Assembly (NCBI RefSeq): GCF_003855095.1
Contig: NZ_CP033972.1
Location: 4,216,001-4,280,000 of the forward strand
Direction of reading: 5' to 3'
Source: Gordonia insulae
GTDB lineage: Bacteria > Actinomycetota > Actinomycetes > Mycobacteriales > Mycobacteriaceae
Length of the DNA stretch: 64,000 nt
Part shown: piece after piece, positions 1 to 64,000 of the stretch
Position numbering within the stretch: position 1 is the stretch's first letter
How the letters are laid out: the number at the start of each line of letters is the position of its first letter
Notes under the pieces: model-generated
Databases searched by the model: none
What the model saw: only the letters and a program-made list of their open reading frames with translations
Told to the model about the DNA's origin: nothing
Program-made: the position numbers and the translations under genes

Positions 1-95
1 ATCAGGATGAAGCAGACGATGCCTGCGACGGCGTAGCCGATGGCCATCCAGAATCCGCACAACACGAGCCAGATCACGTTCAGAACGGTTCTCAT
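1..95 (-). CDS. yccF: YccF (DUF307) family inner-membrane protein, N-terminal part
   Basis: Only the first 31 residues lie in the window; the gene runs off the left edge. The reverse strand reads MRTVLNVIWLVLCGFWMAIG and continues hydrophobic, which matches the start of YccF/DUF307 proteins, whose N-terminus is typically MRTILNLIWLVLCGFWLA. This is the first membrane helix of a small multi-spanning protein of unknown function. The start is the ATG at 95-93. Family assignment rests on this short but distinctive stretch. Confidence 0.75.
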   Translation of the reverse strand, partial: MRTVLNVIWLVLCGFWMAIGYAVAGIVCFIL

Positions 96-199
96 GACGC
101 CATTGTCCGCTACCGTGCCGACGCGCGTCGAGAAAACAGCGCGTGGACGAAACAGTTGGGGCGGCGCCGCGGAGCCGGGTGATGTCGTCGGCTGCCGGT

Positions 200-205
200 T
201 ACCCT
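200..205 (+). promoter_or_regulatory. Extended -10 hexamer of a leaderless promoter
   Basis: TACCCT lies exactly 6 nt before the ATG at 212. TANNNT 6-7 nt before the start is the usual arrangement when transcription begins at the start codon in mycobacteria. No Shine-Dalgarno sequence is visible. The same hexamer and spacing precede the gene at 59688. Confidence 0.55.
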
Positions 206-211
206 GGCGCC

Positions 212-457
212 ATGGCCGATCGGGGACGGGAAGCGGTGCTGGCGGTGATCACCACCGTGGTGCTGGTGGTGCGTTTGCTCGCCACCATCGCCCTGGTGCT
301 GCTGGCCATCGGCTGGGCGGTGGCATCGGTGCGGGGGTCGTTGCTCAACGAGTTCCTGTGGCCCGCGGTGATCACCGCCGCGGTGCTGCTGATCAGCACC
401 TACCTGTACAGCTTCTTGCGCGTACGGCATCCGCGACGCAACGGCTGGATTCCATAG
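212..457 (+). CDS. Small two-helix membrane protein, function unknown
   Basis: An 81-residue protein beginning MADRGREAV. It has two hydrophobic segments, at about residues 9-38 and 47-67, separated by a short polar stretch, and ends with a basic tail (RVRHPRRNGW). I do not recognise the family; it resembles many unnamed actinobacterial two-helix proteins. The start at 212 is chosen over upstream in-frame starts because the membrane segment begins directly after it and a TACCCT hexamer sits 6 nt upstream, which suggests a leaderless message. Confidence 0.6.
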   Translation: MADRGREAVLAVITTVVLVVRLLATIALVLLAIGWAVASVRGSLLNEFLWPAVITAAVLLISTYLYSFLRVRHPRRNGWIP

Positions 458-467
458 GGCCCGTCCC

Positions 468-600
468 GGTGACATTTCCCGTCGCTCCGCTCGCCCCGGT
501 GATATTTCCCGTCGCCCCGCTCGCCCCGGTGACACTTCCCGTCGCTCCGCTCGCCCCGGTGATATTTCCCGTCGCTCCGCTCGCCCCGGCTACATTTCCC
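468..600. repeat. Tandem 30-bp repeat array, about 4.5 units
   Basis: Exact 30-bp periodicity. On the reverse strand each unit reads GGGGCGAGCGGAGCGACGGG followed by AAATRTCACC, with single-base variants between units. The units abut without spacers. The left end begins just after the membrane-protein stop at 457; the right end runs into the minus-strand gene at 590-1174, whose last codons (GREM and stop) come from the first unit. Two units of the same family occur in frame inside the phosphoketolase gene at 10782-10841. Confidence 0.9.
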
Positions 601-1174
601 GCCCGAGCTTGGCGAGTAGTCGGGCCTGACGATCGGCGCCCGCCGGTGCCTCGACACCCGATTTACAGACTCCCTCGCCGTAGAGGGCCGGTCCGAATCC
701 GTCCGCGGCCGTTTCCATCAGGTCGAGTTCGTCGTCGGTGAAGCGCAACTCCTGATCGGTCGCGGCGGCGACATCCCAGCGGTGCGCCACCATGTCGAAC
801 CCGTAGAAGCGCAGCAGGGTCTCGCCGACGGTCGTCGGACCGAAATGCCCGTCGAAGGCCTTGGACCCGACGGCCGGATCGTCGAGTCTCTCGGCGACGG
901 CGGTGCGATGGATCTGCCAGGCCGCGGCGGGATCGTCGAGTGACGGCCGGGTACCGAGGTCGATCTCGTGGCCGGAGAAGAAGTCGCGCTGGGTGTCGAT
1001 GAGGTGGCCGACGACCTCGCGTGCGGTCCAGTCCTCGCAGGGCGACGGTGCCGACCATCGCTGTTCCGGAACTGCGTCGAGAACTGTGCCGAAGCCGTCG
1101 GCGAGATGGCGATATCGGCTGCTCAGATCGGTGTCGGCGTCGTGGGTGGATGTGATGTCGGATGAAGTGGTCAT
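590..1174 (-). CDS. TIGR03086-type DinB-like metal-binding protein (mycothiol-dependent isomerase superfamily)
   Basis: A 194-residue protein of the DinB-like four-helix fold, related to mycothiol-dependent maleylpyruvate isomerases. The family features are visible: the N-terminal PCEDWTAREVVGHL segment with a conserved His, and a second His in the FDMVAHRWD segment, which together usually bind a divalent metal. No specific substrate can be assigned. The start is the ATG at 1174, 37 bp from the divergent AraC gene, so the two may share a regulatory region. The C-terminus ends in the 30-bp repeat array, with the final residues and the TAG stop encoded by repeat sequence; the repeat has probably replaced the original 3' end. 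Confidence 0.8.
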   Translation of the reverse strand: MTTSSDITSTHDADTDLSSRYRHLADGFGTVLDAVPEQRWSAPSPCEDWTAREVVGHLIDTQRDFFSGHEIDLGTRPSLDDPAAAWQIHRTAVAERLDDPAVGSKAFDGHFGPTTVGETLLRFYGFDMVAHRWDVAAATDQELRFTDDELDLMETAADGFGPALYGEGVCKSGVEAPAGADRQARLLAKLGREM

Positions 1175-1211
1175 GATGGAAAGGTAACGAGACCGACCAG
1201 AGTGGGGATTG

Positions 1212-2063
1212 ATGAAATCCGACAGATCAGGTGATCGGGCCGGCACCCGGGTCGATGATGTGGAGCGCGCGCATCTCGTCGACCCCGCCGACACGTCGTT
1301 CACCATCGGCCGGTGGGCACCGAGCCCCGATCTGACCGACCTGATCCGACGTTTCTGGGTGCCGACCTGGTCGGTTCCGCCGGGCGGGTCGGCCCCGCAG
1401 CGTGTGCTGCAGTATCCGGTGTGCCTGGTGGTGGTGACCGCCGACTATGCGCGGTTCTACGGGGTGAACACGGGATTGTCGGAAACCGAGCTGACCGGCG
1501 ACGGCTGGGCCATCGGCACGATGCTCGCCCCGGCCGCGGGTGCACTCATCACCGGCGGATCCGTGGCCACCTGGTCGGATCGGTTCGACGACCTGTCCGA
1601 GGTGGCCGGTGCGGCCGGCCGCACGCTCACCACCGACATCCGTGCCGTGATGGCCGGTGACCCGCACGATGTCGGACGCCAGCACGAGGCGACCGATCTC
1701 GTCGAGGCGTGGATGCGCCCCCTGCTGCCCGCCGACCGGGACGGACTCCTGATCAACGCGATCGTCGAGTTCGTCGAGAACGACTCGTCCGTGACGTCGG
1801 TGACCCAGATCTGCGACCGTTTCCATCTCACCGAGCGCACCCTGCAGCGGTTGACGAACAGATTGCTGGGTCTCACCCCGAAATGGCTGATCCAGCGGCG
1901 TCGCCTGCACGAGGCGGCCGAGCGACTGCGTGGACCGGAGACCACGCTCGCGATGGTCGCGGCCGAACTCGGGTACGCCGACGAGGCCCACCTGGTCCGC
2001 GACTTCCGCACCGTCACAGGTATGACGCCAGGACAGTTCGCCGCCCGGTTCGATGACCGCTGA
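1212..2063 (+). CDS. AraC-family transcriptional regulator with DUF6597-type N-terminal domain
   Basis: About 283 residues. The N-terminal half (roughly 20-125) has the pattern RFWVPTWSVPPGG...QRVLQYPVCLVVV seen in DUF6597/AraC-type sensors. The C-terminal 100 residues form a double helix-turn-helix, with the first helix-turn-helix around VTQICDRFHLTERTLQRL and the second around LAMVAAELGYADEAHLVRDF, ending in the typical TGMTPGQFAARF. It is divergent from the DinB-like gene and may regulate it. The ATG at 1212 is preferred, with a TTG three bases upstream as alternative; GTGGGGA upstream can serve as ribosome binding site. Confidence 0.85.
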   Translation: MKSDRSGDRAGTRVDDVERAHLVDPADTSFTIGRWAPSPDLTDLIRRFWVPTWSVPPGGSAPQRVLQYPVCLVVVTADYARFYGVNTGLSETELTGDGWAIGTMLAPAAGALITGGSVATWSDRFDDLSEVAGAAGRTLTTDIRAVMAGDPHDVGRQHEATDLVEAWMRPLLPADRDGLLINAIVEFVENDSSVTSVTQICDRFHLTERTLQRLTNRLLGLTPKWLIQRRRLHEAAERLRGPETTLAMVAAELGYADEAHLVRDFRTVTGMTPGQFAARFDDR

Positions 2064-2258
2064 GACCGCGATCGGCACGACCGGCGTGTGATTCTCCTCG
2101 GATGCGGCGATGATGTGCCTGCTCAGCCACCGATCCGCGGCCGACGTGTCGTCTGCCCGGCGGACGCCACGCGCTAGTCTTGCTCTGAGGGATCGTGTTG
2201 CTCTCATCACAGGTGGGGCGACGCGATCGGAGCAGACGAGGCGAGTGACGGAGGACGG

Positions 2259-3317
2259 ATGAGCGATTCTGTCTCGGCGTCCTCGCGCGTCCGCCGGGCC
2301 TACGAGGACTTCCTCTCCGGCATCACGCCGCAGGCGGACTCCGTCCGGTCGATCGTGCAGGATTCGTGGGCGCGGTCGGTCAAGAAGGGCGTCAACCCTG
2401 GCGAGGCCGTCCCGGAATCCGACACGACGTCGATGACGGCGTCCGAGTTCGCCGAGTACCGCGACGCCCACCCGATCACCGCGGTGCGCCCGCTGGTGCA
2501 GTCGTTGATGCTCGATGACATCGCCGACTCGGGGGTGGTGGTGGCGTTGACCGACCAGGCCGGCCGCCTGCTGTGGGTCGAGGGTGCGAGCGAGGCGCGC
2601 GACAAGGCGGCCCACATCAACTTCGTCGAGGGCTCGCTGTGGAGCGAAGAGGTCGTCGGGACCAACGCCCCCGGACTCGCGCTGGCCGTCGATCGCAGTG
2701 TGCAGATCGTCGGCCCCGAACACTTCGCGGGACCCGTGCAGGAGTGGAGTTGTGTCGCCGCACCCGTGCACGATCCGAGCACCGGGCACGTCATCGGCGT
2801 CATCGACGTCACCGGCGGCCGCGAGGTCGCCGCACCCTTCGCGATGGCCGCCGTGCGGTCGGTCGTCGCGGCAGTCGAACGCGAACTACAGTCGCGGGCA
2901 GTCGATCTCGCCGACCCCGCCACCTTCGCGGCTCCGGGTGGAGCGCGTCTCACCGTGCTCGGCGGCACCTATCGATGGCGACGTGACGGAGATGCGGGCG
3001 AACGCACCCTGTCGCGACGACACGCGGAGATCCTCCTGCTGCTGCAGGCCTATCCGGAGGGCCTCAACACCGAGCAACTGGCGATTCTGCTCGCCGAGGA
3101 CGGCGTCGACCCGGTGACCGTCCGTGCCGAGATCTCCCGACTGCGTAGGGATCTGGGGACCGACGTGGTGGAGTCGCGCCCGTACCGGCTGACCGTCGAC
3201 CTCGTCTCGGATGTCTCCGAGATCCGCGAGCGTGTGGCCGGCGGGGGTGATCTGAGCGCGGTGATCGACGTGCTGGGCCGTGGTGGACTGTTGGTCGAGT
3301 CCTCGGCGCCCGGGTGA
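2259..3317 (+). CDS. GAF-domain transcriptional regulator (AcoR/DhaR N-terminal type, without AAA+ domain)
   Basis: A 352-residue protein. Residues 1-70 hold the helical segment typical of AcoR/DhaR-like activators (SIVQDSWARS, then the PLVQSLM motif). A GAF domain follows at about 70-210, with the characteristic GTNAPGLALA and a WSCVAAPVHDP stretch. The C-terminal 130 residues resemble a winged-helix unit (LSRRHAEILLLL...VTVRAEISRLRRDL) instead of an AAA+ ATPase and Fis helix, as in the mycobacterial and Rhodococcus GAF regulators found near aldehyde dehydrogenases. No such dehydrogenase is adjacent here. Start: ATG at 2259 with GGAGGA just upstream. The 195 bp before it hold no recognisable gene. 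Confidence 0.8.
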   Translation: MSDSVSASSRVRRAYEDFLSGITPQADSVRSIVQDSWARSVKKGVNPGEAVPESDTTSMTASEFAEYRDAHPITAVRPLVQSLMLDDIADSGVVVALTDQAGRLLWVEGASEARDKAAHINFVEGSLWSEEVVGTNAPGLALAVDRSVQIVGPEHFAGPVQEWSCVAAPVHDPSTGHVIGVIDVTGGREVAAPFAMAAVRSVVAAVERELQSRAVDLADPATFAAPGGARLTVLGGTYRWRRDGDAGERTLSRRHAEILLLLQAYPEGLNTEQLAILLAEDGVDPVTVRAEISRLRRDLGTDVVESRPYRLTVDLVSDVSEIRERVAGGGDLSAVIDVLGRGGLLVESSAPG

Positions 3318-3529
3318 CCGAGATGTTCGAGGAAATCCGGGAAGACCTGCGGTCCCGCGTGATAGCCGACGGGGACGTCGGGTCCCTCCGGAAGTGGACG
3401 ACGTCGGCGCACGGTCGCGACGATCTGCCCGCGTGGCGTCGACTCGAACACCGCCTGCCGCCGGGTCATCCCGACCGCGCCGTCGTCGGTGGTCGAATCC
3501 GGTTGCTGGACAAGCGGTACGGGATCTAG
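3314..3529 (+). CDS. Short hypothetical protein, GTGA-coupled to the GAF regulator
   Basis: A 71-residue frame starting at a GTG that overlaps the upstream stop by 4 bp (GTGA), implying translational coupling. Codon third positions are about 80% G or C, as in neighbouring real genes, and it fills the only space before the convergent gene ending at 3544. The protein is charged (many Arg and Asp) with no membrane segment and no motif that I recognise. An ATG at 3323 is an alternative start. Confidence 0.5.
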   Translation: MTEMFEEIREDLRSRVIADGDVGSLRKWTTSAHGRDDLPAWRRLEHRLPPGHPDRAVVGGRIRLLDKRYGI

Positions 3530-3543
3530 CCCGACCGTTCGGG

Positions 3544-4548
3544 TCAGGCGTCGGGCCGCGTGTCCGATCGGTCCTCGACGTCGCCGCCGTCGGCGGGATT
3601 GTCGAACGTCACGGCGATGTCCTGGAAGCCCTTGCTGCGCTGGGCCTGTGCCTGCGCCGAGTAGGCCGCCTCGTCCCCCGCGGTGAGGTGGACATTGTCG
3701 GTGAACGGCGTCAACAGCGAGCGGGGGAAGAGTTTGTTCACGCGAACCGCGTTGAACTCCAGGCACATCACGATCATGATCGCCGCGATGTAGAGGAAGG
3801 CCAACAGGCCCAGCACGACCGCGAACACGCCGTTGGTTGCGCTGGCATTGCCGATCACATGCTGCACGTAGACGCTGCCGAAAGTCTGCAGTACCTGCCA
3901 CCCGACGGCGGCGGCGAGGGCACCCGGCAGGACCTCTCGGATCGTCACCGCACGCGCCGTCCCGATCCGGAATGCGATCACGAACACTGCCGTGTTCAGG
4001 ACAACCGAGCCGACCAGGGCCAGCAGGCGGCCGTCGGTGCCGAGGTCGATCGCGGCGGCGAAACCGTTGATGACCGTCAGGCCGATGACCGCGGTGCCGA
4101 CCGTGGACAGCAGCAGGAGACCACGTCCGCGCGCACGGATCGGGTCCGGGCGTTCGTTGCGCGGGACCGCCCAGACCGTGTTCATCGCGTTCTGCGCGGC
4201 AACGGCCACGCCCAGACCGCCGTACAGCGAACCGAGCACGCCGATCGTGATCGCCGTGGCGCCACCACTGAGCTGATCCGGTTCGCCCAGTTGATCGCCG
4301 ATCACCGGGATCTGACTGAGTGCCGAGTCGATGATCCGTTCCTGCAGGTCCGGGTTGTCGGCGAGCACGATGCCGAGCACGGTGGAGAACAGCAGGAGCA
4401 GGGGGAAGAGGGAGATGAAGGCGTAGTACGCCATCAGCGCGGCGAGATACGCACCCTGATCGTCGACGAACTTGTAGACCACGGCGAGGGGGAACCCGGT
4501 TGCCGGATGCTTGCGCTGGAAGGAATCTATCCGCTCGGCAACCGACAT
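3544..4548 (-). CDS. YihY/virulence factor BrkB family membrane protein
   Basis: A 334-residue integral membrane protein with six hydrophobic segments. It carries the family signature AYYAFISLFPLLLL near residues 40-55 (the conserved F-S-x-F-P-L pattern) and the GxxxAxxGWQxLQTxGSxYVxH stretch around the fifth segment. BrkB/YihY proteins were once called RNase BN in error; the true function is unclear and may be transport. The C-terminal 50 residues are hydrophilic and acidic, probably cytoplasmic. The ATG at 4548 is chosen because GGGAGG precedes it by 7 nt; an upstream in-frame start would add 12 unrelated residues. Confidence 0.85.
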   Translation of the reverse strand: MSVAERIDSFQRKHPATGFPLAVVYKFVDDQGAYLAALMAYYAFISLFPLLLLFSTVLGIVLADNPDLQERIIDSALSQIPVIGDQLGEPDQLSGGATAITIGVLGSLYGGLGVAVAAQNAMNTVWAVPRNERPDPIRARGRGLLLLSTVGTAVIGLTVINGFAAAIDLGTDGRLLALVGSVVLNTAVFVIAFRIGTARAVTIREVLPGALAAAVGWQVLQTFGSVYVQHVIGNASATNGVFAVVLGLLAFLYIAAIMIVMCLEFNAVRVNKLFPRSLLTPFTDNVHLTAGDEAAYSAQAQAQRSKGFQDIAVTFDNPADGGDVEDRSDTRPDA

Positions 4549-4652
4549 CAGCGTGCCTCCCGTTGTCGGTGTGCCTGCTCCCACCCGAGGTCTGGTGCGT
4601 GGGCCCCGACCGCTGTGTGGGTGCTGATTCTATCCCGGCATGGGTCGAACGG

Positions 4653-5282
4653 TCAGGAGGCGGAGCGCTGCGCGTGCACGACGACGTCGTGCGTATGTGC
4701 ACCACCGCCGGCGGCCACCCCGCGCTCGCGTGTCTCGTCGGTGATCACCGTCCACGAGTCGTCGAGCACGGCCACGACGTCCCCGGGCTGGAAGTAGTCG
4801 TCGGGGTTACGCCCGTGGGCGCGAATACCTTCCGCCTCGTGCGAGACGACAAGCAGATGCCCGCCAGGACCCACGGAGTCGAGGATCCGGTGCAGGGTGG
4901 CGTCGTCGGAGCGCGCGATCGGGAAGTACTGCAGTGAGACGAGGCCGAAGTCGCGACCGGGCACCTCGTCCTCGGAGAGGTCGGCCCGCAGCCATGAGAT
5001 GGCCTCGCGGGTGTCGGTCTCGCGGGCGCGGTCGATGGCGACCTGGGAGATGTCGACGGCCGTCACCTGCCACCCCTGGTCCGCGAGCCAGCGGGCGTCC
5101 GCACCCTCGCCGGACCCGACGTCGAGGGCCGTGCCCGGTGTGAGATCGGCGGCCTCGGCGACCAGGGCGGGATTGACGTCGGCGGTCCAGAGGCGGTCGG
5201 CGCTGCGGTAACGCTCGTCCCATTCGGCGGCACCGTCGAAATCGCCGCCGCTCGCTCCGCTCCCTGGTGTGTGGTCGCTCAT
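4653..5282 (-). CDS. Class I SAM-dependent methyltransferase
   Basis: A 209-residue protein with a Rossmann methyltransferase core. Motif I is ALDVGSGEGADARWLA (around residues 52-67), followed by the acidic strand-2 end VTAVDIS, then LRADLSED and a hydrophobic LVSLQYFPI. The N-terminal WDERYRSADRLWTADVNPAL matches the tellurite-resistance TehB-like and thiopurine methyltransferase-like family common in actinobacteria. The substrate is unknown. The first 20 residues include GSGASGG, encoded by a GGGAGCGGAGCGAGCGG repeat also found in the gene at 56752-58230. It is divergent from dinB with 44 bp between starts, so the LexA box of dinB could also affect it. Confidence 0.85.
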   Translation of the reverse strand: MSDHTPGSGASGGDFDGAAEWDERYRSADRLWTADVNPALVAEAADLTPGTALDVGSGEGADARWLADQGWQVTAVDISQVAIDRARETDTREAISWLRADLSEDEVPGRDFGLVSLQYFPIARSDDATLHRILDSVGPGGHLLVVSHEAEGIRAHGRNPDDYFQPGDVVAVLDDSWTVITDETRERGVAAGGGAHTHDVVVHAQRSAS

Positions 5283-5311
5283 GAAACCGACGCTACCTGT
5301 CGTACCTCCGT

Positions 5312-5327
5312 GCGAACATATGTTCTA
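5312..5327 (+). promoter_or_regulatory. LexA (SOS) box at the dinB start
   Basis: GCGAACATATGTTCTA contains the perfect dyad GAACATATGTTC and matches the mycobacterial SOS consensus TCGAACNNNNGTTCGA in all central positions. It ends at the first base of the dinB ATG, so bound LexA would block transcription and any leaderless start. Confidence 0.85.
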
Positions 5328-6535
5328 TGCGAATCGAGCGGAAGGAGCGGCCGGCGGCGACGATTCTGCATGCCGACCTGGACTCCTTCTATGCCTCGGT
5401 CGAGCAGCGGGACAACCCCGAACTGCGCGGCCGACCGGTCATCGTCGGCGGTGGCGTGGTGCTGGCCGCCAGTTACGAGGCCAAGGCGTTCGGTGTACGC
5501 ACGCCGATGCCGGGGCGCGAGGCGCGGGCATTGTGTCCGGGCGCGATCGAGGTGCCGGCACGCTTCGACGCCTACATGGACGCCAGTCGCGCGGTGTTCG
5601 AGATCTTCCACGACATCACGCCGGCGGTGGAGGGCATCTCCGTCGACGAGGCGTTCCTCGACGTCGGCGGGTTGCGGCGGATCAGCGGTTCGCCGGTCGA
5701 GGTCGCGACGATGCTGCGTGAGCGGGTGGCGACCGAGGTCGGTCTGCCGATCTCGGTCGGCATCGCGCGCACCAAGTTCCTCGCGAAGGTCGCCAGCGCG
5801 GTCGGCAAACCCGACGGTCTGCTGGAGGTCCCGCCCGGCACCGAACTGGACTTCCTCCATCCCCTGCCGGTGCGGCGGCTCTGGGGTGTCGGGGCGGTCA
5901 CCGAGGCGAAACTGGCCGACGCGGGCATCGCAACGGTGGGTGACCTCGCCTCCTTCGGCGAACACGGACTCTCGAACCTGCTGGGCCGTGGGTCGGGCCG
6001 GCACCTCTACGCGTTGTCGATGGCGCGGGATCCGCGACGGGTGGAAACCGGTCGTCGACGCCGGTCGATCGGGTCGCAGCGGGCGCTCGGTCGACGTGTG
6101 AAGAGCGAGGCCGATCTGGAGGCGACGGTGGTGGCCATCGTCGAGCGGCTCGGCAAACGACTCCGTGGAGCCGAACGTATCTGTCGCACAGTGATTCTGC
6201 GGCTCCGATTCGACGACTTCACGCGCGCGACGCGCTCACGGTCCTTTCTCGAGTCCACCGATCGCACCGACATCATCATGGCCGTCGCGCGTGGTCTGCT
6301 CGACGACGCGATGCCGTTGATCCGCGATCGGGGCTGCACTCTGATCGGGTTGTCGCTGACCAACCTCGACGACCACGACAACGTCCAGCTCGCTCTCCCC
6401 TTCGAAGCCGATCGCGGCGCCGAACTCGACATCGCGATGGATCAGCTGCGCAACCGCTTCGGCCGGGACGCGGTCACGCGCGCGGTTCTGGTCGGGCGGC
6501 ACCACGGTGACGATGCGCCGATGCTCCCGGACTGA
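5327..6535 (+). CDS. dinB: DNA polymerase IV (Y-family translesion polymerase)
   Basis: A 402-residue Y-family polymerase that copies past damaged template bases. The catalytic acidic residues are visible: D17 and D19 in HADLDSFYASVE and D107-E108 in ISVDEAFLD. The palm contains SVGIARTKFLAKVASAVGKPDGL, followed by the helix-hairpin-helix segment GVGAVTEAKLADAGI and the little-finger domain. A QLALPF peptide near residue 380 fits the beta-clamp-binding motif. The gene stands alone behind a LexA box that abuts the start codon, so it should be SOS-inducible. Start: ATG at 5327; no Shine-Dalgarno sequence is present and the LexA box occupies that position, which suggests a leaderless or very short leader. 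Confidence 0.95.
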   Translation: MRIERKERPAATILHADLDSFYASVEQRDNPELRGRPVIVGGGVVLAASYEAKAFGVRTPMPGREARALCPGAIEVPARFDAYMDASRAVFEIFHDITPAVEGISVDEAFLDVGGLRRISGSPVEVATMLRERVATEVGLPISVGIARTKFLAKVASAVGKPDGLLEVPPGTELDFLHPLPVRRLWGVGAVTEAKLADAGIATVGDLASFGEHGLSNLLGRGSGRHLYALSMARDPRRVETGRRRRSIGSQRALGRRVKSEADLEATVVAIVERLGKRLRGAERICRTVILRLRFDDFTRATRSRSFLESTDRTDIIMAVARGLLDDAMPLIRDRGCTLIGLSLTNLDDHDNVQLALPFEADRGAELDIAMDQLRNRFGRDAVTRAVLVGRHHGDDAPMLPD

Positions 6536-6736
6536 TGCATCGACCCGCCGCGCGCCCGTGCCCCCTCGGGTGGGTCGGTCGCGGGTTGTGCGCGTGAGTA
6601 AAACGTGCAAAAGACGACTAATGAGCACAAGCGTGACTGTGACCTGCATTACCCGAAGACTGCGTCTGTAACGGCCACTACGCCCTGACGGGGCGATGCC
6701 CACGGTCGTTCCCCACACGCAGAAAAGAGCACGCCA

Positions 6737-8236
6737 ATGTTGGTAGCACTCGGCCTCGGGATGGTGGCCACCTTCATGTTCCTGATCATCACGAAACGGG
6801 CGACCCCGGTGGTCGCCCTGATCCTGGTGCCGGTGGCGTTCGGTCTGTTCGCCGGGGCCGGCCTCGACATCAGCGACATGATCACCGACGGCATCAAGGA
6901 ACTCGCCCCCACGGCGGCGATGCTGTTCTTCGCGATCATCTTCTTCGGCATCATGATCGACGTCGGGCTCTTCGACCCGATCGTCCGCTTCGTCGTGCGG
7001 ATGGTCGGCAACGACCCGGCGCGACTGGTTGTCGGCACCGCGGTGCTGGCGATGATCGTCTCCCTCGACGGTGACGGCTCGACGACCTTCATCATCACGA
7101 CCGCCGCGCTGCTCCCGCTGTATCTGAAGCTGGGGGTGAGCCCGGTCGTCCTGACCGTGGCCGCCGGTCTGGCGAACGGGACCATGAACATCGTGCCGTG
7201 GGGCGGGCCGACCGCCCGCGCCGCCAGCGCCCTGAAGATCGACACCAACGCCGTGTTCCTGCCGATGGTCCCCGCCCTGATCGCCGGACTCGTCGTGGTG
7301 CTCGTGTTCAGCTTCCATCTGGGCGTCCTGGAGCGCCGCCGCATCGGCCGTATCGAGATCAAGGAATCCCTGCTCATGCCGCGCGAAGAGGTGCTGGTGG
7401 CCGCCGGTGGCGGTGGGGGCACCGGTACTCCGCCGAAGTCGCGTCGATTCGGGCGTGGGTCGAGCGGAACCGGTTCGGCCGCCACCGGTTCGGCCGGCTC
7501 GGATTCTGACGATGACACCTCGACCCGGGACTTCCCGGTCGGCGACTACGACCCGAACGAACTCAACGAGGAGGGCGAGACCACCTTCACCGGTGTGCTG
7601 GACCCGAACCGATCGACCTTGCGTCCCAAGCTGTTCTGGGTCAACGCAGGCCTGACCGTCGGACTGCTCGCGCTGCTCGGCCTGAACGTCCTCGCCATCC
7701 CGGTGCTGTTCATGATTGCCGCCGGAATCGCGCTGGCCATCAATTTCCCGCACATCAAGGAGCAGCAGGAGGCGATCACCCGACACTCGTCGAGCATCGT
7801 GTCGGTGGTCGCCATGGTGCTCGCCGCGGCCGTCCTCACCGGAGTGTTCAGCGGGACCGGCATGGTCGACGCGATCGCGCATTGGCTCTCGTCCGGCATC
7901 CCGGACTGGATGGGTCCGCACATGGCGGTGGTGATCGGTGTCCTGTCCATCCCGCTGACCTTCCTGATGAGCAACGACGCCTTCTACTACGGCGTGCTGC
8001 CGGTGCTGTCGGAGACCGCGACCCGCTACGGTATCGATCCCGCCGAGATGGCCCGCGCCTCGATCACCGGCCAGCCGTTCCACATGCAGAGCCCCCTCGT
8101 GCCGGCGATCCTGCTGCTCGTCGCACTGGCCGGGGTGAGCCTGGCGGATCATCACAAGAAGGTGCTGTGGCGAGCGGCCGCGGTCTCGATCGTGATGCTG
8201 GTCGTCGGCTGCCTCGTCGGTGCGATCCCGTTCTGA
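6737..8236 (+). CDS. citM: CitMHS-family citrate:metal (Mg2+/Ca2+) symporter
   Basis: A 499-residue inner-membrane transporter with about 11-12 hydrophobic segments, matching CitMHS proteins that import citrate complexed to a divalent metal with protons. Signature stretches are AMLFFAIIFFGIMIDVGLFDP, VSLDGDGSTTFIITTAAL, NIVPWGGPTARAA and near the end LMSNDAFYYGVLPVL. A hydrophilic loop of about 80 residues (around 215-290), rich in Gly, Ser and Asp, interrupts the two halves and is longer than usual. The two genes downstream encode a CitA/DcuS-type sensor and a CitB-type regulator, which supports citrate as substrate. The 200-bp leader upstream holds the only AT-rich tract nearby (about 6598-6650) and likely the promoter. 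Confidence 0.88.
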   Translation: MLVALGLGMVATFMFLIITKRATPVVALILVPVAFGLFAGAGLDISDMITDGIKELAPTAAMLFFAIIFFGIMIDVGLFDPIVRFVVRMVGNDPARLVVGTAVLAMIVSLDGDGSTTFIITTAALLPLYLKLGVSPVVLTVAAGLANGTMNIVPWGGPTARAASALKIDTNAVFLPMVPALIAGLVVVLVFSFHLGVLERRRIGRIEIKESLLMPREEVLVAAGGGGGTGTPPKSRRFGRGSSGTGSAATGSAGSDSDDDTSTRDFPVGDYDPNELNEEGETTFTGVLDPNRSTLRPKLFWVNAGLTVGLLALLGLNVLAIPVLFMIAAGIALAINFPHIKEQQEAITRHSSSIVSVVAMVLAAAVLTGVFSGTGMVDAIAHWLSSGIPDWMGPHMAVVIGVLSIPLTFLMSNDAFYYGVLPVLSETATRYGIDPAEMARASITGQPFHMQSPLVPAILLLVALAGVSLADHHKKVLWRAAAVSIVMLVVGCLVGAIPF

Positions 8237-8258
8237 CCTGAGCACCCGACGCCCGGCA

Positions 8259-8264
8259 TAGGCT
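8259..8264 (+). promoter_or_regulatory. Leaderless -10 hexamer before the sensor kinase gene
   Basis: TAGGCT lies 6 nt before the ATG at 8271, in the short gap after citM. It suggests that the kinase and regulator pair can be transcribed separately from citM. Confidence 0.45.
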
Positions 8265-8270
8265 GACCGC

Positions 8271-9920
8271 ATGCGATTGCGAACGCAGGTTCTCCTCCTG
8301 CAACTCGCCGTCATCGCGGTCAGCCTCGCCGTCGGTTTCGGGCTGGTGATCTCCGGCGCCGACGATCGCGTCCGCGACGAATACGCACAGCGGGCGCTCG
8401 CCATCGCGCAGTCGGTCGCCGCCGACAGCCAGGTCCAGACCGAGGTCGCGCTGCACCAGGGCGACGACCTCGACGCCGCGGAACTCGCCGGCGGGCCGCT
8501 CCAGGCGGAGGCCACCGCCGTGCAGCGACGCACCGGTGCGTTGTTCGTGGTCATCGGCAACGCGCTCGGCCGGCGGCTGGCCCATCCCGAACCGGCCGAG
8601 CTCGCCAAGGTGGTCTCCACCGATCCGTCGAATGCGTTGGCCGGCAACGAGGAAGTGACCACCGACCGCGGCACCCTGGGCGAGTCGGTGCGTGCCAAGG
8701 TCCCGGTGCTCGACGGCGCGCGTGTCGTCGGTTTCGTCAGCGTCGGCGTCTCGACGGAGCGTCTGGCCTCCGAGACGCGCCGGGACACCCTCACCACCAT
8801 CCTGATCGCGCTCGCCGCACTCGGCGTCGGCGCCGTCGGGTCGGCATTGCTGGCGCGGCGATGGCGGCGCCTCACCCTGGGTCTCGAGCCGGACGAACTC
8901 ACCGAACTCGTGCGGGAACAGGGCGCGGTGCTGCACTCCATGGCCGACGGCGTCCTCGCCGTGGACAGCACCGGGATCGTCCGCGTCGCCAACGACACCG
9001 CGCTCCGCCTGCTCGACATCGCCGACCCGGTGGGCCGGACCGTCGACGACCTCGATCTCACCCCACGCATCCGCAGCGTGCTCGATCGGCCGGTCGCCGA
9101 GCCCATCGCCGCCACCGTCGGTGACCGGGTGGTGCTGGTGAGTTCGCATACCGTGGAGGCCGATGGTCGTGATCTGGGCATGGTGATGTCGGTGATCGAC
9201 CGCACCGATGTCGAACGTCTCACCCGGGAGGTGGATTCGATCCGGGCGATGAGTACCGCACTGCGCGCGCACCGGCACGAGAACGCGAACCGGATGCACG
9301 TGCTCGCCGGCCTGCTGCGACACGGTCACTCCGACGAGGCGATCGCCTATCTCGACGAACTGACCGGCTCCGGCCCCAGCAACTTTCGGCTCGAGGGCCT
9401 CGACAACGTCGGGGAGCCGCACCTGCAGGCCTTTCTCGACGCGAAGGCCGCACACGCCCGCGAGCGGGGCGTGACGTTGCGGCTCGGCGATCAGACGTGG
9501 GTGCAGGGCGCCCTGCGCGATCCGGTCGTGGTGACCACGGTGCTCGGCAACCTCGTCGACAACGCGATCGACGCGAGCGCCCCGGAGTCCCCGGAGGCCG
9601 GTCACGACCAGCCCTCAGTCGAGGTCGAGCTGCTCACCGACGGCGACGACATGTTCCTCACGGTCACCGATTCCGGTCCCGGTATCGCATTCGCCGACCC
9701 CGGGCGGGTCTTCGACGAAGGGGTGACCACCAAGGTCGATCCGGGGGTGCCCGGCGGCCGGGGCATGGGGCTGTCGCTGTCGCGGCAGATCGCCCGGCGC
9801 ATCGGCGGAGACATCTGGGTCGCCGATGCGCGCGGGCCGGCCGGGGCGGTCCTCGTCGCGCGCCTGCCGTCGGTGTTGCAGGCCGAGACGCCGACGCCCG
9901 CCGGAGGTGACGCCCCGTGA
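8271..9920 (+). CDS. citA: CitA/DcuS-family sensor histidine kinase (citrate sensing)
   Basis: A 549-residue membrane kinase. One helix lies near residues 8-28, an extracytoplasmic PAS-like sensor at about 29-172 and a second helix near 173-196. A cytoplasmic PAS domain follows at about 215-310. The DHp segment SALRAHRHENANRMHVLAGLL carries the phospho-accepting His, in the variant form typical of the CitA/DcuS group, and an HATPase domain has NLVDNAID (N box), DSGPGI (G1) and GRGMGLSLS (G2). The gene overlaps the response regulator by 4 bp. Its position after the citrate transporter argues for citrate or a related tricarboxylate as ligand. Confidence 0.88.
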   Translation: MRLRTQVLLLQLAVIAVSLAVGFGLVISGADDRVRDEYAQRALAIAQSVAADSQVQTEVALHQGDDLDAAELAGGPLQAEATAVQRRTGALFVVIGNALGRRLAHPEPAELAKVVSTDPSNALAGNEEVTTDRGTLGESVRAKVPVLDGARVVGFVSVGVSTERLASETRRDTLTTILIALAALGVGAVGSALLARRWRRLTLGLEPDELTELVREQGAVLHSMADGVLAVDSTGIVRVANDTALRLLDIADPVGRTVDDLDLTPRIRSVLDRPVAEPIAATVGDRVVLVSSHTVEADGRDLGMVMSVIDRTDVERLTREVDSIRAMSTALRAHRHENANRMHVLAGLLRHGHSDEAIAYLDELTGSGPSNFRLEGLDNVGEPHLQAFLDAKAAHARERGVTLRLGDQTWVQGALRDPVVVTTVLGNLVDNAIDASAPESPEAGHDQPSVEVELLTDGDDMFLTVTDSGPGIAFADPGRVFDEGVTTKVDPGVPGGRGMGLSLSRQIARRIGGDIWVADARGPAGAVLVARLPSVLQAETPTPAGGDAP

Positions 9921-10582
9921 CCGACGACCTCGGTGTCCTCATCGTCGACGACGACTTCCGGGTCGCGGCCCTGCACGCCACCATCGTCGACGCGGTCCGC
10001 GGGTTCCGGGTGATCGCGCGGGCGGGCAGCATCGCGGCCGCCCGGAGCGCCGTCGGCGATCATCCCGGCATCGACCTCGCGCTCCTCGACGTCTACCTGC
10101 CGGACGGTTCGGGAATCGACCTCGTTGCCGAATTGCCCTGCGACGCATTCATCGTCGGCGCCGAGACGGACGCCTCGGCGGTGCGCAGGGCGATGCGCGC
10201 GGGAGCTCTGGCGTATCTGATCAAGCCGTTCGACGACACCGAACTCGCGCGCCGCCTCGCCGGTTACGCCCAGTATCGGCGAGTCCTCGCCGCCGACAAC
10301 GTCGATCAGCACGCCGTCGACTCGGCCCTGTCGGCGCTGCGATTCGGCACCCGCGGATCGGACCGGCCGGACGCCGGCTCGCACACCGAACAACGCATCC
10401 TCGAGCTCTTCACCTCCAGTGACGGACCTCTGTTCGCCGACCAGGTCTCCGAGGCCGTCGGCGTCTCGGCGGCGACTGCGCGACGTCACCTCGCGCACCT
10501 GGTGTCGTCTGGTCGGCTGCGGATGTCGCTGCAATACGGGACGACCGGCCGGCCGAGGCAGGAGTACCGGTTGCCGGGCTGA
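9917..10582 (+). CDS. citB: CitB/DpiA-family response regulator
   Basis: A 221-residue response regulator. The receiver domain (1-125) has the acidic pair at 11-13 (VDDD), the phospho-acceptor D58 in LALLDVYLPDG and the conserved Lys in YLIKPFDD. The C-terminal part (about 150-221) has a winged helix-turn-helix (VSEAVGVSAATARRHLAHLVSSG) of the CitB/DcuR type. The GTG start at 9917 overlaps the kinase stop (GTGA), so the two products are translationally coupled. The likely target is the citM promoter upstream. Confidence 0.88.
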   Translation: MTDDLGVLIVDDDFRVAALHATIVDAVRGFRVIARAGSIAAARSAVGDHPGIDLALLDVYLPDGSGIDLVAELPCDAFIVGAETDASAVRRAMRAGALAYLIKPFDDTELARRLAGYAQYRRVLAADNVDQHAVDSALSALRFGTRGSDRPDAGSHTEQRILELFTSSDGPLFADQVSEAVGVSAATARRHLAHLVSSGRLRMSLQYGTTGRPRQEYRLPG

Positions 10583-10754
10583 CCACGACGTCGTGCTGGT
10601 GCAGTCGGTCGCGTAGGAGGTCGCCGAGTTCGGCATCACCGTCAACGTATGGGCGCATCCGATCGGCCGAACGCGGCGCGGAGTCCGGGCCGGGCACGGT
10701 AGAACTGAACAGGAGGAAGTGTCCGACGAATCGGAGTGTGCCGAAGGAGTCGAG

Positions 10755-13225
10755 ATGACCGACGTCCGATCAACGACAACAGGGGCGAGCGAAGCGACGG
10801 GAAAGACAACAGGGGTTAGCGAAGCGACGGGGAAGGTCACCGGAGCCGCCTACGCCGCCCACGAGCTCGACGCGGACCTGAGATGGTGGGCCGCGGCGAA
10901 CTACCTCACTGTGGCGCAGATCTACCTGCAGGACAACGTGTTACTGCGCGAGCCGCTCACCGCCGAGCACATCAAGCCGCGCCTGCTCGGCCACTGGGGC
11001 ACCAGCCCGGGATTGTCCGCGATCTATTCCGTGCTCAATCGCGTGATCCGCGAGACCGATTCGCGATGGCTCTATGTCACCGGGCCCGGTCACGGCGGGC
11101 CGGCGCTGGTGGCCAACGTCTATCTCGAGGGCACCTACACCGAGATCTATCCGCATGTCTCACGTGATGCGCGCGGGGTGGCGAAGCTGTGCCGTCAGTT
11201 CTCCACTCCCGGTGGTATTCCCAGCCATGTGAGCGTCCAGACGCCGGGCAGTATCCACGAGGGTGGCGAACTCGGCTACGCCCTGGTGCATGCGGCAGGT
11301 GCGGCCTTTGATCACCCGGAGCTCGTCGTCGCATGTGTCGTCGGCGACGGTGAGGCGGAGACCGGTCCGCTGTCCGCATCGTGGAAGATCCCGGCCTTCC
11401 TCAATGCCGCCCGGGACGGCGCCGTGTTGCCGATCCTGCATCTGAACGGGGCCAAGATCGCGGGTCCGACGGTGCTCGGTCGCAGCACCGACACCGAGGT
11501 CGCGGACTACCTCGGCGGGCAGGGTTGGGCGCCGATCTTTGTCGAGGGCGACGACCCGCGGGCGGTGTTCGCCGATCTGAAGTCGGCGATCGATCAGTCG
11601 TACAACAGGATTCGCGATCTCCAGACCGCCGCGCGGGACACCGGCCCGACGGTCAACACCCGGTGGCCGGCGATCGTCCTGCGTACTCCGAAGGGCTGGA
11701 CCGGACCGCATGAGGTCGATGGGCAGCTCATCGAGGGCACGCACTGGGCGCATCAGGTACCGCTGTCCGGCGTGCGGGAGAACCCCGATCACCTCCGCAT
11801 CCTGGAGGAGTGGCTGCGCTCGTACCGGCCGGACGAGATCTTCGACGACGCCGGCGCGGTGGTCGCGGGCATCACCGCGCTCGCCCCCGAGGGTGACCGC
11901 CGGTTGGGTGCGACACCGTACGCGAACGGTGGCCGCCTGTTGACGCCGCTGAAGCTACCGCCGATCGCGCGATACGCCCTCGACATCGACAACCCCGGCG
12001 CCACGGTGCATGAGACCACGAGGGTCCTCGGCGAGTACATGCGCGACATCTACACCGACAACAGCGCACCCGCAGGCGAGGATGCCCATGGGGGCGGGTC
12101 GTTCCGATTGTTCAGTCCGGACGAGACGTCGAGCAACCGCCTCGGTGCGGTGTTCGAGGTGACCGACAGATGTTGGCAGCTGCCGACAACCGAGTTCGAC
12201 GACAATCTCTCGCAGTCCGGGCGGGTCATGGAGGTGCTGAGCGAGCATCTCTGTCAAGGCTGGCTGGAGGGCTATCTCCTCAGTGGACGACACGGACTGT
12301 TCGCCACCTACGAGGCGTTCGCGATGGTCAGTGCGTCGATGGTCATCCAGCACACCAAGTGGCTGCAGCACGCGACGACGCTGGATTGGCGCGAGCCGGT
12401 CGCCTCCCTGAACATCCTGCTGACCTCCACGTGCTGGCGCAACGATCACAACGGATTCTCGCACCAGGGGCCAGGACTGATCGACTGCGTGCTGCCGCTG
12501 GCCCCCGACGTCGTCCGGATCTGGCTGCCGCCGGACTCGAACTCGCTGTTGTCCATCGCCGAGCACTGCTTCCGCAGTCGCAATCACGTGAACCTGCTCG
12601 TCGTCGACAAGCAGCCGCACCTCCAGTACCTGACGTTGGCGGAGGCCAACGACCAGGCGGCGGCCGGTGCGTCGATCTGGGCGTGGGCGGGCACCGAAGG
12701 CGACAGTGTCGACGATCCCGACGTCGTGTTGGTCGGCGCCGGTGACGTACCGACCCAGGAGATCCTCGCGGCGGCACAGATCCTGCGCGAGTGGGTGCCG
12801 TATCTCCGGGTACGGGTGGTCAACGTCATGGACCTGATGGCGTTGCTGCCGCAGGCCGATCATCCGCACGGGATGACCGACGACGACTTCGCGGACCTCT
12901 TCACCGAGACCGGGCATGTCATCTTCGCGTTTCACGGCTACCCCGAGCGGTGCACCAGTTGCTGCACGGGCGGCCCGACGCCGATCGGTTCCACGTGCGG
13001 GGATTCTCCGAGCAGGGCACCACCACGACACCGTTCGACATGGTGGTACTCAACAAGATGAGTCGCTATCACCTGGTGCTGGAGGCGCTCCGACGAGCGC
13101 GACGGGTACCGGAGCGCAGCGACGAACTCGTCGAGTACTGCCAGCGGCAGCTCGCCCGTCACCACGACCACGTCCGCGAACACTTCGAAGACCTTCCGGA
13201 GATCCGGGACTGGACCTGGGCGTAG
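10755..13225 (+). CDS. xfp: Phosphoketolase (XFP), interrupted by a -1 frameshift near the 3' end
   Basis: ThDP-dependent phosphoketolase that splits xylulose 5-phosphate or fructose 6-phosphate to acetyl phosphate. Family blocks are clear: AANYLTVAQIYLQDN, LGHWGTSPGLSAIYSVLNR, the GPGHGGPA loop and the ThDP-binding VVGDGEAETGPL. The frame is intact to about 12940, then reads FAFHGYPERCTSCC. The expected continuation (RAVHQLLHGRPDADRFHVRG to the end, EIRDWTWA) is in the next frame. Adding one C to the CCCC run at 12941-12944 restores a protein of about 823 residues, the normal length. The ATG at 10755 has GAAGGAG 5 nt upstream; an earlier GTG at 10719 is possible but its AGGAGG is only 2 nt away. 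The N-terminus contains two 10-residue repeats (xTGxSEATGK). Confidence 0.88.
10782..10841 (+). repeat. Two in-frame 30-bp repeat units inside xfp
   Basis: Two consecutive 30-bp units beginning GGGGCGAGCGAAGCGACGGG and GGGGTTAGCGAAGCGACGGG encode TGASEATGKT and TGVSEATGKV. The 20-bp core differs at one base from the units of the array at 468-600. Being 30 bp, they add ten residues per copy without breaking the frame. Confidence 0.85.
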
Positions 13226-13241
13226 CCCCGCGGCGTCCCCG

Positions 13242-13261
13242 GCATCCCCGGCCGGGAATGC
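13242..13261 (+). terminator. Possible hairpin terminator after xfp
   Basis: GCATCCCCGGCCGGGAATGC, 16 bp after the stop, is a near-perfect palindrome with one internal mismatch. No T-run follows, as is common in high-GC actinomycetes. Weak evidence. Confidence 0.35.
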
Positions 13262-13340
13262 TGCGACCCCCGGGATTGTCGTTCATCATCGAACCCGGCC
13301 GCCGACAACGGCGATGCCGGCGCGGAGGGGGTGTCGCTCG

Positions 13341-15173
13341 GTGGTGGTGAATGCGCGAAGGTTGAGCGAATGGCTCCGCACCGAATCCGGTAGCGCCGCA
13401 CTGCTCGTGGCCGTCACGATCGTGGCGCTCCTCTGGGCGAACTCGGCGATCGGCGACTCCTACACGGAGTTGTGGCACACCGAGCTGGGCATCGTGTTCG
13501 GCGAACACGACTTCGAGATGTCGCTGCACCACTGGATCAACGACGGCCTGATGGTGGTGTTCTTCTTCGTCATCGGTCTCGAGGTCCGGCAGGAGTTCGC
13601 GGTCGGTTCCCTGCGTGACCGTCGGCGGGCCATGGTCCCCCTGGTCGCCGGGGTGATCGGGGTGATCGTGCCCGCCGCGATCTACCTGGCCATCGCCGGT
13701 CGCGACGCCGTCGACGGGTGGGGCGTGGTGGTCGGCACCGACACCGCATTCCTCCTGGGCGCGCTGGCGATCGTCGGCCCGCGGATGTCGAACCAGCTGC
13801 GCATATTCCTGTTGACGCTCACGGTCGTCGACGATTTCCTCGCCGTCTCCATCATCGGCGTCGTCTACACCGAGGATCTGCAGATCGTCCCGCTGCTCAT
13901 CGCGGTGGCCGGTCTGGTCGGCCTCTGGCTGCTGTCGCGCACGTCGGAGTGGCGCAGTGCGCCCTATGTCATCCTCGTCATCGTCGTGTGGGCGGCCACG
14001 CTCGCGTCCGGGGTGCACCCGTCGCTGGCCGGGATGGCCGCGGGTCTGCTGGTGCCGGCGCGCCCGACCGAGCGAGGGCATGTCGAATCGGCGAAGACCC
14101 TCTTCCGCGACTACTGGCAGTCGCCGCAGGCCACCGTCGCGCGGACCGCGCGGCGCGGGCTGGCCCGATCGATCTCGGTCAACCAGCGCCTGCACGACGT
14201 GCTGCGTGCGCCGGTATCGCTGTTCGTCGTGCCGGTGTTCGCGCTCGCCAATGCCGGCATCTACCTGGGCGGCGGTGTCCTCGGCGAGGCGTTCACCTCG
14301 ACCATCACCTGGGGTGTCATCGTCGGTCTCGTCATCGGGAAGTTCGCGGGCATCGGACTCGGCACCTGGTTGGCCATCCGCGCCGGCCTCGGTCGGCTGC
14401 CCGACGGGGTCGGGCCGGGCAGTGTGCTCGGCGGTGCCGCACTGTCGGGGATCGGGTTCACCGTGTCCCTGCTGATCATCGGTCTCGCCTTCACCGACGG
14501 TGACGACGCCGCGAAGGCGACCGTCGGTGTGCTCGCCGCGATGGTGCTGGCGACTGCGCTGGGCTGGACGATCTTCTCCCGGGCCCGGGTGAAGTGGGGC
14601 GAGACGTCGGCGGATCTGCCGGTCACCCTCGACCCGCCGGTCGATGTGACGTCCGATCACATCCGCGGCCCGGCCGATGCACCGCTGACCGTGGTCGAGT
14701 TCATGGATTTCGAATGCCCGTTCTGTGCCCGGACCACCGGCATGTGGAAGGACGTGCACGCACACTTCGGCGACCGGGTCCGCTACATCGTGCGACACCT
14801 GCCGATCCACGAATATCACCCGCACGCCTTCCTGGCGGCGACCGCGGCGGAGGCCGCGGCGCGGCAGGGCAAGTTCTGGGAGATGCACGACATCCTCTTC
14901 GCGAACCAGGCCGAGTTGGAGGCCGAACACCTGCTGGCCTACGCCGAACAGCTCGAGCTGGACATGAACCGGTTCGTCATCGATCTGGAGAGCGAAGAGG
15001 TGGCGACCCTCATCGTGGCGAACGAGGAGAGTGCCAACGTGAGCGGTGCGCGTGGCACACCCACGTTCTTCCTGAACGGCCGGCGTCACCGTGGCCCACA
15101 CGACGCGCGCACATTGATCGCGGCGCTGGAAGCGGGTTCGGAGACGGAGTCGGCTGCGCGTCGGCGGTCGTGA
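13341..15173 (+). CDS. nhaA: Na+/H+ antiporter NhaA fused to a C-terminal DsbA-like thioredoxin domain
   Basis: About 610 residues. Residues 1-425 form an NhaA antiporter with multiple helices, including the transport-site pair of aspartates in LTLTVVDDFLAV and the GTDTAFLLGALAI segment. Residues from about 435 onward form a DsbA/thioredoxin-fold domain starting RGPADAPLTVVEFMDFECPFC, with the redox motif CPFC, and a later cis-Pro loop (RGTPTFFLNG). Such NhaA-thioredoxin fusions occur in some actinobacteria; the role of the redox domain is unknown. A GTG cluster at 13341-13347 follows GGAGGGG at 13324; an in-frame ATG at 13314 would add nine residues. It is transcribed alone between xfp and trpB2. 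Confidence 0.88.
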   Translation: MVVNARRLSEWLRTESGSAALLVAVTIVALLWANSAIGDSYTELWHTELGIVFGEHDFEMSLHHWINDGLMVVFFFVIGLEVRQEFAVGSLRDRRRAMVPLVAGVIGVIVPAAIYLAIAGRDAVDGWGVVVGTDTAFLLGALAIVGPRMSNQLRIFLLTLTVVDDFLAVSIIGVVYTEDLQIVPLLIAVAGLVGLWLLSRTSEWRSAPYVILVIVVWAATLASGVHPSLAGMAAGLLVPARPTERGHVESAKTLFRDYWQSPQATVARTARRGLARSISVNQRLHDVLRAPVSLFVVPVFALANAGIYLGGGVLGEAFTSTITWGVIVGLVIGKFAGIGLGTWLAIRAGLGRLPDGVGPGSVLGGAALSGIGFTVSLLIIGLAFTDGDDAAKATVGVLAAMVLATALGWTIFSRARVKWGETSADLPVTLDPPVDVTSDHIRGPADAPLTVVEFMDFECPFCARTTGMWKDVHAHFGDRVRYIVRHLPIHEYHPHAFLAATAAEAAARQGKFWEMHDILFANQAELEAEHLLAYAEQLELDMNRFVIDLESEEVATLIVANEESANVSGARGTPTFFLNGRRHRGPHDARTLIAALEAGSETESAARRRS

Positions 15174-15210
15174 CCGATCGGAGCATCGTGGACCAGGGGA
15201 GATCGCTATT

Positions 15211-16521
15211 GTGTCTGCCATGACGATGAACGTGGACGCCACCAATCCGGATCTGGTGACCGTCGGAGTGCCGACCCACTGGTACAACCTCGCGGCCGAG
15301 CTCGACGTGCCGATCCCGCCGCACCTGCACCCGGGTACCAAGGAGCCCGTCGGGCCGGAGGACCTCGTCGCGCTGTTCCCGGCCGGTCTGATCGCCCAGG
15401 AGGTGTCCACCGAGCCGTACATCGAGATCCCTGATCCGGTGCGCGAGATCTACCGGATGTGGCGGCCGTCCCCGCTGATCCGTGCCCGCCGCTTCGAGGA
15501 GGCGCTGAACACCAAGGCGCGGATCTACGTCAAGTACGAGGGTGTCAGCCCGGTCGGCAGTCACAAGACCAACTCGGCGGTGGCGCAGGCCTACTACAAC
15601 AGCATCGACGGTGTGCGGAAGCTGACCACGGAAACCGGCGCCGGGCAATGGGGTAGCGCGTTGGCGTTCGCGGGCGCACAGTTCGGCATCGACATCGAGG
15701 TCTGGCAGGTGCGGGCCTCCTACGACTCGAAGCCCTACCGCGGACATCTGATCCGCACCTATGGGGGCACCCTGCACCCGTCGCCGTCGGACCTCACCGA
15801 GTCCGGCCGGGCGATGCTCGCGAAGAACCCCGACACCACCGGCAGCCTGGGCATGGCCGTCAGTGAGGCCGTCGAGGTCGCCGCGGGTGATCCGGACACG
15901 AGGTATGCGCTCGGCAGCGTGCTCAATCACGTTGTGTTGCATCAGAGTGTGATCGGTGTGGAGGCCGTCGATCAGCTCAACGCCGTCGAGCCCGGCGGCG
16001 CCGACGTCGTGTTCGGCTGCGCCGGTGGCGGTTCCAATCTCGCGGGGCTCTCGTTCCCGTTCCTGCGGGAGAAGATCCACGGCCGGTCGAACCCGCGGGT
16101 CGTCGCGGCCGAACCGGCGGCGTGCCCGTCGATCACCGAGGGCGAGTACCGCTACGACCACGGTGACGTCGCCGGCCTGACGCCGCTGCTCAAGATGCAC
16201 ACGCTCGGTATGGATTTCGTGCCCGACCCCATCCACGCCGGCGGGTTGCGCTACCACGGCATGGCGCCGGCGCTGAGCCACACGGTGGAACTCGGGCTCG
16301 TGCAGGGTGTCGCGATCAGCCAGCACGACGCGTTCTCGGCGGGCGTGCAGTTCGCGCGCACCCAGGGCATCGTGCCGGCGCCGGAGTCCACCCACGCCAT
16401 CGCTGCCTGCGCAGCCCATGTGGCCGACAGCGACAAGGAGGAGGTCGTGGTGATCGGCTTGTCCGGACACGGACAGCTCGACCTACCGGCATATGCGGAG
16501 TTCCTCGACGGGAAGTTCTGA
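15211..16521 (+). CDS. trpB2: TrpB2-type tryptophan synthase beta-like PLP enzyme
   Basis: A 436-residue PLP-dependent enzyme of fold type II. The PLP lysine lies in GVSPVGSHKTNSA, the phosphate loop is CAGGGSNLAGL, and ETGAGQWGSALA is the family's substrate region. The long N-terminal arm (WYNLAAELDVPIPPHLHPGT) and the length identify the TrpB2 group, which condenses serine with indole or acts on phosphoserine, not the TrpA-bound TrpB1. No trpA is nearby, in line with a stand-alone role in indole salvage or another amino-acid synthesis. The GTG start at 15211 has AGGGGAG 9 nt upstream; ATG at 15220 is the alternative. Confidence 0.9.
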   Translation: MSAMTMNVDATNPDLVTVGVPTHWYNLAAELDVPIPPHLHPGTKEPVGPEDLVALFPAGLIAQEVSTEPYIEIPDPVREIYRMWRPSPLIRARRFEEALNTKARIYVKYEGVSPVGSHKTNSAVAQAYYNSIDGVRKLTTETGAGQWGSALAFAGAQFGIDIEVWQVRASYDSKPYRGHLIRTYGGTLHPSPSDLTESGRAMLAKNPDTTGSLGMAVSEAVEVAAGDPDTRYALGSVLNHVVLHQSVIGVEAVDQLNAVEPGGADVVFGCAGGGSNLAGLSFPFLREKIHGRSNPRVVAAEPAACPSITEGEYRYDHGDVAGLTPLLKMHTLGMDFVPDPIHAGGLRYHGMAPALSHTVELGLVQGVAISQHDAFSAGVQFARTQGIVPAPESTHAIAACAAHVADSDKEEVVVIGLSGHGQLDLPAYAEFLDGKF

Positions 16522-16556
16522 GCGTCAGCAGGATTCGGTGGAGCGGTGAACCGGTG

Positions 16557-17291
16557 ATGCGGACAGCAGGCGTCGACCTGGCCGCGTCGCCGCGGCTGAC
16601 CGCCGTCGCGGTGATCGAGTGGTCGGATCGTGCCGCGCGCCTGGTCGAGCTGGCGATACCCGCCGACGATGCGCGGATCGCGGAACTGGTCGTCGATGCG
16701 GAGAAGGTCGGCATCGACGCTCCGTTCGGCTGGCCGGATGCGTTCGTGGATTTCGTCGTCGCACAGCATCGGGGGGAGCTCGGGACCGGACGGTCGCTCG
16801 ACGACATCGAGCAGCGCCGTCCACTGGCGTACCGCCGGACCGACCGGGTCGTCGTGGAGAACGGGTGGGGTCGTCCGCTCAGTGTGTCCGCCGACCAGAT
16901 CGCCCACGTCGCGTTCCGGGCGGCCGGGCTGATCGCGGATCTGGGGGTCGTCGATCGCGTCACCGGCTGGACGGTGGAAGCGTATCCGGCTGCGGCACTG
17001 AAGAAATGGGGGCTGACGTCACGCGGATACAAGGGTGTTGCGCGACGTGCGGTGCTGGCGGCGTCGTATGACGCACTGGTCCGGCGCGCACCATGGCTCG
17101 ACCTCACCGGGCATCGCGAGCTGCTCGTCGCCGATGACAACGCGTTCGACGCTGTCATCACCGCCCTCATCGCTCGTGCAGCCGTCTTGGGGAAGACCGC
17201 GCTGCCCGGTCGCGCCGACCGGTCCGTCGCCGCGCGTGAGGGATGGATTCACGTGCCCGACTGCGCACTCGACGAGCTGGTGACTAGCTGA
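16557..17291 (+). CDS. DUF429 family protein
   Basis: A 244-residue protein beginning MRTAGVDLAASPRLTAVAVI, the start of an RNase-H-like fold typical of DUF429. Further family marks are GIDAPFGWPDAF, a YRRTDRVV stretch, ...EAYPAAALKKWGL and the C-terminal DDNAFDAVITALIARAA. The acidic residues in the first strand and in DDNAFDA would sit in the putative active site. Family function is unproven (nuclease-like). It overlaps the convergent acetyltransferase gene by 8 bp at the stops. A GTG directly before the ATG is an alternative start. Confidence 0.8.
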   Translation: MRTAGVDLAASPRLTAVAVIEWSDRAARLVELAIPADDARIAELVVDAEKVGIDAPFGWPDAFVDFVVAQHRGELGTGRSLDDIEQRRPLAYRRTDRVVVENGWGRPLSVSADQIAHVAFRAAGLIADLGVVDRVTGWTVEAYPAAALKKWGLTSRGYKGVARRAVLAASYDALVRRAPWLDLTGHRELLVADDNAFDAVITALIARAAVLGKTALPGRADRSVAAREGWIHVPDCALDELVTS

Positions 17292-17856
17292 GGTCGAGCC
17301 GCATCAGCACGCGTGGGAAGCCGTTGAGCACCGACGTCGTGTCGGCCGCTTTGCTGAATCCGGCCGCTTCGAACAACTTTCGCGTGCCCACGTAGGCCAT
17401 GGTCAGGTCGACTTTCTCGCCCTGGTTGTCCACCGGGTAGCCCTCCACAGCGGGTGCGCCGTTGTCGCGGGCGAAGTCGACCGCGCCCGCCAGCAACGGA
17501 TGCGAGATCCCCTGTTTTCGATGGCCCGGGCGGATGCGGATGCACCACACCGACCACACATCGAGATCGTCGACGTGCGGGATCCTGCGGTTGCCGGCGA
17601 ACGTGGTGTCCGCGCGCGGGGCGACGGCCGCCCAGCCGACAACCTCGTCCCCGTCGTAGGCCAGAACACCCGGCGGCGGCTTCCGCCGACACAGCTTCTT
17701 CACGAACTCCCCGCGCTCCTCGCGAGCGAGTTGCTGGTTCAGCTTGTTCGGGATGCGATAGCTCAGACACCAGCAGACGTTGGCGTCGGGACGTTTCGGC
17801 CCGACCATGGTGCGGACATCGGCGAACCGCGTCGCCGGGCGGACCTCGATCGCCAT
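17284..17856 (-). CDS. GNAT-family N-acetyltransferase
   Basis: A 190-residue protein. The acetyl-CoA pyrophosphate loop appears as IRIRPGHRKQGISHPLLAGAVDFAR, with the preceding strand VWSVWCIRI and the GWAAVAPR strand that normally lines the substrate site. CWCLSYRIPNK near the N-terminus matches a GNAT subgroup with a conserved CWCxxxR segment. The acetyl acceptor is unknown. The start MAIEVRPAT at 17856 places the first beta strand at the N-terminus as usual; MVDH at 17868 is the alternative. Confidence 0.8.
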   Translation of the reverse strand: MAIEVRPATRFADVRTMVGPKRPDANVCWCLSYRIPNKLNQQLAREERGEFVKKLCRRKPPPGVLAYDGDEVVGWAAVAPRADTTFAGNRRIPHVDDLDVWSVWCIRIRPGHRKQGISHPLLAGAVDFARDNGAPAVEGYPVDNQGEKVDLTMAYVGTRKLFEAAGFSKAADTTSVLNGFPRVLMRLDLS

Positions 17857-17919
17857 GTGATCAACCATGGCCGACGGGCACCGGATCGGCAAGGCCGTCG
17901 ACACCCGTCGGCCGCGGCG

Positions 17920-18744
17920 TCACGAGCGGAAGAACTCGAGAAGATCCGCGTTGATCGTTGCCGCCTCGGTGGTCGGCATGCCGTGGGGGAAGCCCGGGTA
18001 GGTCTTGAGTGTGCTGTTGGGCAGCAACTCCGCCGACCGCAAACCGGTGTTCTGGTACGGGACCACCTGGTCGTCCTCGCCGTGCAACACGAGCGTCGGG
18101 ATGGTGATCTTCTGCAGGTCGTCGGTGAAGTCGGTCTGGGAGAACGCGACGACGCCGTCGTAGTGGGCCTTGGCGCCACCCATCATCCCCTGCCGCCACC
18201 AGTTGGCGATGATGCCCTCGGACGGCTCGGCGCCGTCGCGGTTGTAGCCGTAGAAGGGGCCCTCGGCGAAGGTGCGGAAGAAGTCGGCTCGGCCGCTCGC
18301 GACCTGTGCCTGGATGCCGTCGAAGACCTCCTTGGGAAGCCCGCCCGGATTGGCGTCGGTCTGGACCATCAACGGGGGAACCGAGCTGATGAGTACCGCC
18401 TTGGCCGCGCGATCCTGGCCGTGCTGTGCGAGGTAGTGGGCCACCTCGCCGCCGCCGGTCGAATGGCCGACATGGATGGCGTCCGACAGGTCGAGATGCT
18501 CGACCACGGCAGCGAGATCGGCAGCGTAATGGTCCATGTCGTGACCGTCGGCCACCTGTGCCGAGCGCCCGTGTCCGCGACGATCGTGGGCGACCACCCG
18601 GTAGCCCTCGCCGAGGAAGAACATCATCTGCGTGTCCCAGTCGTCGGACGAGAGCGGCCACCCGTGACTGAAGACGATGGGCTGCCCGCTGCCCCAGTCC
18701 TTGTAGAAGATCTCGACGCCGTCGGAGGTGGTGATTGTGGGCAT
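17920..18744 (-). CDS. Alpha/beta hydrolase of the cofactor-free chloroperoxidase/arylesterase type
   Basis: A 274-residue hydrolase with near full-length similarity to non-heme haloperoxidases. It has the oxyanion strand VFSHGWPLSSDDWD, the HDRRGHGRS motif, the nucleophile elbow GHSTGG (Ser), and the later Asp in LVLHGEDDQVVPY and His in GFPHGMPTT. AAGGAGCACCGCCC precedes the ATG at 18744. It is probably a cytoplasmic esterase or lactonase whose peroxidase activity is incidental. The next gene on the same strand encodes an AraC-type regulator, 177 bp away, a spacing that argues for separate promoters. I see nothing else in that gap. Confidence 0.88.
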   Translation of the reverse strand: MPTITTSDGVEIFYKDWGSGQPIVFSHGWPLSSDDWDTQMMFFLGEGYRVVAHDRRGHGRSAQVADGHDMDHYAADLAAVVEHLDLSDAIHVGHSTGGGEVAHYLAQHGQDRAAKAVLISSVPPLMVQTDANPGGLPKEVFDGIQAQVASGRADFFRTFAEGPFYGYNRDGAEPSEGIIANWWRQGMMGGAKAHYDGVVAFSQTDFTDDLQKITIPTLVLHGEDDQVVPYQNTGLRSAELLPNSTLKTYPGFPHGMPTTEAATINADLLEFFRS

Positions 18745-18921
18745 GGGCGGTGCTCCTTAGATAGGTTTCGCCAGTGATCGGACGGTCGGCTGCCGCGCGT
18801 GGTGTACCAGGTCGCAACCGGCCACTTCAGTCTGCCGCGTGCGGTGCCGGTCCGGTCCCACTTCGCGCGCCAGGAATACCCCGATTTGCGACACCCGGCG
18901 AGGCGCGATGCGGGTGGGGGG

Positions 18922-19911
18922 TCAGACCGCGATCGGTCCGGTGGTGGTGAAGCGCTGCTGGTATTTCCGGGGCGAGATCCCGATCCGGGCGACGAACGCC
19001 CGGCGCATCACCTCGGCGCTGCTGTAACCGGCGGCCTGCGCGGCCTGGGCGACGCCGAATCCGGTGTTCAGGCGGTCGCAAGCCACCTCGAAACGCGTGG
19101 TCGCGACGTAGCCGGCCGGTGTGGTGGCGAGTTCGTCCCGGAACAGACGCGTCAGGTGTCGGGCGCTGACGTTCGCATGCTCCGCGAGGCTGCTGACCGT
19201 GTGCGGCAACCGTGGGTTGCCGCGGATGTGATCGGTGACCTTGCGTACCACGCTGCTCCGGGCGATCGGTCCCTGCAACGACGCCGAGAACTGGGACTGG
19301 CCGCCGCCGCGCTGCATGTAGACGAGTAGACCCTGTGCGGTGCGCCGCGCGACCTCGGCACCGTGGTCCTCCTCCACCAGGGCCAGACTCAGGTCGATGC
19401 CCGCGACCACCCCGGCCGAGCTGTAGACATCGCCGTCGCGGACGAAGATGGCGTCGTCGTCGACCGTTATCGTGGGGTAGCGGTGCGCCAGGTCGGCGGT
19501 GAACTTCCAATGCGTGGTCGCGACGCGACCGTCGAGGAGTCCCGCCTCGGCGAGGACGAACGAGCCGGTGCACACCGACGCCAGTCGGCGTGTGCGCGTG
19601 GACAGGTCGAGGACCGCCTCGATGAGTTCGGCGGTCAGGAACTTCGGCGGCGCGAGCTCGCTGCCCGCGACCAGGACGGTGTCGAAGCGGCCGGAACCCG
19701 CCACAGGCTCGGTACCCAATCGTGCGTGGACCGACGTCATCACATCGCCGCCACCGGGGGACAGCACCACGACCTCGTAGTCGCCGGCGTGCTGGTTGGC
19801 TTCCACGAAGACCTCTGCGGGGCCGGAGAAGTCGAGCAATTTCACTCCGTCGAACACCACGATGCCGATGCGCCGCAGTGACGGCACCGCAGAGAGACCA
19901 GCAGGCTTCAT
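18922..19911 (-). CDS. GlxA-like AraC regulator with DJ-1/PfpI domain
   Basis: A 329-residue regulator. The N-terminal 190 residues form a DJ-1/PfpI-like domain starting RRIGIVVFDGVKLLDFSGPAEVF, with the nucleophile-elbow-like ASVCTGSFVLAEAGLL, and the C-terminal 100 residues are an AraC DNA-binding unit (SLAEHANVSARHLTRLF and VAQAAQAAGYSSAEVMRRAF). Members often act as activators of amine or amino-acid catabolism genes. The start ATG at 19911 has GAGCGGA just upstream. Its divergent neighbour is HMG-CoA lyase (start 19984), so it may control that gene. Confidence 0.87.
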   Translation of the reverse strand: MKPAGLSAVPSLRRIGIVVFDGVKLLDFSGPAEVFVEANQHAGDYEVVVLSPGGGDVMTSVHARLGTEPVAGSGRFDTVLVAGSELAPPKFLTAELIEAVLDLSTRTRRLASVCTGSFVLAEAGLLDGRVATTHWKFTADLAHRYPTITVDDDAIFVRDGDVYSSAGVVAGIDLSLALVEEDHGAEVARRTAQGLLVYMQRGGGQSQFSASLQGPIARSSVVRKVTDHIRGNPRLPHTVSSLAEHANVSARHLTRLFRDELATTPAGYVATTRFEVACDRLNTGFGVAQAAQAAGYSSAEVMRRAFVARIGISPRKYQQRFTTTGPIAV

Positions 19912-19971
19912 TCCGCTCAATCTAATCTGCGGTGAGCGTGTCTGCCGTGATCGGGATGCGACGTCGATCGG

Positions 19972-19977
19972 TAGGGT
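19972..19977 (+). promoter_or_regulatory. Leaderless -10 hexamer before HMG-CoA lyase
   Basis: TAGGGT lies exactly 6 nt before the ATG at 19984; no Shine-Dalgarno sequence is visible in between. It falls in the 72-bp gap shared with the divergent AraC regulator. Confidence 0.5.
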
Positions 19978-19983
19978 GTCGAC

Positions 19984-20916
19984 ATGAGCGCGGGCGATCC
20001 GACACAACCGCAGGTCACCATCGTCGAGGTGGCGCCTCGTGACGGTCTGCAGAACGAGAAGGTGGCACTGTCCACCGCGCAGAAACTCGAACTGGTGGAG
20101 CGCGCGGTTCGCTTCGGTGCCCAGCACATCGAGGTCACGAGCTTCGTACATCCCAAGAAGGTGCCGGCCATGGCCGACGCCGAGGACCTGGTCGGTCTGC
20201 TGCCGGCTGACGACGGGGTGGCCTACAGCGCGCTGGTGCTCAACGAACGCGGACTCGACCGTGCGCTCGCGGCGGGCGTGACCGAGATCAACGCCGTCGT
20301 GCACTGCACCGATACCTTCAGCGGCCGTAACCAGGGCACCGACGTCGACGGGGGTGTGGCCATCTGGCATCGCATCGCCCGCACCGCGCGCGAAGCCGGC
20401 GTCACGGCGAATCTGACGATCGCCGTGGCGTTCGGCTGTCCGTTCGAGGGAGAGGTCCCGGTCGATCGACTGCGCACCGTTCTCGACCGGGTACTCGAGG
20501 AGCCGCCGACCGAGCTGTCGCTGGCCGACACCATCGGCGTCGCGGTACCGAAGGACGTGCGCGCGCGCTTCGCCCTGGCGGCCGAGCGGACCCCGGATGG
20601 CACGGCATTGCGCGCCCATTTTCACGACACCCGCAGCTGCGGGATCGGCAACGCGCTCGCCGCGGTCGAATCAGGCGTCACCATCCTCGACGCGAGCCTC
20701 GGCGGTATCGGCGGCTGCCCCTTCGCGCCGAACGCCACCGGCAACATCGCCACCGAGGACCTCGCCTATGCGCTGGACCGCACCGGGATCTCACACGGCC
20801 TGGACGCGGCCGCGTTGCAGGCGTCCGGGGAGTGGCTCGAGGGCATCTTCGGGCGTCGACTGCCTGCCATGGTCCTGCATGCGGGTGGGTTTCCGGCGAC
20901 GCAGTCGGTGGCGTAA
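19984..20916 (+). CDS. mvaB: Hydroxymethylglutaryl-CoA lyase
   Basis: A 310-residue TIM-barrel lyase that splits HMG-CoA to acetyl-CoA and acetoacetate, the last step of leucine breakdown. Evidence is VEVAPRDGLQNEK (metal-binding Asp and catalytic Arg), EVTSFVHPKKVPAMADAE, the HFHDTRS metal-binding His pair region and GGIGGCPFAPNATGNIATED with the catalytic-loop Cys. No other leucine-degradation genes are adjacent. The stop codon lies inside a copy of the GGTGGCGTAAC motif discussed for the downstream FGE gene. Confidence 0.92.
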   Translation: MSAGDPTQPQVTIVEVAPRDGLQNEKVALSTAQKLELVERAVRFGAQHIEVTSFVHPKKVPAMADAEDLVGLLPADDGVAYSALVLNERGLDRALAAGVTEINAVVHCTDTFSGRNQGTDVDGGVAIWHRIARTAREAGVTANLTIAVAFGCPFEGEVPVDRLRTVLDRVLEEPPTELSLADTIGVAVPKDVRARFALAAERTPDGTALRAHFHDTRSCGIGNALAAVESGVTILDASLGGIGGCPFAPNATGNIATEDLAYALDRTGISHGLDAAALQASGEWLEGIFGRRLPAMVLHAGGFPATQSVA

Positions 20917-20917
20917 C
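20907..20917 (+). promoter_or_regulatory. GGTGGCGTAAC motif, copy 1 (distal to FGE)
   Basis: This 11-mer overlaps the HMG-CoA lyase stop codon and lies 64 bp upstream of an identical copy. The same 11-mer is in the gntR promoter at 25803. Because it is partly coding, chance is more likely here than for the other copies. Confidence 0.35.
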
Positions 20918-20970
20918 GGAACCGATTCCGCCGCGAGACGTGTTGCCACCAGGACATTCAGGACCGACCA

Positions 20971-20981
20971 GGTGGCGTAAC
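20971..20981 (+). promoter_or_regulatory. GGTGGCGTAAC motif, copy 2, putative GntR operator before FGE
   Basis: GGTGGCGTAACAC lies 46 bp before the FGE start and is preceded at 20941 by TGTTGCCACC, an imperfect inverted copy (TGTTG-CCACC versus GGTGG-cgtAACA). An AT-rich stretch (AAAGTAAAAC) follows directly and may hold the -10 region. Confidence 0.5.
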
Positions 20982-21026
20982 ACAAAGTAAAACGCCAAGG
21001 GGTCATCTGCTTGGCACGATGGCGAC

Positions 21027-23923
<2,897 letters not shown>

Positions 23924-23941
23924 TGCGCCCGGCGCCCTGCA

Positions 23942-24088
23942 GGCTGGTCGAGTAGCGAGGCGCCTTCCCCTCCGGTGGTCGAGTAGCTTGCGAGACGCCA
24001 GCTTACCGCTGGTCGAGTAGGTCGCGAGGCGCTGGCCGAGGGCGTATCGAGGCCACACCCGCCTCCGCTGGTCGAGTAGGTCGCGAGG
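23942..24088. repeat. Four degenerate copies of the TGGTCGAGTAG dispersed repeat
   Basis: TGGTCGAGTAG recurs near 23945, 23976, 24010 and 24070, each followed by a (GT)CGCGAGG-like stretch; the third copy is longest and ends GCGTATCGAGGCC. This sequence family is common between genes in Gordonia and Rhodococcus. The last copy is cut off at 24088 by the insertion sequence. Confidence 0.85.
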
Positions 24089-24111
24089 TGAAGTACCCCA
24101 GGTTTAGTTCC
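24089..24111 (+). repeat. IS left terminal inverted repeat
   Basis: Twenty-three bases starting TGAAGTACCCCAGG and ending AGTTCC, the exact reverse complement of 25378-25400. Confidence 0.93.
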
Positions 24112-24134
24112 GTCATCTGTAGGAGGATGGAGCC

Positions 24135-24455
24135 ATGCCACGTCAGTATCCGCCGGAGTTCCGGCAGAAGTCTGTGCGCATGTTGGAGACGGCGTTGGAG
24201 GCCGACGCCGAGCTCTCGGAATTCGAGGCAATCCGTCAAGTTGCGGCCAAGCAGCAGGTGGCCGAGGAAACGCTGCGCCGGTGGCGCCGTAAAGCCCAGA
24301 TCGACGCCGGGCAGCGGGCCGGCACCAGCAGCGAGGAGCACGCCGAGATCCGGCGGCTGAAGAAGGAAGTCGCCGAACTGCGGCGGACCAACGAGTTACT
24401 CAAGTCGGCGAGCGCGTTTTTCGCCTCGGAGCTCGACCGGACCACGACGAGATGA
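24135..24455 (+). CDS. IS3-family transposase OrfA (helix-turn-helix subunit)
   Basis: A 106-residue protein starting MPRQYPPEFRQKSVRML, with a Tnp_1-type helix-turn-helix (AAKQQVAEETLRRWRRKAQ) followed by a leucine-zipper-like coiled coil (EIRRLKKEVAELRRTNELLKSASAFF). It binds the terminal repeats and, in other IS3 elements, is fused to OrfB by a -1 ribosomal frameshift. A GTTTTTC slippery heptamer at 24416-24422 sits where such shifts occur, and the -1 frame is open from there into OrfB. Confidence 0.92.
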   Translation: MPRQYPPEFRQKSVRMLETALEADAELSEFEAIRQVAAKQQVAEETLRRWRRKAQIDAGQRAGTSSEEHAEIRRLKKEVAELRRTNELLKSASAFFASELDRTTTR

Positions 24456-25378
24456 TCGCGTTCATCGACAAGTTTCGCGATCAGTTCGGGGTCGAGTTCA
24501 TCTGCCGCACCCTGCGCGCGGCAGGCGTGGTGTTCCTCACCTCGCGAGGATATCGGGCAGCGAAATCCCGCGCCGCGTCGGCACGTTCGATTCGCGATAC
24601 CGAACTCGTGGCGGTGGTCAAGCAGGTCCACAGCGACAACTATGCGGTGTACGGGGTCAAGAAGGTGCACGCCGAACTGCGCCGCAAGGGTCATGTGGTC
24701 GGCCGTGAGCAGACCCGCCGACTGATGCGGTGCGCCGGGGTGCGCGGGGTGCAGCGTTCGAAGAAAGTGTTCACCACCCGCGCGGACCCAGCCGCTGCGG
24801 TTCCGGAGGATCGGGTCAAGCGCACTTTTGTTGCCACACAACCGAATCAGCTGTGGGTCGTGGACATCACCTATGTGCGGACCTGGCAGGGATTCGCCTA
24901 TGTCGCGTTCGTCACCGACGTCTGTACCCGCAAGATCATGGGCTGGCACGTCGCCTCGTCGATGCGGACTGAGGACCTTCCCCTTCCGGCGTTCGATCAC
25001 GCTGTGTGGCAGGCGAATACCAATCTATCCGGGTTGACCCATCATTCCGACCACGGGTCGCAATACCTATCGCTGGCCTATACCGACCGACTGATCGAGT
25101 TGGGAATCACACCGTCAGTAGGGACCGTCGGGGACTCCTACGACAACGCGCTGGCCGAAAGCGTGAACTCGGCCTACAAGACCGAGCTGATCCGCCAGCG
25201 TGGTCCCTGGCGCACCGTGGAGCAGGTCGAGTTGGCCACTCTCGAATACGTGTGGTGGTACAACAACCAACGCCTGCACGAAGCCCTCGGCTACGTTCCC
25301 CCAGCCGAGTACGAGGCCACCTTGACCGGGGCCTCACACCCCAGCGAGCCAGCCGACCCGGCCCTCGCAACCACATAG
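24452..25378 (+). CDS. IS3-family transposase OrfB (DDE integrase core)
   Basis: A 308-residue rve-type transposase similar to that of IS6110. An HTH_21 segment (YAVYGVKKVHAELRRKG) precedes the catalytic domain. The DDE triad is visible in LWVVDITYV (Asp), HHSDHGSQY (Asp) and SYDNALAESVNSAYKTEL (Glu). The ATG at 24452 overlaps the OrfA stop (ATGA) in the -1 frame, so it can be made by coupling or by frameshifting at the T run 30 bp upstream. The TAG stop lies at the edge of the right inverted repeat. Confidence 0.93.
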   Translation: MIAFIDKFRDQFGVEFICRTLRAAGVVFLTSRGYRAAKSRAASARSIRDTELVAVVKQVHSDNYAVYGVKKVHAELRRKGHVVGREQTRRLMRCAGVRGVQRSKKVFTTRADPAAAVPEDRVKRTFVATQPNQLWVVDITYVRTWQGFAYVAFVTDVCTRKIMGWHVASSMRTEDLPLPAFDHAVWQANTNLSGLTHHSDHGSQYLSLAYTDRLIELGITPSVGTVGDSYDNALAESVNSAYKTELIRQRGPWRTVEQVELATLEYVWWYNNQRLHEALGYVPPAEYEATLTGASHPSEPADPALATT

Positions 25379-25400
25379 GAACTAAACCTGGGGTACTTCA
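25378..25400 (-). repeat. IS right terminal inverted repeat
   Basis: A perfect 23-bp inverted copy of the left end; its first base is the last base of the OrfB stop codon. Confidence 0.93.
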
Positions 25401-25736
25401 ACCGGACACGGCGGATACGGCCATCCACCACCGGGAGCACTGACCTACGCCCCATCGCAGCGGTTACGCCGATACATCCTGTACACGGATCTGACCTGTC
25501 GATACCCGTGGTGCAGCAGACCCTCCCACGACTGCGAGTTGGATCATCTCGTCAAGTTCCACCACGCCGACCCCCGGGCCGGTGGGTGGACCGTGCACGC
25601 CAACCTGGCACCGATCTGCACACCCGATCACCACCGCAAACACCTCGGAATCTGGCTACCCACCATGCACACCGACCGCACCATCACCTGGCACCACCCG
25701 ACCACCGGACAGGAAGTGATCACCCACCCACGATGA
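25401..25736 (+). pseudogene. 3' fragment of a DUF222/HNH endonuclease (13E12 repeat family) gene, truncated by the IS
   Basis: Directly after the IS the frame stays open for 111 codons and encodes the HNH end of a 13E12-type protein: YAPSQRLRRYI, then LTCRYPWCSRPSHDCELDHLV, ANLAPICTPDHHRKH, matching the CxxxxC...DH...N...HH zinc and catalytic pattern. The DUF222 N-terminal part, normally 250 or more residues, is absent, and no start codon precedes the fragment outside the IS. Left of the IS there is no matching 5' part, so it was deleted, not merely separated. The stop is TGA at 25734. Confidence 0.85.
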
Positions 25737-25802
25737 TAGGTGGCGTTTCACCCCACCTTGCGCCATCCCATAGCCGCTGGCCAGCCGTTTGAGCCTGTAC
25801 AC

Positions 25803-25813
25803 GGTGGCGTAAC
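25803..25813 (+). promoter_or_regulatory. GGTGGCGTAAC motif in the gntR promoter, putative autoregulatory operator
   Basis: The 11-mer, extended to GGTGGCGTAACAG, sits between a weak -35-like TGTACA (25796-25801) and a GATAAT -10-like hexamer (25819-25824), spaced 17 bp. This placement fits repression by the encoded GntR protein. Confidence 0.5.
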
Positions 25814-25868
25814 AGATCGATAATTCCCAGGAAAATCAGCGGGAATGTCGAGTTGGGAGCGTAGAGCC

Positions 25869-26687
25869 ATGACATCGAGGCCACGGATTCCACCCAAGGA
25901 CTTCCCGCGCCCACCGGCCCGCAAATACGCCGGCACCCGGGAGGACGCCGCCCGGTGGGTGCGCGATGTCCTTCGGACCCAGATCCTCGATGGCGCATTC
26001 GGTGGACTCGCCGCGCCGCGGCCGATGCTGCCTCCGGAGAACGAACTGGCAAAGGAATGGGGTGTCAGCCGTAATGCGATACGCGAAGCGCTTGACCTGC
26101 TTCGTGCCGAAGGTCTGATCACCCGCGTGCAAGGTGCAGGCACCTTTGTGACCGGTGCCAAACTCCGGCAGCGTATCGATCGGCTCGAGGGGTTGGCCGA
26201 ATCGCTGGCCGGACACCAACTCTCGGTGCAGAACGAGGTGCTGTCGGCGCGCGAATCGACGGCGACCCCGTCGGTCGCCGACAAACTGGACATCCCTGAG
26301 GGGAGCCCGATCCTGTTCATCGAACGGCTGCGGTCGGTCGCCAATGTCCCGCTGTCGCTGGACACCACATCCCTGCGCCCCGAGGCCATCGACGCCCTGG
26401 ACGGCGCAAATCTCGCCGAGGAGGACGTGTTCCGACTTCTGGAGGACAAGCTCGGCGTCCGCCTGGGCCAGGCTGAGAACACTGTCGAGGCCGTCGCGGC
26501 CGACAAGGGCACCGCCAGGCATCTCGGCGTGCGTGTCGGATCGCCTGTCCTGCTGCTACACCGACTCTCGTATCTCGAGGATGGGACACCGTTCGACCTG
26601 GAATCCGTCCGCTACCGCGGAGACCGCTTGTCGCTGGTCTCCGTCAATCCCCGGGTCAGGGGTTCGGACACCGAAACGTCTGACTGA
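25869..26687 (+). CDS. GntR-family (HutC/UTRA type) transcriptional regulator
   Basis: A 272-residue regulator. The winged helix-turn-helix near residues 25-95 reads LPPENELAKEWGVSRNAIREALDLLRAEGLITRVQGAGTFV, and a UTRA ligand-binding domain follows (about 110-255) with the typical SPILFIERLRSV and GSPVLLLHRLSYLEDGTPFDLESVRYRGD. HutC-type members sense small metabolites. It stands directly before the sulfatase gene (56 bp gap) on the same strand, so it probably controls the sulfatase island. The start is the ATG at 25869 with GGGAG upstream; ATG at 25845 would add eight residues. Confidence 0.88.
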   Translation: MTSRPRIPPKDFPRPPARKYAGTREDAARWVRDVLRTQILDGAFGGLAAPRPMLPPENELAKEWGVSRNAIREALDLLRAEGLITRVQGAGTFVTGAKLRQRIDRLEGLAESLAGHQLSVQNEVLSARESTATPSVADKLDIPEGSPILFIERLRSVANVPLSLDTTSLRPEAIDALDGANLAEEDVFRLLEDKLGVRLGQAENTVEAVAADKGTARHLGVRVGSPVLLLHRLSYLEDGTPFDLESVRYRGDRLSLVSVNPRVRGSDTETSD

Positions 26688-26743
26688 CCACTCGACCCGC
26701 GTTCGTCACATTGTCACCAACAGAAAGGAAGTGAGGCATAACC

Positions 26744-28126
26744 ATGTCCACACCCAGTAAACAACCCAACATCGTGTACTTCCACGTCGACAATCTGGGG
26801 CTCGGCGAGCTCGGCTGCTACGGGGGCGGAATCCTGCGCGGCGCCGACACCAAGAACATCGACAGCTTCGCCGGCGAGAGCCTGAAGCTCTCCCACTTCG
26901 TGGTCGAACCGCAGTGCACACCAACGCGTTCCGCGCTCATGACAGGTCGGTATCCGATCCGATCGGGTAACCACACGATCGCGCTCGGCGGCAACGCCGG
27001 CGGCCTGGTCGCCTGGGAACGCACCATGGGTGACATCCTGTCCGACGCCGGCTACGCCACTGCCTGCTACGGCAAGTGGCACATCGGCGCCGAAGACGGA
27101 CGCTGGCCCACCGATCACGGCTTCGACGAGTGGTACGGCCCGGCCCGAACCTACGACGAGTGCCTATGGCCTGACGACCCCTGGTACAAGGGTGAACGTG
27201 ACGGCTGGTCCTACATGTACGACGGCACCAAGGAAGGCGGCGTCCGCACCACCGACGAGCAGTTGACCGTCGAACTCAAGGGGCGGATGGACGCCGAGTA
27301 CGACCGTCGTGCCCACGCATTCATGGAACGCAGTGTGGCTGAGGACAAGCCGTTCTTCCTGTATCACAACCACTCGTTGCTGCACTTCCCGATCGAGGTG
27401 CGGGAGGAGTTCCGCGGCAAGAGCAGCAACGGGGACTGGGGCGACGCCCTCCTGATGCTCGACCACGACTTCCAAAGCATCCTCGACAAGCTCGACGAGC
27501 TCGGTATCGCCGATGACACCATCGTGGTGTTCGCTGGCGACAACGGACCCGAGGACCACCTGGCCGGTCGGGGCACCGCAGGCTTCTTCGACGGCTCCTA
27601 CTTCAGCTCGGCCGAGGGCGGTATTCGAACCCCGGCACTGATCCGCTGGCCCGGGCACGTCAAGCCACGCGAGAGCAACGAGATGATGCACGTGACCGAC
27701 ATGTTCACCACGCTGGTCCGCCTCGCCGGATGCGAGGTCCCCCTCGACCGGGAGATCGACGGGCTCGACCAGCGCGAATTCTTCGCCGGTGCAGAGGAAT
27801 CGGCGCGCGAAGGGTGCATGGTGTGGCTCAACGAGGAACTGCACGCCGTGAAGTGGTCGCAGTTCAAGATCAGTTTCGTGCGACAGCAACATTTCCATGA
27901 CCCGGAGATCCCGCTCGGGTTCGCGCGCATCATCAACCTGCTCGAGGACCCCAAGGAACGCGAGGCGGTCAACCAGACCTTCGTCCGGTGGTGGGTCATG
28001 CAGCATGCCCACCGCATCATCCGCGAACACGATGAGTCAGTCGAGCGGGAGGAACTGATCCCGCCCGGCGCGCCAATCGATTTCGTGCCTCAGCGACAAG
28101 AAGTCCTGGCAGCAGCCCAGGCCTGA
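26744..28126 (+). CDS. Type I (formylglycine-dependent) arylsulfatase
   Basis: A 460-residue sulfatase that hydrolyses a sulfate ester. The modified cysteine is C58 in EPQCTPTRSALMTG, the canonical CxPxR motif recognised by FGE. Metal-binding acidic residues appear in the N-terminal strand (YFHVDNLG, in place of the more usual DDxG) and in VVFAGDNGPEDH; GKWHIG carries the conserved Lys and His. There is no signal peptide or Tat motif, so the enzyme is cytoplasmic and its sulfated substrate must be imported. Neighbours are a GntR regulator before and a SulP permease after it. Start: ATG at 26744 behind AGGAAGTGAGG. The true substrate (aryl, alkyl or choline-type ester) is not shown by the sequence. 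Confidence 0.92.
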   Translation: MSTPSKQPNIVYFHVDNLGLGELGCYGGGILRGADTKNIDSFAGESLKLSHFVVEPQCTPTRSALMTGRYPIRSGNHTIALGGNAGGLVAWERTMGDILSDAGYATACYGKWHIGAEDGRWPTDHGFDEWYGPARTYDECLWPDDPWYKGERDGWSYMYDGTKEGGVRTTDEQLTVELKGRMDAEYDRRAHAFMERSVAEDKPFFLYHNHSLLHFPIEVREEFRGKSSNGDWGDALLMLDHDFQSILDKLDELGIADDTIVVFAGDNGPEDHLAGRGTAGFFDGSYFSSAEGGIRTPALIRWPGHVKPRESNEMMHVTDMFTTLVRLAGCEVPLDREIDGLDQREFFAGAEESAREGCMVWLNEELHAVKWSQFKISFVRQQHFHDPEIPLGFARIINLLEDPKEREAVNQTFVRWWVMQHAHRIIREHDESVEREELIPPGAPIDFVPQRQEVLAAAQA

Positions 28127-28219
28127 GCGAGGGGTGTATCGGCGGGGGATCACCATGATCCTCCGCCGGTGCTGTTCTCGCGCGCGGTATGCGACCGACG
28201 ACAACGATGGAGATCCCTG

Positions 28220-29785
28220 GTGAGCATTGACTCATTGCGACGTCCCGCTGTGCGCACGCACGTGGCCAACACGCTGTCGCGAACAGCCGTCGGCGTGCGG
28301 AGGTCGTCGACGCTTGCTGCCCTGCGGAATCCTCGGCAGCTCCGAACAGAGTTCTTCGCCGGCCTCGTGACCGCGCTCGCGCTCATCCCGGAGACGATCT
28401 CGTTCTCGCTGATCGCCGGTGTCGGGCCTGCGGTAGGCCTGTTCACTTCGTTCATCTTCGCGATGACCATCGCGTTCGTCGGTGGACGACCAGCGATGAT
28501 CTCGGCGGCCGCCGGATCGGTGGCACTGGTCGTGGCGCCGGTGGTCCGGGAGTACGGCGTCGACCACCTCATCGCCACGATCCTCCTCGCCGGAATCCTT
28601 CAGGTGGTGATGGCGTGGTTGGGAGTGGCCAAGCTGATGCGGTTCATCCCGCACAGCGTCATGACCGGATTCGTGAACGCGCTGGCCATCCTCATCTTCA
28701 CCGCACAATTGCCGCACCTGATCGGGGTCCCGTGGCTGGTCTACCCGATGACCGCGGCGGGACTGCTGATGATGGTGTTCCTACCCAAGGTCAGCACGGT
28801 GGTCCCCGCCCCGTTGGTCGCCACCGCAGTGCTCACCGTCATCGCCGTGGTGTTCGCCGTCGGCGTGCCGCGCGTCGGCGATGAAGGGCCGATGTCATCG
28901 GAGCTGCCGAGTCTCGGCATCCCCGGTGTGCCGTTCACCCTCGAGACGTTGCGGATCATCTTCCCGTACGCCCTCGCCGTCGCCATGGTGGGTCTGCTCG
29001 AATCGCTCATCACCGCCAAGCTCGTCGACGAGCTGACCGACACTTCGTCAGACGCCAAACGAGAGAGCTGGGGCCAGGGTGTCGGAAACCTCGTCACCGG
29101 GTTCTTCGGCGGAATGGGCGGCTGCGCCATGATCGGCCAGACCATGATGAACGTGAAGAGTGGTGGCCGGACCAGGATCTCGACGTTCGTCGCCGGTGCG
29201 GCCCTGCTGTGCCTGGTGCTCTTCTTCAGTCCGGCACTCGCGGCGATCCCCATGGCAGCACTTGTCGCGGTGATGGTGGTGGTCTCGTTCGCGACCATGG
29301 ACTGGCATTCGATCTCGCCGAAAACCCTGCGTCGCATGCCGATCGGGGAGACGGTCACCATGCTGATGACGGTGGCGGTCACCGTCGTCACCCACAATCT
29401 CGCGTATGGGGTGATCGTCGGTGTGCTGTGTGCGATGGTTGCGTTCGTCAGACGGGTGGCCGGGCACGCGTCGATCGAGGAGCACTACCTCGTCGTCGAT
29501 GACGACCCCGAGCACTCGGGGCCGGTGCAGACCTATCGGATCACCGGCGATCTCTTCTTCGCGTCCAGCCATGGTCTCGTCGACCGCTTCGACTACGCCG
29601 GCGATCCGATGCGCGTCATCATCGATTTCTCGGCGGCGCACGTCTGGGATGCCACGTCGGTCGCGACGCTCGAGGGGATTCGCGGCAAGTATCACGCCGT
29701 CGGCAAGTCTGTGAGTTTTGTGGGCCTCGACGATGCGTCGGAGGCCTTGCACGCCCGACTGGCCGGCGCGTTCCGCGCAACCTGA
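28220..29785 (+). CDS. SulP-family anion permease with STAS domain
   Basis: A 521-residue transporter. Residues about 45-410 hold the SulP core with LVTALALIPETISFSLIAGVGP and many helices; residues about 425-515 form a C-terminal STAS domain (YRITGDLFFASSHGLVDRF, then VIIDFSAAHVWDATSVATLE). Family members carry sulfate, bicarbonate or dicarboxylates. Being the next gene after the sulfatase on the same strand, it may expel or balance the sulfate released in the cytoplasm; the direction is an inference. The GTG at 28220 has GGAG 8 nt upstream. A strong hairpin follows the stop. Confidence 0.9.
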   Translation: MSIDSLRRPAVRTHVANTLSRTAVGVRRSSTLAALRNPRQLRTEFFAGLVTALALIPETISFSLIAGVGPAVGLFTSFIFAMTIAFVGGRPAMISAAAGSVALVVAPVVREYGVDHLIATILLAGILQVVMAWLGVAKLMRFIPHSVMTGFVNALAILIFTAQLPHLIGVPWLVYPMTAAGLLMMVFLPKVSTVVPAPLVATAVLTVIAVVFAVGVPRVGDEGPMSSELPSLGIPGVPFTLETLRIIFPYALAVAMVGLLESLITAKLVDELTDTSSDAKRESWGQGVGNLVTGFFGGMGGCAMIGQTMMNVKSGGRTRISTFVAGAALLCLVLFFSPALAAIPMAALVAVMVVVSFATMDWHSISPKTLRRMPIGETVTMLMTVAVTVVTHNLAYGVIVGVLCAMVAFVRRVAGHASIEEHYLVVDDDPEHSGPVQTYRITGDLFFASSHGLVDRFDYAGDPMRVIIDFSAAHVWDATSVATLEGIRGKYHAVGKSVSFVGLDDASEALHARLAGAFRAT

Positions 29786-29799
29786 AGGCGCGTTGCGGA

Positions 29800-29845
29800 C
29801 CGCAGCCCCGGGTATCGATCATCCGATCGGTACCCGGGGCTGCGG
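29800..29845. terminator. Bidirectional hairpin terminator between SulP and the DUF202 pair
   Basis: A perfect 15-bp stem (CCGCAGCCCCGGGTA at 29800 and its complement ending 29845) with a 16-nt loop lies between two convergent genes. No T-run is present, which is usual in this group. Confidence 0.85.
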
Positions 29846-29866
29846 TGCTGTGTACGGCACCGCGGA

Positions 29867-30211
29867 TCAGAGTGCGGCTGTGGCTAGCAGTGCCACCCCA
29901 AGCAGGGTGATCGTGAGACCCGTGAACGTCATCAGGTGACGTGCGGCGACCGGCCGCGACAGCGGGCGACGGGCGAGGTCGTGCGCCCGCCGGCGACCGG
30001 CGAGGTAAATGGCCAGGGCGAGTGTGACGGCGGCTGCGGCAACCGCCCATCGGACGCAGCTCCACTCGTCGGGATGACTCACCAGGTCTCGACCGGCCAC
30101 GAGAATCCCGTTGGCGCCGAGGGCGATCGAGGTACGGGACCACGACAGGATCGTTCGCTCGGCCTGCAGGCCCCGGTCGCTCGTGGCCGGAGTGGTCTCC
30201 GCGGTCGTCAT
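29867..30211 (-). CDS. DUF202 small membrane protein
   Basis: A 114-residue protein with the DUF202 signature LQAERTILSWSRTSIALGANGIL followed by two further hydrophobic segments. Three helices are expected in all. The function of the family is unknown. The start overlaps the preceding DUF202 gene by 4 bp (ATGA), so the two are coupled and probably form a complex. Confidence 0.85.
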   Translation of the reverse strand: MTTAETTPATSDRGLQAERTILSWSRTSIALGANGILVAGRDLVSHPDEWSCVRWAVAAAAVTLALAIYLAGRRRAHDLARRPLSRPVAARHLMTFTGLTITLLGVALLATAAL

Positions 30212-30555
30212 CGGACGCCGAGCACCGGCGCGAGCGCGAGAATGATTGCGATCACGCCGACCACGGCGAGCACCGACGCCACATAGGCGATCAGACGGGG
30301 CCGCGGCAACGGCTGATCACGGCGGATCGCGTCGTCGTTCCCGCGCCACCTCGCGAGCCCACCCACAGAGGTGGCGACGGACAGCGCGCCCAGCAGACCC
30401 CCTACCCCGTACCGGACTGCCGGATGAGTGTCCTCCGGCAGGAACTGCAGCACCGCCACCGCCGCCGCGAGCAGGCCGAGCGAGGTGCGCTGCCACGCGA
30501 GGAATGTCCGTTCGTTCGCGAGGGTGAACCGGTAATCGGGTTCGCTGATCTCCAT
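30208..30555 (-). CDS. DUF202 (YidH-like) small membrane protein
   Basis: A 115-residue partner of the gene after it. It has the family motif YRFTLANERTFLAWQRTSLGLL at residues 8-29 and three membrane segments, the layout of YidH. The ATG at 30555 is preferred, since the protein then starts close to the motif (MEISEPDYRF). It is divergent from the ABC binding-protein gene with a 261-bp intergenic region that holds two candidate operators. Confidence 0.87.
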   Translation of the reverse strand: MEISEPDYRFTLANERTFLAWQRTSLGLLAAAVAVLQFLPEDTHPAVRYGVGGLLGALSVATSVGGLARWRGNDDAIRRDQPLPRPRLIAYVASVLAVVGVIAIILALAPVLGVR

Positions 30556-30669
30556 GACCACCAGGCTTCCGTACCCGCCGATGGAACGCCAACGAATCAT
30601 GGTGGCGGTATGCAACTTTCGGCTGAATGTCGTGATCCCGGAGATGGCTCACGTCGCCGAGAGCTATTC

Positions 30670-30682
30670 GAGAAGTGTTCTC
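30670..30682. promoter_or_regulatory. 13-bp palindrome GAGAAGTGTTCTC before the ABC operon
   Basis: A perfect dyad (GAGAA-GTG-TTCTC) in the middle of the divergent intergenic region between the DUF202 pair and the ABC binding-protein gene. Possible operator; the cognate regulator is unknown. Confidence 0.35.
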
Positions 30683-30751
30683 ATGCAACGTATTACGTCG
30701 CAATCCTTGAGTGCTCGGCGCAGCCTTCCTGGACGCGCACCGCGCTGACCT

Positions 30752-30763
30752 GGTGGCTTAACC
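30752..30763 (+). promoter_or_regulatory. GGTGGCTTAACC, variant of the putative GntR motif
   Basis: Matches GGTGGCGTAAC in ten of eleven positions and lies 54 bp before the binding-protein start, a distance like that before FGE. If functional it would place the ABC importer in the sulfatase regulon. Confidence 0.35.
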
Positions 30764-30816
30764 GTGCTGCAACGGTGGTTCGTTCAGATGTAACAGTTGG
30801 CTCCGAGTCTTGTGTC

Positions 30817-32301
30817 ATGACCGAGAACACCATCCAGCGCTTCCCCCGCCGGCCCTCGGCGGCGCGCATCAGCCGCCGCGGCCGGGCCGCGCTGGCCGTC
30901 GGCACCGCGACCCTCGCGCTGAGTTCAGCGCTGACCGGCTGCGGCATGTTCGACTCCGAATCCGTCGTCGTCAACGTCGGATATCAGTCCAAGACGATCA
31001 ACACGGTCAACGCGGGCACCTTGATGCGTGATCGCGGGGCATTCGAGGCCGCGCTCGATGAAGCCGGCGAGAAGTCCGGCAAGAAGTACCGCGTGGTGTG
31101 GCAGGACTTCTCGTCGGGAGCCCCGCTCACCGCGGCGATGATCGCCTCGCACGTCGACATCGGATCGATGGGCGACTACCCGTTGCTGACCAACGGGTCG
31201 AAGACCAAGAAGTACGACGACGCGCAGACCGACTTCATCGCGACGACCGGATACAACCTGCGTGGTTCGCTGAATCAGGTCGTCGTCCCGACCGGGTCCA
31301 CGGCCACCGGCCTGGACGACCTACGCGGCAAGGACGTCTCCACCAGCCTCGGCTCGGCCGGTGACGGAATGCTGTCGACCGCGCTCGAACGCGTCGGCAT
31401 CACCAAGGATGACGTCCACATCGCCAACCAGGACCCGTCCATCGGCGCGGCCGCCGTCGAGGGTAAGCAGGTGGACGCATTCGCCCAGTTCGTTCCCTGG
31501 CCGCAGTTGGTGATCTTCCGCAACCAGGGCCGGCTCGTCTACGACGGCGGCGACAACGAGGTGCCCACGTTCCACGGTGTGGTGGCCCGGCATCAGTTCT
31601 CTGAACAGCATCCCGAGGTGATGGCGGCCTTCATGCAGGCGTTGAGGGAAACCACCGACCACATCACGGCGCAGCCCATGCAGGCGGCACTGCGGGTCAG
31701 CGAGATCACCGGCATCGAGCCGGAGGTGGTCTATCTCTACAACGGGCCGAACGGTCTGGTGTCCTTCGACCCGACGATCAAGAAGCAGTTCGGCCCGGCG
31801 CTCGAGAAGGTGAAGGCCTACCTCGTCAAGCGTGGCTCCGTTTCCGAGGACTTCGACATCGCGTCGTTCACCGACACCCGTCACCTCGAGAAGCTGTACG
31901 GCTCCGACTACGCGACGAAGACCGCCGACATCGGCAACCCGAGCCGGCTGACCGGCACCGACGAGGTCTGCGGCCTGCCGGTGGCGGACCCCGCAACCGC
32001 ATCCGAGGTCTGGTTCGCCGGACAGCAGTCGACGTCGGTGGCCGCTACCCCGAGCTGCGCGCTACGACGGATCGCCGACACCGGCACGCCGGTTCGTGCT
32101 GCGTACGTTCCCGACGCGGTCACCGCGACCAAACTCTTCGCCGACCACGCCACCTGGCTGACCGACCCGGCCGCACCCGCATCCCGACGCTATCTGGCCT
32201 TCGCAACCCAGGACGGCGCCGCGACGTACCGGCGATCTCACCCGACCCTGACCGAGGTCTCCTACGAGACAGCTCTGTCGCAGTCGCGATCCACCACCTG
32301 A
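30817..32301 (+). CDS. ABC-type sulfonate/nitrate/taurine substrate-binding lipoprotein with a C-terminal NosL-like domain
   Basis: A 494-residue lipoprotein. A twin-Arg/basic N-terminus leads to a lipobox LTGC with C42 as the lipidated residue. Residues about 48-370 form a periplasmic binding protein of the NMT1/SsuA type (VVVNVGYQSKTINTV, IGSMGDYPLL, VDAFAQFVPWPQL). The family is normally 310-340 residues. Here a further 115 residues follow, starting EVCGLPVADPATASEVWFAG with C385 and C414, and a later YLAFATQDGAATY segment; this layout resembles the copper-binding NosL protein (CGMxVxDxxxxAQIxF...C...AFAxRxxAxAF). The NosL likeness is my reading by eye. It heads the importer operon. Confidence 0.85.
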   Translation: MTENTIQRFPRRPSAARISRRGRAALAVGTATLALSSALTGCGMFDSESVVVNVGYQSKTINTVNAGTLMRDRGAFEAALDEAGEKSGKKYRVVWQDFSSGAPLTAAMIASHVDIGSMGDYPLLTNGSKTKKYDDAQTDFIATTGYNLRGSLNQVVVPTGSTATGLDDLRGKDVSTSLGSAGDGMLSTALERVGITKDDVHIANQDPSIGAAAVEGKQVDAFAQFVPWPQLVIFRNQGRLVYDGGDNEVPTFHGVVARHQFSEQHPEVMAAFMQALRETTDHITAQPMQAALRVSEITGIEPEVVYLYNGPNGLVSFDPTIKKQFGPALEKVKAYLVKRGSVSEDFDIASFTDTRHLEKLYGSDYATKTADIGNPSRLTGTDEVCGLPVADPATASEVWFAGQQSTSVAATPSCALRRIADTGTPVRAAYVPDAVTATKLFADHATWLTDPAAPASRRYLAFATQDGAATYRRSHPTLTEVSYETALSQSRSTT

Positions 32302-32342
32302 CCGGCCGACCTCACCATCCACGTTCCTCCCGACCCGCGTTC

Positions 32343-32390
32343 GACCCCTGAACCCGACCTCTGACCCCTGACCTCTGACCCCTGACCTCC
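32343..32390 (+). repeat. Short tandem repeat of a 14-bp unit (ACCTCTGACCCCTG)
   Basis: Two perfect copies at 32357-32370 and 32371-32384 with partial copies on each side, in the 106-bp gap between the binding-protein and permease genes. Replication slippage could vary the spacer length. Confidence 0.8.
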
Positions 32391-32407
32391 GTGAAAGGAG
32401 AATGCAC

Positions 32408-33328
32408 ATGGCGCACATGGCCCCGACCCAGGATCGCCCGCTCGCACCAGGCGAGCCCGCCGCCGACCCGACCGAGGCAGCAGCACCGCCGATGTCCGGT
32501 CATTCCACGCCGACGAGTTCTGACGGGAGCTCGGCAAGTACCTCGACCAAGCTCCGCCGGATCGCGTTGACCATCGTGCTCCCGCTGATCCCCATCGCCG
32601 CGTTCGTGGTGATCTGGCATCTCCTGACGACCAACCAGGTGGTGGCGTGGCTGCGCTTCAATCGGATGCCCACCCCCGGTGCCGTGTTCGACGGGTTCGT
32701 CGAACGGCTGAGCTCGGGCGGCTACTACGCCGACCTCTTCGCGAGCCTCCAGCGAATCCTCCTCGGCTTCGGACTCGCCGCCATCATCGGAATCACGCTC
32801 GGCATGGTGATCGGTAGATCCGACATCGCGCGAAAGACGTTGCGGCCATTCATCGAGATGATCCGTCCCATCCCGGCGATCGCACTGGTGCCACTGACCA
32901 TCCTGCTCTTCCCGTCCAGCGAGCAGGGCATAGTCTTCATCACCTTCTTCGCCGCCTTCTTCCCCGTCCTGGTCAGCACCATCCATGCGATGGACTCACT
33001 GCCGAAGGTGTGGGAGGAAGCCGCGCTGACGATGGGCGCGAGCCGATGGACCATTCTGCGCTGCGTCGTCCTGCCCGGCGCGATGCCCGGCATCTTCGCG
33101 GGTCTCTCGGTCGCCATGGGCGTCGCGTGGATCTGTGTGGTGAGCGCGGAGATGATCTCCGGACAGTTCGGCATCGGCTACTACACGTGGCAGTCGTACG
33201 GACTGCTCGACTACGCCGGTGTGGTCGTGGGCATGCTCTCGATCGGCGCGCTCGGCCTGATCACCGCCTGGATCGTCGAGCTCATCGGACGACGAGTCAA
33301 TCACTGGCTGCCCAGGGCGTCGCGATGA
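32408..33328 (+). CDS. ABC transporter permease (SsuC/TauC type)
   Basis: A 306-residue permease with six or so membrane segments. The binding-protein-dependent permease loop that docks the ATPase is seen in WEEAALTMGASRWTILRCVVLPGAMPGIFAGL (the EAA motif), followed by GVAWICVVSAEMISGQFGIGYY, a signature of the nitrate/sulfonate/taurine group. The N-terminal 45 residues are hydrophilic and Ser/Pro/Thr-rich. ATG at 32408 sits 7 nt after AGGAG; ATG at 32402 is in frame but only 1 nt away from it. The stop overlaps the ATPase start (ATGA). Confidence 0.9.
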   Translation: MAHMAPTQDRPLAPGEPAADPTEAAAPPMSGHSTPTSSDGSSASTSTKLRRIALTIVLPLIPIAAFVVIWHLLTTNQVVAWLRFNRMPTPGAVFDGFVERLSSGGYYADLFASLQRILLGFGLAAIIGITLGMVIGRSDIARKTLRPFIEMIRPIPAIALVPLTILLFPSSEQGIVFITFFAAFFPVLVSTIHAMDSLPKVWEEAALTMGASRWTILRCVVLPGAMPGIFAGLSVAMGVAWICVVSAEMISGQFGIGYYTWQSYGLLDYAGVVVGMLSIGALGLITAWIVELIGRRVNHWLPRASR

Positions 33329-34203
33329 CGACCGCAGACATCACCAACCGGCCGCACACCACGACGAGGACTGACACCATGACAACCACCGATTCCGGCG
33401 TCGTCACCGACGTCAAAGCCACATCCGACATCCCCGTGTACAGCACCGGCGCCGGCGCGGGCGTGATCCTCGATCATCTCCAGCTGGGGTTTGACGGCAA
33501 GATCGCCGCGAACGTCACGCTGGACATCGAACCCGGTGAGGTCGTCGTGTTCCTGGGGCCGTCGGGCTGCGGCAAGTCGACCATCCTGCGAGCTCTTGCC
33601 GGTCTGCTCGCACCGATGGGTGGTGCGGCCACGGTGAACGGACAGGCCATCACCGGGAACGACGCACACTGCGCCATGGTGTTCCAGGAGGACGCCCTCT
33701 TCCCGTGGCGAACGGCCCTCAAGAACGTGCAGTTCCCGCTCGCGCTGCGCGGTGTCCGGGGACGGGAATCGAAGCGCGTGGCAACCGAGTACCTGGAGCA
33801 GGTCGGCCTCGGCGGCTACCTCGACCACCTGCCCAGCCACCTGTCCGGTGGCATGCGCCAGCGCGTGCAATTGGCCCGCACCCTCGCCTGCGAACCGAAG
33901 GTCATGCTCATGGACGAGCCGTTCGGCGCACTCGACGCGCAGACCCGCCTGGACATGCAGCAGCTGCTGATCTCGGTCTGGGAGCAGACCAAGATGACGA
34001 TCCTGTTCGTCACGCACGACGTCGACGAGGCCCTGCTGCTCGCCGATCGCGTCGTCCTCCTGACCCACCGGCCGGCCACTGTCGCCGACGTCATCACCAT
34101 CGATCGACCTCGCGATCCGCAGGCGCCGTTCGATGACGCCTACCAGCATCGCCGGCAGTCGATCCTGGAGTTCCTCGGGCACTCACCCGTGGGCGCGCAC
34201 TGA
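33325..34203 (+). CDS. ABC transporter ATP-binding protein (SsuB/TauB type)
   Basis: A 292-residue ATPase with Walker A GPSGCGKST (about 78-86), a Q-loop in VFQEDALFPWRT, the signature LSGGMRQR, Walker B VMLMDEPFGALDAQTR and the switch His in THDVDEALLLADR. It couples to the permease by a 4-bp overlap. The first 45 residues are an unusual Thr-rich extension; an internal ATG (residue 19, MTTTDSG) could be the real start. The three-gene cluster would import a sulfonate, sulfate-ester-like or other small oxyanion compound. Confidence 0.9.
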   Translation: MTTADITNRPHTTTRTDTMTTTDSGVVTDVKATSDIPVYSTGAGAGVILDHLQLGFDGKIAANVTLDIEPGEVVVFLGPSGCGKSTILRALAGLLAPMGGAATVNGQAITGNDAHCAMVFQEDALFPWRTALKNVQFPLALRGVRGRESKRVATEYLEQVGLGGYLDHLPSHLSGGMRQRVQLARTLACEPKVMLMDEPFGALDAQTRLDMQQLLISVWEQTKMTILFVTHDVDEALLLADRVVLLTHRPATVADVITIDRPRDPQAPFDDAYQHRRQSILEFLGHSPVGAH

Positions 34204-34223
34204 CCGAAACCAATGAGACCGCA

Positions 34224-34255
34224 GCGGGCCGTCGGCAACTCAGCCGGCGGCCCGC
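34224..34255 (+). terminator. Hairpin terminator after the ABC operon
   Basis: GCGGGCC...GGCCCGC with further pairing of CGGC and GCCG inside gives a GC-rich stem 20 bp after the ATPase stop. It separates the importer from the marR gene. Confidence 0.7.
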
Positions 34256-34316
34256 CGGTGTGTCCGCATCGGTGGCGTCCGGGGAGCGCGGCGGGTCCCG
34301 GTAACCTCGACCCATC

Positions 34317-34859
34317 ATGGATGGAGTCGATGTCATCGTGTCGCACTGGGCCGTCGCACGTCCCGAGCTCGACGTTTCGGCGCTCAAGGTCTTCGGACGT
34401 CTGCACCGCAGCTTCCTCGTCTACCGCGCGCGCATCGCGTCGACCTTCGAGGAACACAACATCACCGAATCCGGATTCGATGTACTGGCGTGTCTGCGTC
34501 GTGCGGTGCCGGATCACCGGCTGACCGCCGGTCAGCTCGCCGAACAGACACTGGTGACCACCGGCGGATTGTCGTTGAGGGTCAAGCGCCTCGAAGATGC
34601 CGGCCTCGTCACCCGTGCCAAGGACGCGCACGACGCCCGCGTCGTCTACGTCGAACTCACTCCGGAGGGTGCCGCGCTCGTCGATCGCATCGCCGACGAG
34701 CATTTCGCGAAGCTCCAGACGATGCTTGCCGGGTTGTCCGAGGACGAGGCCGTCGAGCTCGCGCAGTTGCTCGGCACGTTGGAGCGTTCGGCGCGTTCGG
34801 CGATGCTCGGTGACGGACTGGATCCCGGCGAATCGGACCCGATCACCGCCGGCGGGTAA
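34317..34859 (+). CDS. MarR-family transcriptional regulator
   Basis: A 180-residue regulator with the MarR winged helix: LTAGQLAEQTLVTTGGLSLRVKRLEDAGLVTRAKDAHDARVVYVELTPEGAALVDRI. Helices at both ends would form the dimer interface. It is transcribed toward the 15-gene catabolic operon, whose promoter has a strong dyad 120 bp after this gene, so it is the likely pathway-specific repressor. A TAACCT hexamer lies 9 nt before the ATG. Confidence 0.9.
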   Translation: MDGVDVIVSHWAVARPELDVSALKVFGRLHRSFLVYRARIASTFEEHNITESGFDVLACLRRAVPDHRLTAGQLAEQTLVTTGGLSLRVKRLEDAGLVTRAKDAHDARVVYVELTPEGAALVDRIADEHFAKLQTMLAGLSEDEAVELAQLLGTLERSARSAMLGDGLDPGESDPITAGG

Positions 34860-34978
34860 CTTTTCCGCAGAAGAATTTTCGGCGCAGTGATCGCCACCAC
34901 ATGCAGTGTGACCTGCATCTCTACGATTTCCGACGTGTAAATCGCTCGTTACAAACGCCTGTGCAGCCATTTCTGGCC

Positions 34979-35007
34979 TTGACCTCTTAGCGCTAAGACA
35001 TTAGAAC
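34979..35007 (+). promoter_or_regulatory. Promoter of the catabolic operon, TTGACC-17-TAGAAC
   Basis: A -35 hexamer TTGACC (34979-34984) and -10 hexamer TAGAAC (35002-35007) are spaced by 17 bp, close to the housekeeping consensus and unusually clear for this GC content. The aldehyde dehydrogenase start lies 76 bp after the -10. Confidence 0.7.
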
Positions 35008-35018
35008 TGTCTTAGCGC
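34986..35018. promoter_or_regulatory. Dyad operator(s), probable MarR binding site
   Basis: GCGCTAAGACA (34990-35000) and its perfect complement TGTCTTAGCGC (35008-35018) flank the -10 hexamer; the left arm also forms the 12-bp palindrome CTTAGCGCTAAG (34986-34997). A protein bound here would cover the -10 region and block transcription. Confidence 0.75.
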
Positions 35019-35082
35019 AAAGATAAATGTTTCGGAGCGCGGAACCAGTCGAAGAAGCTTCCCGTCGGAACGGACACCACGC

Positions 35083-36621
35083 ATGTCGCTCGTCGCGAAT
35101 ACCCCGTACGCCTCAGACCTCGCGTCGCAGGGCATCGATACCGGTATCGACCTCGTCGATCGCATCTGCGTCGCCGGCCGTTGGGAGATCGGCACCGGGG
35201 ACCTGATCGAGTCGGTGGACCCCGCTACCGGCCACATCTTCGCGACCCTGCACGGCGCAACGCCCGAGACCGTCGACACCGCAGTGCGCGAGGGGCTTTC
35301 GGCCGCGACCACGAGCGGCTGGGCCACGATGCTCCCGCACGAACGGGCGGCCGTTCTGCATCGGATCGGCAATGCGATCGACGCCTCTCGCGAGCGGATC
35401 GCTGCGCTGCAGACCCTCGACACCGGCAAGACCCTCGCGGAGACCCGCGCCCTTGCGTCCAGTGCTGCCAACACCTTTCGCTACATGGCGGCAGCGCTGG
35501 AGACGATGGACGGCGCGCTGACGACGCCGCGTGGACCGTGGATGACGATGTCGACGCATCGGCCGATGGGAGTGGTCGGGGCCATCACCCCGTGGAACTC
35601 GCCCATCGCCTCCGATGCACAAAAACTCGCACCGGCACTTGCCGCCGGCAACGCCGTGGTCAGCAAGCCTCCGATGTGGGCACCGTGGGTGACGCTGTTG
35701 CTGGCCCGACTCTGTGAGGAGGCGGGTCTGCCGCGTGGAGTGCTGTCGGTCCTGCCCGGCCCCGGACGCAGCGTCGGTGAGGCGCTCGTCCGGCATCCGC
35801 TGGTCGCCAAGGTCAGCTTCACGGGCGGCACCACCACCGGCCGTCATCTCGCGCACGTCGCCGCGGACAAGCTGATGCCGATCACCCTGGAACTCGGCGG
35901 CAAGTCGCCGACCATCGTCTTCGACGACGCCGACATCGAACGAGCCTTGCAGGGTGTGTTGTTCGGCATCTTCTCGTCGAGTGGCCAGAGCTGCATCGCC
36001 GGATCCCGGATCTTCGTGCATCGCAGCATCGCCGACGCGTTCACCGACGAGTTGGTGGCGCGTGCCGGGCGACTGCGACTGGGCGTCGGCACCGATCCGG
36101 CCACCGATGTGGCGCCGATGATCGCCGCCGCACATCGTGATTCGGTCGCCGCCATGGTCGACGACGCCGTCGCCGCCGGAGCCCGAGTGCGTTGCGGCGG
36201 AGCGATTCCCGACGATCCGCGGCTCGCGGCGGGTACTTACTACCCACCCACCATCCTCACCGACGTCACCAACGCCGACACCATCTGTCGCGACGAGGTG
36301 TTCGGACCCGTCGCCGTGGTCATCCCGTTCGACGACGAGGCCGACGTCATTGCGCAGGCCAACGACACCGTCTACGGGCTCGCCTGCGGCATCTGGACCG
36401 AGGACTACCGGCGAGCACTGCGTGTCGGGGAAGCCATCCATGCCGGGACGGTCTGGGTCAACACCTACAAGCAGTTCTCCATCTCCACCCCGTTCACCGG
36501 GCTGCGCGACAGCGGACTCGGCATCGAGAAGGGGCGCGACGCCGTCCGACAGTACGCCGACCAGAAGAGCTTCTATCTCGATCTCAGCGACTCCCCCCTC
36601 GCCTGGGGATCGCCCCGGTAG
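35083..36621 (+). CDS. NAD(P)+-dependent aldehyde dehydrogenase
   Basis: A 512-residue ALDH, first gene of the catabolic operon. The catalytic base E270 is in ITLELGGKSP and the nucleophile C304 in SSGQSCIAGSR; the nucleotide site includes TPWNSP and SFTGGTTTGR. The C-terminal NTYKQFSISTPFTGLRDSGLG is close to that of betaine- and hydroxymuconic-semialdehyde dehydrogenases. In this context it may oxidise a semialdehyde produced after ring cleavage, or an aldehyde from the ThDP enzyme. The start ATG at 35083 lies 76 bp after the -10 of the operon promoter. Confidence 0.92.
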   Translation: MSLVANTPYASDLASQGIDTGIDLVDRICVAGRWEIGTGDLIESVDPATGHIFATLHGATPETVDTAVREGLSAATTSGWATMLPHERAAVLHRIGNAIDASRERIAALQTLDTGKTLAETRALASSAANTFRYMAAALETMDGALTTPRGPWMTMSTHRPMGVVGAITPWNSPIASDAQKLAPALAAGNAVVSKPPMWAPWVTLLLARLCEEAGLPRGVLSVLPGPGRSVGEALVRHPLVAKVSFTGGTTTGRHLAHVAADKLMPITLELGGKSPTIVFDDADIERALQGVLFGIFSSSGQSCIAGSRIFVHRSIADAFTDELVARAGRLRLGVGTDPATDVAPMIAAAHRDSVAAMVDDAVAAGARVRCGGAIPDDPRLAAGTYYPPTILTDVTNADTICRDEVFGPVAVVIPFDDEADVIAQANDTVYGLACGIWTEDYRRALRVGEAIHAGTVWVNTYKQFSISTPFTGLRDSGLGIEKGRDAVRQYADQKSFYLDLSDSPLAWGSPR

Positions 36622-36692
36622 CCACCGGCCCGGACCCGGTAACCGACATCCAGAGCATCCAACCACCCCATCAAATCGAAAGGACGTCACAC

Positions 36693-37061
36693 ATGACCAT
36701 CGCCGTCGACGCGGACCATCGCGCAGCGCATCCCTACAGCCCCGCCTTCGCGGTGGCCGGATTCGGATTCGTTTCCGGCGCACTGTCAGTCGACCAGAGC
36801 GGGCACGCCGTGGACGGGGTCGAGCCGGCGTTCGACGCCGCGATCGCCCGGCTCGCCGAGCGTCTCGCGACGATTGACATGACTCTCGCCGACGTCGTCA
36901 AGACCACCTACTTCGTGACCGACGTCTCGCTGCGGGACGCGGCAAACCGTCACTACGAGAAAATCTTCGACGATCCGCGGCCGGCTCGGTCGTTCGTCGA
37001 GGTCGCAGCGCTCCCGTACGGCGCAACCGTCGAAATCGAAGCCATCGCGCACGCCGCCTGA
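36693..37061 (+). CDS. RidA (YjgF/YER057c/UK114) family enamine/imine deaminase
   Basis: A 122-residue RidA protein. The conserved arginine that binds the carboxylate of imine substrates is present in PARSFVEVAALPYGATVEIEAIA. The start at 36693 has GAAAGGA upstream, one of three near-identical leaders in this operon (also before 37099 and 37653). Catabolic RidA proteins such as 2-aminomuconate deaminase or RutC hydrolyse nitrogen-bearing intermediates, which hints that the pathway handles an amino or N-heterocyclic compound. A second, altered copy is at 45886. Confidence 0.88.
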   Translation: MTIAVDADHRAAHPYSPAFAVAGFGFVSGALSVDQSGHAVDGVEPAFDAAIARLAERLATIDMTLADVVKTTYFVTDVSLRDAANRHYEKIFDDPRPARSFVEVAALPYGATVEIEAIAHAA

Positions 37062-37098
37062 CCCCCGACAGATACAACCCACCCGAAAGGACGTCATC

Positions 37099-37617
37099 AT
37101 GACCGCACCGGAGAAGACCACCGTGGACCTCGACCAGCAGATCGACGCCTGCATCGCGAGCCGCGACACCCGCTACGAGGACTGGGACACCCTCGGATTC
37201 CAGGCCGCCAAGGGCGGAGATCGATTCAAGCGCGCGCAGATCCGCTATATCGGATCGGGTGCCACCGGCAACCATGACGGCGACAACCGCACGCTGCCGT
37301 CCGAGCACTTCACCTTCTCGAACATGCGCCTGCCAGCCGGCGCGGTCGGACCCGAGCACACGCACCACGACGTGGAGGAAGTGTTCTTCGTCCTCGAGGG
37401 CGAGCTCGAGGTGGCCGTCCACGACGTCGAGGACGGCACCAAAAAGGCGGTGCGCCGCCTCGGATACCGCGACCTCATCCGCGTGCCGGCCGGTGTGCCG
37501 CGCAGTCTCGCCAACGTCGGGGACACCGACGCGCTGTTCTGCGTGATCATCGGCGCCCCGAAGCCCCAGCTGCCCACCTACCCGCCCAGCTCGGAGATGT
37601 ACGGCGTCACCCGCTGA
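37099..37617 (+). CDS. Cupin-domain protein
   Basis: A 172-residue single-domain cupin. Motif 1 is GPEHTHHDVEEVFFVLEGELEV, with two His and a Glu that usually bind a metal, and motif 2 is RVPAGVPRSLANVGD, in which the usual final His of the motif is replaced. It could be a dioxygenase, an isomerase or a small-molecule binding protein; none can be chosen from sequence. Leader CGAAAGGACGTCATC is almost the same as that of the RidA gene. Confidence 0.85.
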   Translation: MTAPEKTTVDLDQQIDACIASRDTRYEDWDTLGFQAAKGGDRFKRAQIRYIGSGATGNHDGDNRTLPSEHFTFSNMRLPAGAVGPEHTHHDVEEVFFVLEGELEVAVHDVEDGTKKAVRRLGYRDLIRVPAGVPRSLANVGDTDALFCVIIGAPKPQLPTYPPSSEMYGVTR

Positions 37618-37652
37618 CCCGTCACCCGACCGACCGGAAAGGATCGCCACCG

Positions 37653-38621
37653 ATGTCCGCAGCGCACACGAGCTCAGACACGTCGAGAATCCTTCGCGTC
37701 CAGCAGAAGACGTGGGAGGCCGACGGCATCACCAGCGTCACCTTCGTCGATCCGACCGGGGCCCCGCTGCCGAGTTGGGACCCGGGTGCTCATGTCGCGC
37801 TACACCTTCCGGGCGGACTGATCCGCGAGTACTCCCTCTGCTCGGACCCGCGCGACACGGCACGCTGGACGGTCGCCGTGCTCCGCGCCGAGCAATCGAG
37901 GGGTGGCAGCACGCTCGTCCACGACCGGCTGTCGGTCGGCGCCGAGATCCGGATCGACGGTCCCCGCAACGCATTCGCACTGGAACCTGACGCGACGGAG
38001 CATGTGCTGGTCGCCGGCGGTGTCGGCATCACCCCGATCGTGGCGATGATGCGCAGACTGCAGGACAGCGGGAGTCGCTGGCGGATGCTCTACGCCGGCC
38101 GGTCACGCCGGACGATGGCCTTCGTCGACGAGGTGACCGCCCACGGTGACGTCGTGACGATCCACGCCGACGACGAGGTGGGCGGCCTACCCGACCTGGA
38201 GGCCGCAGTCGGTGTCGCGCAGCCGGGTTCGGTGGTCTATTGCTGCGGCCCGGCGCCGCTGCTGGACGCGGTTGCCTCGGCCGTGCCGGACGGTGTCACA
38301 GTCCGTACCGAGCGGTTCTCGGCACCCGTCGCTGTCACACCCGTCGGCGACGATCCGGCCTTCGACGTCGTGCTCGAACGCAGTGGCCAACGGGTCCATG
38401 TCGCACCGGACATCTCGGTGCTCGACGCCCTCATCGACGCGGGCGTCGACGTACCGAGCTCCTGCACCGAAGGAATCTGCGGTACCTGCGAGGTGGGTGT
38501 CGTCAAAGGCGACGTCGACCACCGGGACTTCCTGCTCAGCGAGACCGAGCACGCCGCGAACACCACGATGTTCCCGTGCGTATCACGCTGCCGCTCCGCC
38601 GAACTCGTACTCGATCTCTAG
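37653..38621 (+). CDS. Phthalate-dioxygenase-reductase-type ferredoxin reductase (FMN, NAD(P)H, [2Fe-2S])
   Basis: A 322-residue electron-transfer protein. The FMN domain has REYSLCSDP, the NAD domain GGVGITPIVAMM and CCGPAPLLDAV, and a C-terminal plant-type [2Fe-2S] domain has cysteines 271, 276 and 279 (SSCTEGICGTCEVG) with a fourth near 309 (FPCVSRC). The order FMN-NAD-2Fe2S is that of phthalate dioxygenase reductase and vanillate demethylase VanB. It is the expected partner of the Rieske oxygenase at 44436, although the genes lie 6 kb apart in the operon. Confidence 0.92.
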   Translation: MSAAHTSSDTSRILRVQQKTWEADGITSVTFVDPTGAPLPSWDPGAHVALHLPGGLIREYSLCSDPRDTARWTVAVLRAEQSRGGSTLVHDRLSVGAEIRIDGPRNAFALEPDATEHVLVAGGVGITPIVAMMRRLQDSGSRWRMLYAGRSRRTMAFVDEVTAHGDVVTIHADDEVGGLPDLEAAVGVAQPGSVVYCCGPAPLLDAVASAVPDGVTVRTERFSAPVAVTPVGDDPAFDVVLERSGQRVHVAPDISVLDALIDAGVDVPSSCTEGICGTCEVGVVKGDVDHRDFLLSETEHAANTTMFPCVSRCRSAELVLDL

Positions 38622-38632
38622 AAGGAACCACC

Positions 38633-39628
38633 GTGCTCCACGCCCCGATGTCACCGCTCGCCGACGGGCCGGTCTGCCGCCTGCGCAGCCTGCGTTCGGT
38701 CGCGCTGACCGTGCCCGATCCGATCGCCTCCCGTGACTTCTACCACGAGGTCTGGGGGCTGTCGACCGTCGATGAGGACGGCGACCGATTCTGGCTGCGC
38801 GCCACCGGCACCGAACATCATGTCCTGGATCTGCGGGCCGGTGATGTGAATGCTCTGGGCCGCATCACCTTTGCGGTCGCGACTCCTCGTGAGGTGGACG
38901 ACGCGGCCCGTGTACTCGAAGCGCTGGGCATCCCGCTGCTCCGTGCGCCCGGGCCGCTCGACGACGCGGGCGGCGGATACGGCCTGCAGCTCGTCGACCC
39001 CGAGGGGCGGACGATCGAACTGTCCGCGGACACCTTCGCGGTCCCGACGGATGAGCCGGCCGGACGTCGGGCGGTGCCGCGGAAGATCGCCCACGTCGTC
39101 CTGAACACCACCGACATCGAACGCACCGCGTGGTTCTACACCCGTGTCCTCGGCATGCGTGTATCCGACTGGTCCGAACGGCAGATGGCGTTTCTGCGGT
39201 GCAACTCCGATCACCACGTCATCGCGCTCAACCAAGCGTCCTGGCCGTCGCTCAACCACATCGCGTACGAGATGACATCGATCGACCACTTCATGCGCGG
39301 CATCGGAAGTCTGCGGTCGCACGGCATCTCGCCTCAATGGGGACCCGGGCGACACGGGCCGGGCGACAACACCTTCTCGTACTTCACCGACCCCGCGGGC
39401 CTCGTCTGCGAGTACACCTCCGAGGTCGCCCAGATCGACGAGGACGCCTGGCTCTGTCGCACCTGGCGGCGCACCCCCGAGCTCTCCGATACCTGGGGGA
39501 CGGCCGGGCCGCCGAGCAGCACCATCCGGTCGGCCATGGCCGGAATCCCTGACCTCGGTGCGCGGGCGCTGGTGGCGGCGCACGAGGACTACTTCTACGG
39601 GGCGCCCGAGACGGCGGGTGTCTCATGA
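38633..39628 (+). CDS. Type I extradiol ring-cleavage dioxygenase (VOC superfamily)
   Basis: A 331-residue two-module vicinal-oxygen-chelate protein. The C-terminal module shows the iron ligands of type I extradiol enzymes: His in PRKIAHVVLNT, His in SLNHIAYEM and Glu in LVCEYTSE, with GRHGPGDNTFSYFTDPAG containing the usual second-sphere residues. It should cleave a catechol-type ring next to the hydroxyls. The GTG at 38633 has GAAGGAAC upstream. The stop overlaps the hydrolase start (ATGA), the standard pairing of meta-cleavage dioxygenase and C-C hydrolase. Confidence 0.9.
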   Translation: MLHAPMSPLADGPVCRLRSLRSVALTVPDPIASRDFYHEVWGLSTVDEDGDRFWLRATGTEHHVLDLRAGDVNALGRITFAVATPREVDDAARVLEALGIPLLRAPGPLDDAGGGYGLQLVDPEGRTIELSADTFAVPTDEPAGRRAVPRKIAHVVLNTTDIERTAWFYTRVLGMRVSDWSERQMAFLRCNSDHHVIALNQASWPSLNHIAYEMTSIDHFMRGIGSLRSHGISPQWGPGRHGPGDNTFSYFTDPAGLVCEYTSEVAQIDEDAWLCRTWRRTPELSDTWGTAGPPSSTIRSAMAGIPDLGARALVAAHEDYFYGAPETAGVS

Positions 39629-40425
39629 CCGTCGCAGCTTCCGCCGTCGACGGTCTCAACGTCGTCGAGCACCGATCGCACCGCGAGATCCGCACGGATC
39701 GGCCGGTGCTCCTACTGCACGGCATCGGCGGCTCGGCGGACTCGTGTGCGCCGCTGGCCGAGCGCCTCGCCGCGGCAGGTGTGCCGTCCTGGTGCCTCGA
39801 TGCGCCCGGGTACGGCAGGTCCGCCGATCCGATGCCCGGCGTCGACGTGGTCGCCGCGGTCATCGATCTGATCGAGCGCACGTGGCCGGCGCAACCCGTC
39901 ACTCTCCTCGGTACGTCGTGGGGTGGTGTCGTGGCCATCGCGGTCGCCCTCCGCCGCCCCGAGATCGTTGCCGCACTCGTCCTGGCCGACAGCACCCGCG
40001 GGTCAGGCACCACCGCCGGGAAGGCCGACGCCATGCTCGCCCGGATCGCCGAACTCCGCGAACGTGGTGCCGACGCCGTTGCGGCCGAACGCGCCCCGCG
40101 GCTGACCGCCCCCGGAGCGGCACCCATCGTGTGCCAAACAGTACGTCGATCGATGGCGGACATCCGGATTCCCGGTTTCACCGCGGCAGCAGAGTTCATG
40201 GCGACCACCGACCACGGCCCGGACCTGGCGCGGGTCGACTGCCCGACGCTGGTCCTCGTCGGCGAGCACGACGTGATCACCGGCGTCGACGAGTCGCGGG
40301 CGCTCGCGAACGGTATCCGCGGTGCGCAGTTGCACATCATCGGCGCCGCGGGCCACGTGGCCGTCCAGGAGCGGCCCGACACCGTCGCCGATCTCGTCCT
40401 CGAGTTCCTCGGTGGTCTGTCATGA
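39625..40425 (+). CDS. Alpha/beta hydrolase, probable meta-cleavage-product C-C hydrolase
   Basis: A 266-residue hydrolase with LLLHGIGGSADS (oxyanion), the nucleophile elbow GTSWGG (Ser), the acid in LVLVGEHDVITG and the His in GAAGHVAVQERP. It is coupled to the extradiol dioxygenase before it and to the SDR after it by ATGA overlaps, which supports hydrolysis of the ring-fission product. An ester or lactone hydrolase is the alternative. Confidence 0.87.
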   Translation: MTVAASAVDGLNVVEHRSHREIRTDRPVLLLHGIGGSADSCAPLAERLAAAGVPSWCLDAPGYGRSADPMPGVDVVAAVIDLIERTWPAQPVTLLGTSWGGVVAIAVALRRPEIVAALVLADSTRGSGTTAGKADAMLARIAELRERGADAVAAERAPRLTAPGAAPIVCQTVRRSMADIRIPGFTAAAEFMATTDHGPDLARVDCPTLVLVGEHDVITGVDESRALANGIRGAQLHIIGAAGHVAVQERPDTVADLVLEFLGGLS

Positions 40426-41165
40426 CCCCCGGCACCATCGTGGTCACCGGCGGCGGACGCGGCCTCGGCCGCAGCATCGCCGAACGCTGTTGCCGCGAGG
40501 GACACCGCGTCGTCATCGCCGAGCGCGACCCCGATACCGCCCACGCCGCCGAGCGCGACCTCCTCGTCGCCGGGCACGACGCCACCGCGATCGTCACCGA
40601 CATCGCCCACATCGGGTCGGTGCGGGCACTCGCGGACCGCCTCGACGCAGACGGCCACCGGGTCGTCGGCCTCGTCAACAACGCCGCCATCGCCGACGGA
40701 GTCGGTGGTGCAACCTTCTTCGACCTCGCCGATGACGAGTTCGACCGGCTGTCCACCGTGAACGTCCGCGGCACCTGGTCGGTGACCAAATATCTGTGGC
40801 CCATGCTGTCCGCCGCGCAGGGCTCGGTGGTGAACATCGCCTCCGACGTCGCGCTGTACGGGTCACCCCGCCTGGTGCACTACGTGTCGTCGAAGGCTGC
40901 GGTCATCGGCATGACACGTTCGATGGCGCGCGACGCGGGCGAGTTCGGCGTGCGCGTCAACGCAGTCGCGCCCGGGCTGATCCGGGTCGAGGCGACCGAA
41001 TCCGTACCCGACGAGCGGTATCGCACCTACGCCGAGGGCCGGGCTCTCAAACGCGAACAGACACCCGAGGACGTCGCCGGGGTGGTGCGGTTCCTGCTCT
41101 CCGACGATGCCGCATTCGTCACCGGCCAGACCATCGTCGTCGACGGCGGCTTCATCTTCCGCTGA
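40422..41165 (+). CDS. Short-chain dehydrogenase/reductase (complete catalytic set)
   Basis: A 247-residue SDR with the cofactor loop TGGGRGLG, NNAA, the Ser in NIASDVALYG and the YxxxK motif in HYVSSKAA, ending in the usual FVTGQTIVVDGG. It may oxidise a dihydrodiol or reduce a ketone. The Asp or Glu after strand 2 (AERDP) suggests NAD(H) preference. It overlaps the hydrolase by 4 bp. Confidence 0.9.
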   Translation: MTPGTIVVTGGGRGLGRSIAERCCREGHRVVIAERDPDTAHAAERDLLVAGHDATAIVTDIAHIGSVRALADRLDADGHRVVGLVNNAAIADGVGGATFFDLADDEFDRLSTVNVRGTWSVTKYLWPMLSAAQGSVVNIASDVALYGSPRLVHYVSSKAAVIGMTRSMARDAGEFGVRVNAVAPGLIRVEATESVPDERYRTYAEGRALKREQTPEDVAGVVRFLLSDDAAFVTGQTIVVDGGFIFR

Positions 41166-41209
41166 CCGACTCACGCCACCACCACACACCACCACACGAG
41201 GAGAACGCC

Positions 41210-41992
41210 ATGGATCTGCAGCTCGACGGCCGCCGGATTCTGATCACCGGTGCGAGCTCCGGGATCGGACTCGCCACGGCGCGGCTGCTCGCGGAGGAAG
41301 GGGCGCGCCTCGCCCTGTGCGCACGCGATGTTCAGCGGCTGCGTTCCGCCACCGAGGAACTGGCCGCAGTCACCGACGTCGTCACGGCGGCGTGCGATGT
41401 CACCGACCGGTCCTCGGTGGACGACTTCGTCGACTCGGCGGTCGACCGACTCGGCGGTCTCGACGGCGTGGTCTGCAACGCGGGCCGGTCGCTGATGCGC
41501 ACCCTCGACGAGACCAGCGACGAGGAGATCCGGGACGAGTTCGACCTCAAGATCTTCGGCGCCCTCAACGTGGTCAGGGCAGCACGCCCCGCGCTGGCCA
41601 AGTCCGATGCCGGGTCGATCGTGGTCGTCAACGCAATCCTCTCCCGCCAGCCAGAGCTCCGGCTCGCGATCACCGCTGCCGCACGGGCCGGGCTGCTCAA
41701 CCTGTCCAGGTCGCTCGCCGGAGACCTCGCCGTCGACGGGATCCGGGTGAACTCGGTCCTGCTCGGGCTCGTCGACACCGGACAGTGGCAGCGGCGCTTC
41801 GTGGAGAGCGGTTCGCCCGCCGACTTCGACGAATGGAGCGCGGAGATCGCCCACGACCGCGGAATAGCGTTGGGCCGCTTCGGCACCGCCGACGAACTCG
41901 CCTTCCCGGTGACCACACTGCTGTCCCCACGAAACAGCTACATGACCGGCGCAGCCCTCGACGTCGGTGGCGGTGTCCACCGCTACGCCTGA
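41210..41992 (+). CDS. SDR-fold protein lacking the catalytic YxxxK motif
   Basis: A 260-residue SDR. The Rossmann start is intact (TGASSGIGLATARL, CARD, CNAG), but where Ser, Tyr and Lys are expected the sequence reads VVNAILSRQPELRLAITAAARAG, with no YxxxK. The C-terminal SPRNSYMTGAALDVGGG is normal. Known relatives with an AARAG segment also miss the motif, so this may be a defined subgroup with a different reaction or a binding role. It has its own GAGGAG ribosome site 45 bp after the previous SDR. Confidence 0.85.
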   Translation: MDLQLDGRRILITGASSGIGLATARLLAEEGARLALCARDVQRLRSATEELAAVTDVVTAACDVTDRSSVDDFVDSAVDRLGGLDGVVCNAGRSLMRTLDETSDEEIRDEFDLKIFGALNVVRAARPALAKSDAGSIVVVNAILSRQPELRLAITAAARAGLLNLSRSLAGDLAVDGIRVNSVLLGLVDTGQWQRRFVESGSPADFDEWSAEIAHDRGIALGRFGTADELAFPVTTLLSPRNSYMTGAALDVGGGVHRYA

Positions 41993-42021
41993 CACCGACG
42001 ACCATCCCTCAGGAGACCACC

Positions 42022-43716
42022 ATGACCACCCAGCCCGAGTCCCACCGCCAGACCGGCGGCGACGTCCTCGTGGAGGTGATGCGCCGCCACGGCATCACCA
42101 CCGCATTCGGCGTCGTCAGCATCCACAACCTGCCACTGGTCGAGGCTGTCGACCGCGACCTCACCTTTGTCGAGATGCGACACGAGGCCGCCGCGGTCAA
42201 CGCCGCCGACGGGTTCGCGCGAGCGTCCGGCGGGATCGGGATCGCGTTGACGAGCACCGGAACCGGAGCGGGCAACGCGGCCGGATCGATGGTCGAGGCA
42301 CTGACCGCAGGGAGTCGCGTCCTGCACATCACCGGACAGATCGAGAGCGAGCACCTGGCACCGGGGCGCCCCGCCGCGAGTCGCGGCGTGATCCACGAGT
42401 TCCCGCGCCAACCACAGATGCTCGACGCGATCTCCGCGTACTCCGCGACGATCCGCGACGCGAAAGAAGCCGGGGCCGAACTGGAAGCAGCGATCGCGCG
42501 GGTTCTGGCCGCTCCTTCGGGCCCGGCCAGCGTCGAGTGGCCCACCGATCTGCAGTACCTTGCCTCTCCCGATCAGCAGCGCCCATCCGAGTCGGCACCG
42601 CGACCCGTCCCGAGCGTCGACGCCGACTCCGTCGCCTGCGCAGCGGATCTCCTCCGTACTGCCAGGTCGCCGCTGATCTGGCTCGGTGGGGGTGCGGCGG
42701 GTGCGGGCGTGGCCATCGGCGAACTCGCACACCGTCTGGGCGCGGGCATCCTCACCAGCAACTCCGGCCGGGGCATCGTGGACGAGGACGATCCGCTGGT
42801 GATCGGCAACTTCGCCACCACACCCGCCGCCCGCGAACTGATCGCCGACGCCGACGTCCTGCTGGCGATCGGTACGCATTTCCGCTCCAATGAGACGGCC
42901 TCGTACAGCCTTCCGTTGCCCGCGAATCTGATCCAGATCGACGTTGTGCCGGCGACCATCGGCCGGGTCTATCCGGCCACCGTCGGTGTCCTCGGCGACG
43001 CCGGTGAGTCGGTGCGTGCCATCGCCGCGCACCTCGACACCGGAACCGCCGAACCCGGATGGCGCGACCGGGTCACCGAGGTTCGCGGCGTCGTACGCCG
43101 CCAACTGACCTCGTACATCGGCGGCTACGCGGAGATCTGCGAGGCGATCCGCACCGCCGTGCCCGCCCGGTCGGTCATCGCCCGCGACGTCACCATCCCG
43201 TCGAGTCAGTGGGGTAACCGCCTGTTGCCCATCCACGAGCAGGCGACCAACGTGTTCCCTCTCGGCGGCGGGATCGGGCAGGGGCTGGCCATGGGTATCG
43301 GCGCCGCGCATGCCCGCCCCGACGTTCCGACGCTGGTCATGGCCGGCGACGGCGGCCTGGCCGTCCACCTCGGTGAACTGGCCTCCCTCGCCGGCTCCGG
43401 AGCACATGTGATCGTGCTGGTGTTCAACGACGGCGGATACGGAGTTCTGCGAAACATGCAGGAAAAGAACGGATTCCGTCGATCCGGAGTTGACCTGCAC
43501 ACCCCCCGCTTCGATCTGCTCGCGGCGTCGATGGATCTGCCGTACCGACTCGTCCAGGGCCCCGGATCCATATCCGCCGCACTCGACCAGGCCGTCGGTC
43601 GGCGGGGGCCATCGGTCATCGAGGTCGACGTCGAAGCGCTGGACCCGGTGCCGGGACCGTTCGTGCCGCCGGTGCACGTGCCCACCGCAGATCACCAGAA
43701 CGGTGGACGGTCGTGA
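42022..43716 (+). CDS. ThDP-dependent enzyme (acetolactate synthase/benzoylformate decarboxylase family)
   Basis: A 564-residue three-domain ThDP enzyme. E55 in VEMRHEAAAVNAADGFAR activates the cofactor; the central domain follows near 190-330; the ThDP/Mg motif is GDGGLAVHLGELASLAGSGA to FNDGGYG, the GDG...N pattern. FPLGGGIGQGLAMGIGAA is typical of the decarboxylase branch. No FAD-binding signature of true acetolactate synthases is obvious. In the operon it probably decarboxylates or ligates a 2-oxo acid from ring fission, giving an aldehyde for the ALDH. The start at 42022 has AGGAG upstream. Confidence 0.88.
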   Translation: MTTQPESHRQTGGDVLVEVMRRHGITTAFGVVSIHNLPLVEAVDRDLTFVEMRHEAAAVNAADGFARASGGIGIALTSTGTGAGNAAGSMVEALTAGSRVLHITGQIESEHLAPGRPAASRGVIHEFPRQPQMLDAISAYSATIRDAKEAGAELEAAIARVLAAPSGPASVEWPTDLQYLASPDQQRPSESAPRPVPSVDADSVACAADLLRTARSPLIWLGGGAAGAGVAIGELAHRLGAGILTSNSGRGIVDEDDPLVIGNFATTPAARELIADADVLLAIGTHFRSNETASYSLPLPANLIQIDVVPATIGRVYPATVGVLGDAGESVRAIAAHLDTGTAEPGWRDRVTEVRGVVRRQLTSYIGGYAEICEAIRTAVPARSVIARDVTIPSSQWGNRLLPIHEQATNVFPLGGGIGQGLAMGIGAAHARPDVPTLVMAGDGGLAVHLGELASLAGSGAHVIVLVFNDGGYGVLRNMQEKNGFRRSGVDLHTPRFDLLAASMDLPYRLVQGPGSISAALDQAVGRRGPSVIEVDVEALDPVPGPFVPPVHVPTADHQNGGRS

Positions 43717-44168
43717 TCGCCCCGAAGCTCTGGTGGGACGACGGCGCCCTCGCCGCCGTGGCGGCGGGCGAGCAGACTCACGTCTTCGCCGCCGGGGACC
43801 ACGTTGCCGACGCCATCCGGCTCGCGGTAGCGCACCCCGAGGTCGTGTTGAGTCTTGTACTGGCCGAGCCGGTTCCGGTGCCTGACGACGTCGTCCCGTT
43901 GCTCGCACAGGTCGTCGTACCGACTCTCGTCCTGGCGTCGGCGCCATCATCTGACGCGGATCTCACTGCCGCCCAAAAGCTCGCGGGTGAGATCGACAAC
44001 GGCGTGTTCGTCGTCATCGATGGTGCGCCGCGACCGGTCCACACCGAACGGCGGGAGTCGTTCGCCGAGTGGTCCGCATCCTTCGTCGCCATCGCCGAAG
44101 GTCTGGCCGCCCGCGACGGGCGCCTGCTCACCCCACCCACCCCACTCATCGAAGGAGCTCTCCGATGA
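43713..44168 (+). CDS. Short alpha/beta-hydrolase-like protein without a nucleophile elbow
   Basis: A 151-residue protein that reads like the last half of an alpha/beta hydrolase: LVLAEPVPVPDD, then the strand PTLVLASAP where the catalytic acid usually follows, and VVIDGAPRPVHTERRESFAEW. The GxSxG elbow of a full hydrolase is absent, so catalysis is unlikely. It is coupled to the ThDP enzyme (GTGA) and to the small protein after it (ATGA), so it is maintained as an operon member and may be structural or regulatory. Confidence 0.65.
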   Translation: MIAPKLWWDDGALAAVAAGEQTHVFAAGDHVADAIRLAVAHPEVVLSLVLAEPVPVPDDVVPLLAQVVVPTLVLASAPSSDADLTAAQKLAGEIDNGVFVVIDGAPRPVHTERRESFAEWSASFVAIAEGLAARDGRLLTPPTPLIEGALR

Positions 44169-44434
44169 ACACTCGCACAGCGAAATTCCCTGTCGATGCG
44201 CTCGGCCGGGCGACGTTCCGCGAGCCCTATCTCGAGACGCATCAGACCCACCCGGAACCGATCACACCCTACGAGGACAAGCTCGCCGGCTCGTTGTCCG
44301 AGGTGTTCGCCGACGGTGCAACGACTCTCGACGATGTGGTCGACGGCCTGAATGCCCTGGGACTGCACGGACCCGATGGTGGCCCGTGGACCGACGAGAC
44401 CTTCCGCGCCGAGATGCGCAGATTGGGGAAATGA
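44165..44434 (+). CDS. Small protein with recombinase-like helix-turn-helix domain
   Basis: An 89-residue protein (TPYEDKLAGSLSEVFADGATTLDDVVDGLNAL...PWTDETFRAEMRRLG). The second half resembles the recombinase-like helix-turn-helix found next to Rieske oxygenases, where the phrase GPDGGPWTxExFxxEMxxLG is common. In that setting it is unlikely to recombine DNA; it may bind the oxygenase. It overlaps the gene before it and is separated from the Rieske gene by 1 bp. Confidence 0.75.
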   Translation: MNTRTAKFPVDALGRATFREPYLETHQTHPEPITPYEDKLAGSLSEVFADGATTLDDVVDGLNALGLHGPDGGPWTDETFRAEMRRLGK

Positions 44435-44435
44435 C

Positions 44436-45542
44436 ATGACCACCACCGAAACCCGCACCACGCCCCGGCCGACACCACGAGGACGACCGACCTTCGCCGT
44501 GGGCACCCGGCGTCACCTGGACGCCGACGAGATCGCCGCCACCGGTCTGCGCGACCGCTGGTACCCGATCCTGCCGTCGCACATGGTCGAGGCCGGGGCG
44601 ATGGTCCCGGTCCGGCGTCTCGAGGTCGACTGGGTGCTGTTTCGAGACGCCCATGGCGTTGTGCACATGCTCGAGGACCGCTGCCCGCATCGCAGCGCAC
44701 CCCTGTCGGTGGGTCAGCACCTCGGCGATCGGATTGCATGCGCCTACCACGGTGTCCAGGTGGATGGCGGCGGCACCGTGGTCTCCGTTCCCGGGATGCC
44801 GGGCTGCGCACTCGAAGGGCGGCGCGCGACGGCCTCGCTCGAGGTCGTCGAGGCCGCCGACACCATATTCGCCTATATCCCGCTGACCGCGGACTCGGTG
44901 CCCACGCCGTTCGTGCTCCCGGACCGGCTCTCCGATCCGGAGGTCTCGTGGTTTCCCAACTTCGCGGAATGGGCCGGACCGTGGCGGTTCTACATGGACA
45001 ATGTGCTCGACCCGATGCACGGCGCATTCCTGCATCGCAATTCGCACTCGATGTTCGGAGGTGACACCTCCGCTCGATTCCGCATCCGCGAGACCGACCG
45101 CGGGTTCTTCTTCGAGAAGACCGATCAGTGCGGCGTGAACTTCGACTGGGTCGAGTTCGTACGCGGTTCCATGGATTACGTCGATCTGGAGATCCCGTAC
45201 GGACCCGCCGCCGGTCCCGGCGGGGTGTTCGGCATCGTCGGGATGAGCACACCCATCGACTGCTCGACGTCGGCGATCTTCCACTGGCGTACCCGTCGAG
45301 TCAGCGGATGGGAACGCGAGGCCTGGCGGTTCCTCTACCGGACACGGCTCGAGGAGAAGCACTGGGAGGTGCTCGAGCAGGACCGCCTCGTCCTCGAGGT
45401 GCTGGCGAACGACGCCGATCGCGAGGAGCACCTGTACCAACACGATCTCGGAGTGTCCCGCATCCGGCGCATCTATCGGGCCGATGCCGTCGCGCAGGCC
45501 GCCGCTCTCGCCGCGGCGAACGGTGCGGGGTTGGCGACGTGA
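44436..45542 (+). CDS. Rieske non-heme iron oxygenase, alpha subunit
   Basis: A 368-residue aromatic-ring oxygenase of the VanA/LigXa-like monooxygenase or demethylase group. Rieske cluster ligands are C83 and H85 (RCPHRS) and C102 and H105 (CAYHG). The catalytic iron site is around residue 190 in MDNVLDPMHGAFLHR, giving the two His and the bridging Asp. No beta-subunit gene is present, which agrees with the homo-oligomeric demethylase/monooxygenase class. Electrons should come from the reductase at 37653. The stop overlaps the next gene (GTGA). Confidence 0.92.
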   Translation: MTTTETRTTPRPTPRGRPTFAVGTRRHLDADEIAATGLRDRWYPILPSHMVEAGAMVPVRRLEVDWVLFRDAHGVVHMLEDRCPHRSAPLSVGQHLGDRIACAYHGVQVDGGGTVVSVPGMPGCALEGRRATASLEVVEAADTIFAYIPLTADSVPTPFVLPDRLSDPEVSWFPNFAEWAGPWRFYMDNVLDPMHGAFLHRNSHSMFGGDTSARFRIRETDRGFFFEKTDQCGVNFDWVEFVRGSMDYVDLEIPYGPAAGPGGVFGIVGMSTPIDCSTSAIFHWRTRRVSGWEREAWRFLYRTRLEEKHWEVLEQDRLVLEVLANDADREEHLYQHDLGVSRIRRIYRADAVAQAAALAAANGAGLAT

Positions 45543-45889
45543 GCGGCATCGACGGTGGTATGGACGACACGATGCTGCTGACGGTGGTTCTGCGGCATGA
45601 CCAGTCGCAGAATCTCGCGCAGCTACAGGGCCGGCTCGACGAGAACGACTGGTGGCACGGCTTCCCTCCCGAGGGCTGCGAGATCGTGTCGTGGGTCGTC
45701 GCGATGGGGCTGGGGCAGGTAGTCACGCTGCGCCTGCCCGCCGATCGACTGGCCGCCGTCAACGTGGAACTCGAGCGCCGCGCCTGGGGCACGTTTCAGA
45801 CGGACTTCTACCCGACGTACGACTTCGCCCCGGTCCGCGTGCGGCTCACCGAGGAGTCCGATGCACGACGCGCTGTGAGGGCGTCATGA
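45539..45889 (+). CDS. 116-residue hypothetical protein of the catabolic operon
   Basis: Begins MSGIDGGMDDTMLLTVVLRH and has a predicted alternating alpha/beta pattern (MLLTVVLRHDQSQNLAQLQ, VSWVVAMGLGQVVTLRLP, LAAVNVELERRAWG) like a ferredoxin-like/muconolactone-isomerase-type small fold, but I cannot name a family. GTG at 45539 overlaps the Rieske stop and its own stop overlaps the RidA start, so it is firmly part of the operon. Confidence 0.7.
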   Translation: MSGIDGGMDDTMLLTVVLRHDQSQNLAQLQGRLDENDWWHGFPPEGCEIVSWVVAMGLGQVVTLRLPADRLAAVNVELERRAWGTFQTDFYPTYDFAPVRVRLTEESDARRAVRAS

Positions 45890-46305
45890 CCCGGGTGGTC
45901 GAGCCCACCGTCGCGGAACCGCCACGACGGGACATGTTCAGCAACGCCCGAATCGTCGGCGGTCAGTTCTTCCTCTCGGGAATGCACGCGGGTGGGCCGT
46001 CGGGACCCGGTGCCGCCGCCGACACCCACGCGCAGGCCGTCGAGGCCTTCCGCCGTATGCGGGCGCTCACCGAAGCGTGTGGCGCCACCGTCGACGACAT
46101 CGTCGTCCTGCGCATCTACCTCACCGACATCGACGACAGATCCGCTGTCGGCCGCGCCCGGAGCGCGGTCTTCTCCGGCGATTTCCCGTGCTCGACCCTC
46201 GTCGAGGTGTCGGCCCTGGTGGAGCCGGGCCTCACCGTCGAGGTCGAAGCCCAGGGGTTTCTCCCCACGGCCGATCACCCCGGCCGGCCTTTCACCGCCC
46301 AGTAG
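45886..46305 (+). CDS. RidA-family protein lacking the catalytic arginine
   Basis: A 139-residue RidA-like protein (NARIVGGQFFLSGMHAG, VVLRIYLTDIDDR, VEVSALVEPGLTVEVEAQGF). At the site where active RidA proteins have ARSxVEV, this one reads CSTLVEV, so the substrate-binding arginine is replaced by serine. It probably acts on a different ligand from the copy at 36693, or pairs with it. It overlaps the preceding gene by 4 bp. Confidence 0.85.
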   Translation: MTRVVEPTVAEPPRRDMFSNARIVGGQFFLSGMHAGGPSGPGAAADTHAQAVEAFRRMRALTEACGATVDDIVVLRIYLTDIDDRSAVGRARSAVFSGDFPCSTLVEVSALVEPGLTVEVEAQGFLPTADHPGRPFTAQ

Positions 46306-46353
46306 AATCATCCACACGGCGTCAGCCACGCCGACAACCACAAGGACGCCATC

Positions 46354-47634
46354 ATGAGCGGACCGCGCATGAGTTCCCCTCCCGTCAGCAGCCCGGATGC
46401 CATCACCCGGCCCAACTGGCCGGTACTGATCCTGGCCTTCGTCGCCGTCGTGCTCGACGGCTACGACACCATCGCCCTCGGGCTGTCTGTGCCCGCGCTG
46501 GCCGACGACTGGGGTGTCCCGGCCTCCCACTTCACTCCTGCCCTCTCGCTGACCAGCCTCGGCGTCGCCCTCGGTTACATCGCGGTCGGGCGCCTCACCG
46601 CGCGCTTCGGCTGCCGGCACGTGGTGCTGGTCGCTGTCGCGGTGTTCACCGTCGGCTGCCTGCTCACCGCATGGGCGGGCTCGATCCTCGAGCTGAGCGC
46701 GCTGCGGTTGATCACCGGATTCGGGCTCGGCGCGGTGATGCCCGCTGCCGTTGCGCAGGCCACCGCCCTCAATCCGGCGCGGTATCGACAATCGATCGCC
46801 GTCTTCGTGACGATGGGTATCTCGCTGGGCGCGCTCATCGCCGGAGTGTTCGGCAGCCAGGTGATCGGGACGTTCGGCTGGCCGGCCGTCTTCATCGTCG
46901 GCGCCGCCGCCTCGGCCCTGCTGTTGCCGTTCTTGTGGGTCTGGCTACCCGATGAACGTGCGGTGACCCGGTCGACGATCGCGCCTGCCGACGCCAAACA
47001 CCATGCCTCGGTTGCGCGACTCTTCGATCCGGCGGTCCGGACCCGCACGATTCTGTTGTGGGGCTTCGCGTTCCTGGTGTTCTCGGTCTACTACATCTTC
47101 TCGTCGTGGCTGCCTACGCTGCTCACCAGTTACGGGTTCAGCACCGGCCTCGCCCCACTCGGCTCGGCCGCACTCGGGGTGGGCAGCATCATCGGCGCGG
47201 GCGTACTCATGGTGGGGGCGTTGCGCTTCCGGATGACGTCGGTGCTCGCGGGAACCACCGCGGTCGCCATCGTGTTCCTCGTGCTGTCCGCGTTTCTCGG
47301 TGCAGACAAGGCCCTGTTACTCCTGGTGTTCGGTGGTGTCGGGCTCGGCCTGCAGGCGGGGATGATCGGGCAGGCCGCCGTCGCGGTGTCGCTCTACCCA
47401 CAGGCGACCGCGGCCACCGGCGTGGGCTGGACGTCGTCGATGGGCCGTCTGGGATCCGTTGTCGGGCCGATCGTCGGAGGAGCGCTCATCGGCCTCGGGA
47501 TGTCCACCAGTGCGATCGTGCTGATCGCCTGCGTGCCGGTGGCTGCGGCACTGGTGCTCATCGTCGCGCTCGGACGGACGGCGACCCGACGCAGCCCGTC
47601 TCCGGCGGCGGAGCCGGTCCCGGCCGCTTCGTAG
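46354..47634 (+). CDS. MFS transporter of the aromatic acid:H+ symporter (AAHS) type
   Basis: A 426-residue protein with 12 membrane segments. The AAHS mark in the first helix is VVLDGYDTIALGLSVPAL (compare DGFD in PcaK and BenK), with the loop 2-3 motif GRLTARFGCR and the loop 8-9 region. It is the last gene of the operon (49 bp after RidA) and points to import of an aromatic acid as pathway substrate. It converges on fadD36 with 42 bp between the stops. Confidence 0.9.
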   Translation: MSGPRMSSPPVSSPDAITRPNWPVLILAFVAVVLDGYDTIALGLSVPALADDWGVPASHFTPALSLTSLGVALGYIAVGRLTARFGCRHVVLVAVAVFTVGCLLTAWAGSILELSALRLITGFGLGAVMPAAVAQATALNPARYRQSIAVFVTMGISLGALIAGVFGSQVIGTFGWPAVFIVGAAASALLLPFLWVWLPDERAVTRSTIAPADAKHHASVARLFDPAVRTRTILLWGFAFLVFSVYYIFSSWLPTLLTSYGFSTGLAPLGSAALGVGSIIGAGVLMVGALRFRMTSVLAGTTAVAIVFLVLSAFLGADKALLLLVFGGVGLGLQAGMIGQAAVAVSLYPQATAATGVGWTSSMGRLGSVVGPIVGGALIGLGMSTSAIVLIACVPVAAALVLIVALGRTATRRSPSPAAEPVPAAS

Positions 47635-47676
47635 CAGATGTCTGCGGCACCTGAACGGCCGCCCGTCGGCGTCGCC

Positions 47677-49068
47677 TCACTCCAGCAGCTTCTTCTGCAC
47701 CTTGCCCATGGCGTTGCGGGGGAGTGCGTTGACGAACCGGATTTCCCTGGGCCGCTTGTGATGTGACAGCTCGGCGGTGACGTGGTCGATGAGCTCGCTG
47801 TCGGGTATACGCTCGCCGACCACGTAGGCGACGATGCGCTGGCCGAGGTCGTCGTCGGGGATGCCGATGACCGCCACCTCGTCCACCGACGGATGACCCA
47901 GCAGCACGGTCTCGATCTCGCCGGCGCCGATACGGAAACCGCCCGACTTGATCAGGTCGGTGGCCCGCCGGCCGACGATGCGGTGCATACCGTCGGGATC
48001 GATCACCGCGACGTCGCCGGTCGCGAAAAATCCGTCGTCGAGCCAGGATTCGGCGGTCTTGTCCGGCTGGTTCAGGTAGCCGGCGGCCATCATGGGCCCC
48101 CGCACGTGGAGGTCGCCGACCGACTCGCCGTCGTGCGGGAGGTCGGCGTCGCCCTCACGGAGTCGGGTCTGCACGCCTGCCAGCGGGAGGCCCACCCAGC
48201 CCGGTCGGCGTTCCCCGTCGGAGCGGGTGCTGACGGTGATCATGGTCTCGGTCATCCCGTAGCGCTCGACGATCTCGTGCCCGGTCAGGTCGCGGATGCT
48301 CTCGAACACCGGGACGGGTAGCGGCGCGCTGCCGGACACCAGCAGTCGCGCCGACGACAATGCTTGCGCCGCAGTCGGATCGGCCGCCACGCGGTGCCAC
48401 ACCGTCGGGACACCGAAGAACATGGTCGCGCCACGTTGCATCGCGGCGGCGTAGTTCTCGGCCTTCGGTGTGATGGTGTGGATCAGCCGCCCGCCCCGAC
48501 GCAGCGGCCCGAGCATGCCGAGGATGAGGCCGTGCACATGGAACAGCGGAAGACCGTGGGTGAGAACGTCATCCGACGACCATTGCCACGCGTCCGCGAG
48601 CGCATCGAGGCCGGCGGCGATCGACCGCCGGGTGATGGGTACGCCCTTGGGTAGGCCGGTGGTGCCCGATGTGTACAGGATGAGCGCGATCGACGACTCC
48701 GGCGGCTCGGGGTGGCGATGCCACGAGCGGGCATAGCGACGGACCGGGATCACCGGCAGCGTGGCATCGTCGGGCGCCGCGCCCAGCCAGGCCTGCGCGC
48801 CGGAATCGGTGAGGATGTGGTCGAGTTCGCGTGACCCGGAGTCGGGTGGCACCGGCACCGCGGCCACGCCGGCGATCAGACATCCGACGATCGCGAGCAC
48901 AGTGTCGGTGGTCGGGCGGGCGAGCACTGCCACCGTCCGCGCGCCGGCGATCCGTTCCGCCACCGCGGTCGCCGCACCGACGAGATCCTCGCGGGACAGA
49001 TGATCGTCGCCGACCGAGATCGCGTCGGGCAGATCGGGAGCATTGGGCGTCAGCGTCGGGAACAGCAC
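47677..49068 (-). CDS. fadD36: Acyl-CoA synthetase FadD36
   Basis: A 463-residue AMP-forming ligase that follows M. tuberculosis FadD36 (Rv1193) closely by recall, including ILTDSGAQAWLG, ARSWHRHPEP, ALADAWQW and HGLPLFHVHGL. The P-loop is LYTSGTTGLPKG, the adenylation motif RYGMTETM, the hinge SGGFRIGAGEIE and the catalytic Lys is near the end (NAMGKVQKK). The shorter length, like MatB malonyl-CoA synthetases, indicates a short or branched acid substrate. The GTG at 49068 has GGACAG just upstream. It is probably monocistronic. Confidence 0.88.
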   Translation of the reverse strand: MLFPTLTPNAPDLPDAISVGDDHLSREDLVGAATAVAERIAGARTVAVLARPTTDTVLAIVGCLIAGVAAVPVPPDSGSRELDHILTDSGAQAWLGAAPDDATLPVIPVRRYARSWHRHPEPPESSIALILYTSGTTGLPKGVPITRRSIAAGLDALADAWQWSSDDVLTHGLPLFHVHGLILGMLGPLRRGGRLIHTITPKAENYAAAMQRGATMFFGVPTVWHRVAADPTAAQALSSARLLVSGSAPLPVPVFESIRDLTGHEIVERYGMTETMITVSTRSDGERRPGWVGLPLAGVQTRLREGDADLPHDGESVGDLHVRGPMMAAGYLNQPDKTAESWLDDGFFATGDVAVIDPDGMHRIVGRRATDLIKSGGFRIGAGEIETVLLGHPSVDEVAVIGIPDDDLGQRIVAYVVGERIPDSELIDHVTAELSHHKRPREIRFVNALPRNAMGKVQKKLLE

Positions 49069-49122
49069 CTGTCCAGCTTTCCAGACGACGATTCGTCGAT
49101 CATCACGCCGGCCTGCTACGGT

Positions 49123-49200
49123 GGGGGTCACGTTCACGCGATGCTGTAACTCGCTTGTTGAACCAGAGGCCGGGGTGATTACAGAAACCCCCGGTCTTGT
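49123..49200 (+). ncRNA. Possible small RNA
   Basis: A -10-like TACGGT at 49117-49122 is followed by about 70 nt ending in a hairpin (CCGGGG at 49170, CCCCGG at 49189, with more pairing outside) and a TCTTGT tail that could end transcription. No homology is recognised. It is also compatible with the divergent fadD36 promoter region holding a chance hairpin. Confidence 0.2.
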
Positions 49201-49334
49201 CCAAACTTCTGATTCCGGATTCCCCTTGTTCTGCCGTGGCCGCGTGGTGCGTGGCCGAGGCCTTGCCGACGTCGGCGTCCGGTGTGGCAACCAATGGCTC
49301 CACGGTTCCCGGCCGGCTGGCGAGTGCGGACAGC

Positions 49335-49408
49335 GACTGAGATCTGCCCCGACACGCCCTTCCGAGGGGATATCCCCTCGCCTGCGCCTCAGGGGGCCGA
49401 TCTCAGTC
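49335..49408. repeat. Nested inverted repeats (hairpin-forming element)
   Basis: The outer arms GACTGAGATC (49335-49344) and GATCTCAGTC (49399-49408) are perfect complements. Inside lies the 18-bp perfect palindrome CGAGGGGATATCCCCTCG (49363-49380). The layout forms one long stem or a cruciform just downstream of tRNA-Ser. Confidence 0.8.
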
Positions 49409-49441
49409 GACACCCGAGGTAGACCCGCACCGAAACGCACA

Positions 49442-49474
49442 ACTCCCGCCCAGATCGACGATCGAGGCGGGAGT
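49442..49474 (-). terminator. Hairpin terminator of tRNA-Ser
   Basis: GGCGGGAGT (49466-49474) and ACTCCCGCC (49442-49450) are exact complements with a 15-nt loop, starting 2 nt after the encoded CCA on the minus strand. Confidence 0.8.
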
Positions 49475-49476
49475 CC

Positions 49477-49565
49477 TGGCGGAGGATAGGGGATTCGAAC
49501 CCCTGAGGGCTGTTAACCCAACCCGCGTTCCAGGCGAGCGCCATAGGCCACTAGGCGAATCCTCC
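49477..49565 (-). tRNA. serT: tRNA-Ser(GGA)
   Basis: The minus strand folds as a cloverleaf. The acceptor stem GGAGGAT pairs with ATCCTCC, discriminator G, and CCA is encoded. The anticodon loop CTGGAAC gives GGA, reading UCC and UCU. The long variable arm (GGTTGGGTTAACAGCCCTC region) is typical of serine tRNAs, and GGTTCGAATCC is the T arm. Symbol is generic. Confidence 0.93.
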
Positions 49566-49700
49566 AACCTGGCGATGATAACGGTCGCGGGCCGCCGAAC
49601 CCAAAACAGGGCTCGGCCGGACCGGCCGGTCCGCCCGGCCGTCGAGCATCCCGACCACCGGTTTGCGGTTCCGGTCAGCCCGCCCGCTACACTTGACGGC

Positions 49701-51137
<1,437 letters not shown>

Positions 51138-51186
51138 CGGTGAAGATCCGAACTGCGGGACGCATGACCGTGACAAACAATCGAGC

Positions 51187-52476
51187 GTGAAGACGAGGCG
51201 GGCGGCCCTGGTCGCCGTCGGCTTCGTCCTCGTCGGAATTCTCGCCGTCTGGTTGCAAGACGTCGTGGTGCCGTACACGACCCCGTTCTGGGGACTGTTC
51301 GACAATCAGCTCGACCTCGACGTCTATCGGGCGGGCGCGCAGACCGTGCTCGACGGTGGACGGCTCTACGAGGCCAAACTGCTGGGTCAGATGGACTACA
51401 CGTACGCGCCCATCTCCATCCTGCTGTTCGCCCCGTTCACCTGGGTGTCCTTCGAGACCGCACGGATCATCTGGACCGCGGGGATCTTCGTCGCGCTGTA
51501 CCTGGTGATCATGCTGAGCTTCAAGAGCCTCGGCCGAGCCGCGTCGTGGCCGCTGCGGGTGATCGCGCTGTCCCTGGTGGCGGTCACGCTGCTGCTGGAG
51601 CCCGTGCGCACCACCATCTGGTACGGCCAGATCAACGTGTTCCTGCTGCTGATCATCGTCGCCGACCTGGCCCGACCCGGTCATCGGGGAGTGCGTGGGG
51701 TCGGGACCGGCATCGCGGCAGGCATCAAATTGACGCCGCTGATCTTTGTCCTCTACCTCGCGTTGCTACGGCAGTGGCGCACCCTGATGGGTGTGCTGGC
51801 CGGCTTCACCGTGACCCTCGTGGTCGGGTTCGCGGTGCTGCCGCGGGAGTCCTGGTCGTACTGGACCGGCAAGTTGTTCGACTCCGATCGGGTGGGTGCA
51901 CCGCAGACCCCGGGTAATCAGTCGCTGCGCGGTCTGCTCGCCAATCTGCTGCACTCCGACGCCCCCAACGGGATGCTCTGGATGGTCCTCGCGCTGGCCG
52001 CGCTGGCGGCGGGGATGTACGCGGCGATGCTCGCGCATCGGCACGGGCAGGAGCTGCTCGCGATCACCATCGTCGGGATGACGTCGTGCGCGGTGTCGCC
52101 GATGTCGTGGGGGCATCACTGGGTGTGGTTCGTGCCACTGCTGGTGATCGGGGTGCACATGCTGATGGCACCCGGTCGCCGGGCGATCGACCGCGTGGTC
52201 GTCGCGGCGGGTCTGATCGCGTTGCTCCTCATCGCTTTCCCGTGGCGGTCCTACCTCGCGTACCCGATCTGGTTTGTCACCAAGACCGTCCCCGACGCCT
52301 ACCTCACCGGTTTGTTCTTCAAGAACGGCATCGTCTGGCTCCGCGTGTTCACCTACTACCCGTACAACGTGGTCTTCCTGACCACGATCGTCGCGACGAT
52401 CGTGGTCTTCCGACGACCGGCCGGCCCGCCGTCGACGGTCGATCCCGAACTCCTCGACTCTCGCCCGGCGTCCTGA
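51187..52476 (+). CDS. GT87/DUF2029 membrane glycosyltransferase (mannosyltransferase type)
   Basis: A 429-residue protein with about ten membrane segments, of the polyprenol-phosphate-mannose-dependent alpha-(1,2)-mannosyltransferase group. The catalytic Asp region DLDVYRAGAQTVLDGGRLYE lies in the first extracytoplasmic loop, as in PimE and its relatives, with YTYAPISILLFAPFTW and AGIKLTPLIF later. It may add mannose to lipoarabinomannan or phosphatidylinositol mannosides. The GTG at 51187 starts directly at the basic segment before helix 1. Confidence 0.85.
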   Translation: MKTRRAALVAVGFVLVGILAVWLQDVVVPYTTPFWGLFDNQLDLDVYRAGAQTVLDGGRLYEAKLLGQMDYTYAPISILLFAPFTWVSFETARIIWTAGIFVALYLVIMLSFKSLGRAASWPLRVIALSLVAVTLLLEPVRTTIWYGQINVFLLLIIVADLARPGHRGVRGVGTGIAAGIKLTPLIFVLYLALLRQWRTLMGVLAGFTVTLVVGFAVLPRESWSYWTGKLFDSDRVGAPQTPGNQSLRGLLANLLHSDAPNGMLWMVLALAALAAGMYAAMLAHRHGQELLAITIVGMTSCAVSPMSWGHHWVWFVPLLVIGVHMLMAPGRRAIDRVVVAAGLIALLLIAFPWRSYLAYPIWFVTKTVPDAYLTGLFFKNGIVWLRVFTYYPYNVVFLTTIVATIVVFRRPAGPPSTVDPELLDSRPAS

Positions 52477-52495
52477 CCCGGCGACCGCCGGGTCA
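52474..52495 (+). terminator. Hairpin terminator at the glycosyltransferase stop
   Basis: TGACCCGGC and GCCGGGTCA pair perfectly around a GACC tetraloop; the stop codon itself forms the first three bases of the stem. Confidence 0.75.
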
Positions 52496-52605
52496 CGCTC
52501 TCGCATCGACTCGTATGCGTCGCTAACGGCAGGTGAGTGACCCACGACACACCGGACAGAGGGCGGGCACGGCCCGTGCGCGTGCACCACAGTGAGGAGA
52601 CGGAC

Positions 52606-53052
52606 ATGCGACGTCGAACGATGGTGACCGCGGTGGCGATCGCGACGCTCGCCACGACGATCGGCGCGGCCGGGCCGGCCGACGCCGCGTTCCGCACACA
52701 GAACATCGGCATGAACTGCTGGAGCCTCAACCCGAACATCGCCGACGTCCCGTTCTACGCCGGCGTGTCGGTGCGGACCGACACCACCAGACCCGGCCTG
52801 TTCAGCATCTGGGCCGACAGCAAGAGCCTCTTCCCGTACACCACGGACTCGACCGTGACGGTCACCAGCCTCGCCACGAACCGGTCGCAGACGTTCCACC
52901 GCCGGTGGCAACACGGACTCGCCGACCTACCCGGGTACCGCATCGACGATCTCCGCGGCAGCGGGCCCATCAGGGTCACCGTGCGGTCGGTGAGTCATGG
53001 TCTGATCCCGACTCTGCCGGCTCCGGTCTGCAGCGGCACCGCCACCGTCTGA
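52606..53052 (+). CDS. Small secreted protein with Sec signal peptide
   Basis: A 148-residue protein. MRRRTMVTAVAIATLATTIGAAGPADAAF is a clear signal peptide with the likely cut after ADA (about residue 28). The mature part has two cysteines (MNCW and APVCSG near the ends) that could form a disulfide, and a beta-rich look (VSVRTDTTRPGLFSIWAD, STVTVTSLATNRSQTF). Small mycobacterial secreted proteins of this layout have no known function. ATG at 52606 has GAGGAGA upstream. Confidence 0.8.
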   Translation: MRRRTMVTAVAIATLATTIGAAGPADAAFRTQNIGMNCWSLNPNIADVPFYAGVSVRTDTTRPGLFSIWADSKSLFPYTTDSTVTVTSLATNRSQTFHRRWQHGLADLPGYRIDDLRGSGPIRVTVRSVSHGLIPTLPAPVCSGTATV

Positions 53053-53115
53053 GGCCTCGTCGGGAACTCGCGCCGGGCCTGTGGGGGAGCGCGCCGCGGT
53101 GTCGCAGTCCGCCGG

Positions 53116-53121
53116 TAGTCT
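53116..53121 (+). promoter_or_regulatory. Leaderless -10 hexamer before dnaX
   Basis: TAGTCT lies exactly 6 nt before the GTG at 53128, with no Shine-Dalgarno sequence in between. Confidence 0.5.
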
Positions 53122-53127
53122 CGACGC

Positions 53128-55401
53128 GTGGCCCTGTATCGCACCTATCGCCCGGCTACCTTCGCCGACGTCGTTGGTCAGGAGCACGTCACCGATCCGT
53201 TGAGCCATGCGCTCGACTCCGGCCGGATCAACCACGCCTACCTGTTCTCGGGTCCGCGTGGCTGCGGCAAGACGTCGTCGGCGCGCATCCTCGCCCGCTC
53301 GTTGAACTGTGTGGAGGGACCGACCTCGACGCCGTGCGGGGTGTGCAGCTCCTGTGTCGCGCTGGCGCCGGGCGGGCCGGGCAATCTCGACGTGATCGAA
53401 CTCGACGCGGCCAGCCATGGCGGCGTCGACGACACCCGTGAGCTCCGCGACCGGGCGTTCTACGCACCATCGGAATCCCGCTACCGCGTCTTCATCGTCG
53501 ACGAGGCGCACATGGTCACCAACGCGGGCTTCAACGCGCTCCTCAAGATCGTCGAGGAGCCGCCGGAGCACCTCATCTTCGTGTTCGCGACGACCGAGCC
53601 GGAAAAGGTCCTCCCCACCATCCGCTCGCGGACGCATCACTACCCGTTCCGGCTGCTCGCGCCGCCGGTGATGCGTGCCCTGCTCGAGAAGATCTGTGCG
53701 AGTGAGCAGGTCACCGTCGCGGCGGACGTCTATCCCCTCGTGATCCGGGCGGGCGGCGGATCGCCACGTGACTCACTGAGCATTCTCGATCAACTCCTCG
53801 CCGGGGCCGGCGACCGGGGCGTCACCTACGACCGTGCGCTGGCACTGCTCGGCGTCACCGACGTCGCCCTGATCGACGAGGCGATCGACGCTCTCGCCGC
53901 CGCCGACGGCTCCGCACTGTTCGGGGCGGTGGAGAAGGTGGTCGACGCGGGACACGACCCGCGACGATTCGCGATCGACCTGCTCGAGCGGTTACGCGAT
54001 CTGATTCTGCTGCAGGCTGTTCCGGATGCGGCCGATCGAGGACTGGTGGAGGCGCCCGGAGATCAGTTGCAGCGCATGCAGTCACAGATCGAGTCGCTCG
54101 GTCCCGCCGCACTGACGCGCTTCGCGGAGACGGTGCACGCGGCCCTCGGCGAGATGCGGGGGACCACCTCGCCCCGACTCCTCCTCGAGGTGATGTGCGC
54201 GCGCATGTTGCTCCCGGCGGCATCGACCGAGGACGCCGCGCTGCTGCAGCGGCTGGAACGCCTCGAGTCCGGTGTCGTCGTGGCGGGATCGTCACCGGTG
54301 AACTCCTCGGCCGCGCCGGGCGCGGCCCCCGAGCCGGAGTCGCCGCCGAAGTTCGTCCGTCCGTCGCAGCGCAAGGCTCAGGAGTCGGCGCCTGCAGCGC
54401 CTGCGACGCCTGCGGCACCTGCGGCGCCGCCCGAGCCATCACGTCCGGAACCCGTCGCCGCGACGACGCCGGAACCGGCCGCGCCCGCGACCCCTGAATC
54501 GGCACCGGCTGCCACCGCATCGCCGCGGGCCACCTCAGCTGCGCACGACCCCGAACCCGCTGTGTCCGAAGCGGTGTCGCAGCCCAAGTCCGAGTCCAAG
54601 TCCGAGCCCGAACCCGAGCCCGAACCGACCCCGACGCCGTCACCTGCGCCGGTCGAGCGTGCGCCGATGACCCCGACGCGGCCCGAGCCGGTCGGACGGG
54701 TGGACGCGTACGGTACCGACGACGACATCCCGCTGCCGGACGAGCCGTCGGACGAGTTCGGCGTGCCGGATCCCGAACCCCGCGCTGCCGCACCGGAGGC
54801 GGAGCCGGCGCCGCCGACCGTCGACATCGGCGTCGACGCCGACGAGCTGCGAAAGCGGTTCCAGGAGGTGCGCGCGGCCGTCCGCGAACGCTCGAAGAGC
54901 CTGGAGCCGATGCTGTCCGCAGCCGTCATCCACGATCTGCAGGACCGGACGGTGGTGCTGTCGCATCCGGTGGAGGTGCTGGTGGGCCGACTCTCCGCGG
55001 CGCACGCGACCGACATCATCCGCGCGGCGCTGACCGAGGTCTTCGGCACGGATCTCGACGTGCGAACGGTGCATCAGCCCCCGGGTGCGGCCGCGCCGGC
55101 CGCCACCGGCAGAAGCGCCGCGACCGAACAACCGGCACCGCGCCGCCAGACCTTCTCGCGGCCGAGCCGGGCGGGCGCGCCGGGTGGGGAACGGCAGGAT
55201 CAGCCCGCCTCGGCGGCGTCCGACCTTCCGCCCGAACCCGAGGAGCCTGAGCCGCCACGCGCCGACGAGGAACTGACCGACGCCGAGCGCGACGAGATGG
55301 TCGCCGACGCACACTCCGGACCCCCGGAGCGGCGCCTCGATCCCGATCAGGTGGCGTTGGAGTTGCTCAAGTCGGAGCTGGGCGCGCGACCGCTGGAGTA
55401 G
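53128..55401 (+). CDS. dnaX: DNA polymerase III subunit gamma/tau
   Basis: A 757-residue clamp-loader subunit. It begins ALYRTYRPATFADVVGQEHV; Walker A is SGPRGCGKTSSA (about 41-52), the zinc module has Cys in LNCVEG and PCGVCSSC, Walker B is FIVDEAHMV, the sensor and arginine region is FVFATTEPEKV, and domain III follows to about residue 370. From about 390 to 560 there is a long Pro/Ala/Glu-rich linker with KSESKSEPEPEPEPTPTP, after which a folded domain (residues about 568-650) may bind DnaE or DnaB. GTG start at 53128. Position and order match Rv3721c. Convergent with the methyltransferase gene (28 bp gap). Confidence 0.95.
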   Translation: MALYRTYRPATFADVVGQEHVTDPLSHALDSGRINHAYLFSGPRGCGKTSSARILARSLNCVEGPTSTPCGVCSSCVALAPGGPGNLDVIELDAASHGGVDDTRELRDRAFYAPSESRYRVFIVDEAHMVTNAGFNALLKIVEEPPEHLIFVFATTEPEKVLPTIRSRTHHYPFRLLAPPVMRALLEKICASEQVTVAADVYPLVIRAGGGSPRDSLSILDQLLAGAGDRGVTYDRALALLGVTDVALIDEAIDALAAADGSALFGAVEKVVDAGHDPRRFAIDLLERLRDLILLQAVPDAADRGLVEAPGDQLQRMQSQIESLGPAALTRFAETVHAALGEMRGTTSPRLLLEVMCARMLLPAASTEDAALLQRLERLESGVVVAGSSPVNSSAAPGAAPEPESPPKFVRPSQRKAQESAPAAPATPAAPAAPPEPSRPEPVAATTPEPAAPATPESAPAATASPRATSAAHDPEPAVSEAVSQPKSESKSEPEPEPEPTPTPSPAPVERAPMTPTRPEPVGRVDAYGTDDDIPLPDEPSDEFGVPDPEPRAAAPEAEPAPPTVDIGVDADELRKRFQEVRAAVRERSKSLEPMLSAAVIHDLQDRTVVLSHPVEVLVGRLSAAHATDIIRAALTEVFGTDLDVRTVHQPPGAAAPAATGRSAATEQPAPRRQTFSRPSRAGAPGGERQDQPASAASDLPPEPEEPEPPRADEELTDAERDEMVADAHSGPPERRLDPDQVALELLKSELGARPLE

Positions 55402-55429
55402 ATCACCGTCGGTCGGGTGGCGGTTCGGC

Positions 55430-56755
55430 TCAGGCGTTCCACCACGGACGCAGTGGAAGGTCGTTGCCGCCCCTGTCGTCGAGCTTGGTGGCCAGCACAT
55501 GGTGCAGCTGGATGATGTCGCGCTCGAAGCCGATCCGGCAGCCGGCCATGTAGAGGCCCCACAGGCGTGCGGTGCCCTCGCCGACCTCCGCGACGGCCTC
55601 GTCCCAGTGATCCACCAGGTTGACGTTCCAGTCACGCAACGTCAACGCGTAATGATCGCGGAAGTTCTCCTCGTGCACGACCTCCATGCCGCCGATGTCC
55701 TGCAGCTTGGAGATGATCTTGCCGGAACCCGTCAGCTCGCCGTCGGGGAACACATAACGGTCGATGAACGACCCGGCCCGGCTGCGGCTCGAGTTGTCCG
55801 GCCGGGTGATGCAGTGGTTCAACAACATCCCGCCGACGCGGAGCCGATCCCGGATGAAGCCGAAATAGGCGGGATAGTTGGCCACGCCGATGTGCTCGGT
55901 CAACCCGATCGACGAGACAGCATCGAACCCGGTCTCGGTGACATCGCGGTAGTCGCTGTGACGCACCTCCGCCAGGTCACTCAGACCCTCGTCCACGATG
56001 GCCTTCTGGGCCCACTCGGCCTGCTCGGCCGACAAGGTCGCACCGATCACCTTGACCCCACGATGTGCGGCGTAGCGGACCATTCCGCCCCAGCCGCAAC
56101 CGATGTCGAGCAGTCGGTCACCCGGCTTGAGACGCAGCTTGTCGAAGATGAGCCGATACTTGTTCTCCTGCGCGGTCTCCAACGACGCCTCGAGATCCGG
56201 ATACACCGCGCAGGTGTAGGTCATCGACGGCCCGAGCACCCACTCGTAGAAGGTGTTCGACACGTCGTAGTGGTGATGGATGACCTCGGCGTCGCGAGCC
56301 TTGCTGTGCCGGAAGCCTTCCGCGAACCGGCGCCACCGCGGCAGCGCTTCCTGGGGAGGTGGTGCGATCGGCTTGAAATGCTCGATGCCCAGAGATCGCG
56401 CGATGGTGGCCAGCGTCAGCGGCGACGGGCGGCTGAAGTTGAGATCCGAGGCGAGGGCCTGCAGCGCACCATAGGGATCGCCGGGATGTGCGCCGACGAG
56501 CTCGAGATCGCCTGCGATGTAGGCGCGGGCCAGACCGAGATCGCCGGGGGCGGTCACCAGATAGGTCGTGCCCCGCGGAGTCTTGAGCTTGAGGCCGAAC
56601 TCGGCGTCCTCCGGGCCGGCCGCACTACCGTCGTAGGCGGTGATGCGGACGGTCAGGTCGCCGCCCATCAGCGATTCGAAGATCTGGGCCAACGTCATCC
56701 TGCCCGACGGGGTCTCGCCGCCGGCGTGCAAGGGGCTGTCCTTGAATGTGGTCAT
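55430..56755 (-). CDS. tmsB: Cyclopropane-fatty-acyl-synthase-like methyltransferase, probable TmsB
   Basis: A 441-residue SAM enzyme. The N-terminal 120 residues are the lipid-binding extension (FGLKLKTPRGTTYLVTAPGDLGLARAYIAGDLE), followed by AEVIHHHYDVSNTFYEWVLGPSMTYTCAVY, the SAM motif LDIGCGWGGM and GVTLS-type ATLSAEQAEWA; EHIGVANYPAYF carries the Glu that binds bicarbonate. The order and length fit Rv3720. It overlaps the FAD oxidoreductase gene by 4 bp; such pairs (BfaB/BfaA, TmsB/TmsA) convert oleoyl lipids to 10-methylene and then 10-methylstearoyl (tuberculostearic) chains. The exact product here is inferred. Confidence 0.85.
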   Translation of the reverse strand: MTTFKDSPLHAGGETPSGRMTLAQIFESLMGGDLTVRITAYDGSAAGPEDAEFGLKLKTPRGTTYLVTAPGDLGLARAYIAGDLELVGAHPGDPYGALQALASDLNFSRPSPLTLATIARSLGIEHFKPIAPPPQEALPRWRRFAEGFRHSKARDAEVIHHHYDVSNTFYEWVLGPSMTYTCAVYPDLEASLETAQENKYRLIFDKLRLKPGDRLLDIGCGWGGMVRYAAHRGVKVIGATLSAEQAEWAQKAIVDEGLSDLAEVRHSDYRDVTETGFDAVSSIGLTEHIGVANYPAYFGFIRDRLRVGGMLLNHCITRPDNSSRSRAGSFIDRYVFPDGELTGSGKIISKLQDIGGMEVVHEENFRDHYALTLRDWNVNLVDHWDEAVAEVGEGTARLWGLYMAGCRIGFERDIIQLHHVLATKLDDRGGNDLPLRPWWNA

Positions 56756-58230
56756 TGTCGTTTCACCGCTTTCGCATACAGATCCAGCAGACGGCCGCGG
56801 GGGTCGTACCGCTTCTTGAGCAGTCGATAAATCTCGCCCCCGTAGAGTTCGTCGAACTCGTCGGGGGAATAGAAGGATTCGGAATAGAGCGACTTGTGGC
56901 CGTCGAGCTCGGCCACCTTGCGTTCGATCACCTTGTTGGTGTGTCCCGGATCGCCCGGGGTGACCGGCACGGCCGACCAGAACCCGACGTTGACGTAGGT
57001 GCGGTGTGGCTCGAGCGGATAGAGCGGCCACGGCCGCACCTGATCACTACTCGGATCACTGCCCGCGTGCGTCGTTCCGGTCGAATTCGGCCCGCTCGCT
57101 CCGCTCCCGGCGCCGGTCAAATCCGGCCCGCTCGCCGGCTCCCGGAGGCGCAACGGGCACAACCAGATCGGCTCGATCGGAACGTTCTGCAGGAACCACT
57201 CCACGTAGGCGGTGGTGTTCTCGATCGGCACCTCGATGTCCTGGACCACGCGCTCGTTGGGTGGCTCACCCTTGCGGGCGCTGAGTTTGTCGCCGATGTT
57301 GTACCGGTGGTCGAGGGCGATGATCTTCCAGTAGAAACTGCTGCGCAGCAGTTTCTTCGGCCACAGGCGGCGGATGCGGGGGTTCTGCGCCCCGAATGCT
57401 CGGGAACACCAGAACCAGTCGGTGTCCCACCGCCACAGATAGTCGTGGATGGTGAGGCGGTCGGTGGTTCGTCGCTGGATCGACCGGTAGAAGATGTCCA
57501 TCCCGGTGTAATCACTCGTCGGACCGGGTTCGTCGGTCTGACGCCCCAGCGTCAGGTACGACTCGTCGGCCGTGAACACCACGCCGTCGAGGTAGTCGAC
57601 CCGCTCGCCGTCGTAGGAAGCGTCGGCGATGATCGTCGCCATCGTCTCCTGCAGGTCGACGATTCGGTCGAAGCGGACATGCCGTAGTGCCACAAACGGT
57701 TGTACCGCTTCGAGTTCGATCTTCAGCCGCACCGAATAGCCGAGCGTCCCATACGAATTGGGAAACCCGAAGAAGAGGTCGGCGTATTCGTTGGTCGGGG
57801 TCGCGGTGATGATCTCGCCGTCGCCGGTGAGGATGTCGATCTCCAGGACCGACTCGTGCGGCAGGCCGTTGCGGAACGACGTGCTCTCGATACCCAGTCC
57901 GGTCACCGCGCCGCCGAGCGTGATGGTCTTCAACTGCGGCACGACCTTCGGTGCGAGGCCGTACGGCAGCGTTGCCGCCACCAGGTTCTCGTACGTGCAC
58001 ATCCCGGCGACATCGGCGGTCTTCGCGTCCTTGTCGACCGAGATCACCCGATCCAGCCCGGAGACGTCGAGTCCGGGAAAGGGATTGTCTGCCCGCTTCC
58101 GGAAGAGGTTCGACGTCTTCTTCGACAACCGCACCGTCGCACCCGTGGGGATGGCACGGTAGCTCGCCAGGAGGGTGGCCACACCCTCGTCGAATGCCAG
58201 CGGCCCCATCTCCAACCGGTCCGAGCTCAC
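56752..58230 (-). CDS. tmsA: FAD-binding oxidoreductase, probable TmsA
   Basis: A 492-residue flavoprotein of the DHCR24/FAD_binding_4 type. The FAD domain has RLSKKTSNLF, KTADVAGMCTYENLVAATLPYGL and TLGGAVTGLGIESTSFRNG, and the substrate domain follows to the C-terminus (SESFYSPDEFDELYGG). It matches Rv3719 in neighbours and order, and is coupled to the methyltransferase, which suits reduction of the methylene intermediate in 10-methyl fatty acid synthesis. Near residue 373 about 30 residues, rich in Gly, Ser, Thr and Pro (GAGSGASGPNSTG), are encoded by two copies of the GGGAGCGGAGCGAGCGG-type repeat and interrupt a conserved region. The start ATG is at 58230. Confidence 0.85.
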   Translation of the reverse strand: MSSDRLEMGPLAFDEGVATLLASYRAIPTGATVRLSKKTSNLFRKRADNPFPGLDVSGLDRVISVDKDAKTADVAGMCTYENLVAATLPYGLAPKVVPQLKTITLGGAVTGLGIESTSFRNGLPHESVLEIDILTGDGEIITATPTNEYADLFFGFPNSYGTLGYSVRLKIELEAVQPFVALRHVRFDRIVDLQETMATIIADASYDGERVDYLDGVVFTADESYLTLGRQTDEPGPTSDYTGMDIFYRSIQRRTTDRLTIHDYLWRWDTDWFWCSRAFGAQNPRIRRLWPKKLLRSSFYWKIIALDHRYNIGDKLSARKGEPPNERVVQDIEVPIENTTAYVEWFLQNVPIEPIWLCPLRLREPASGPDLTGAGSGASGPNSTGTTHAGSDPSSDQVRPWPLYPLEPHRTYVNVGFWSAVPVTPGDPGHTNKVIERKVAELDGHKSLYSESFYSPDEFDELYGGEIYRLLKKRYDPRGRLLDLYAKAVKRQ

Positions 58231-58288
58231 TTGGATAGCCTAGGTCGTGAGTTTGCCCCCCGCCAATCAGTTCTAAGGAGTGCCCGCT

Positions 58289-58726
58289 GTGGGTCAGGTT
58301 TCCGCAACCCAGTCGATCGACATCGCCGCCGAGCCGGACGCCGTCGTCGCGGCACTGGCCGACTACACCGAGGTGCGCCCCGCGATCCTGCCGTCGCAGT
58401 ACCGCGACTACGCGGTGATCAGCGGCGGAAACGGTGACGGCACCGTCGTGCACTGGATTCTGCAGGCCACCGAGAAGCGCCAGAGGGACGTCAAGGCGAC
58501 CGTCAGCGTTGTCCCCGACACCGTCACCGAGAACGACGAGAACTCGTCGATGGTGACCACATACACAGTCTCGAAGTCCGGTTCGGGTAGTTCGGTCACC
58601 ACCACCACGACGTGGACCGGGGCCGGCGGCATCGGCGGATTCTTCGAGAAGACGTTCGCGCCCAAGGGCCTCAACCGCATCCAGGCCGAACTCCTCGGCA
58701 ACCTCAAGAAGCGTCTGGAGAGCTGA
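58289..58726 (+). CDS. SRPBCC-family (START-like) protein
   Basis: A 145-residue protein beginning MGQVSATQSIDIAAEPDAVVAAL, the standard N-terminus of the Rv3718c family, with SSMVTTYTV, TTTTWTGAGGIGGFFEKTFAPKGLNRIQ and LLGNLKKRLE. The fold binds hydrophobic ligands; the ligand is unknown. GTG at 58289 has AAGGAG 8 nt upstream and aligns with the Rv3718c start; GTG at 58280 is too close to it. It is divergent from tmsA, so the pair may share regulation. Its stop overlaps the next frame. Confidence 0.88.
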   Translation: MGQVSATQSIDIAAEPDAVVAALADYTEVRPAILPSQYRDYAVISGGNGDGTVVHWILQATEKRQRDVKATVSVVPDTVTENDENSSMVTTYTVSKSGSGSSVTTTTTWTGAGGIGGFFEKTFAPKGLNRIQAELLGNLKKRLES

Positions 58727-59664
58727 GCCGCCGACGTCGCCGTGACCCGGTCGCGCCGCTCCCACCGCGCGACGGGGTCGATGCCACCCGCGTCGTCCTG
58801 AGGTCCGGGCCGGAACGCACGGTCGGGGAGTGCCTGCAGGAGACGCGTTCGCTGGCGGGCCTGACCATCGACGCCCTGGCCGCGCGGGCCGCCCGCGGGG
58901 AGATCGTCGACGGTCGGGGCAGTCCCGTCGACCTGGATCGGCCCGCCCGGCGCAACACCTCGGTGTATCTGTACCGGGACCTGCCCGACGAGCCGCCCAT
59001 CCCGTTCGATCTGCCGATTCTCCATGCCGATGAGCACATCGTCGTCGTGGACAAACCGCACTTCCTGGCGACCATGCCGCGCGGCCGCCACGTCACCCAG
59101 ACGGCCCTGGTCCGCCTGCGCCGGGAACTGGGTACCGACCTGGTGTCGCCGGCCCATCGGCTCGACCGGCTCACCGCGGGTGTGCTGCTGTTCACGCTGC
59201 GGCCGGAGGTGCGCGCCGCGTACCAGTCGCTGTTCGCCGACCGGCTCGCGGTGAAGGAGTACCGCGCGCTGGCGCCGGTCCGCACCGACCTCTCGACGAC
59301 GACCAGGGTGGCCGATCGCATCGAGAAGACCGCCGGTGACCTGCGCGCCTGCGTCGTCGACGGGGAGGTCAACGCGATCAGCGACATCACCCTCGCCGAG
59401 GAGACCGACCGCGGGGGCATCTACCACCTGCGTCCGCACACCGGCCGGACCCACCAGCTGCGCATGCACATGGCGTCGCTGGGCGTCGGGATCGTCGGCG
59501 ATCCCCTCTATCCCGACGTCCGGCCCGACCTCGCCGAGCGACCCGATCGCGGAGATTTCAGTCGGCCACTGCGGCTGATCGCCCACTCGCTCGCCTTCGA
59601 CGATCCGCTCACCGGTGAACCGCGACGGTTCATGAGCGGGCGGTCGGTGCTGGACGGGGAGTGA
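58723..59664 (+). CDS. RluA-family pseudouridine synthase, apparent CTG start
   Basis: A 313-residue enzyme that isomerises uridine in RNA. The catalytic Asp is in PAHRLDRLTAGVLLF, with HIVVVDKPHFLATMP before it and the C-terminal HTGRTHQLRMHMASLG and GDPLYPD. The N-terminal PLPPRDGVDATRVVL is characteristic of a mycobacterial group. In this frame there is no ATG, GTG or TTG between the previous stop and the conserved N-terminus; the best start is CTG at 58723, which overlaps the SRPBCC stop (CTGA) and gives LSRRRRRDPVAPLPP. A GTG at 58612 in the frame lies deep inside the previous gene and is unlikely. Confidence 0.85.
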   Translation: MSRRRRRDPVAPLPPRDGVDATRVVLRSGPERTVGECLQETRSLAGLTIDALAARAARGEIVDGRGSPVDLDRPARRNTSVYLYRDLPDEPPIPFDLPILHADEHIVVVDKPHFLATMPRGRHVTQTALVRLRRELGTDLVSPAHRLDRLTAGVLLFTLRPEVRAAYQSLFADRLAVKEYRALAPVRTDLSTTTRVADRIEKTAGDLRACVVDGEVNAISDITLAEETDRGGIYHLRPHTGRTHQLRMHMASLGVGIVGDPLYPDVRPDLAERPDRGDFSRPLRLIAHSLAFDDPLTGEPRRFMSGRSVLDGE

Positions 59665-59675
59665 GCCCCACTGGC

Positions 59676-59681
59676 TACCCT
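59676..59681 (+). promoter_or_regulatory. Leaderless -10 hexamer
   Basis: TACCCT lies 6 nt before the ATG at 59688, the same hexamer and spacing as at 200-205. Confidence 0.5.
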
Positions 59682-59687
59682 GGCCCA

Positions 59688-60017
59688 ATGGCCATACAGA
59701 CGACCTACGAGCGTCATCCCGACCTCGGATGTGAGGCCGTCGTCTTCATCGACGACGAGTCGATGGCGTGTTTCCAGATCCAGCGTGACCTCGTCGGCGG
59801 ACCGCGGGCCCACGAGTACTGCGTGACCACCGGCGCCAGTGCGCCCATCTACGGCGCCATCGTCGAGTGGCGTCGCGTCGACGACAGGTTCGAATTCTCC
59901 CTGACCAGGCGCGCCGGCCGGCTGTTCGGCGACGACGTCCTCTCGTTCGTCGTGACCCCCGGGCACGGGGAGACCGTCGACGAGCTCGCCGCGCATGTCG
60001 ATCGGTTGCTCCGCTGA
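59688..60017 (+). CDS. Conserved hypothetical protein of 109 residues
   Basis: Begins [20 protein letters not shown]. The rest is soluble and alternates strands and helices ([44 protein letters not shown]) with a helical end ([12 protein letters not shown]). I do not recognise the family. It stands alone between the pseudouridine synthase and ybaB, on the same strand, and appears leaderless. Third-position GC is high, which supports coding. Confidence 0.75.
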
Positions 60018-60026
60018 CCTGGCGAC

Positions 60027-60032
60027 TACCCT
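60027..60032 (+). promoter_or_regulatory. Leaderless -10 hexamer before ybaB
   Basis: TACCCT lies 7 nt before the GTG at 60040. The hexamer begins 10 bp after the stop of the previous gene. Confidence 0.5.
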
Positions 60033-60039
60033 GGACACC

Positions 60040-60408
60040 GTGACTCAACCTTTCGACCCCAGCGCACTGTTCGGCGGCGGTGAAGGCGGCGACAACCCGA
60101 TGGCGGGATTGCTCGCGCAGGCCCAGCAGATGCAGGAGCAGCTGCTCACCGCGCAGAACGAGATCGCGGCGGCCGAGGTGACCGGATCGGCCGGCAACGG
60201 CCTGGTGACGGTGACCGGAAACGGGACCGGTGAGGTCACCGCGGTGACCATCGATCCCAAGGTCGTCGACGCCGATGATGTCGAGACGCTGCAGGACCTG
60301 GTCCTCGGTGCGCTCGCCGATCTGTCGACCAAGCGTGAGGCGCTTGCTCAGGAGAAGATGGGACCGCTCGCCGGTGGGCTCGGCGGCGGTCTGCCCGGTC
60401 TCGGCTGA
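60040..60408 (+). CDS. ybaB: YbaB/EbfC nucleoid-associated protein
   Basis: A 122-residue DNA-binding protein. The core has [53 protein letters not shown] and [18 protein letters not shown], the YbaB fold that dimerises and coats DNA. The gene sits 12 bp before recR, an association conserved across bacteria and identical to Rv3716c-Rv3715c. GTG at 60040 follows the leaderless hexamer. The Gly-rich C-terminus is usual for the actinobacterial form. Confidence 0.93.
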
Positions 60409-60420
60409 GTCGACGCCGCC

Positions 60421-61032
60421 ATGTACGAGGGACCGATCCAGGATCTGATCGATGAACTGGCCAAGCAGCCGGGCCTCGGTCCGAAGGGTGCGCAACGGAT
60501 CGCGTTCCATCTGCTGGGCGTCGAGAACAACGAGATCGATCGGTTGATCGCGGCCCTCGGCCGGGTGCGCGACGACGTCACCTTTTGCGCCGAGTGCGGC
60601 AACGTCTCCGCCAACAGGCTGTGCCGGATCTGCTCGGACGCGCGTCGCGATGCGACGAAGATCTGCGTCGTCGAGGAGCCGAAGGACGTCCACGCGATCG
60701 AACGCACCAAGGAATTCAACGGCCGGTACCACGTCCTCGGCGGGGCGTTGGACCCGTTGTCGGGGATAGGCCCCGATCAGCTGCGGATTCGCGAACTCCT
60801 GCGTCGCCTCGCCAACCAGGAGGACGGTGTCGACGTCACCGAGATCATCGTCGCGACCGACCCCAACACCGAGGGCGAGGCGACCGCCACCTACTTGCTG
60901 CGGATGCTCAAGGACTTTCCGGGGCTGTCGGTGACGCGACTCGCATCCGGACTCCCGATGGGTGGCGATCTGGAGTTCGCCGACGAACTGACACTGGGAC
61001 GGGCGCTCTCCGGCCGGCGGGTGCTCGCGTAG
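60421..61032 (+). CDS. recR: Recombination protein RecR
   Basis: A 203-residue RecR, which acts with RecF and RecO to load RecA at single-strand gaps. The N-terminal helix-hairpin-helix is [18 protein letters not shown], the zinc finger is [17 protein letters not shown], and the Toprim domain has [13 protein letters not shown] and [17 protein letters not shown]. The C-terminal Walker-B-like stretch is [28 protein letters not shown] at 60421. Confidence 0.95.
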
Positions 61033-61076
61033 GCGGCGATCGCGCCCGCGAGGGAGCGTCTGCTACAGATTGACCC

Positions 61077-62710
61077 GTGACCACACCGGGAATGACGCGA
61101 ATCGGTCGACTGTCCGTGTTGGCGGTGACGCTCGCCGCGGCCGTCGGCATCGTGACGGTGCCGCAGGCCGCCGCGGCGCCGACCGAGACCCGGCCCGCCC
61201 ATACCGGGCCCACGCAGACCCTGCGGTGGGGCCGTGCCCGGCGATCCACGGAGCCGGTCCGGACGTCCGCTGCGCGACCGTGCACGTGCCGCGCGATCAC
61301 AGCAAACCCGCGGGTCCGACGATCGAGGTCACGGTCAGCCGTATCCCGGCCCGCGATCCCGCCCGCAGGCGCGGGGTGCTCATCGGCAATCCCGGCGGGC
61401 CGGGTGGTGACGGGATCGCCATGTTCTCCGCGTTGCCCGTCCCGCAGGCGATGCGTGACGAGTGGGATCTGGTCGCCGTGCAACCGCGCGGACTGCTGTC
61501 GGCCACGCCGGTGAGATGCGCACCGATCACCGAATCCGACACCGTCTCGTCCCTGGTGTCCTTCGGCGGCATGAACCGTGATCGCTGCGACAAGGCCGAC
61601 CCGGGATACGTGCGCACCATCACCACCGAGAACACCGCACGCGACATCGAATCGGTCCGTCGCGCACTCGGCGTCGACAAGGTGAGTCTGTACGGCATCT
61701 CCTATGGCACGCTGCTGATGTCGACGTACGCCACACTCTTCCCGCAGCATACCGACCGCCTGGTACTCGACTCCGGCGTCGATCCGTCATGGGTCTGGAA
61801 TGATGTGCTGGCCGGGCAGACGTCCTCCTACAAGCGTCGCACCCACGAGATGATGGCGTGGATCGCCCAGCGCGACAACATCTATCACCTCGGACGTACA
61901 CCGCTCGCGGTGTACCGGTCGTGGAGTGCGAAGGTCACCTCCGAAGCCGGGGTACCGCCCTCGCTCGCCGCACCGCCCGCCCGGGTGGGCGACGTGCCGC
62001 CGGGTCTGCGTGCCGTGGCGCAGCAGTACATCGCCGGCGTGGATCTCACCGCGGATGCCCGTGCCCGGGCGGAGAACCTGGTGGCGACACTCCTCGTACC
62101 CGGTGGGGTGCAGGCGAACTCGTCGCTCTTGGGCCTGACACGGATGGCCGCACCGGACCGCAACGCCTGGCCGCTGGTGGCCCTGCGCACCGCCGGCCGG
62201 GCGCGGCCGCCCGGGCAACTGCCGCCCGACGTCGTGAAGATCCTGACGAATCTGCAGGAGATGCAGAACCTCATCATGTGCAACGAGAACCAGGCGCCGG
62301 CGCAGCCGGCGCAGGTCCCCGCGTCGGTGTTCGCCAACTACATCGTCGGCGACATCTTCGACGGTCCGGGCCTGATCTACCAGTCGGGTATGGCGTGCGC
62401 CGGCGCCCCGGCGGTCACCCGCCCGGTGGCCGTGTCCAATCGTGGACTCGCGGTGCAGCCCTTGCAGATCCAGAGTGTCGGCGATCCGCAGACGCCGTAC
62501 CGTGGCTCACTCGAGATGCAACGTCGGATGCGCAGCCACCTGATCACCGTGGGCGGCGGTGACCATGCCCAGCTGGGACGTAAGAACGGTCCCTTGGACG
62601 GTGCCCTGGTCGAGTATCTGCGGACCGGCCGGACTTCCGTGCGTGCCGTACCCGAACCGCCGATCACCGCATCCCTCACCACGGCGCCACGCACCGTCCT
62701 CGGCCGATGA
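61077..62710 (+). CDS. Secreted tripeptidyl-aminopeptidase-like alpha/beta hydrolase, interrupted by a -1 frameshift near the N-terminus
   Basis: The first 50 codons from GTG 61077 encode a signal peptide (MTRIGRLSVLAVTLAAAVG to AAAAP). The hydrolase continues in another frame from about 61232: PCPAIHGAGPDVRCATVHVPRDH, GVLIGNPGGPGGDG (oxyanion), the nucleophile elbow LYGISYGTLLMS (Ser), and C-terminal QSVGDPQTPYRGS (Asp) with GGGDHAQLG (His). Adding one G to the GGGG run at 61228-61231 joins LRWG to PCPAIHG and yields about 544 residues, the usual length of SlpD/E-type or tripeptidyl aminopeptidase relatives in mycobacteria. As written the mature enzyme would not be exported. Confidence 0.85.
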
Positions 62711-63252
62711 TCGCTGCCACCCTCGACGATCAGCTCGACGAACTGGCCGCCGAGATGGTCTCGGGCATCGTCGCCATCGACGGACCGTCCGGGGCAGGCA
62801 AATCGACCGTGGCCGACGAACTGGTGGCGCGCCTTCGGGCCCGCGGCACCGGTGTACAACTCGTCCGCACCGATGATTTCGCCACCTGGGACGACCCCGT
62901 CGCCTGGTGGCCGGAGCTGGAAACCGATGTGCTGCAAGCCTTCATCCGCCGGCACGACTACCACTATCGCCCGCGCGTGTGGCGCGGCGGTGTACCCGAA
63001 CCGGGCAAGCTCGTCTGGCTGCGCTGGGAGCCGTTGCTGATCATCGAGGGTGTGTCGTCGGCGCGGCGGCGGATCGCCGAACGACTCACGTACTCGCTGT
63101 GGCTCGACGGCGGTCCGTCGGCCGAACGTCTCGAGCGGGCGGTGGCCCGTGACGGCGAGGAATCCCGGCCGATGCTCGAGCGGTGGCAGCAGTTCGAGCG
63201 CGGGTGGTTCGCGGTGGATCGCACACGGGAGCGATGCCGGGTCCTGGGGTGA
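62707..63252 (+). CDS. Uridine-kinase-like P-loop ATPase
   Basis: A 181-residue NTPase. Walker A is GPSGAGKST at about residues 27-35; the following VRTDDFATWDDPVAWW matches the uridine kinase-like group, and LLIIEGVSSARRRIAERLTYSLWLD resembles the kinase Walker B-like strand. The true phosphate acceptor is unknown. ATG at 62707 overlaps the hydrolase stop (ATGA), so the two are coupled. Confidence 0.82.
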   Translation: MIAATLDDQLDELAAEMVSGIVAIDGPSGAGKSTVADELVARLRARGTGVQLVRTDDFATWDDPVAWWPELETDVLQAFIRRHDYHYRPRVWRGGVPEPGKLVWLRWEPLLIIEGVSSARRRIAERLTYSLWLDGGPSAERLERAVARDGEESRPMLERWQQFERGWFAVDRTRERCRVLG

Positions 63253-63287
63253 CGGTCGTGCGGATCGTGACCTGATCCCGACGGGGT

Positions 63288-63293
63288 TACCGT
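63288..63293 (+). promoter_or_regulatory. Leaderless -10 hexamer before udgB
   Basis: TACCGT lies 5 nt before the GTG at 63299. Confidence 0.4.
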
Positions 63294-63298
63294 GGGGT

Positions 63299-64000
63299 GT
63301 GGGCTACCACAGCATCGGCGAACTCGACGCCGATCTCATCGAGTGCCGGGCCTGTCCGCGGCTGGTCGCCTGGCGTGAGCAGGTGGCGCGGGAGAAGCGG
63401 GCGGCCTTCGCCGACCAGACCTATTGGGGACGCCCGGTGCCCGGCTTCGGCCCCGACGACGCGCGCGTGCTGATCCTCGGACTCGCGCCCGCCGCGCACG
63501 GCGCGAACCGGACGAGCCGGATGTTCACCGGCGACCAGAGCGGCGACGTACTGTTCCGCGCGCTCCACGACGTCGGGCTGGCCAATCAGCCGGTGGCGAC
63601 GTCGGCGGACGACGGTATGGAGTTGTTCGGCGTGCGGATGACCGCACCGGTGCACTGTGCCCCGCCGCAGAACAAACCGACCGTCGCCGAACGTGACCGA
63701 TGTGCGCACTGGCTCGATGCCGAACTCCATCTGCTCCTGCCGACGTTGCGGTCGGTGGTGGTGCTCGGCGCCTTCGGCTGGCAGGCCGGCCTGCGGTCCT
63801 TCGCCGACCTCGGCTGGGCGGTCGACCGGCCGCGGCCCAGGTTCACCCACGGTGCTCGCACGGTGATCCGGCTCGATGACCGGGAACTCGCGGTGTTCGG
63901 GAGTTATCACGTGAGCCAACACAATACGTTCACCGGACGGCTGACGCCGCAGATGCTCCGCGACGTACTCGGCGCGGCTGCCGACCACGCCGGCCTGACT
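63299..64000 (+). CDS. udgB: Type-5 uracil-DNA glycosylase UdgB, partial at the right edge
   Basis: The first 234 residues of a family-5 uracil-DNA glycosylase, open at the window end. It starts MGYHSIGELDADLIECRACPRL with cluster cysteines (C-x2-C), then the family motif LGLAPAAHGANRTSRMFTGD, which forms the uracil pocket, and APVHCAPPQNKPT with a further cluster cysteine. The near-final YHVSQHNTFTGRLTPQM is the DNA-intercalation and His motif. These enzymes remove uracil and hypoxanthine from double-stranded DNA. M. tuberculosis has a homologue (Rv1259). Confidence 0.92.
   Translation, partial: MGYHSIGELDADLIECRACPRLVAWREQVAREKRAAFADQTYWGRPVPGFGPDDARVLILGLAPAAHGANRTSRMFTGDQSGDVLFRALHDVGLANQPVATSADDGMELFGVRMTAPVHCAPPQNKPTVAERDRCAHWLDAELHLLLPTLRSVVVLGAFGWQAGLRSFADLGWAVDRPRPRFTHGARTVIRLDDRELAVFGSYHVSQHNTFTGRLTPQMLRDVLGAAADHAGLT

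Follow-up and report, generated by a model that had tools for sequence, protein, structure and literature searches.

A widespread catabolic operon of Gordonia insulae as a candidate route for kynurenate degradation

Kynurenate, a neuroactive and immune-active end product of tryptophan, is broken down by bacteria in a manner that has been known chemically for about 60 years. The route, termed the quinoline pathway, comes from the biochemistry of the 1960s in P. fluorescens and P. acidovorans and is defined by activities, D. acidovorans being a classical kynurenate degrader. In order, these are dioxygenation, dihydrodiol dehydrogenation, extradiol cleavage, 2-oxo-acid decarboxylation and aldehyde oxidation. 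The operon described here has the corresponding enzyme types, with a candidate for the dihydrodiol step; RidA, cupin and HTH_62 proteins are not known to belong to the pathway. According to the accessible part of a 2024 review, whose sole citation on this point is a paper of 1961, pseudomonads turn kynurenate into glutamate, alanine and acids (PMC11354673), and in the literature searched, which covered part of the matching papers, no genes were named for the pathway.

The operon is located in a window of 64,000 nucleotides of Gordonia insulae (contig NZ_CP033972.1, positions 4,216,001 to 4,280,000). A preliminary description of this DNA had concluded that the gene set fits no pathway that could be named; in our analysis it is instead a good fit to the old quinoline route. 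We propose, with a probability of about 0.5, that the operon encodes all the steps needed to degrade a 4-hydroxyquinoline-2-carboxylic acid, of which kynurenate is the most likely.

Organisation of the operon and of its promoter

As the preliminary description had claimed, the operon consists of 15 genes on the + strand (35083-47634), each with a third-position GC content of 0.77-0.90. The many 4-bp stop/start overlaps mentioned there amount to five of the 14 junctions (extradiol dioxygenase/hydrolase, hydrolase/SDR1, ThDP enzyme/g10, g10/HTH_62 and g13/RidA2), and the remaining nine are gaps of 1-71 bp. The family calls also stand (aldehyde dehydrogenase, two RidA proteins, cupin, reductase, extradiol dioxygenase, hydrolase, two SDR proteins, ThDP enzyme, Rieske oxygenase and MFS importer), and the three small proteins are one of 151 aa without family, an HTH_62 protein (PF20552) and one of 109 aa without family. 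The start of the dioxygenase gene was corrected to a GTG at 38633, and the importer scores below the cut-off of TIGR00895. The features are as follows.

34317..34859, +, MarR-family regulator gene (Pfam MarR)
34979..35007, +, promoter TTGACC-17 bp-TAGAAC (sequence and conservation)
34985..34998, strand (.), putative operator 1, palindrome TCTTAGCGCTAAGA, between -35 and -10
35010..35023, strand (.), putative operator 2, TCTTAGCGCAAAGA, just 3' of -10
35083..36621, +, g01, aldehyde dehydrogenase (PF00171; 60/66 loci)
36693..37061, +, g02, RidA1 (PF01042)
37099..37617, +, g03, cupin (PF07883; 61/66 loci)
37653..38621, +, g04, PDR/VanB-type reductase, for the Rieske oxygenase (PF00111, PF00175)
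38633..39628, +, g05, extradiol dioxygenase, VOC type (PF00903)
39625..40425, +, g06, alpha/beta hydrolase, PcaD/MhpC-like (PF00561)
40422..41165, +, g07, SDR1 (PF13561)
41210..41992, +, g08, SDR2, atypical SDR of the PRK07062 family (NF005468 above cut-off)
42022..43716, +, g09, ThDP enzyme, PRK07064 family (NF005470 above cut-off)
43713..44168, +, g10, 151-aa protein matching no family
44165..44434, +, g11, HTH_62 small protein, directly 5' of the Rieske gene (PF20552)
44436..45542, +, g12, Rieske oxygenase (PF00355, PF19112)
45560..45889, +, g13, 109-aa protein of ferredoxin-like fold, paired with RidA2 (predicted model)
45886..46305, +, g14, RidA2 (PF01042)
46354..47634, +, g15, AAHS-type MFS importer (PF07690)

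The single clear promoter reported earlier is conserved, as TTGACC-17-TAGAAC, in all nine upstream regions compared, window included. In the same nine regions two MarR-type sites of the form TCTTAGCGC are found at the promoter, the first departing by one base in one of them (L023), and operator 1 is the only TTAGCGCTAA of the window. The MarR gene, which lies beside the cluster in 28 of the 34 long loci from Actinomycetota, belongs to the system, and its product, which would control the operon promoter, is likely the repressor of the operon. The ABC genes at 30424-34203 have no counterpart upstream of the MarR gene in any of the four relatives whose sequence extends 3.7-8.6 kb on that side, and therefore are probably outside the system; ABC matches of the same type are present in 19 of the 66 other loci.

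Conservation of the gene set and of the catalytic residues

A genome scan matched at least 578 relatives, of which the 80 best were kept as genome contigs; together with six plasmid records they provided 86 loci, and 66 of these remained after 20 of less than 18 kb had been dropped. The Rieske gene served to select these long loci, which derive from Actinomycetota and from Alpha-, Beta- and Gammaproteobacteria, and since they reach about 10 kb on either side of that gene, absence means here 'not within the locus'. HTH_62, extradiol dioxygenase, hydrolase, cupin, SDR2, ThDP enzyme (64) and aldehyde dehydrogenase (60) are each present in 60-66 of the 66 loci, and in 26 of the 28 plasmid records with a ThDP gene the latter lies within about 11 kb of a Rieske gene. 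All 15 genes recur in identical order in two genomes of the same genus (L019, L020), and 13 genes in order, up to the contig end, in a third (L018). A co-located core is conserved across two phyla. This is more than chance, and the operon is no local oddity: it represents a widespread catabolic cluster of co-regulated genes, similar versions of which occur across several unrelated groups of bacteria. The case that the preliminary description had named against itself, an orthologous operon for which a compound had already been assigned, was not found in the literature searched (part of the matching papers). Clustering of the flanking genes, run twice, the first time with a cruder gene caller, returned transporters, porins and regulators and nothing naming a substrate.

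Residues were counted in those sequences that passed length and coverage filters. His154, His209 and Glu260 of the extradiol dioxygenase and Ser98, Asp216 and His244 of the hydrolase are each conserved at 97% or more (84 sequences each), as is Glu55 of the ThDP enzyme (85 sequences), and the Rieske and iron-site residues are invariant in ten of ten aligned sequences. In the cupin, Arg135 replaces the usual third metal His in 78 of 80 sequences. SDR1, which passes detection in 51 of the 66 loci, has Ser141, Tyr154 and Lys158 in 67/67 sequences; SDR2 is without YxxxK and has Thr155, Ala158 and Arg159 in 84/84. The ThDP enzyme and SDR2 pass the cut-offs of PRK07064 (643 bits, cut-off 495) and PRK07062 (315 bits, cut-off 266), two families which are themselves without assigned function. 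The nearest named families of the ThDP enzyme are 2-oxo-acid lyases and decarboxylases, with 5-guanidino-2-oxopentanoate decarboxylase among the second-best. The best solved relatives are 3lf1/3lf2 (Q9HYA2; 192 bits) for SDR2 and the dioxygenase-like 3b59 (222 bits) for the extradiol enzyme, neither having a pathway in the structure listing; Q9HYA2 is presumably the P. aeruginosa protein with an 'atypical catalytic center'. A PDR/VanB-type reductase together with a ferredoxin/FAD reductase occurs in none of the 66 loci.

Concerning the small proteins, the HTH_62 gene adjoins the Rieske gene in 90 of 93 cases, and a structure comparison of its product gave no useful match. g10, present in 12 of the 66 loci, all actinobacterial, bears a faint likeness to the C-terminal part of the hydrolase (blastp E 6e-4), without the nucleophile half. 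The predicted model of g13 (pLDDT 93) has a ferredoxin-like fold, and g13 and RidA2 occur both in 28 loci, only one in three and neither in 35. No structure matched g13 below E 0.001; muconolactone-isomerase-type entries appeared at E 0.004-0.014.

A proposed kynurenate route and its alternatives

Much of what was first read from these genes is supported: import of an aromatic acid containing nitrogen and its degradation through hydroxylation of the ring, extradiol cleavage and oxidation of an aldehyde, the ThDP enzyme taking the place of the hydratase/aldolase pair, neither family of which is in the operon. For this same reason, and because the ThDP enzyme is nearest to 2-oxo-acid lyases and decarboxylases, the proposal that dioxygenase and hydrolase form a classical meta-cleavage C-C pair is doubtful. 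The match to the quinoline pathway is drawn from a nitrogenous acid, a 2-oxo-acid cleavage product, a ThDP enzyme with an aldehyde dehydrogenase, exit of nitrogen at the aspartate/oxaloacetate level and the lack of hydratase/aldolase. At the family level, the operon holds the ring-hydroxylating dioxygenase with reductase, the extradiol dioxygenase (PF00903, 2-His-1-Glu) and the 2-oxo-acid decarboxylase followed by aldehyde dehydrogenase that the pathway requires; SDR1, with its Ser-Tyr-Lys, is a candidate for the dihydrodiol dehydrogenase.

In the route that we infer, substrate, reactions and step order included, kynurenate would be imported by the MFS protein and dihydroxylated at positions 7,8 by the Rieske oxygenase and its reductase to the 7,8-cis-dihydrodiol, which SDR1 may oxidise to 7,8-dihydroxykynurenate. 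Cleavage of C8-C8a by the extradiol dioxygenase would leave a dihydroxypicolinate ring that carries a 2-oxo-acid enone. Reduction of this enone side chain might then fall to SDR2 or to the cupin, a role that is a guess for SDR2 because the normal SDR dyad is absent. The ThDP enzyme would remove CO2 to give an aldehyde, and the aldehyde dehydrogenase would convert it to 5-(2-carboxyethyl)-4,6-dihydroxypicolinate. By pyridone ring opening or retro-Claisen cleavage, the hydrolase, perhaps with the cupin, would yield aminofumarate/iminosuccinate together with a diacid of five carbons (10 C = 5 + 4 + 1 CO2); that these last steps are themselves inferred counts against the reading. RidA1 would hydrolyse the aminofumarate/iminosuccinate to oxaloacetate and ammonia, instead of the aspartate dehydrogenase (AspDH) that would catch the imine in most relatives.

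An AspDH gene is in fact present in 54 of the 66 related loci, its identity being confirmed by NCBIfam/Pfam for three, and this strengthens the earlier suggestion of nitrogen in the substrate. It was not found in the genome of the window, where RidA1 takes its place in the operon: RidA1 occurs in 8 of the 12 loci without AspDH versus 3 of the 54 with it (Fisher p 1e-5, kinship ignored), a split that tracks lineages. Three loci hold both genes.

More tentatively, at somewhat below even odds for its parts taken jointly, the cluster would be the kynurenate-pathway gene set of Actinomycetota and Proteobacteria with a previously undescribed ending, in which the hydrolase splits the pyridone ring into a C5 diacid and aminofumarate, the imine nitrogen is captured by AspDH in most lineages and set free by a RidA specific to this task in Gordonia, Rhodococcus and their relatives, the enone is the substrate of the SDR without catalytic Tyr-Lys, and HTH_62 serves the Rieske oxygenase as a partner and is not a DNA-binding protein.

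Counted in favour of kynurenate is that Comamonas has a close Rieske relative. Counted against it is the pattern of tryptophan dioxygenase: genes for it are in 29 of the 45 cluster genomes tried, and none was found in 100 loci or in the genome of the window, so that kynurenate, if the substrate, would be scavenged in Gordonia. Of 44 cluster genomes, no more than 3 have CsiD, an enzyme of one glutarate route, above cut-off, which leaves the proposed C5 product unsupported. Counted against kynurenate are also the distribution of SDR1, the loci with both AspDH and RidA1, and the build-up of about 100 uM kynurenate by P. aeruginosa kynU mutants in rich medium, reported in the accessible part of PMC4938989, whose bearing hinges on the presence of the cluster in that strain.

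Among the alternatives, a route of the same type could act on xanthurenate (8-hydroxykynurenate), 8-methoxykynurenate or another 4-hydroxyquinoline-2-carboxylate, in which case the Rieske enzyme would hydroxylate once or demethylate; this is rather improbable. In its favour, 17 of the 66 loci contain a FAD-dependent monooxygenase resembling salicylate/3-hydroxybenzoate hydroxylases, which would suit a compound already bearing one ring hydroxyl, and the Rieske C-terminal domain matches the demethylase family VanA_C. Against it, the FAD enzyme is missing from the window operon and SDR1 would be superfluous. Another nitrogenous (hetero)aromatic acid, of indole, pyridine or aminobenzoate type, losing its nitrogen via AspDH/RidA, is unlikely. 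In its favour, these enzymes indicate nitrogen generally, not quinolines, and the 2-aminomuconate route also uses RidA and aldehyde dehydrogenase; against it, the decarboxylase, hydratase and aldolase of that route are not seen in the operon. The 2-aminomuconate route itself was dropped, only aldehyde dehydrogenase and RidA being present of a set that includes aminophenol/3-hydroxyanthranilate dioxygenase. An auxin (iad) origin was likewise dropped, as the iad Rieske enzyme is two-subunit in the accessible part of PMC10374108, against a single-subunit enzyme here with no beta-subunit family in the operon.

Improbable to a greater degree is the variant of the first reading in which a nitrogen-free aromatic acid is degraded by meta-cleavage, with the ThDP enzyme replacing hydratase/aldolase and housekeeping RidA proteins. 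It agrees with the AAHS importer and with the adjoining extradiol dioxygenase and MhpC/PcaD-like hydrolase, but leaves unexplained the AspDH of the relatives, the RidA1 exchange and the retention of two separate RidA types. No family of the 2-hydroxypentadienoate hydratase or aldolase that classical meta-cleavage needs is among the 15 genes.

If the kynurenate reading is true, PRK07064, PRK07062, HTH_62, an AspDH clade and a RidA clade would together acquire a function, and kynurenate use could be predicted from the genomes of bacteria that live in soil or in association with plants and animals. Whatever the substrate, a cross-phylum catabolic cluster of at least ten linked genes is worth a growth screen.

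Comparison with described catabolic systems

The kynurenine cluster of A. baumannii (PMC9162365, accessible part) is a different one, of kynU type. With the meta-cleavage systems mhp, bph and hpa, the operon shares a VOC extradiol dioxygenase and, in its alpha/beta hydrolase, a relative of MhpC and PcaD; it differs by its ThDP enzyme, aldehyde dehydrogenase and nitrogen-handling enzymes and by having no hydratase/aldolase. With the iad auxin operon of Variovorax, which is likewise under MarR-type control, it has in common a Rieske oxygenase with reductase for a bicyclic nitrogenous acid. In the accessible parts of the iad reports, IadD/IadE form a two-subunit oxygenase, and neither an extradiol dioxygenase nor a ThDP enzyme is described (PMC10374108, PMC12633357).

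Operon layout and promoter

The features of the window that concern this analysis are the following.

30424-34203, NitT/TauT-type ABC transporter genes, upstream of the MarR gene
34317-34859, MarR gene, upstream of the operon
35083-47634, plus strand, the catabolic operon (g01-g15)
41210-41992, plus strand, SDR2 (g08)
43713-44168, plus strand, g10
45560-46305, plus strand, g13 and RidA2 (g14)

In the genome, a single contig of 5.96 Mb, all fifteen genes of the preliminary description are found on the same strand; its observation is confirmed, and the finding goes further than it stated. Specifically, the order is ALDH, RidA1, cupin, reductase, extradiol dioxygenase (EDO), alpha/beta hydrolase, SDR1, SDR2, ThDP enzyme, g10, HTH_62, Rieske oxygenase, g13, RidA2 and MFS. 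The many 4-bp overlaps described earlier amount to five of the 14 junctions, and the clear promoter is borne out as TTGACC-17-TAGAAC, conserved in relatives. Its spacer holds one palindromic TCTTAGCGCTAAGA, with a second site, TCTTAGCGC, immediately 3' of the -10; promoter and two-site layout are kept in 9/9 upstream regions (Gordonia, Williamsia and Rhodococcus loci, the window counted). It is natural to infer that MarR would repress the operon and be relieved by substrate. The ABC genes, whose binding-protein reading frame is unusually long (625 aa), are not conserved upstream of MarR in 4/4 relatives; similar genes occur in 19/66 other loci.

Related loci and their gene content

Two same-genus genomes share all 15 genes in the same order, and another has 13 genes as far as its contig end. 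A rearranged version with MarR divergent occurs in two further loci of the genus and two of another family of the class. The Rieske gene is present in 14 of 59 genomes of the genus. In a Rieske profile search of the genome collection, the best 80 of at least 578 relatives, taken as named loci, include actinobacterial hosts (Gordonia, Williamsia, Rhodococcus, Nocardia, Geodermatophilus, Janibacter, Streptomyces) and, among others, Herbaspirillum, Pandoraea, Pseudomonas, Variovorax and alphaproteobacterial genomes. On plasmid records with the ThDP gene, a Rieske gene lies within about 11 kb in 26/28; hosts whose gene order was read are Caballeronia, Burkholderia, Cupriavidus, Novosphingobium, Paracoccus, Klebsiella and Acinetobacter.

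In the same-genus genome G010, which yields no passing Rieske match anywhere, the dioxygenase gene of a reduced operon (10159-12028 of its locus) runs into a g13 piece and a RidA2 piece, as if the middle had been lost. A single record named P. aeruginosa (P0227, 432 aa) has a Rieske oxygenase fused to the end of a RidA, a form that may have arisen by deletion or in assembly.

Gene counts in the 66 of 86 loci that are at least 18 kb long
Rieske gene: 66/66 (by selection of the locus set)
HTH_62: 66/66
hydrolase: 64/66
ThDP enzyme: 64/66
EDO: 63/66
SDR2: 62/66
cupin: 61/66
ALDH: 60/66
PDR-type reductase: 57/66
AspDH (aspartate dehydrogenase): 54/66
SDR1: 51/66
g13: 31/66
RidA2: 28/66
FAD monooxygenase: 17/66
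g10: 12/66
RidA1: 11/66
FAD reductase: 5/66
ferredoxin: 3/66

The PDR reductase never occurs together with the ferredoxin/FAD reductase (0/66; neither was found in 4/66), as would be the case for electron suppliers that can replace one another. The HTH_62 gene immediately precedes the Rieske gene in 90/93 cases, which makes HTH_62 a possible partner of the oxygenase. Across phyla, g13, with a predicted ferredoxin-like fold, keeps company with RidA2 in the manner of a linked pair (both in 28 loci, one only in 3, neither in 35). Confined to actinobacterial loci, g10 shows a faint similarity (E 6e-4) to the C-terminal region of the hydrolase from the same operon.

Conserved and altered catalytic residues

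His154, His209 and Glu260 of the EDO, and second-shell His195, His241 and Tyr250, are kept in at least 97% of 84 sequences. The ThDP enzyme has Glu55 and the GDG...N motif, the hydrolase Ser98, Asp216 and His244, and SDR1 has Ser141, Tyr154 and Lys158 in 67/67. SDR2, whose best solved relative is 3lf1/3lf2, lacks the superfamily dyad YxxxK and has Thr155, Ala158 and Arg159 in 84/84, and the cupin keeps His87 and His89 in 80/80, with Arg135 at the usual third-His place in 78/80. Because of these altered conserved residues, both proteins are predicted to catalyse a reaction other than their families' textbook one, in all relatives.

Proposed kynurenate-type breakdown and its alternatives

Our best reading, a lead with a probability of about 0.5, is that the cluster encodes a kynurenate-type pathway. 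The quinoline pathway of the 1960s runs from kynurenate through the 7,8-dihydrodiol to 7,8-dihydroxykynurenate, which undergoes 8,8a extradiol cleavage; enone reduction, 2-oxo-acid decarboxylation and aldehyde oxidation then give 5-(2-carboxyethyl)-4,6-dihydroxypicolinate. Beyond this pathway we infer an ending in which lactam hydrolysis and retro-Claisen cleavage of the picolinate would yield a C4 product that holds the nitrogen, aminofumarate, and a C5 product, glutarate. Together with a single CO2 these would account for all ten carbons, and AspDH and RidA1 would be explained. RidA proteins hydrolyse enamines and imines. RidA1, as distinct from RidA2, is found in 8/12 AspDH-less loci versus 3/54 AspDH-bearing ones, and a search of the window's genome found no AspDH. 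The identity of AspDH is confirmed by Pfam in one Streptomyces case and by NCBIfam in Klebsiella and Acinetobacter. According to one report, enzymes of this kind interconvert aspartate and oxaloacetate/iminosuccinate, and those of K. pneumoniae and Delftia, not necessarily the cluster's own genes, carry out reductive amination (PMC5554190). The simplest common denominator of AspDH and RidA1 would be aminofumarate/iminosuccinate as pathway product. The proposed glutarate finds no support in CsiD, one glutarate-use route, which is over cut-off in only 3/44 cluster genomes.

Against the kynurenate reading, the tryptophan dioxygenase gene is absent from 100 loci, in a search whose positive control, among four such genes, worked, and was not found in the window's genome, so that the substrate would be scavenged; elsewhere in the genome it occurs in 29/45 cluster genomes tried versus 2/14 controls. 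A kynU mutant of P. aeruginosa is described as building up kynurenate in rich medium (PMC4938989), which may be a point against kynurenate if that strain carries the cluster. The FAD monooxygenase of 17/66 loci, possibly a second entry enzyme, makes it conceivable that xanthurenate is an additional substrate or the true one. This monooxygenase is salicylate-hydroxylase-like, with an example at 11579-12700 of one such locus (L033).

For bacterial kynurenate use, a review of 2024 refers to a paper from 1961 (PMC11354673). Of the open-access papers listed by the searches, none links genes to kynurenate breakdown or ties such an operon to a compound; reports elsewhere are possible. To return to the kynurenate-type reading, family searches find no hydratase or aldolase among the 15 genes; the earlier interpretation, which had pointed this out, is partly right, and its statement that the set fits no nameable pathway is not supported. 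The quinoline pathway does not require that pair. What it needs is a dioxygenase for the ring, a dihydrodiol dehydrogenase and an extradiol dioxygenase, then an enone reductase, a decarboxylase of the ThDP type and an ALDH. At the level of families the operon has this set, with SDR1 as the putative dihydrodiol dehydrogenase and SDR2 or the cupin as a candidate enone reductase.
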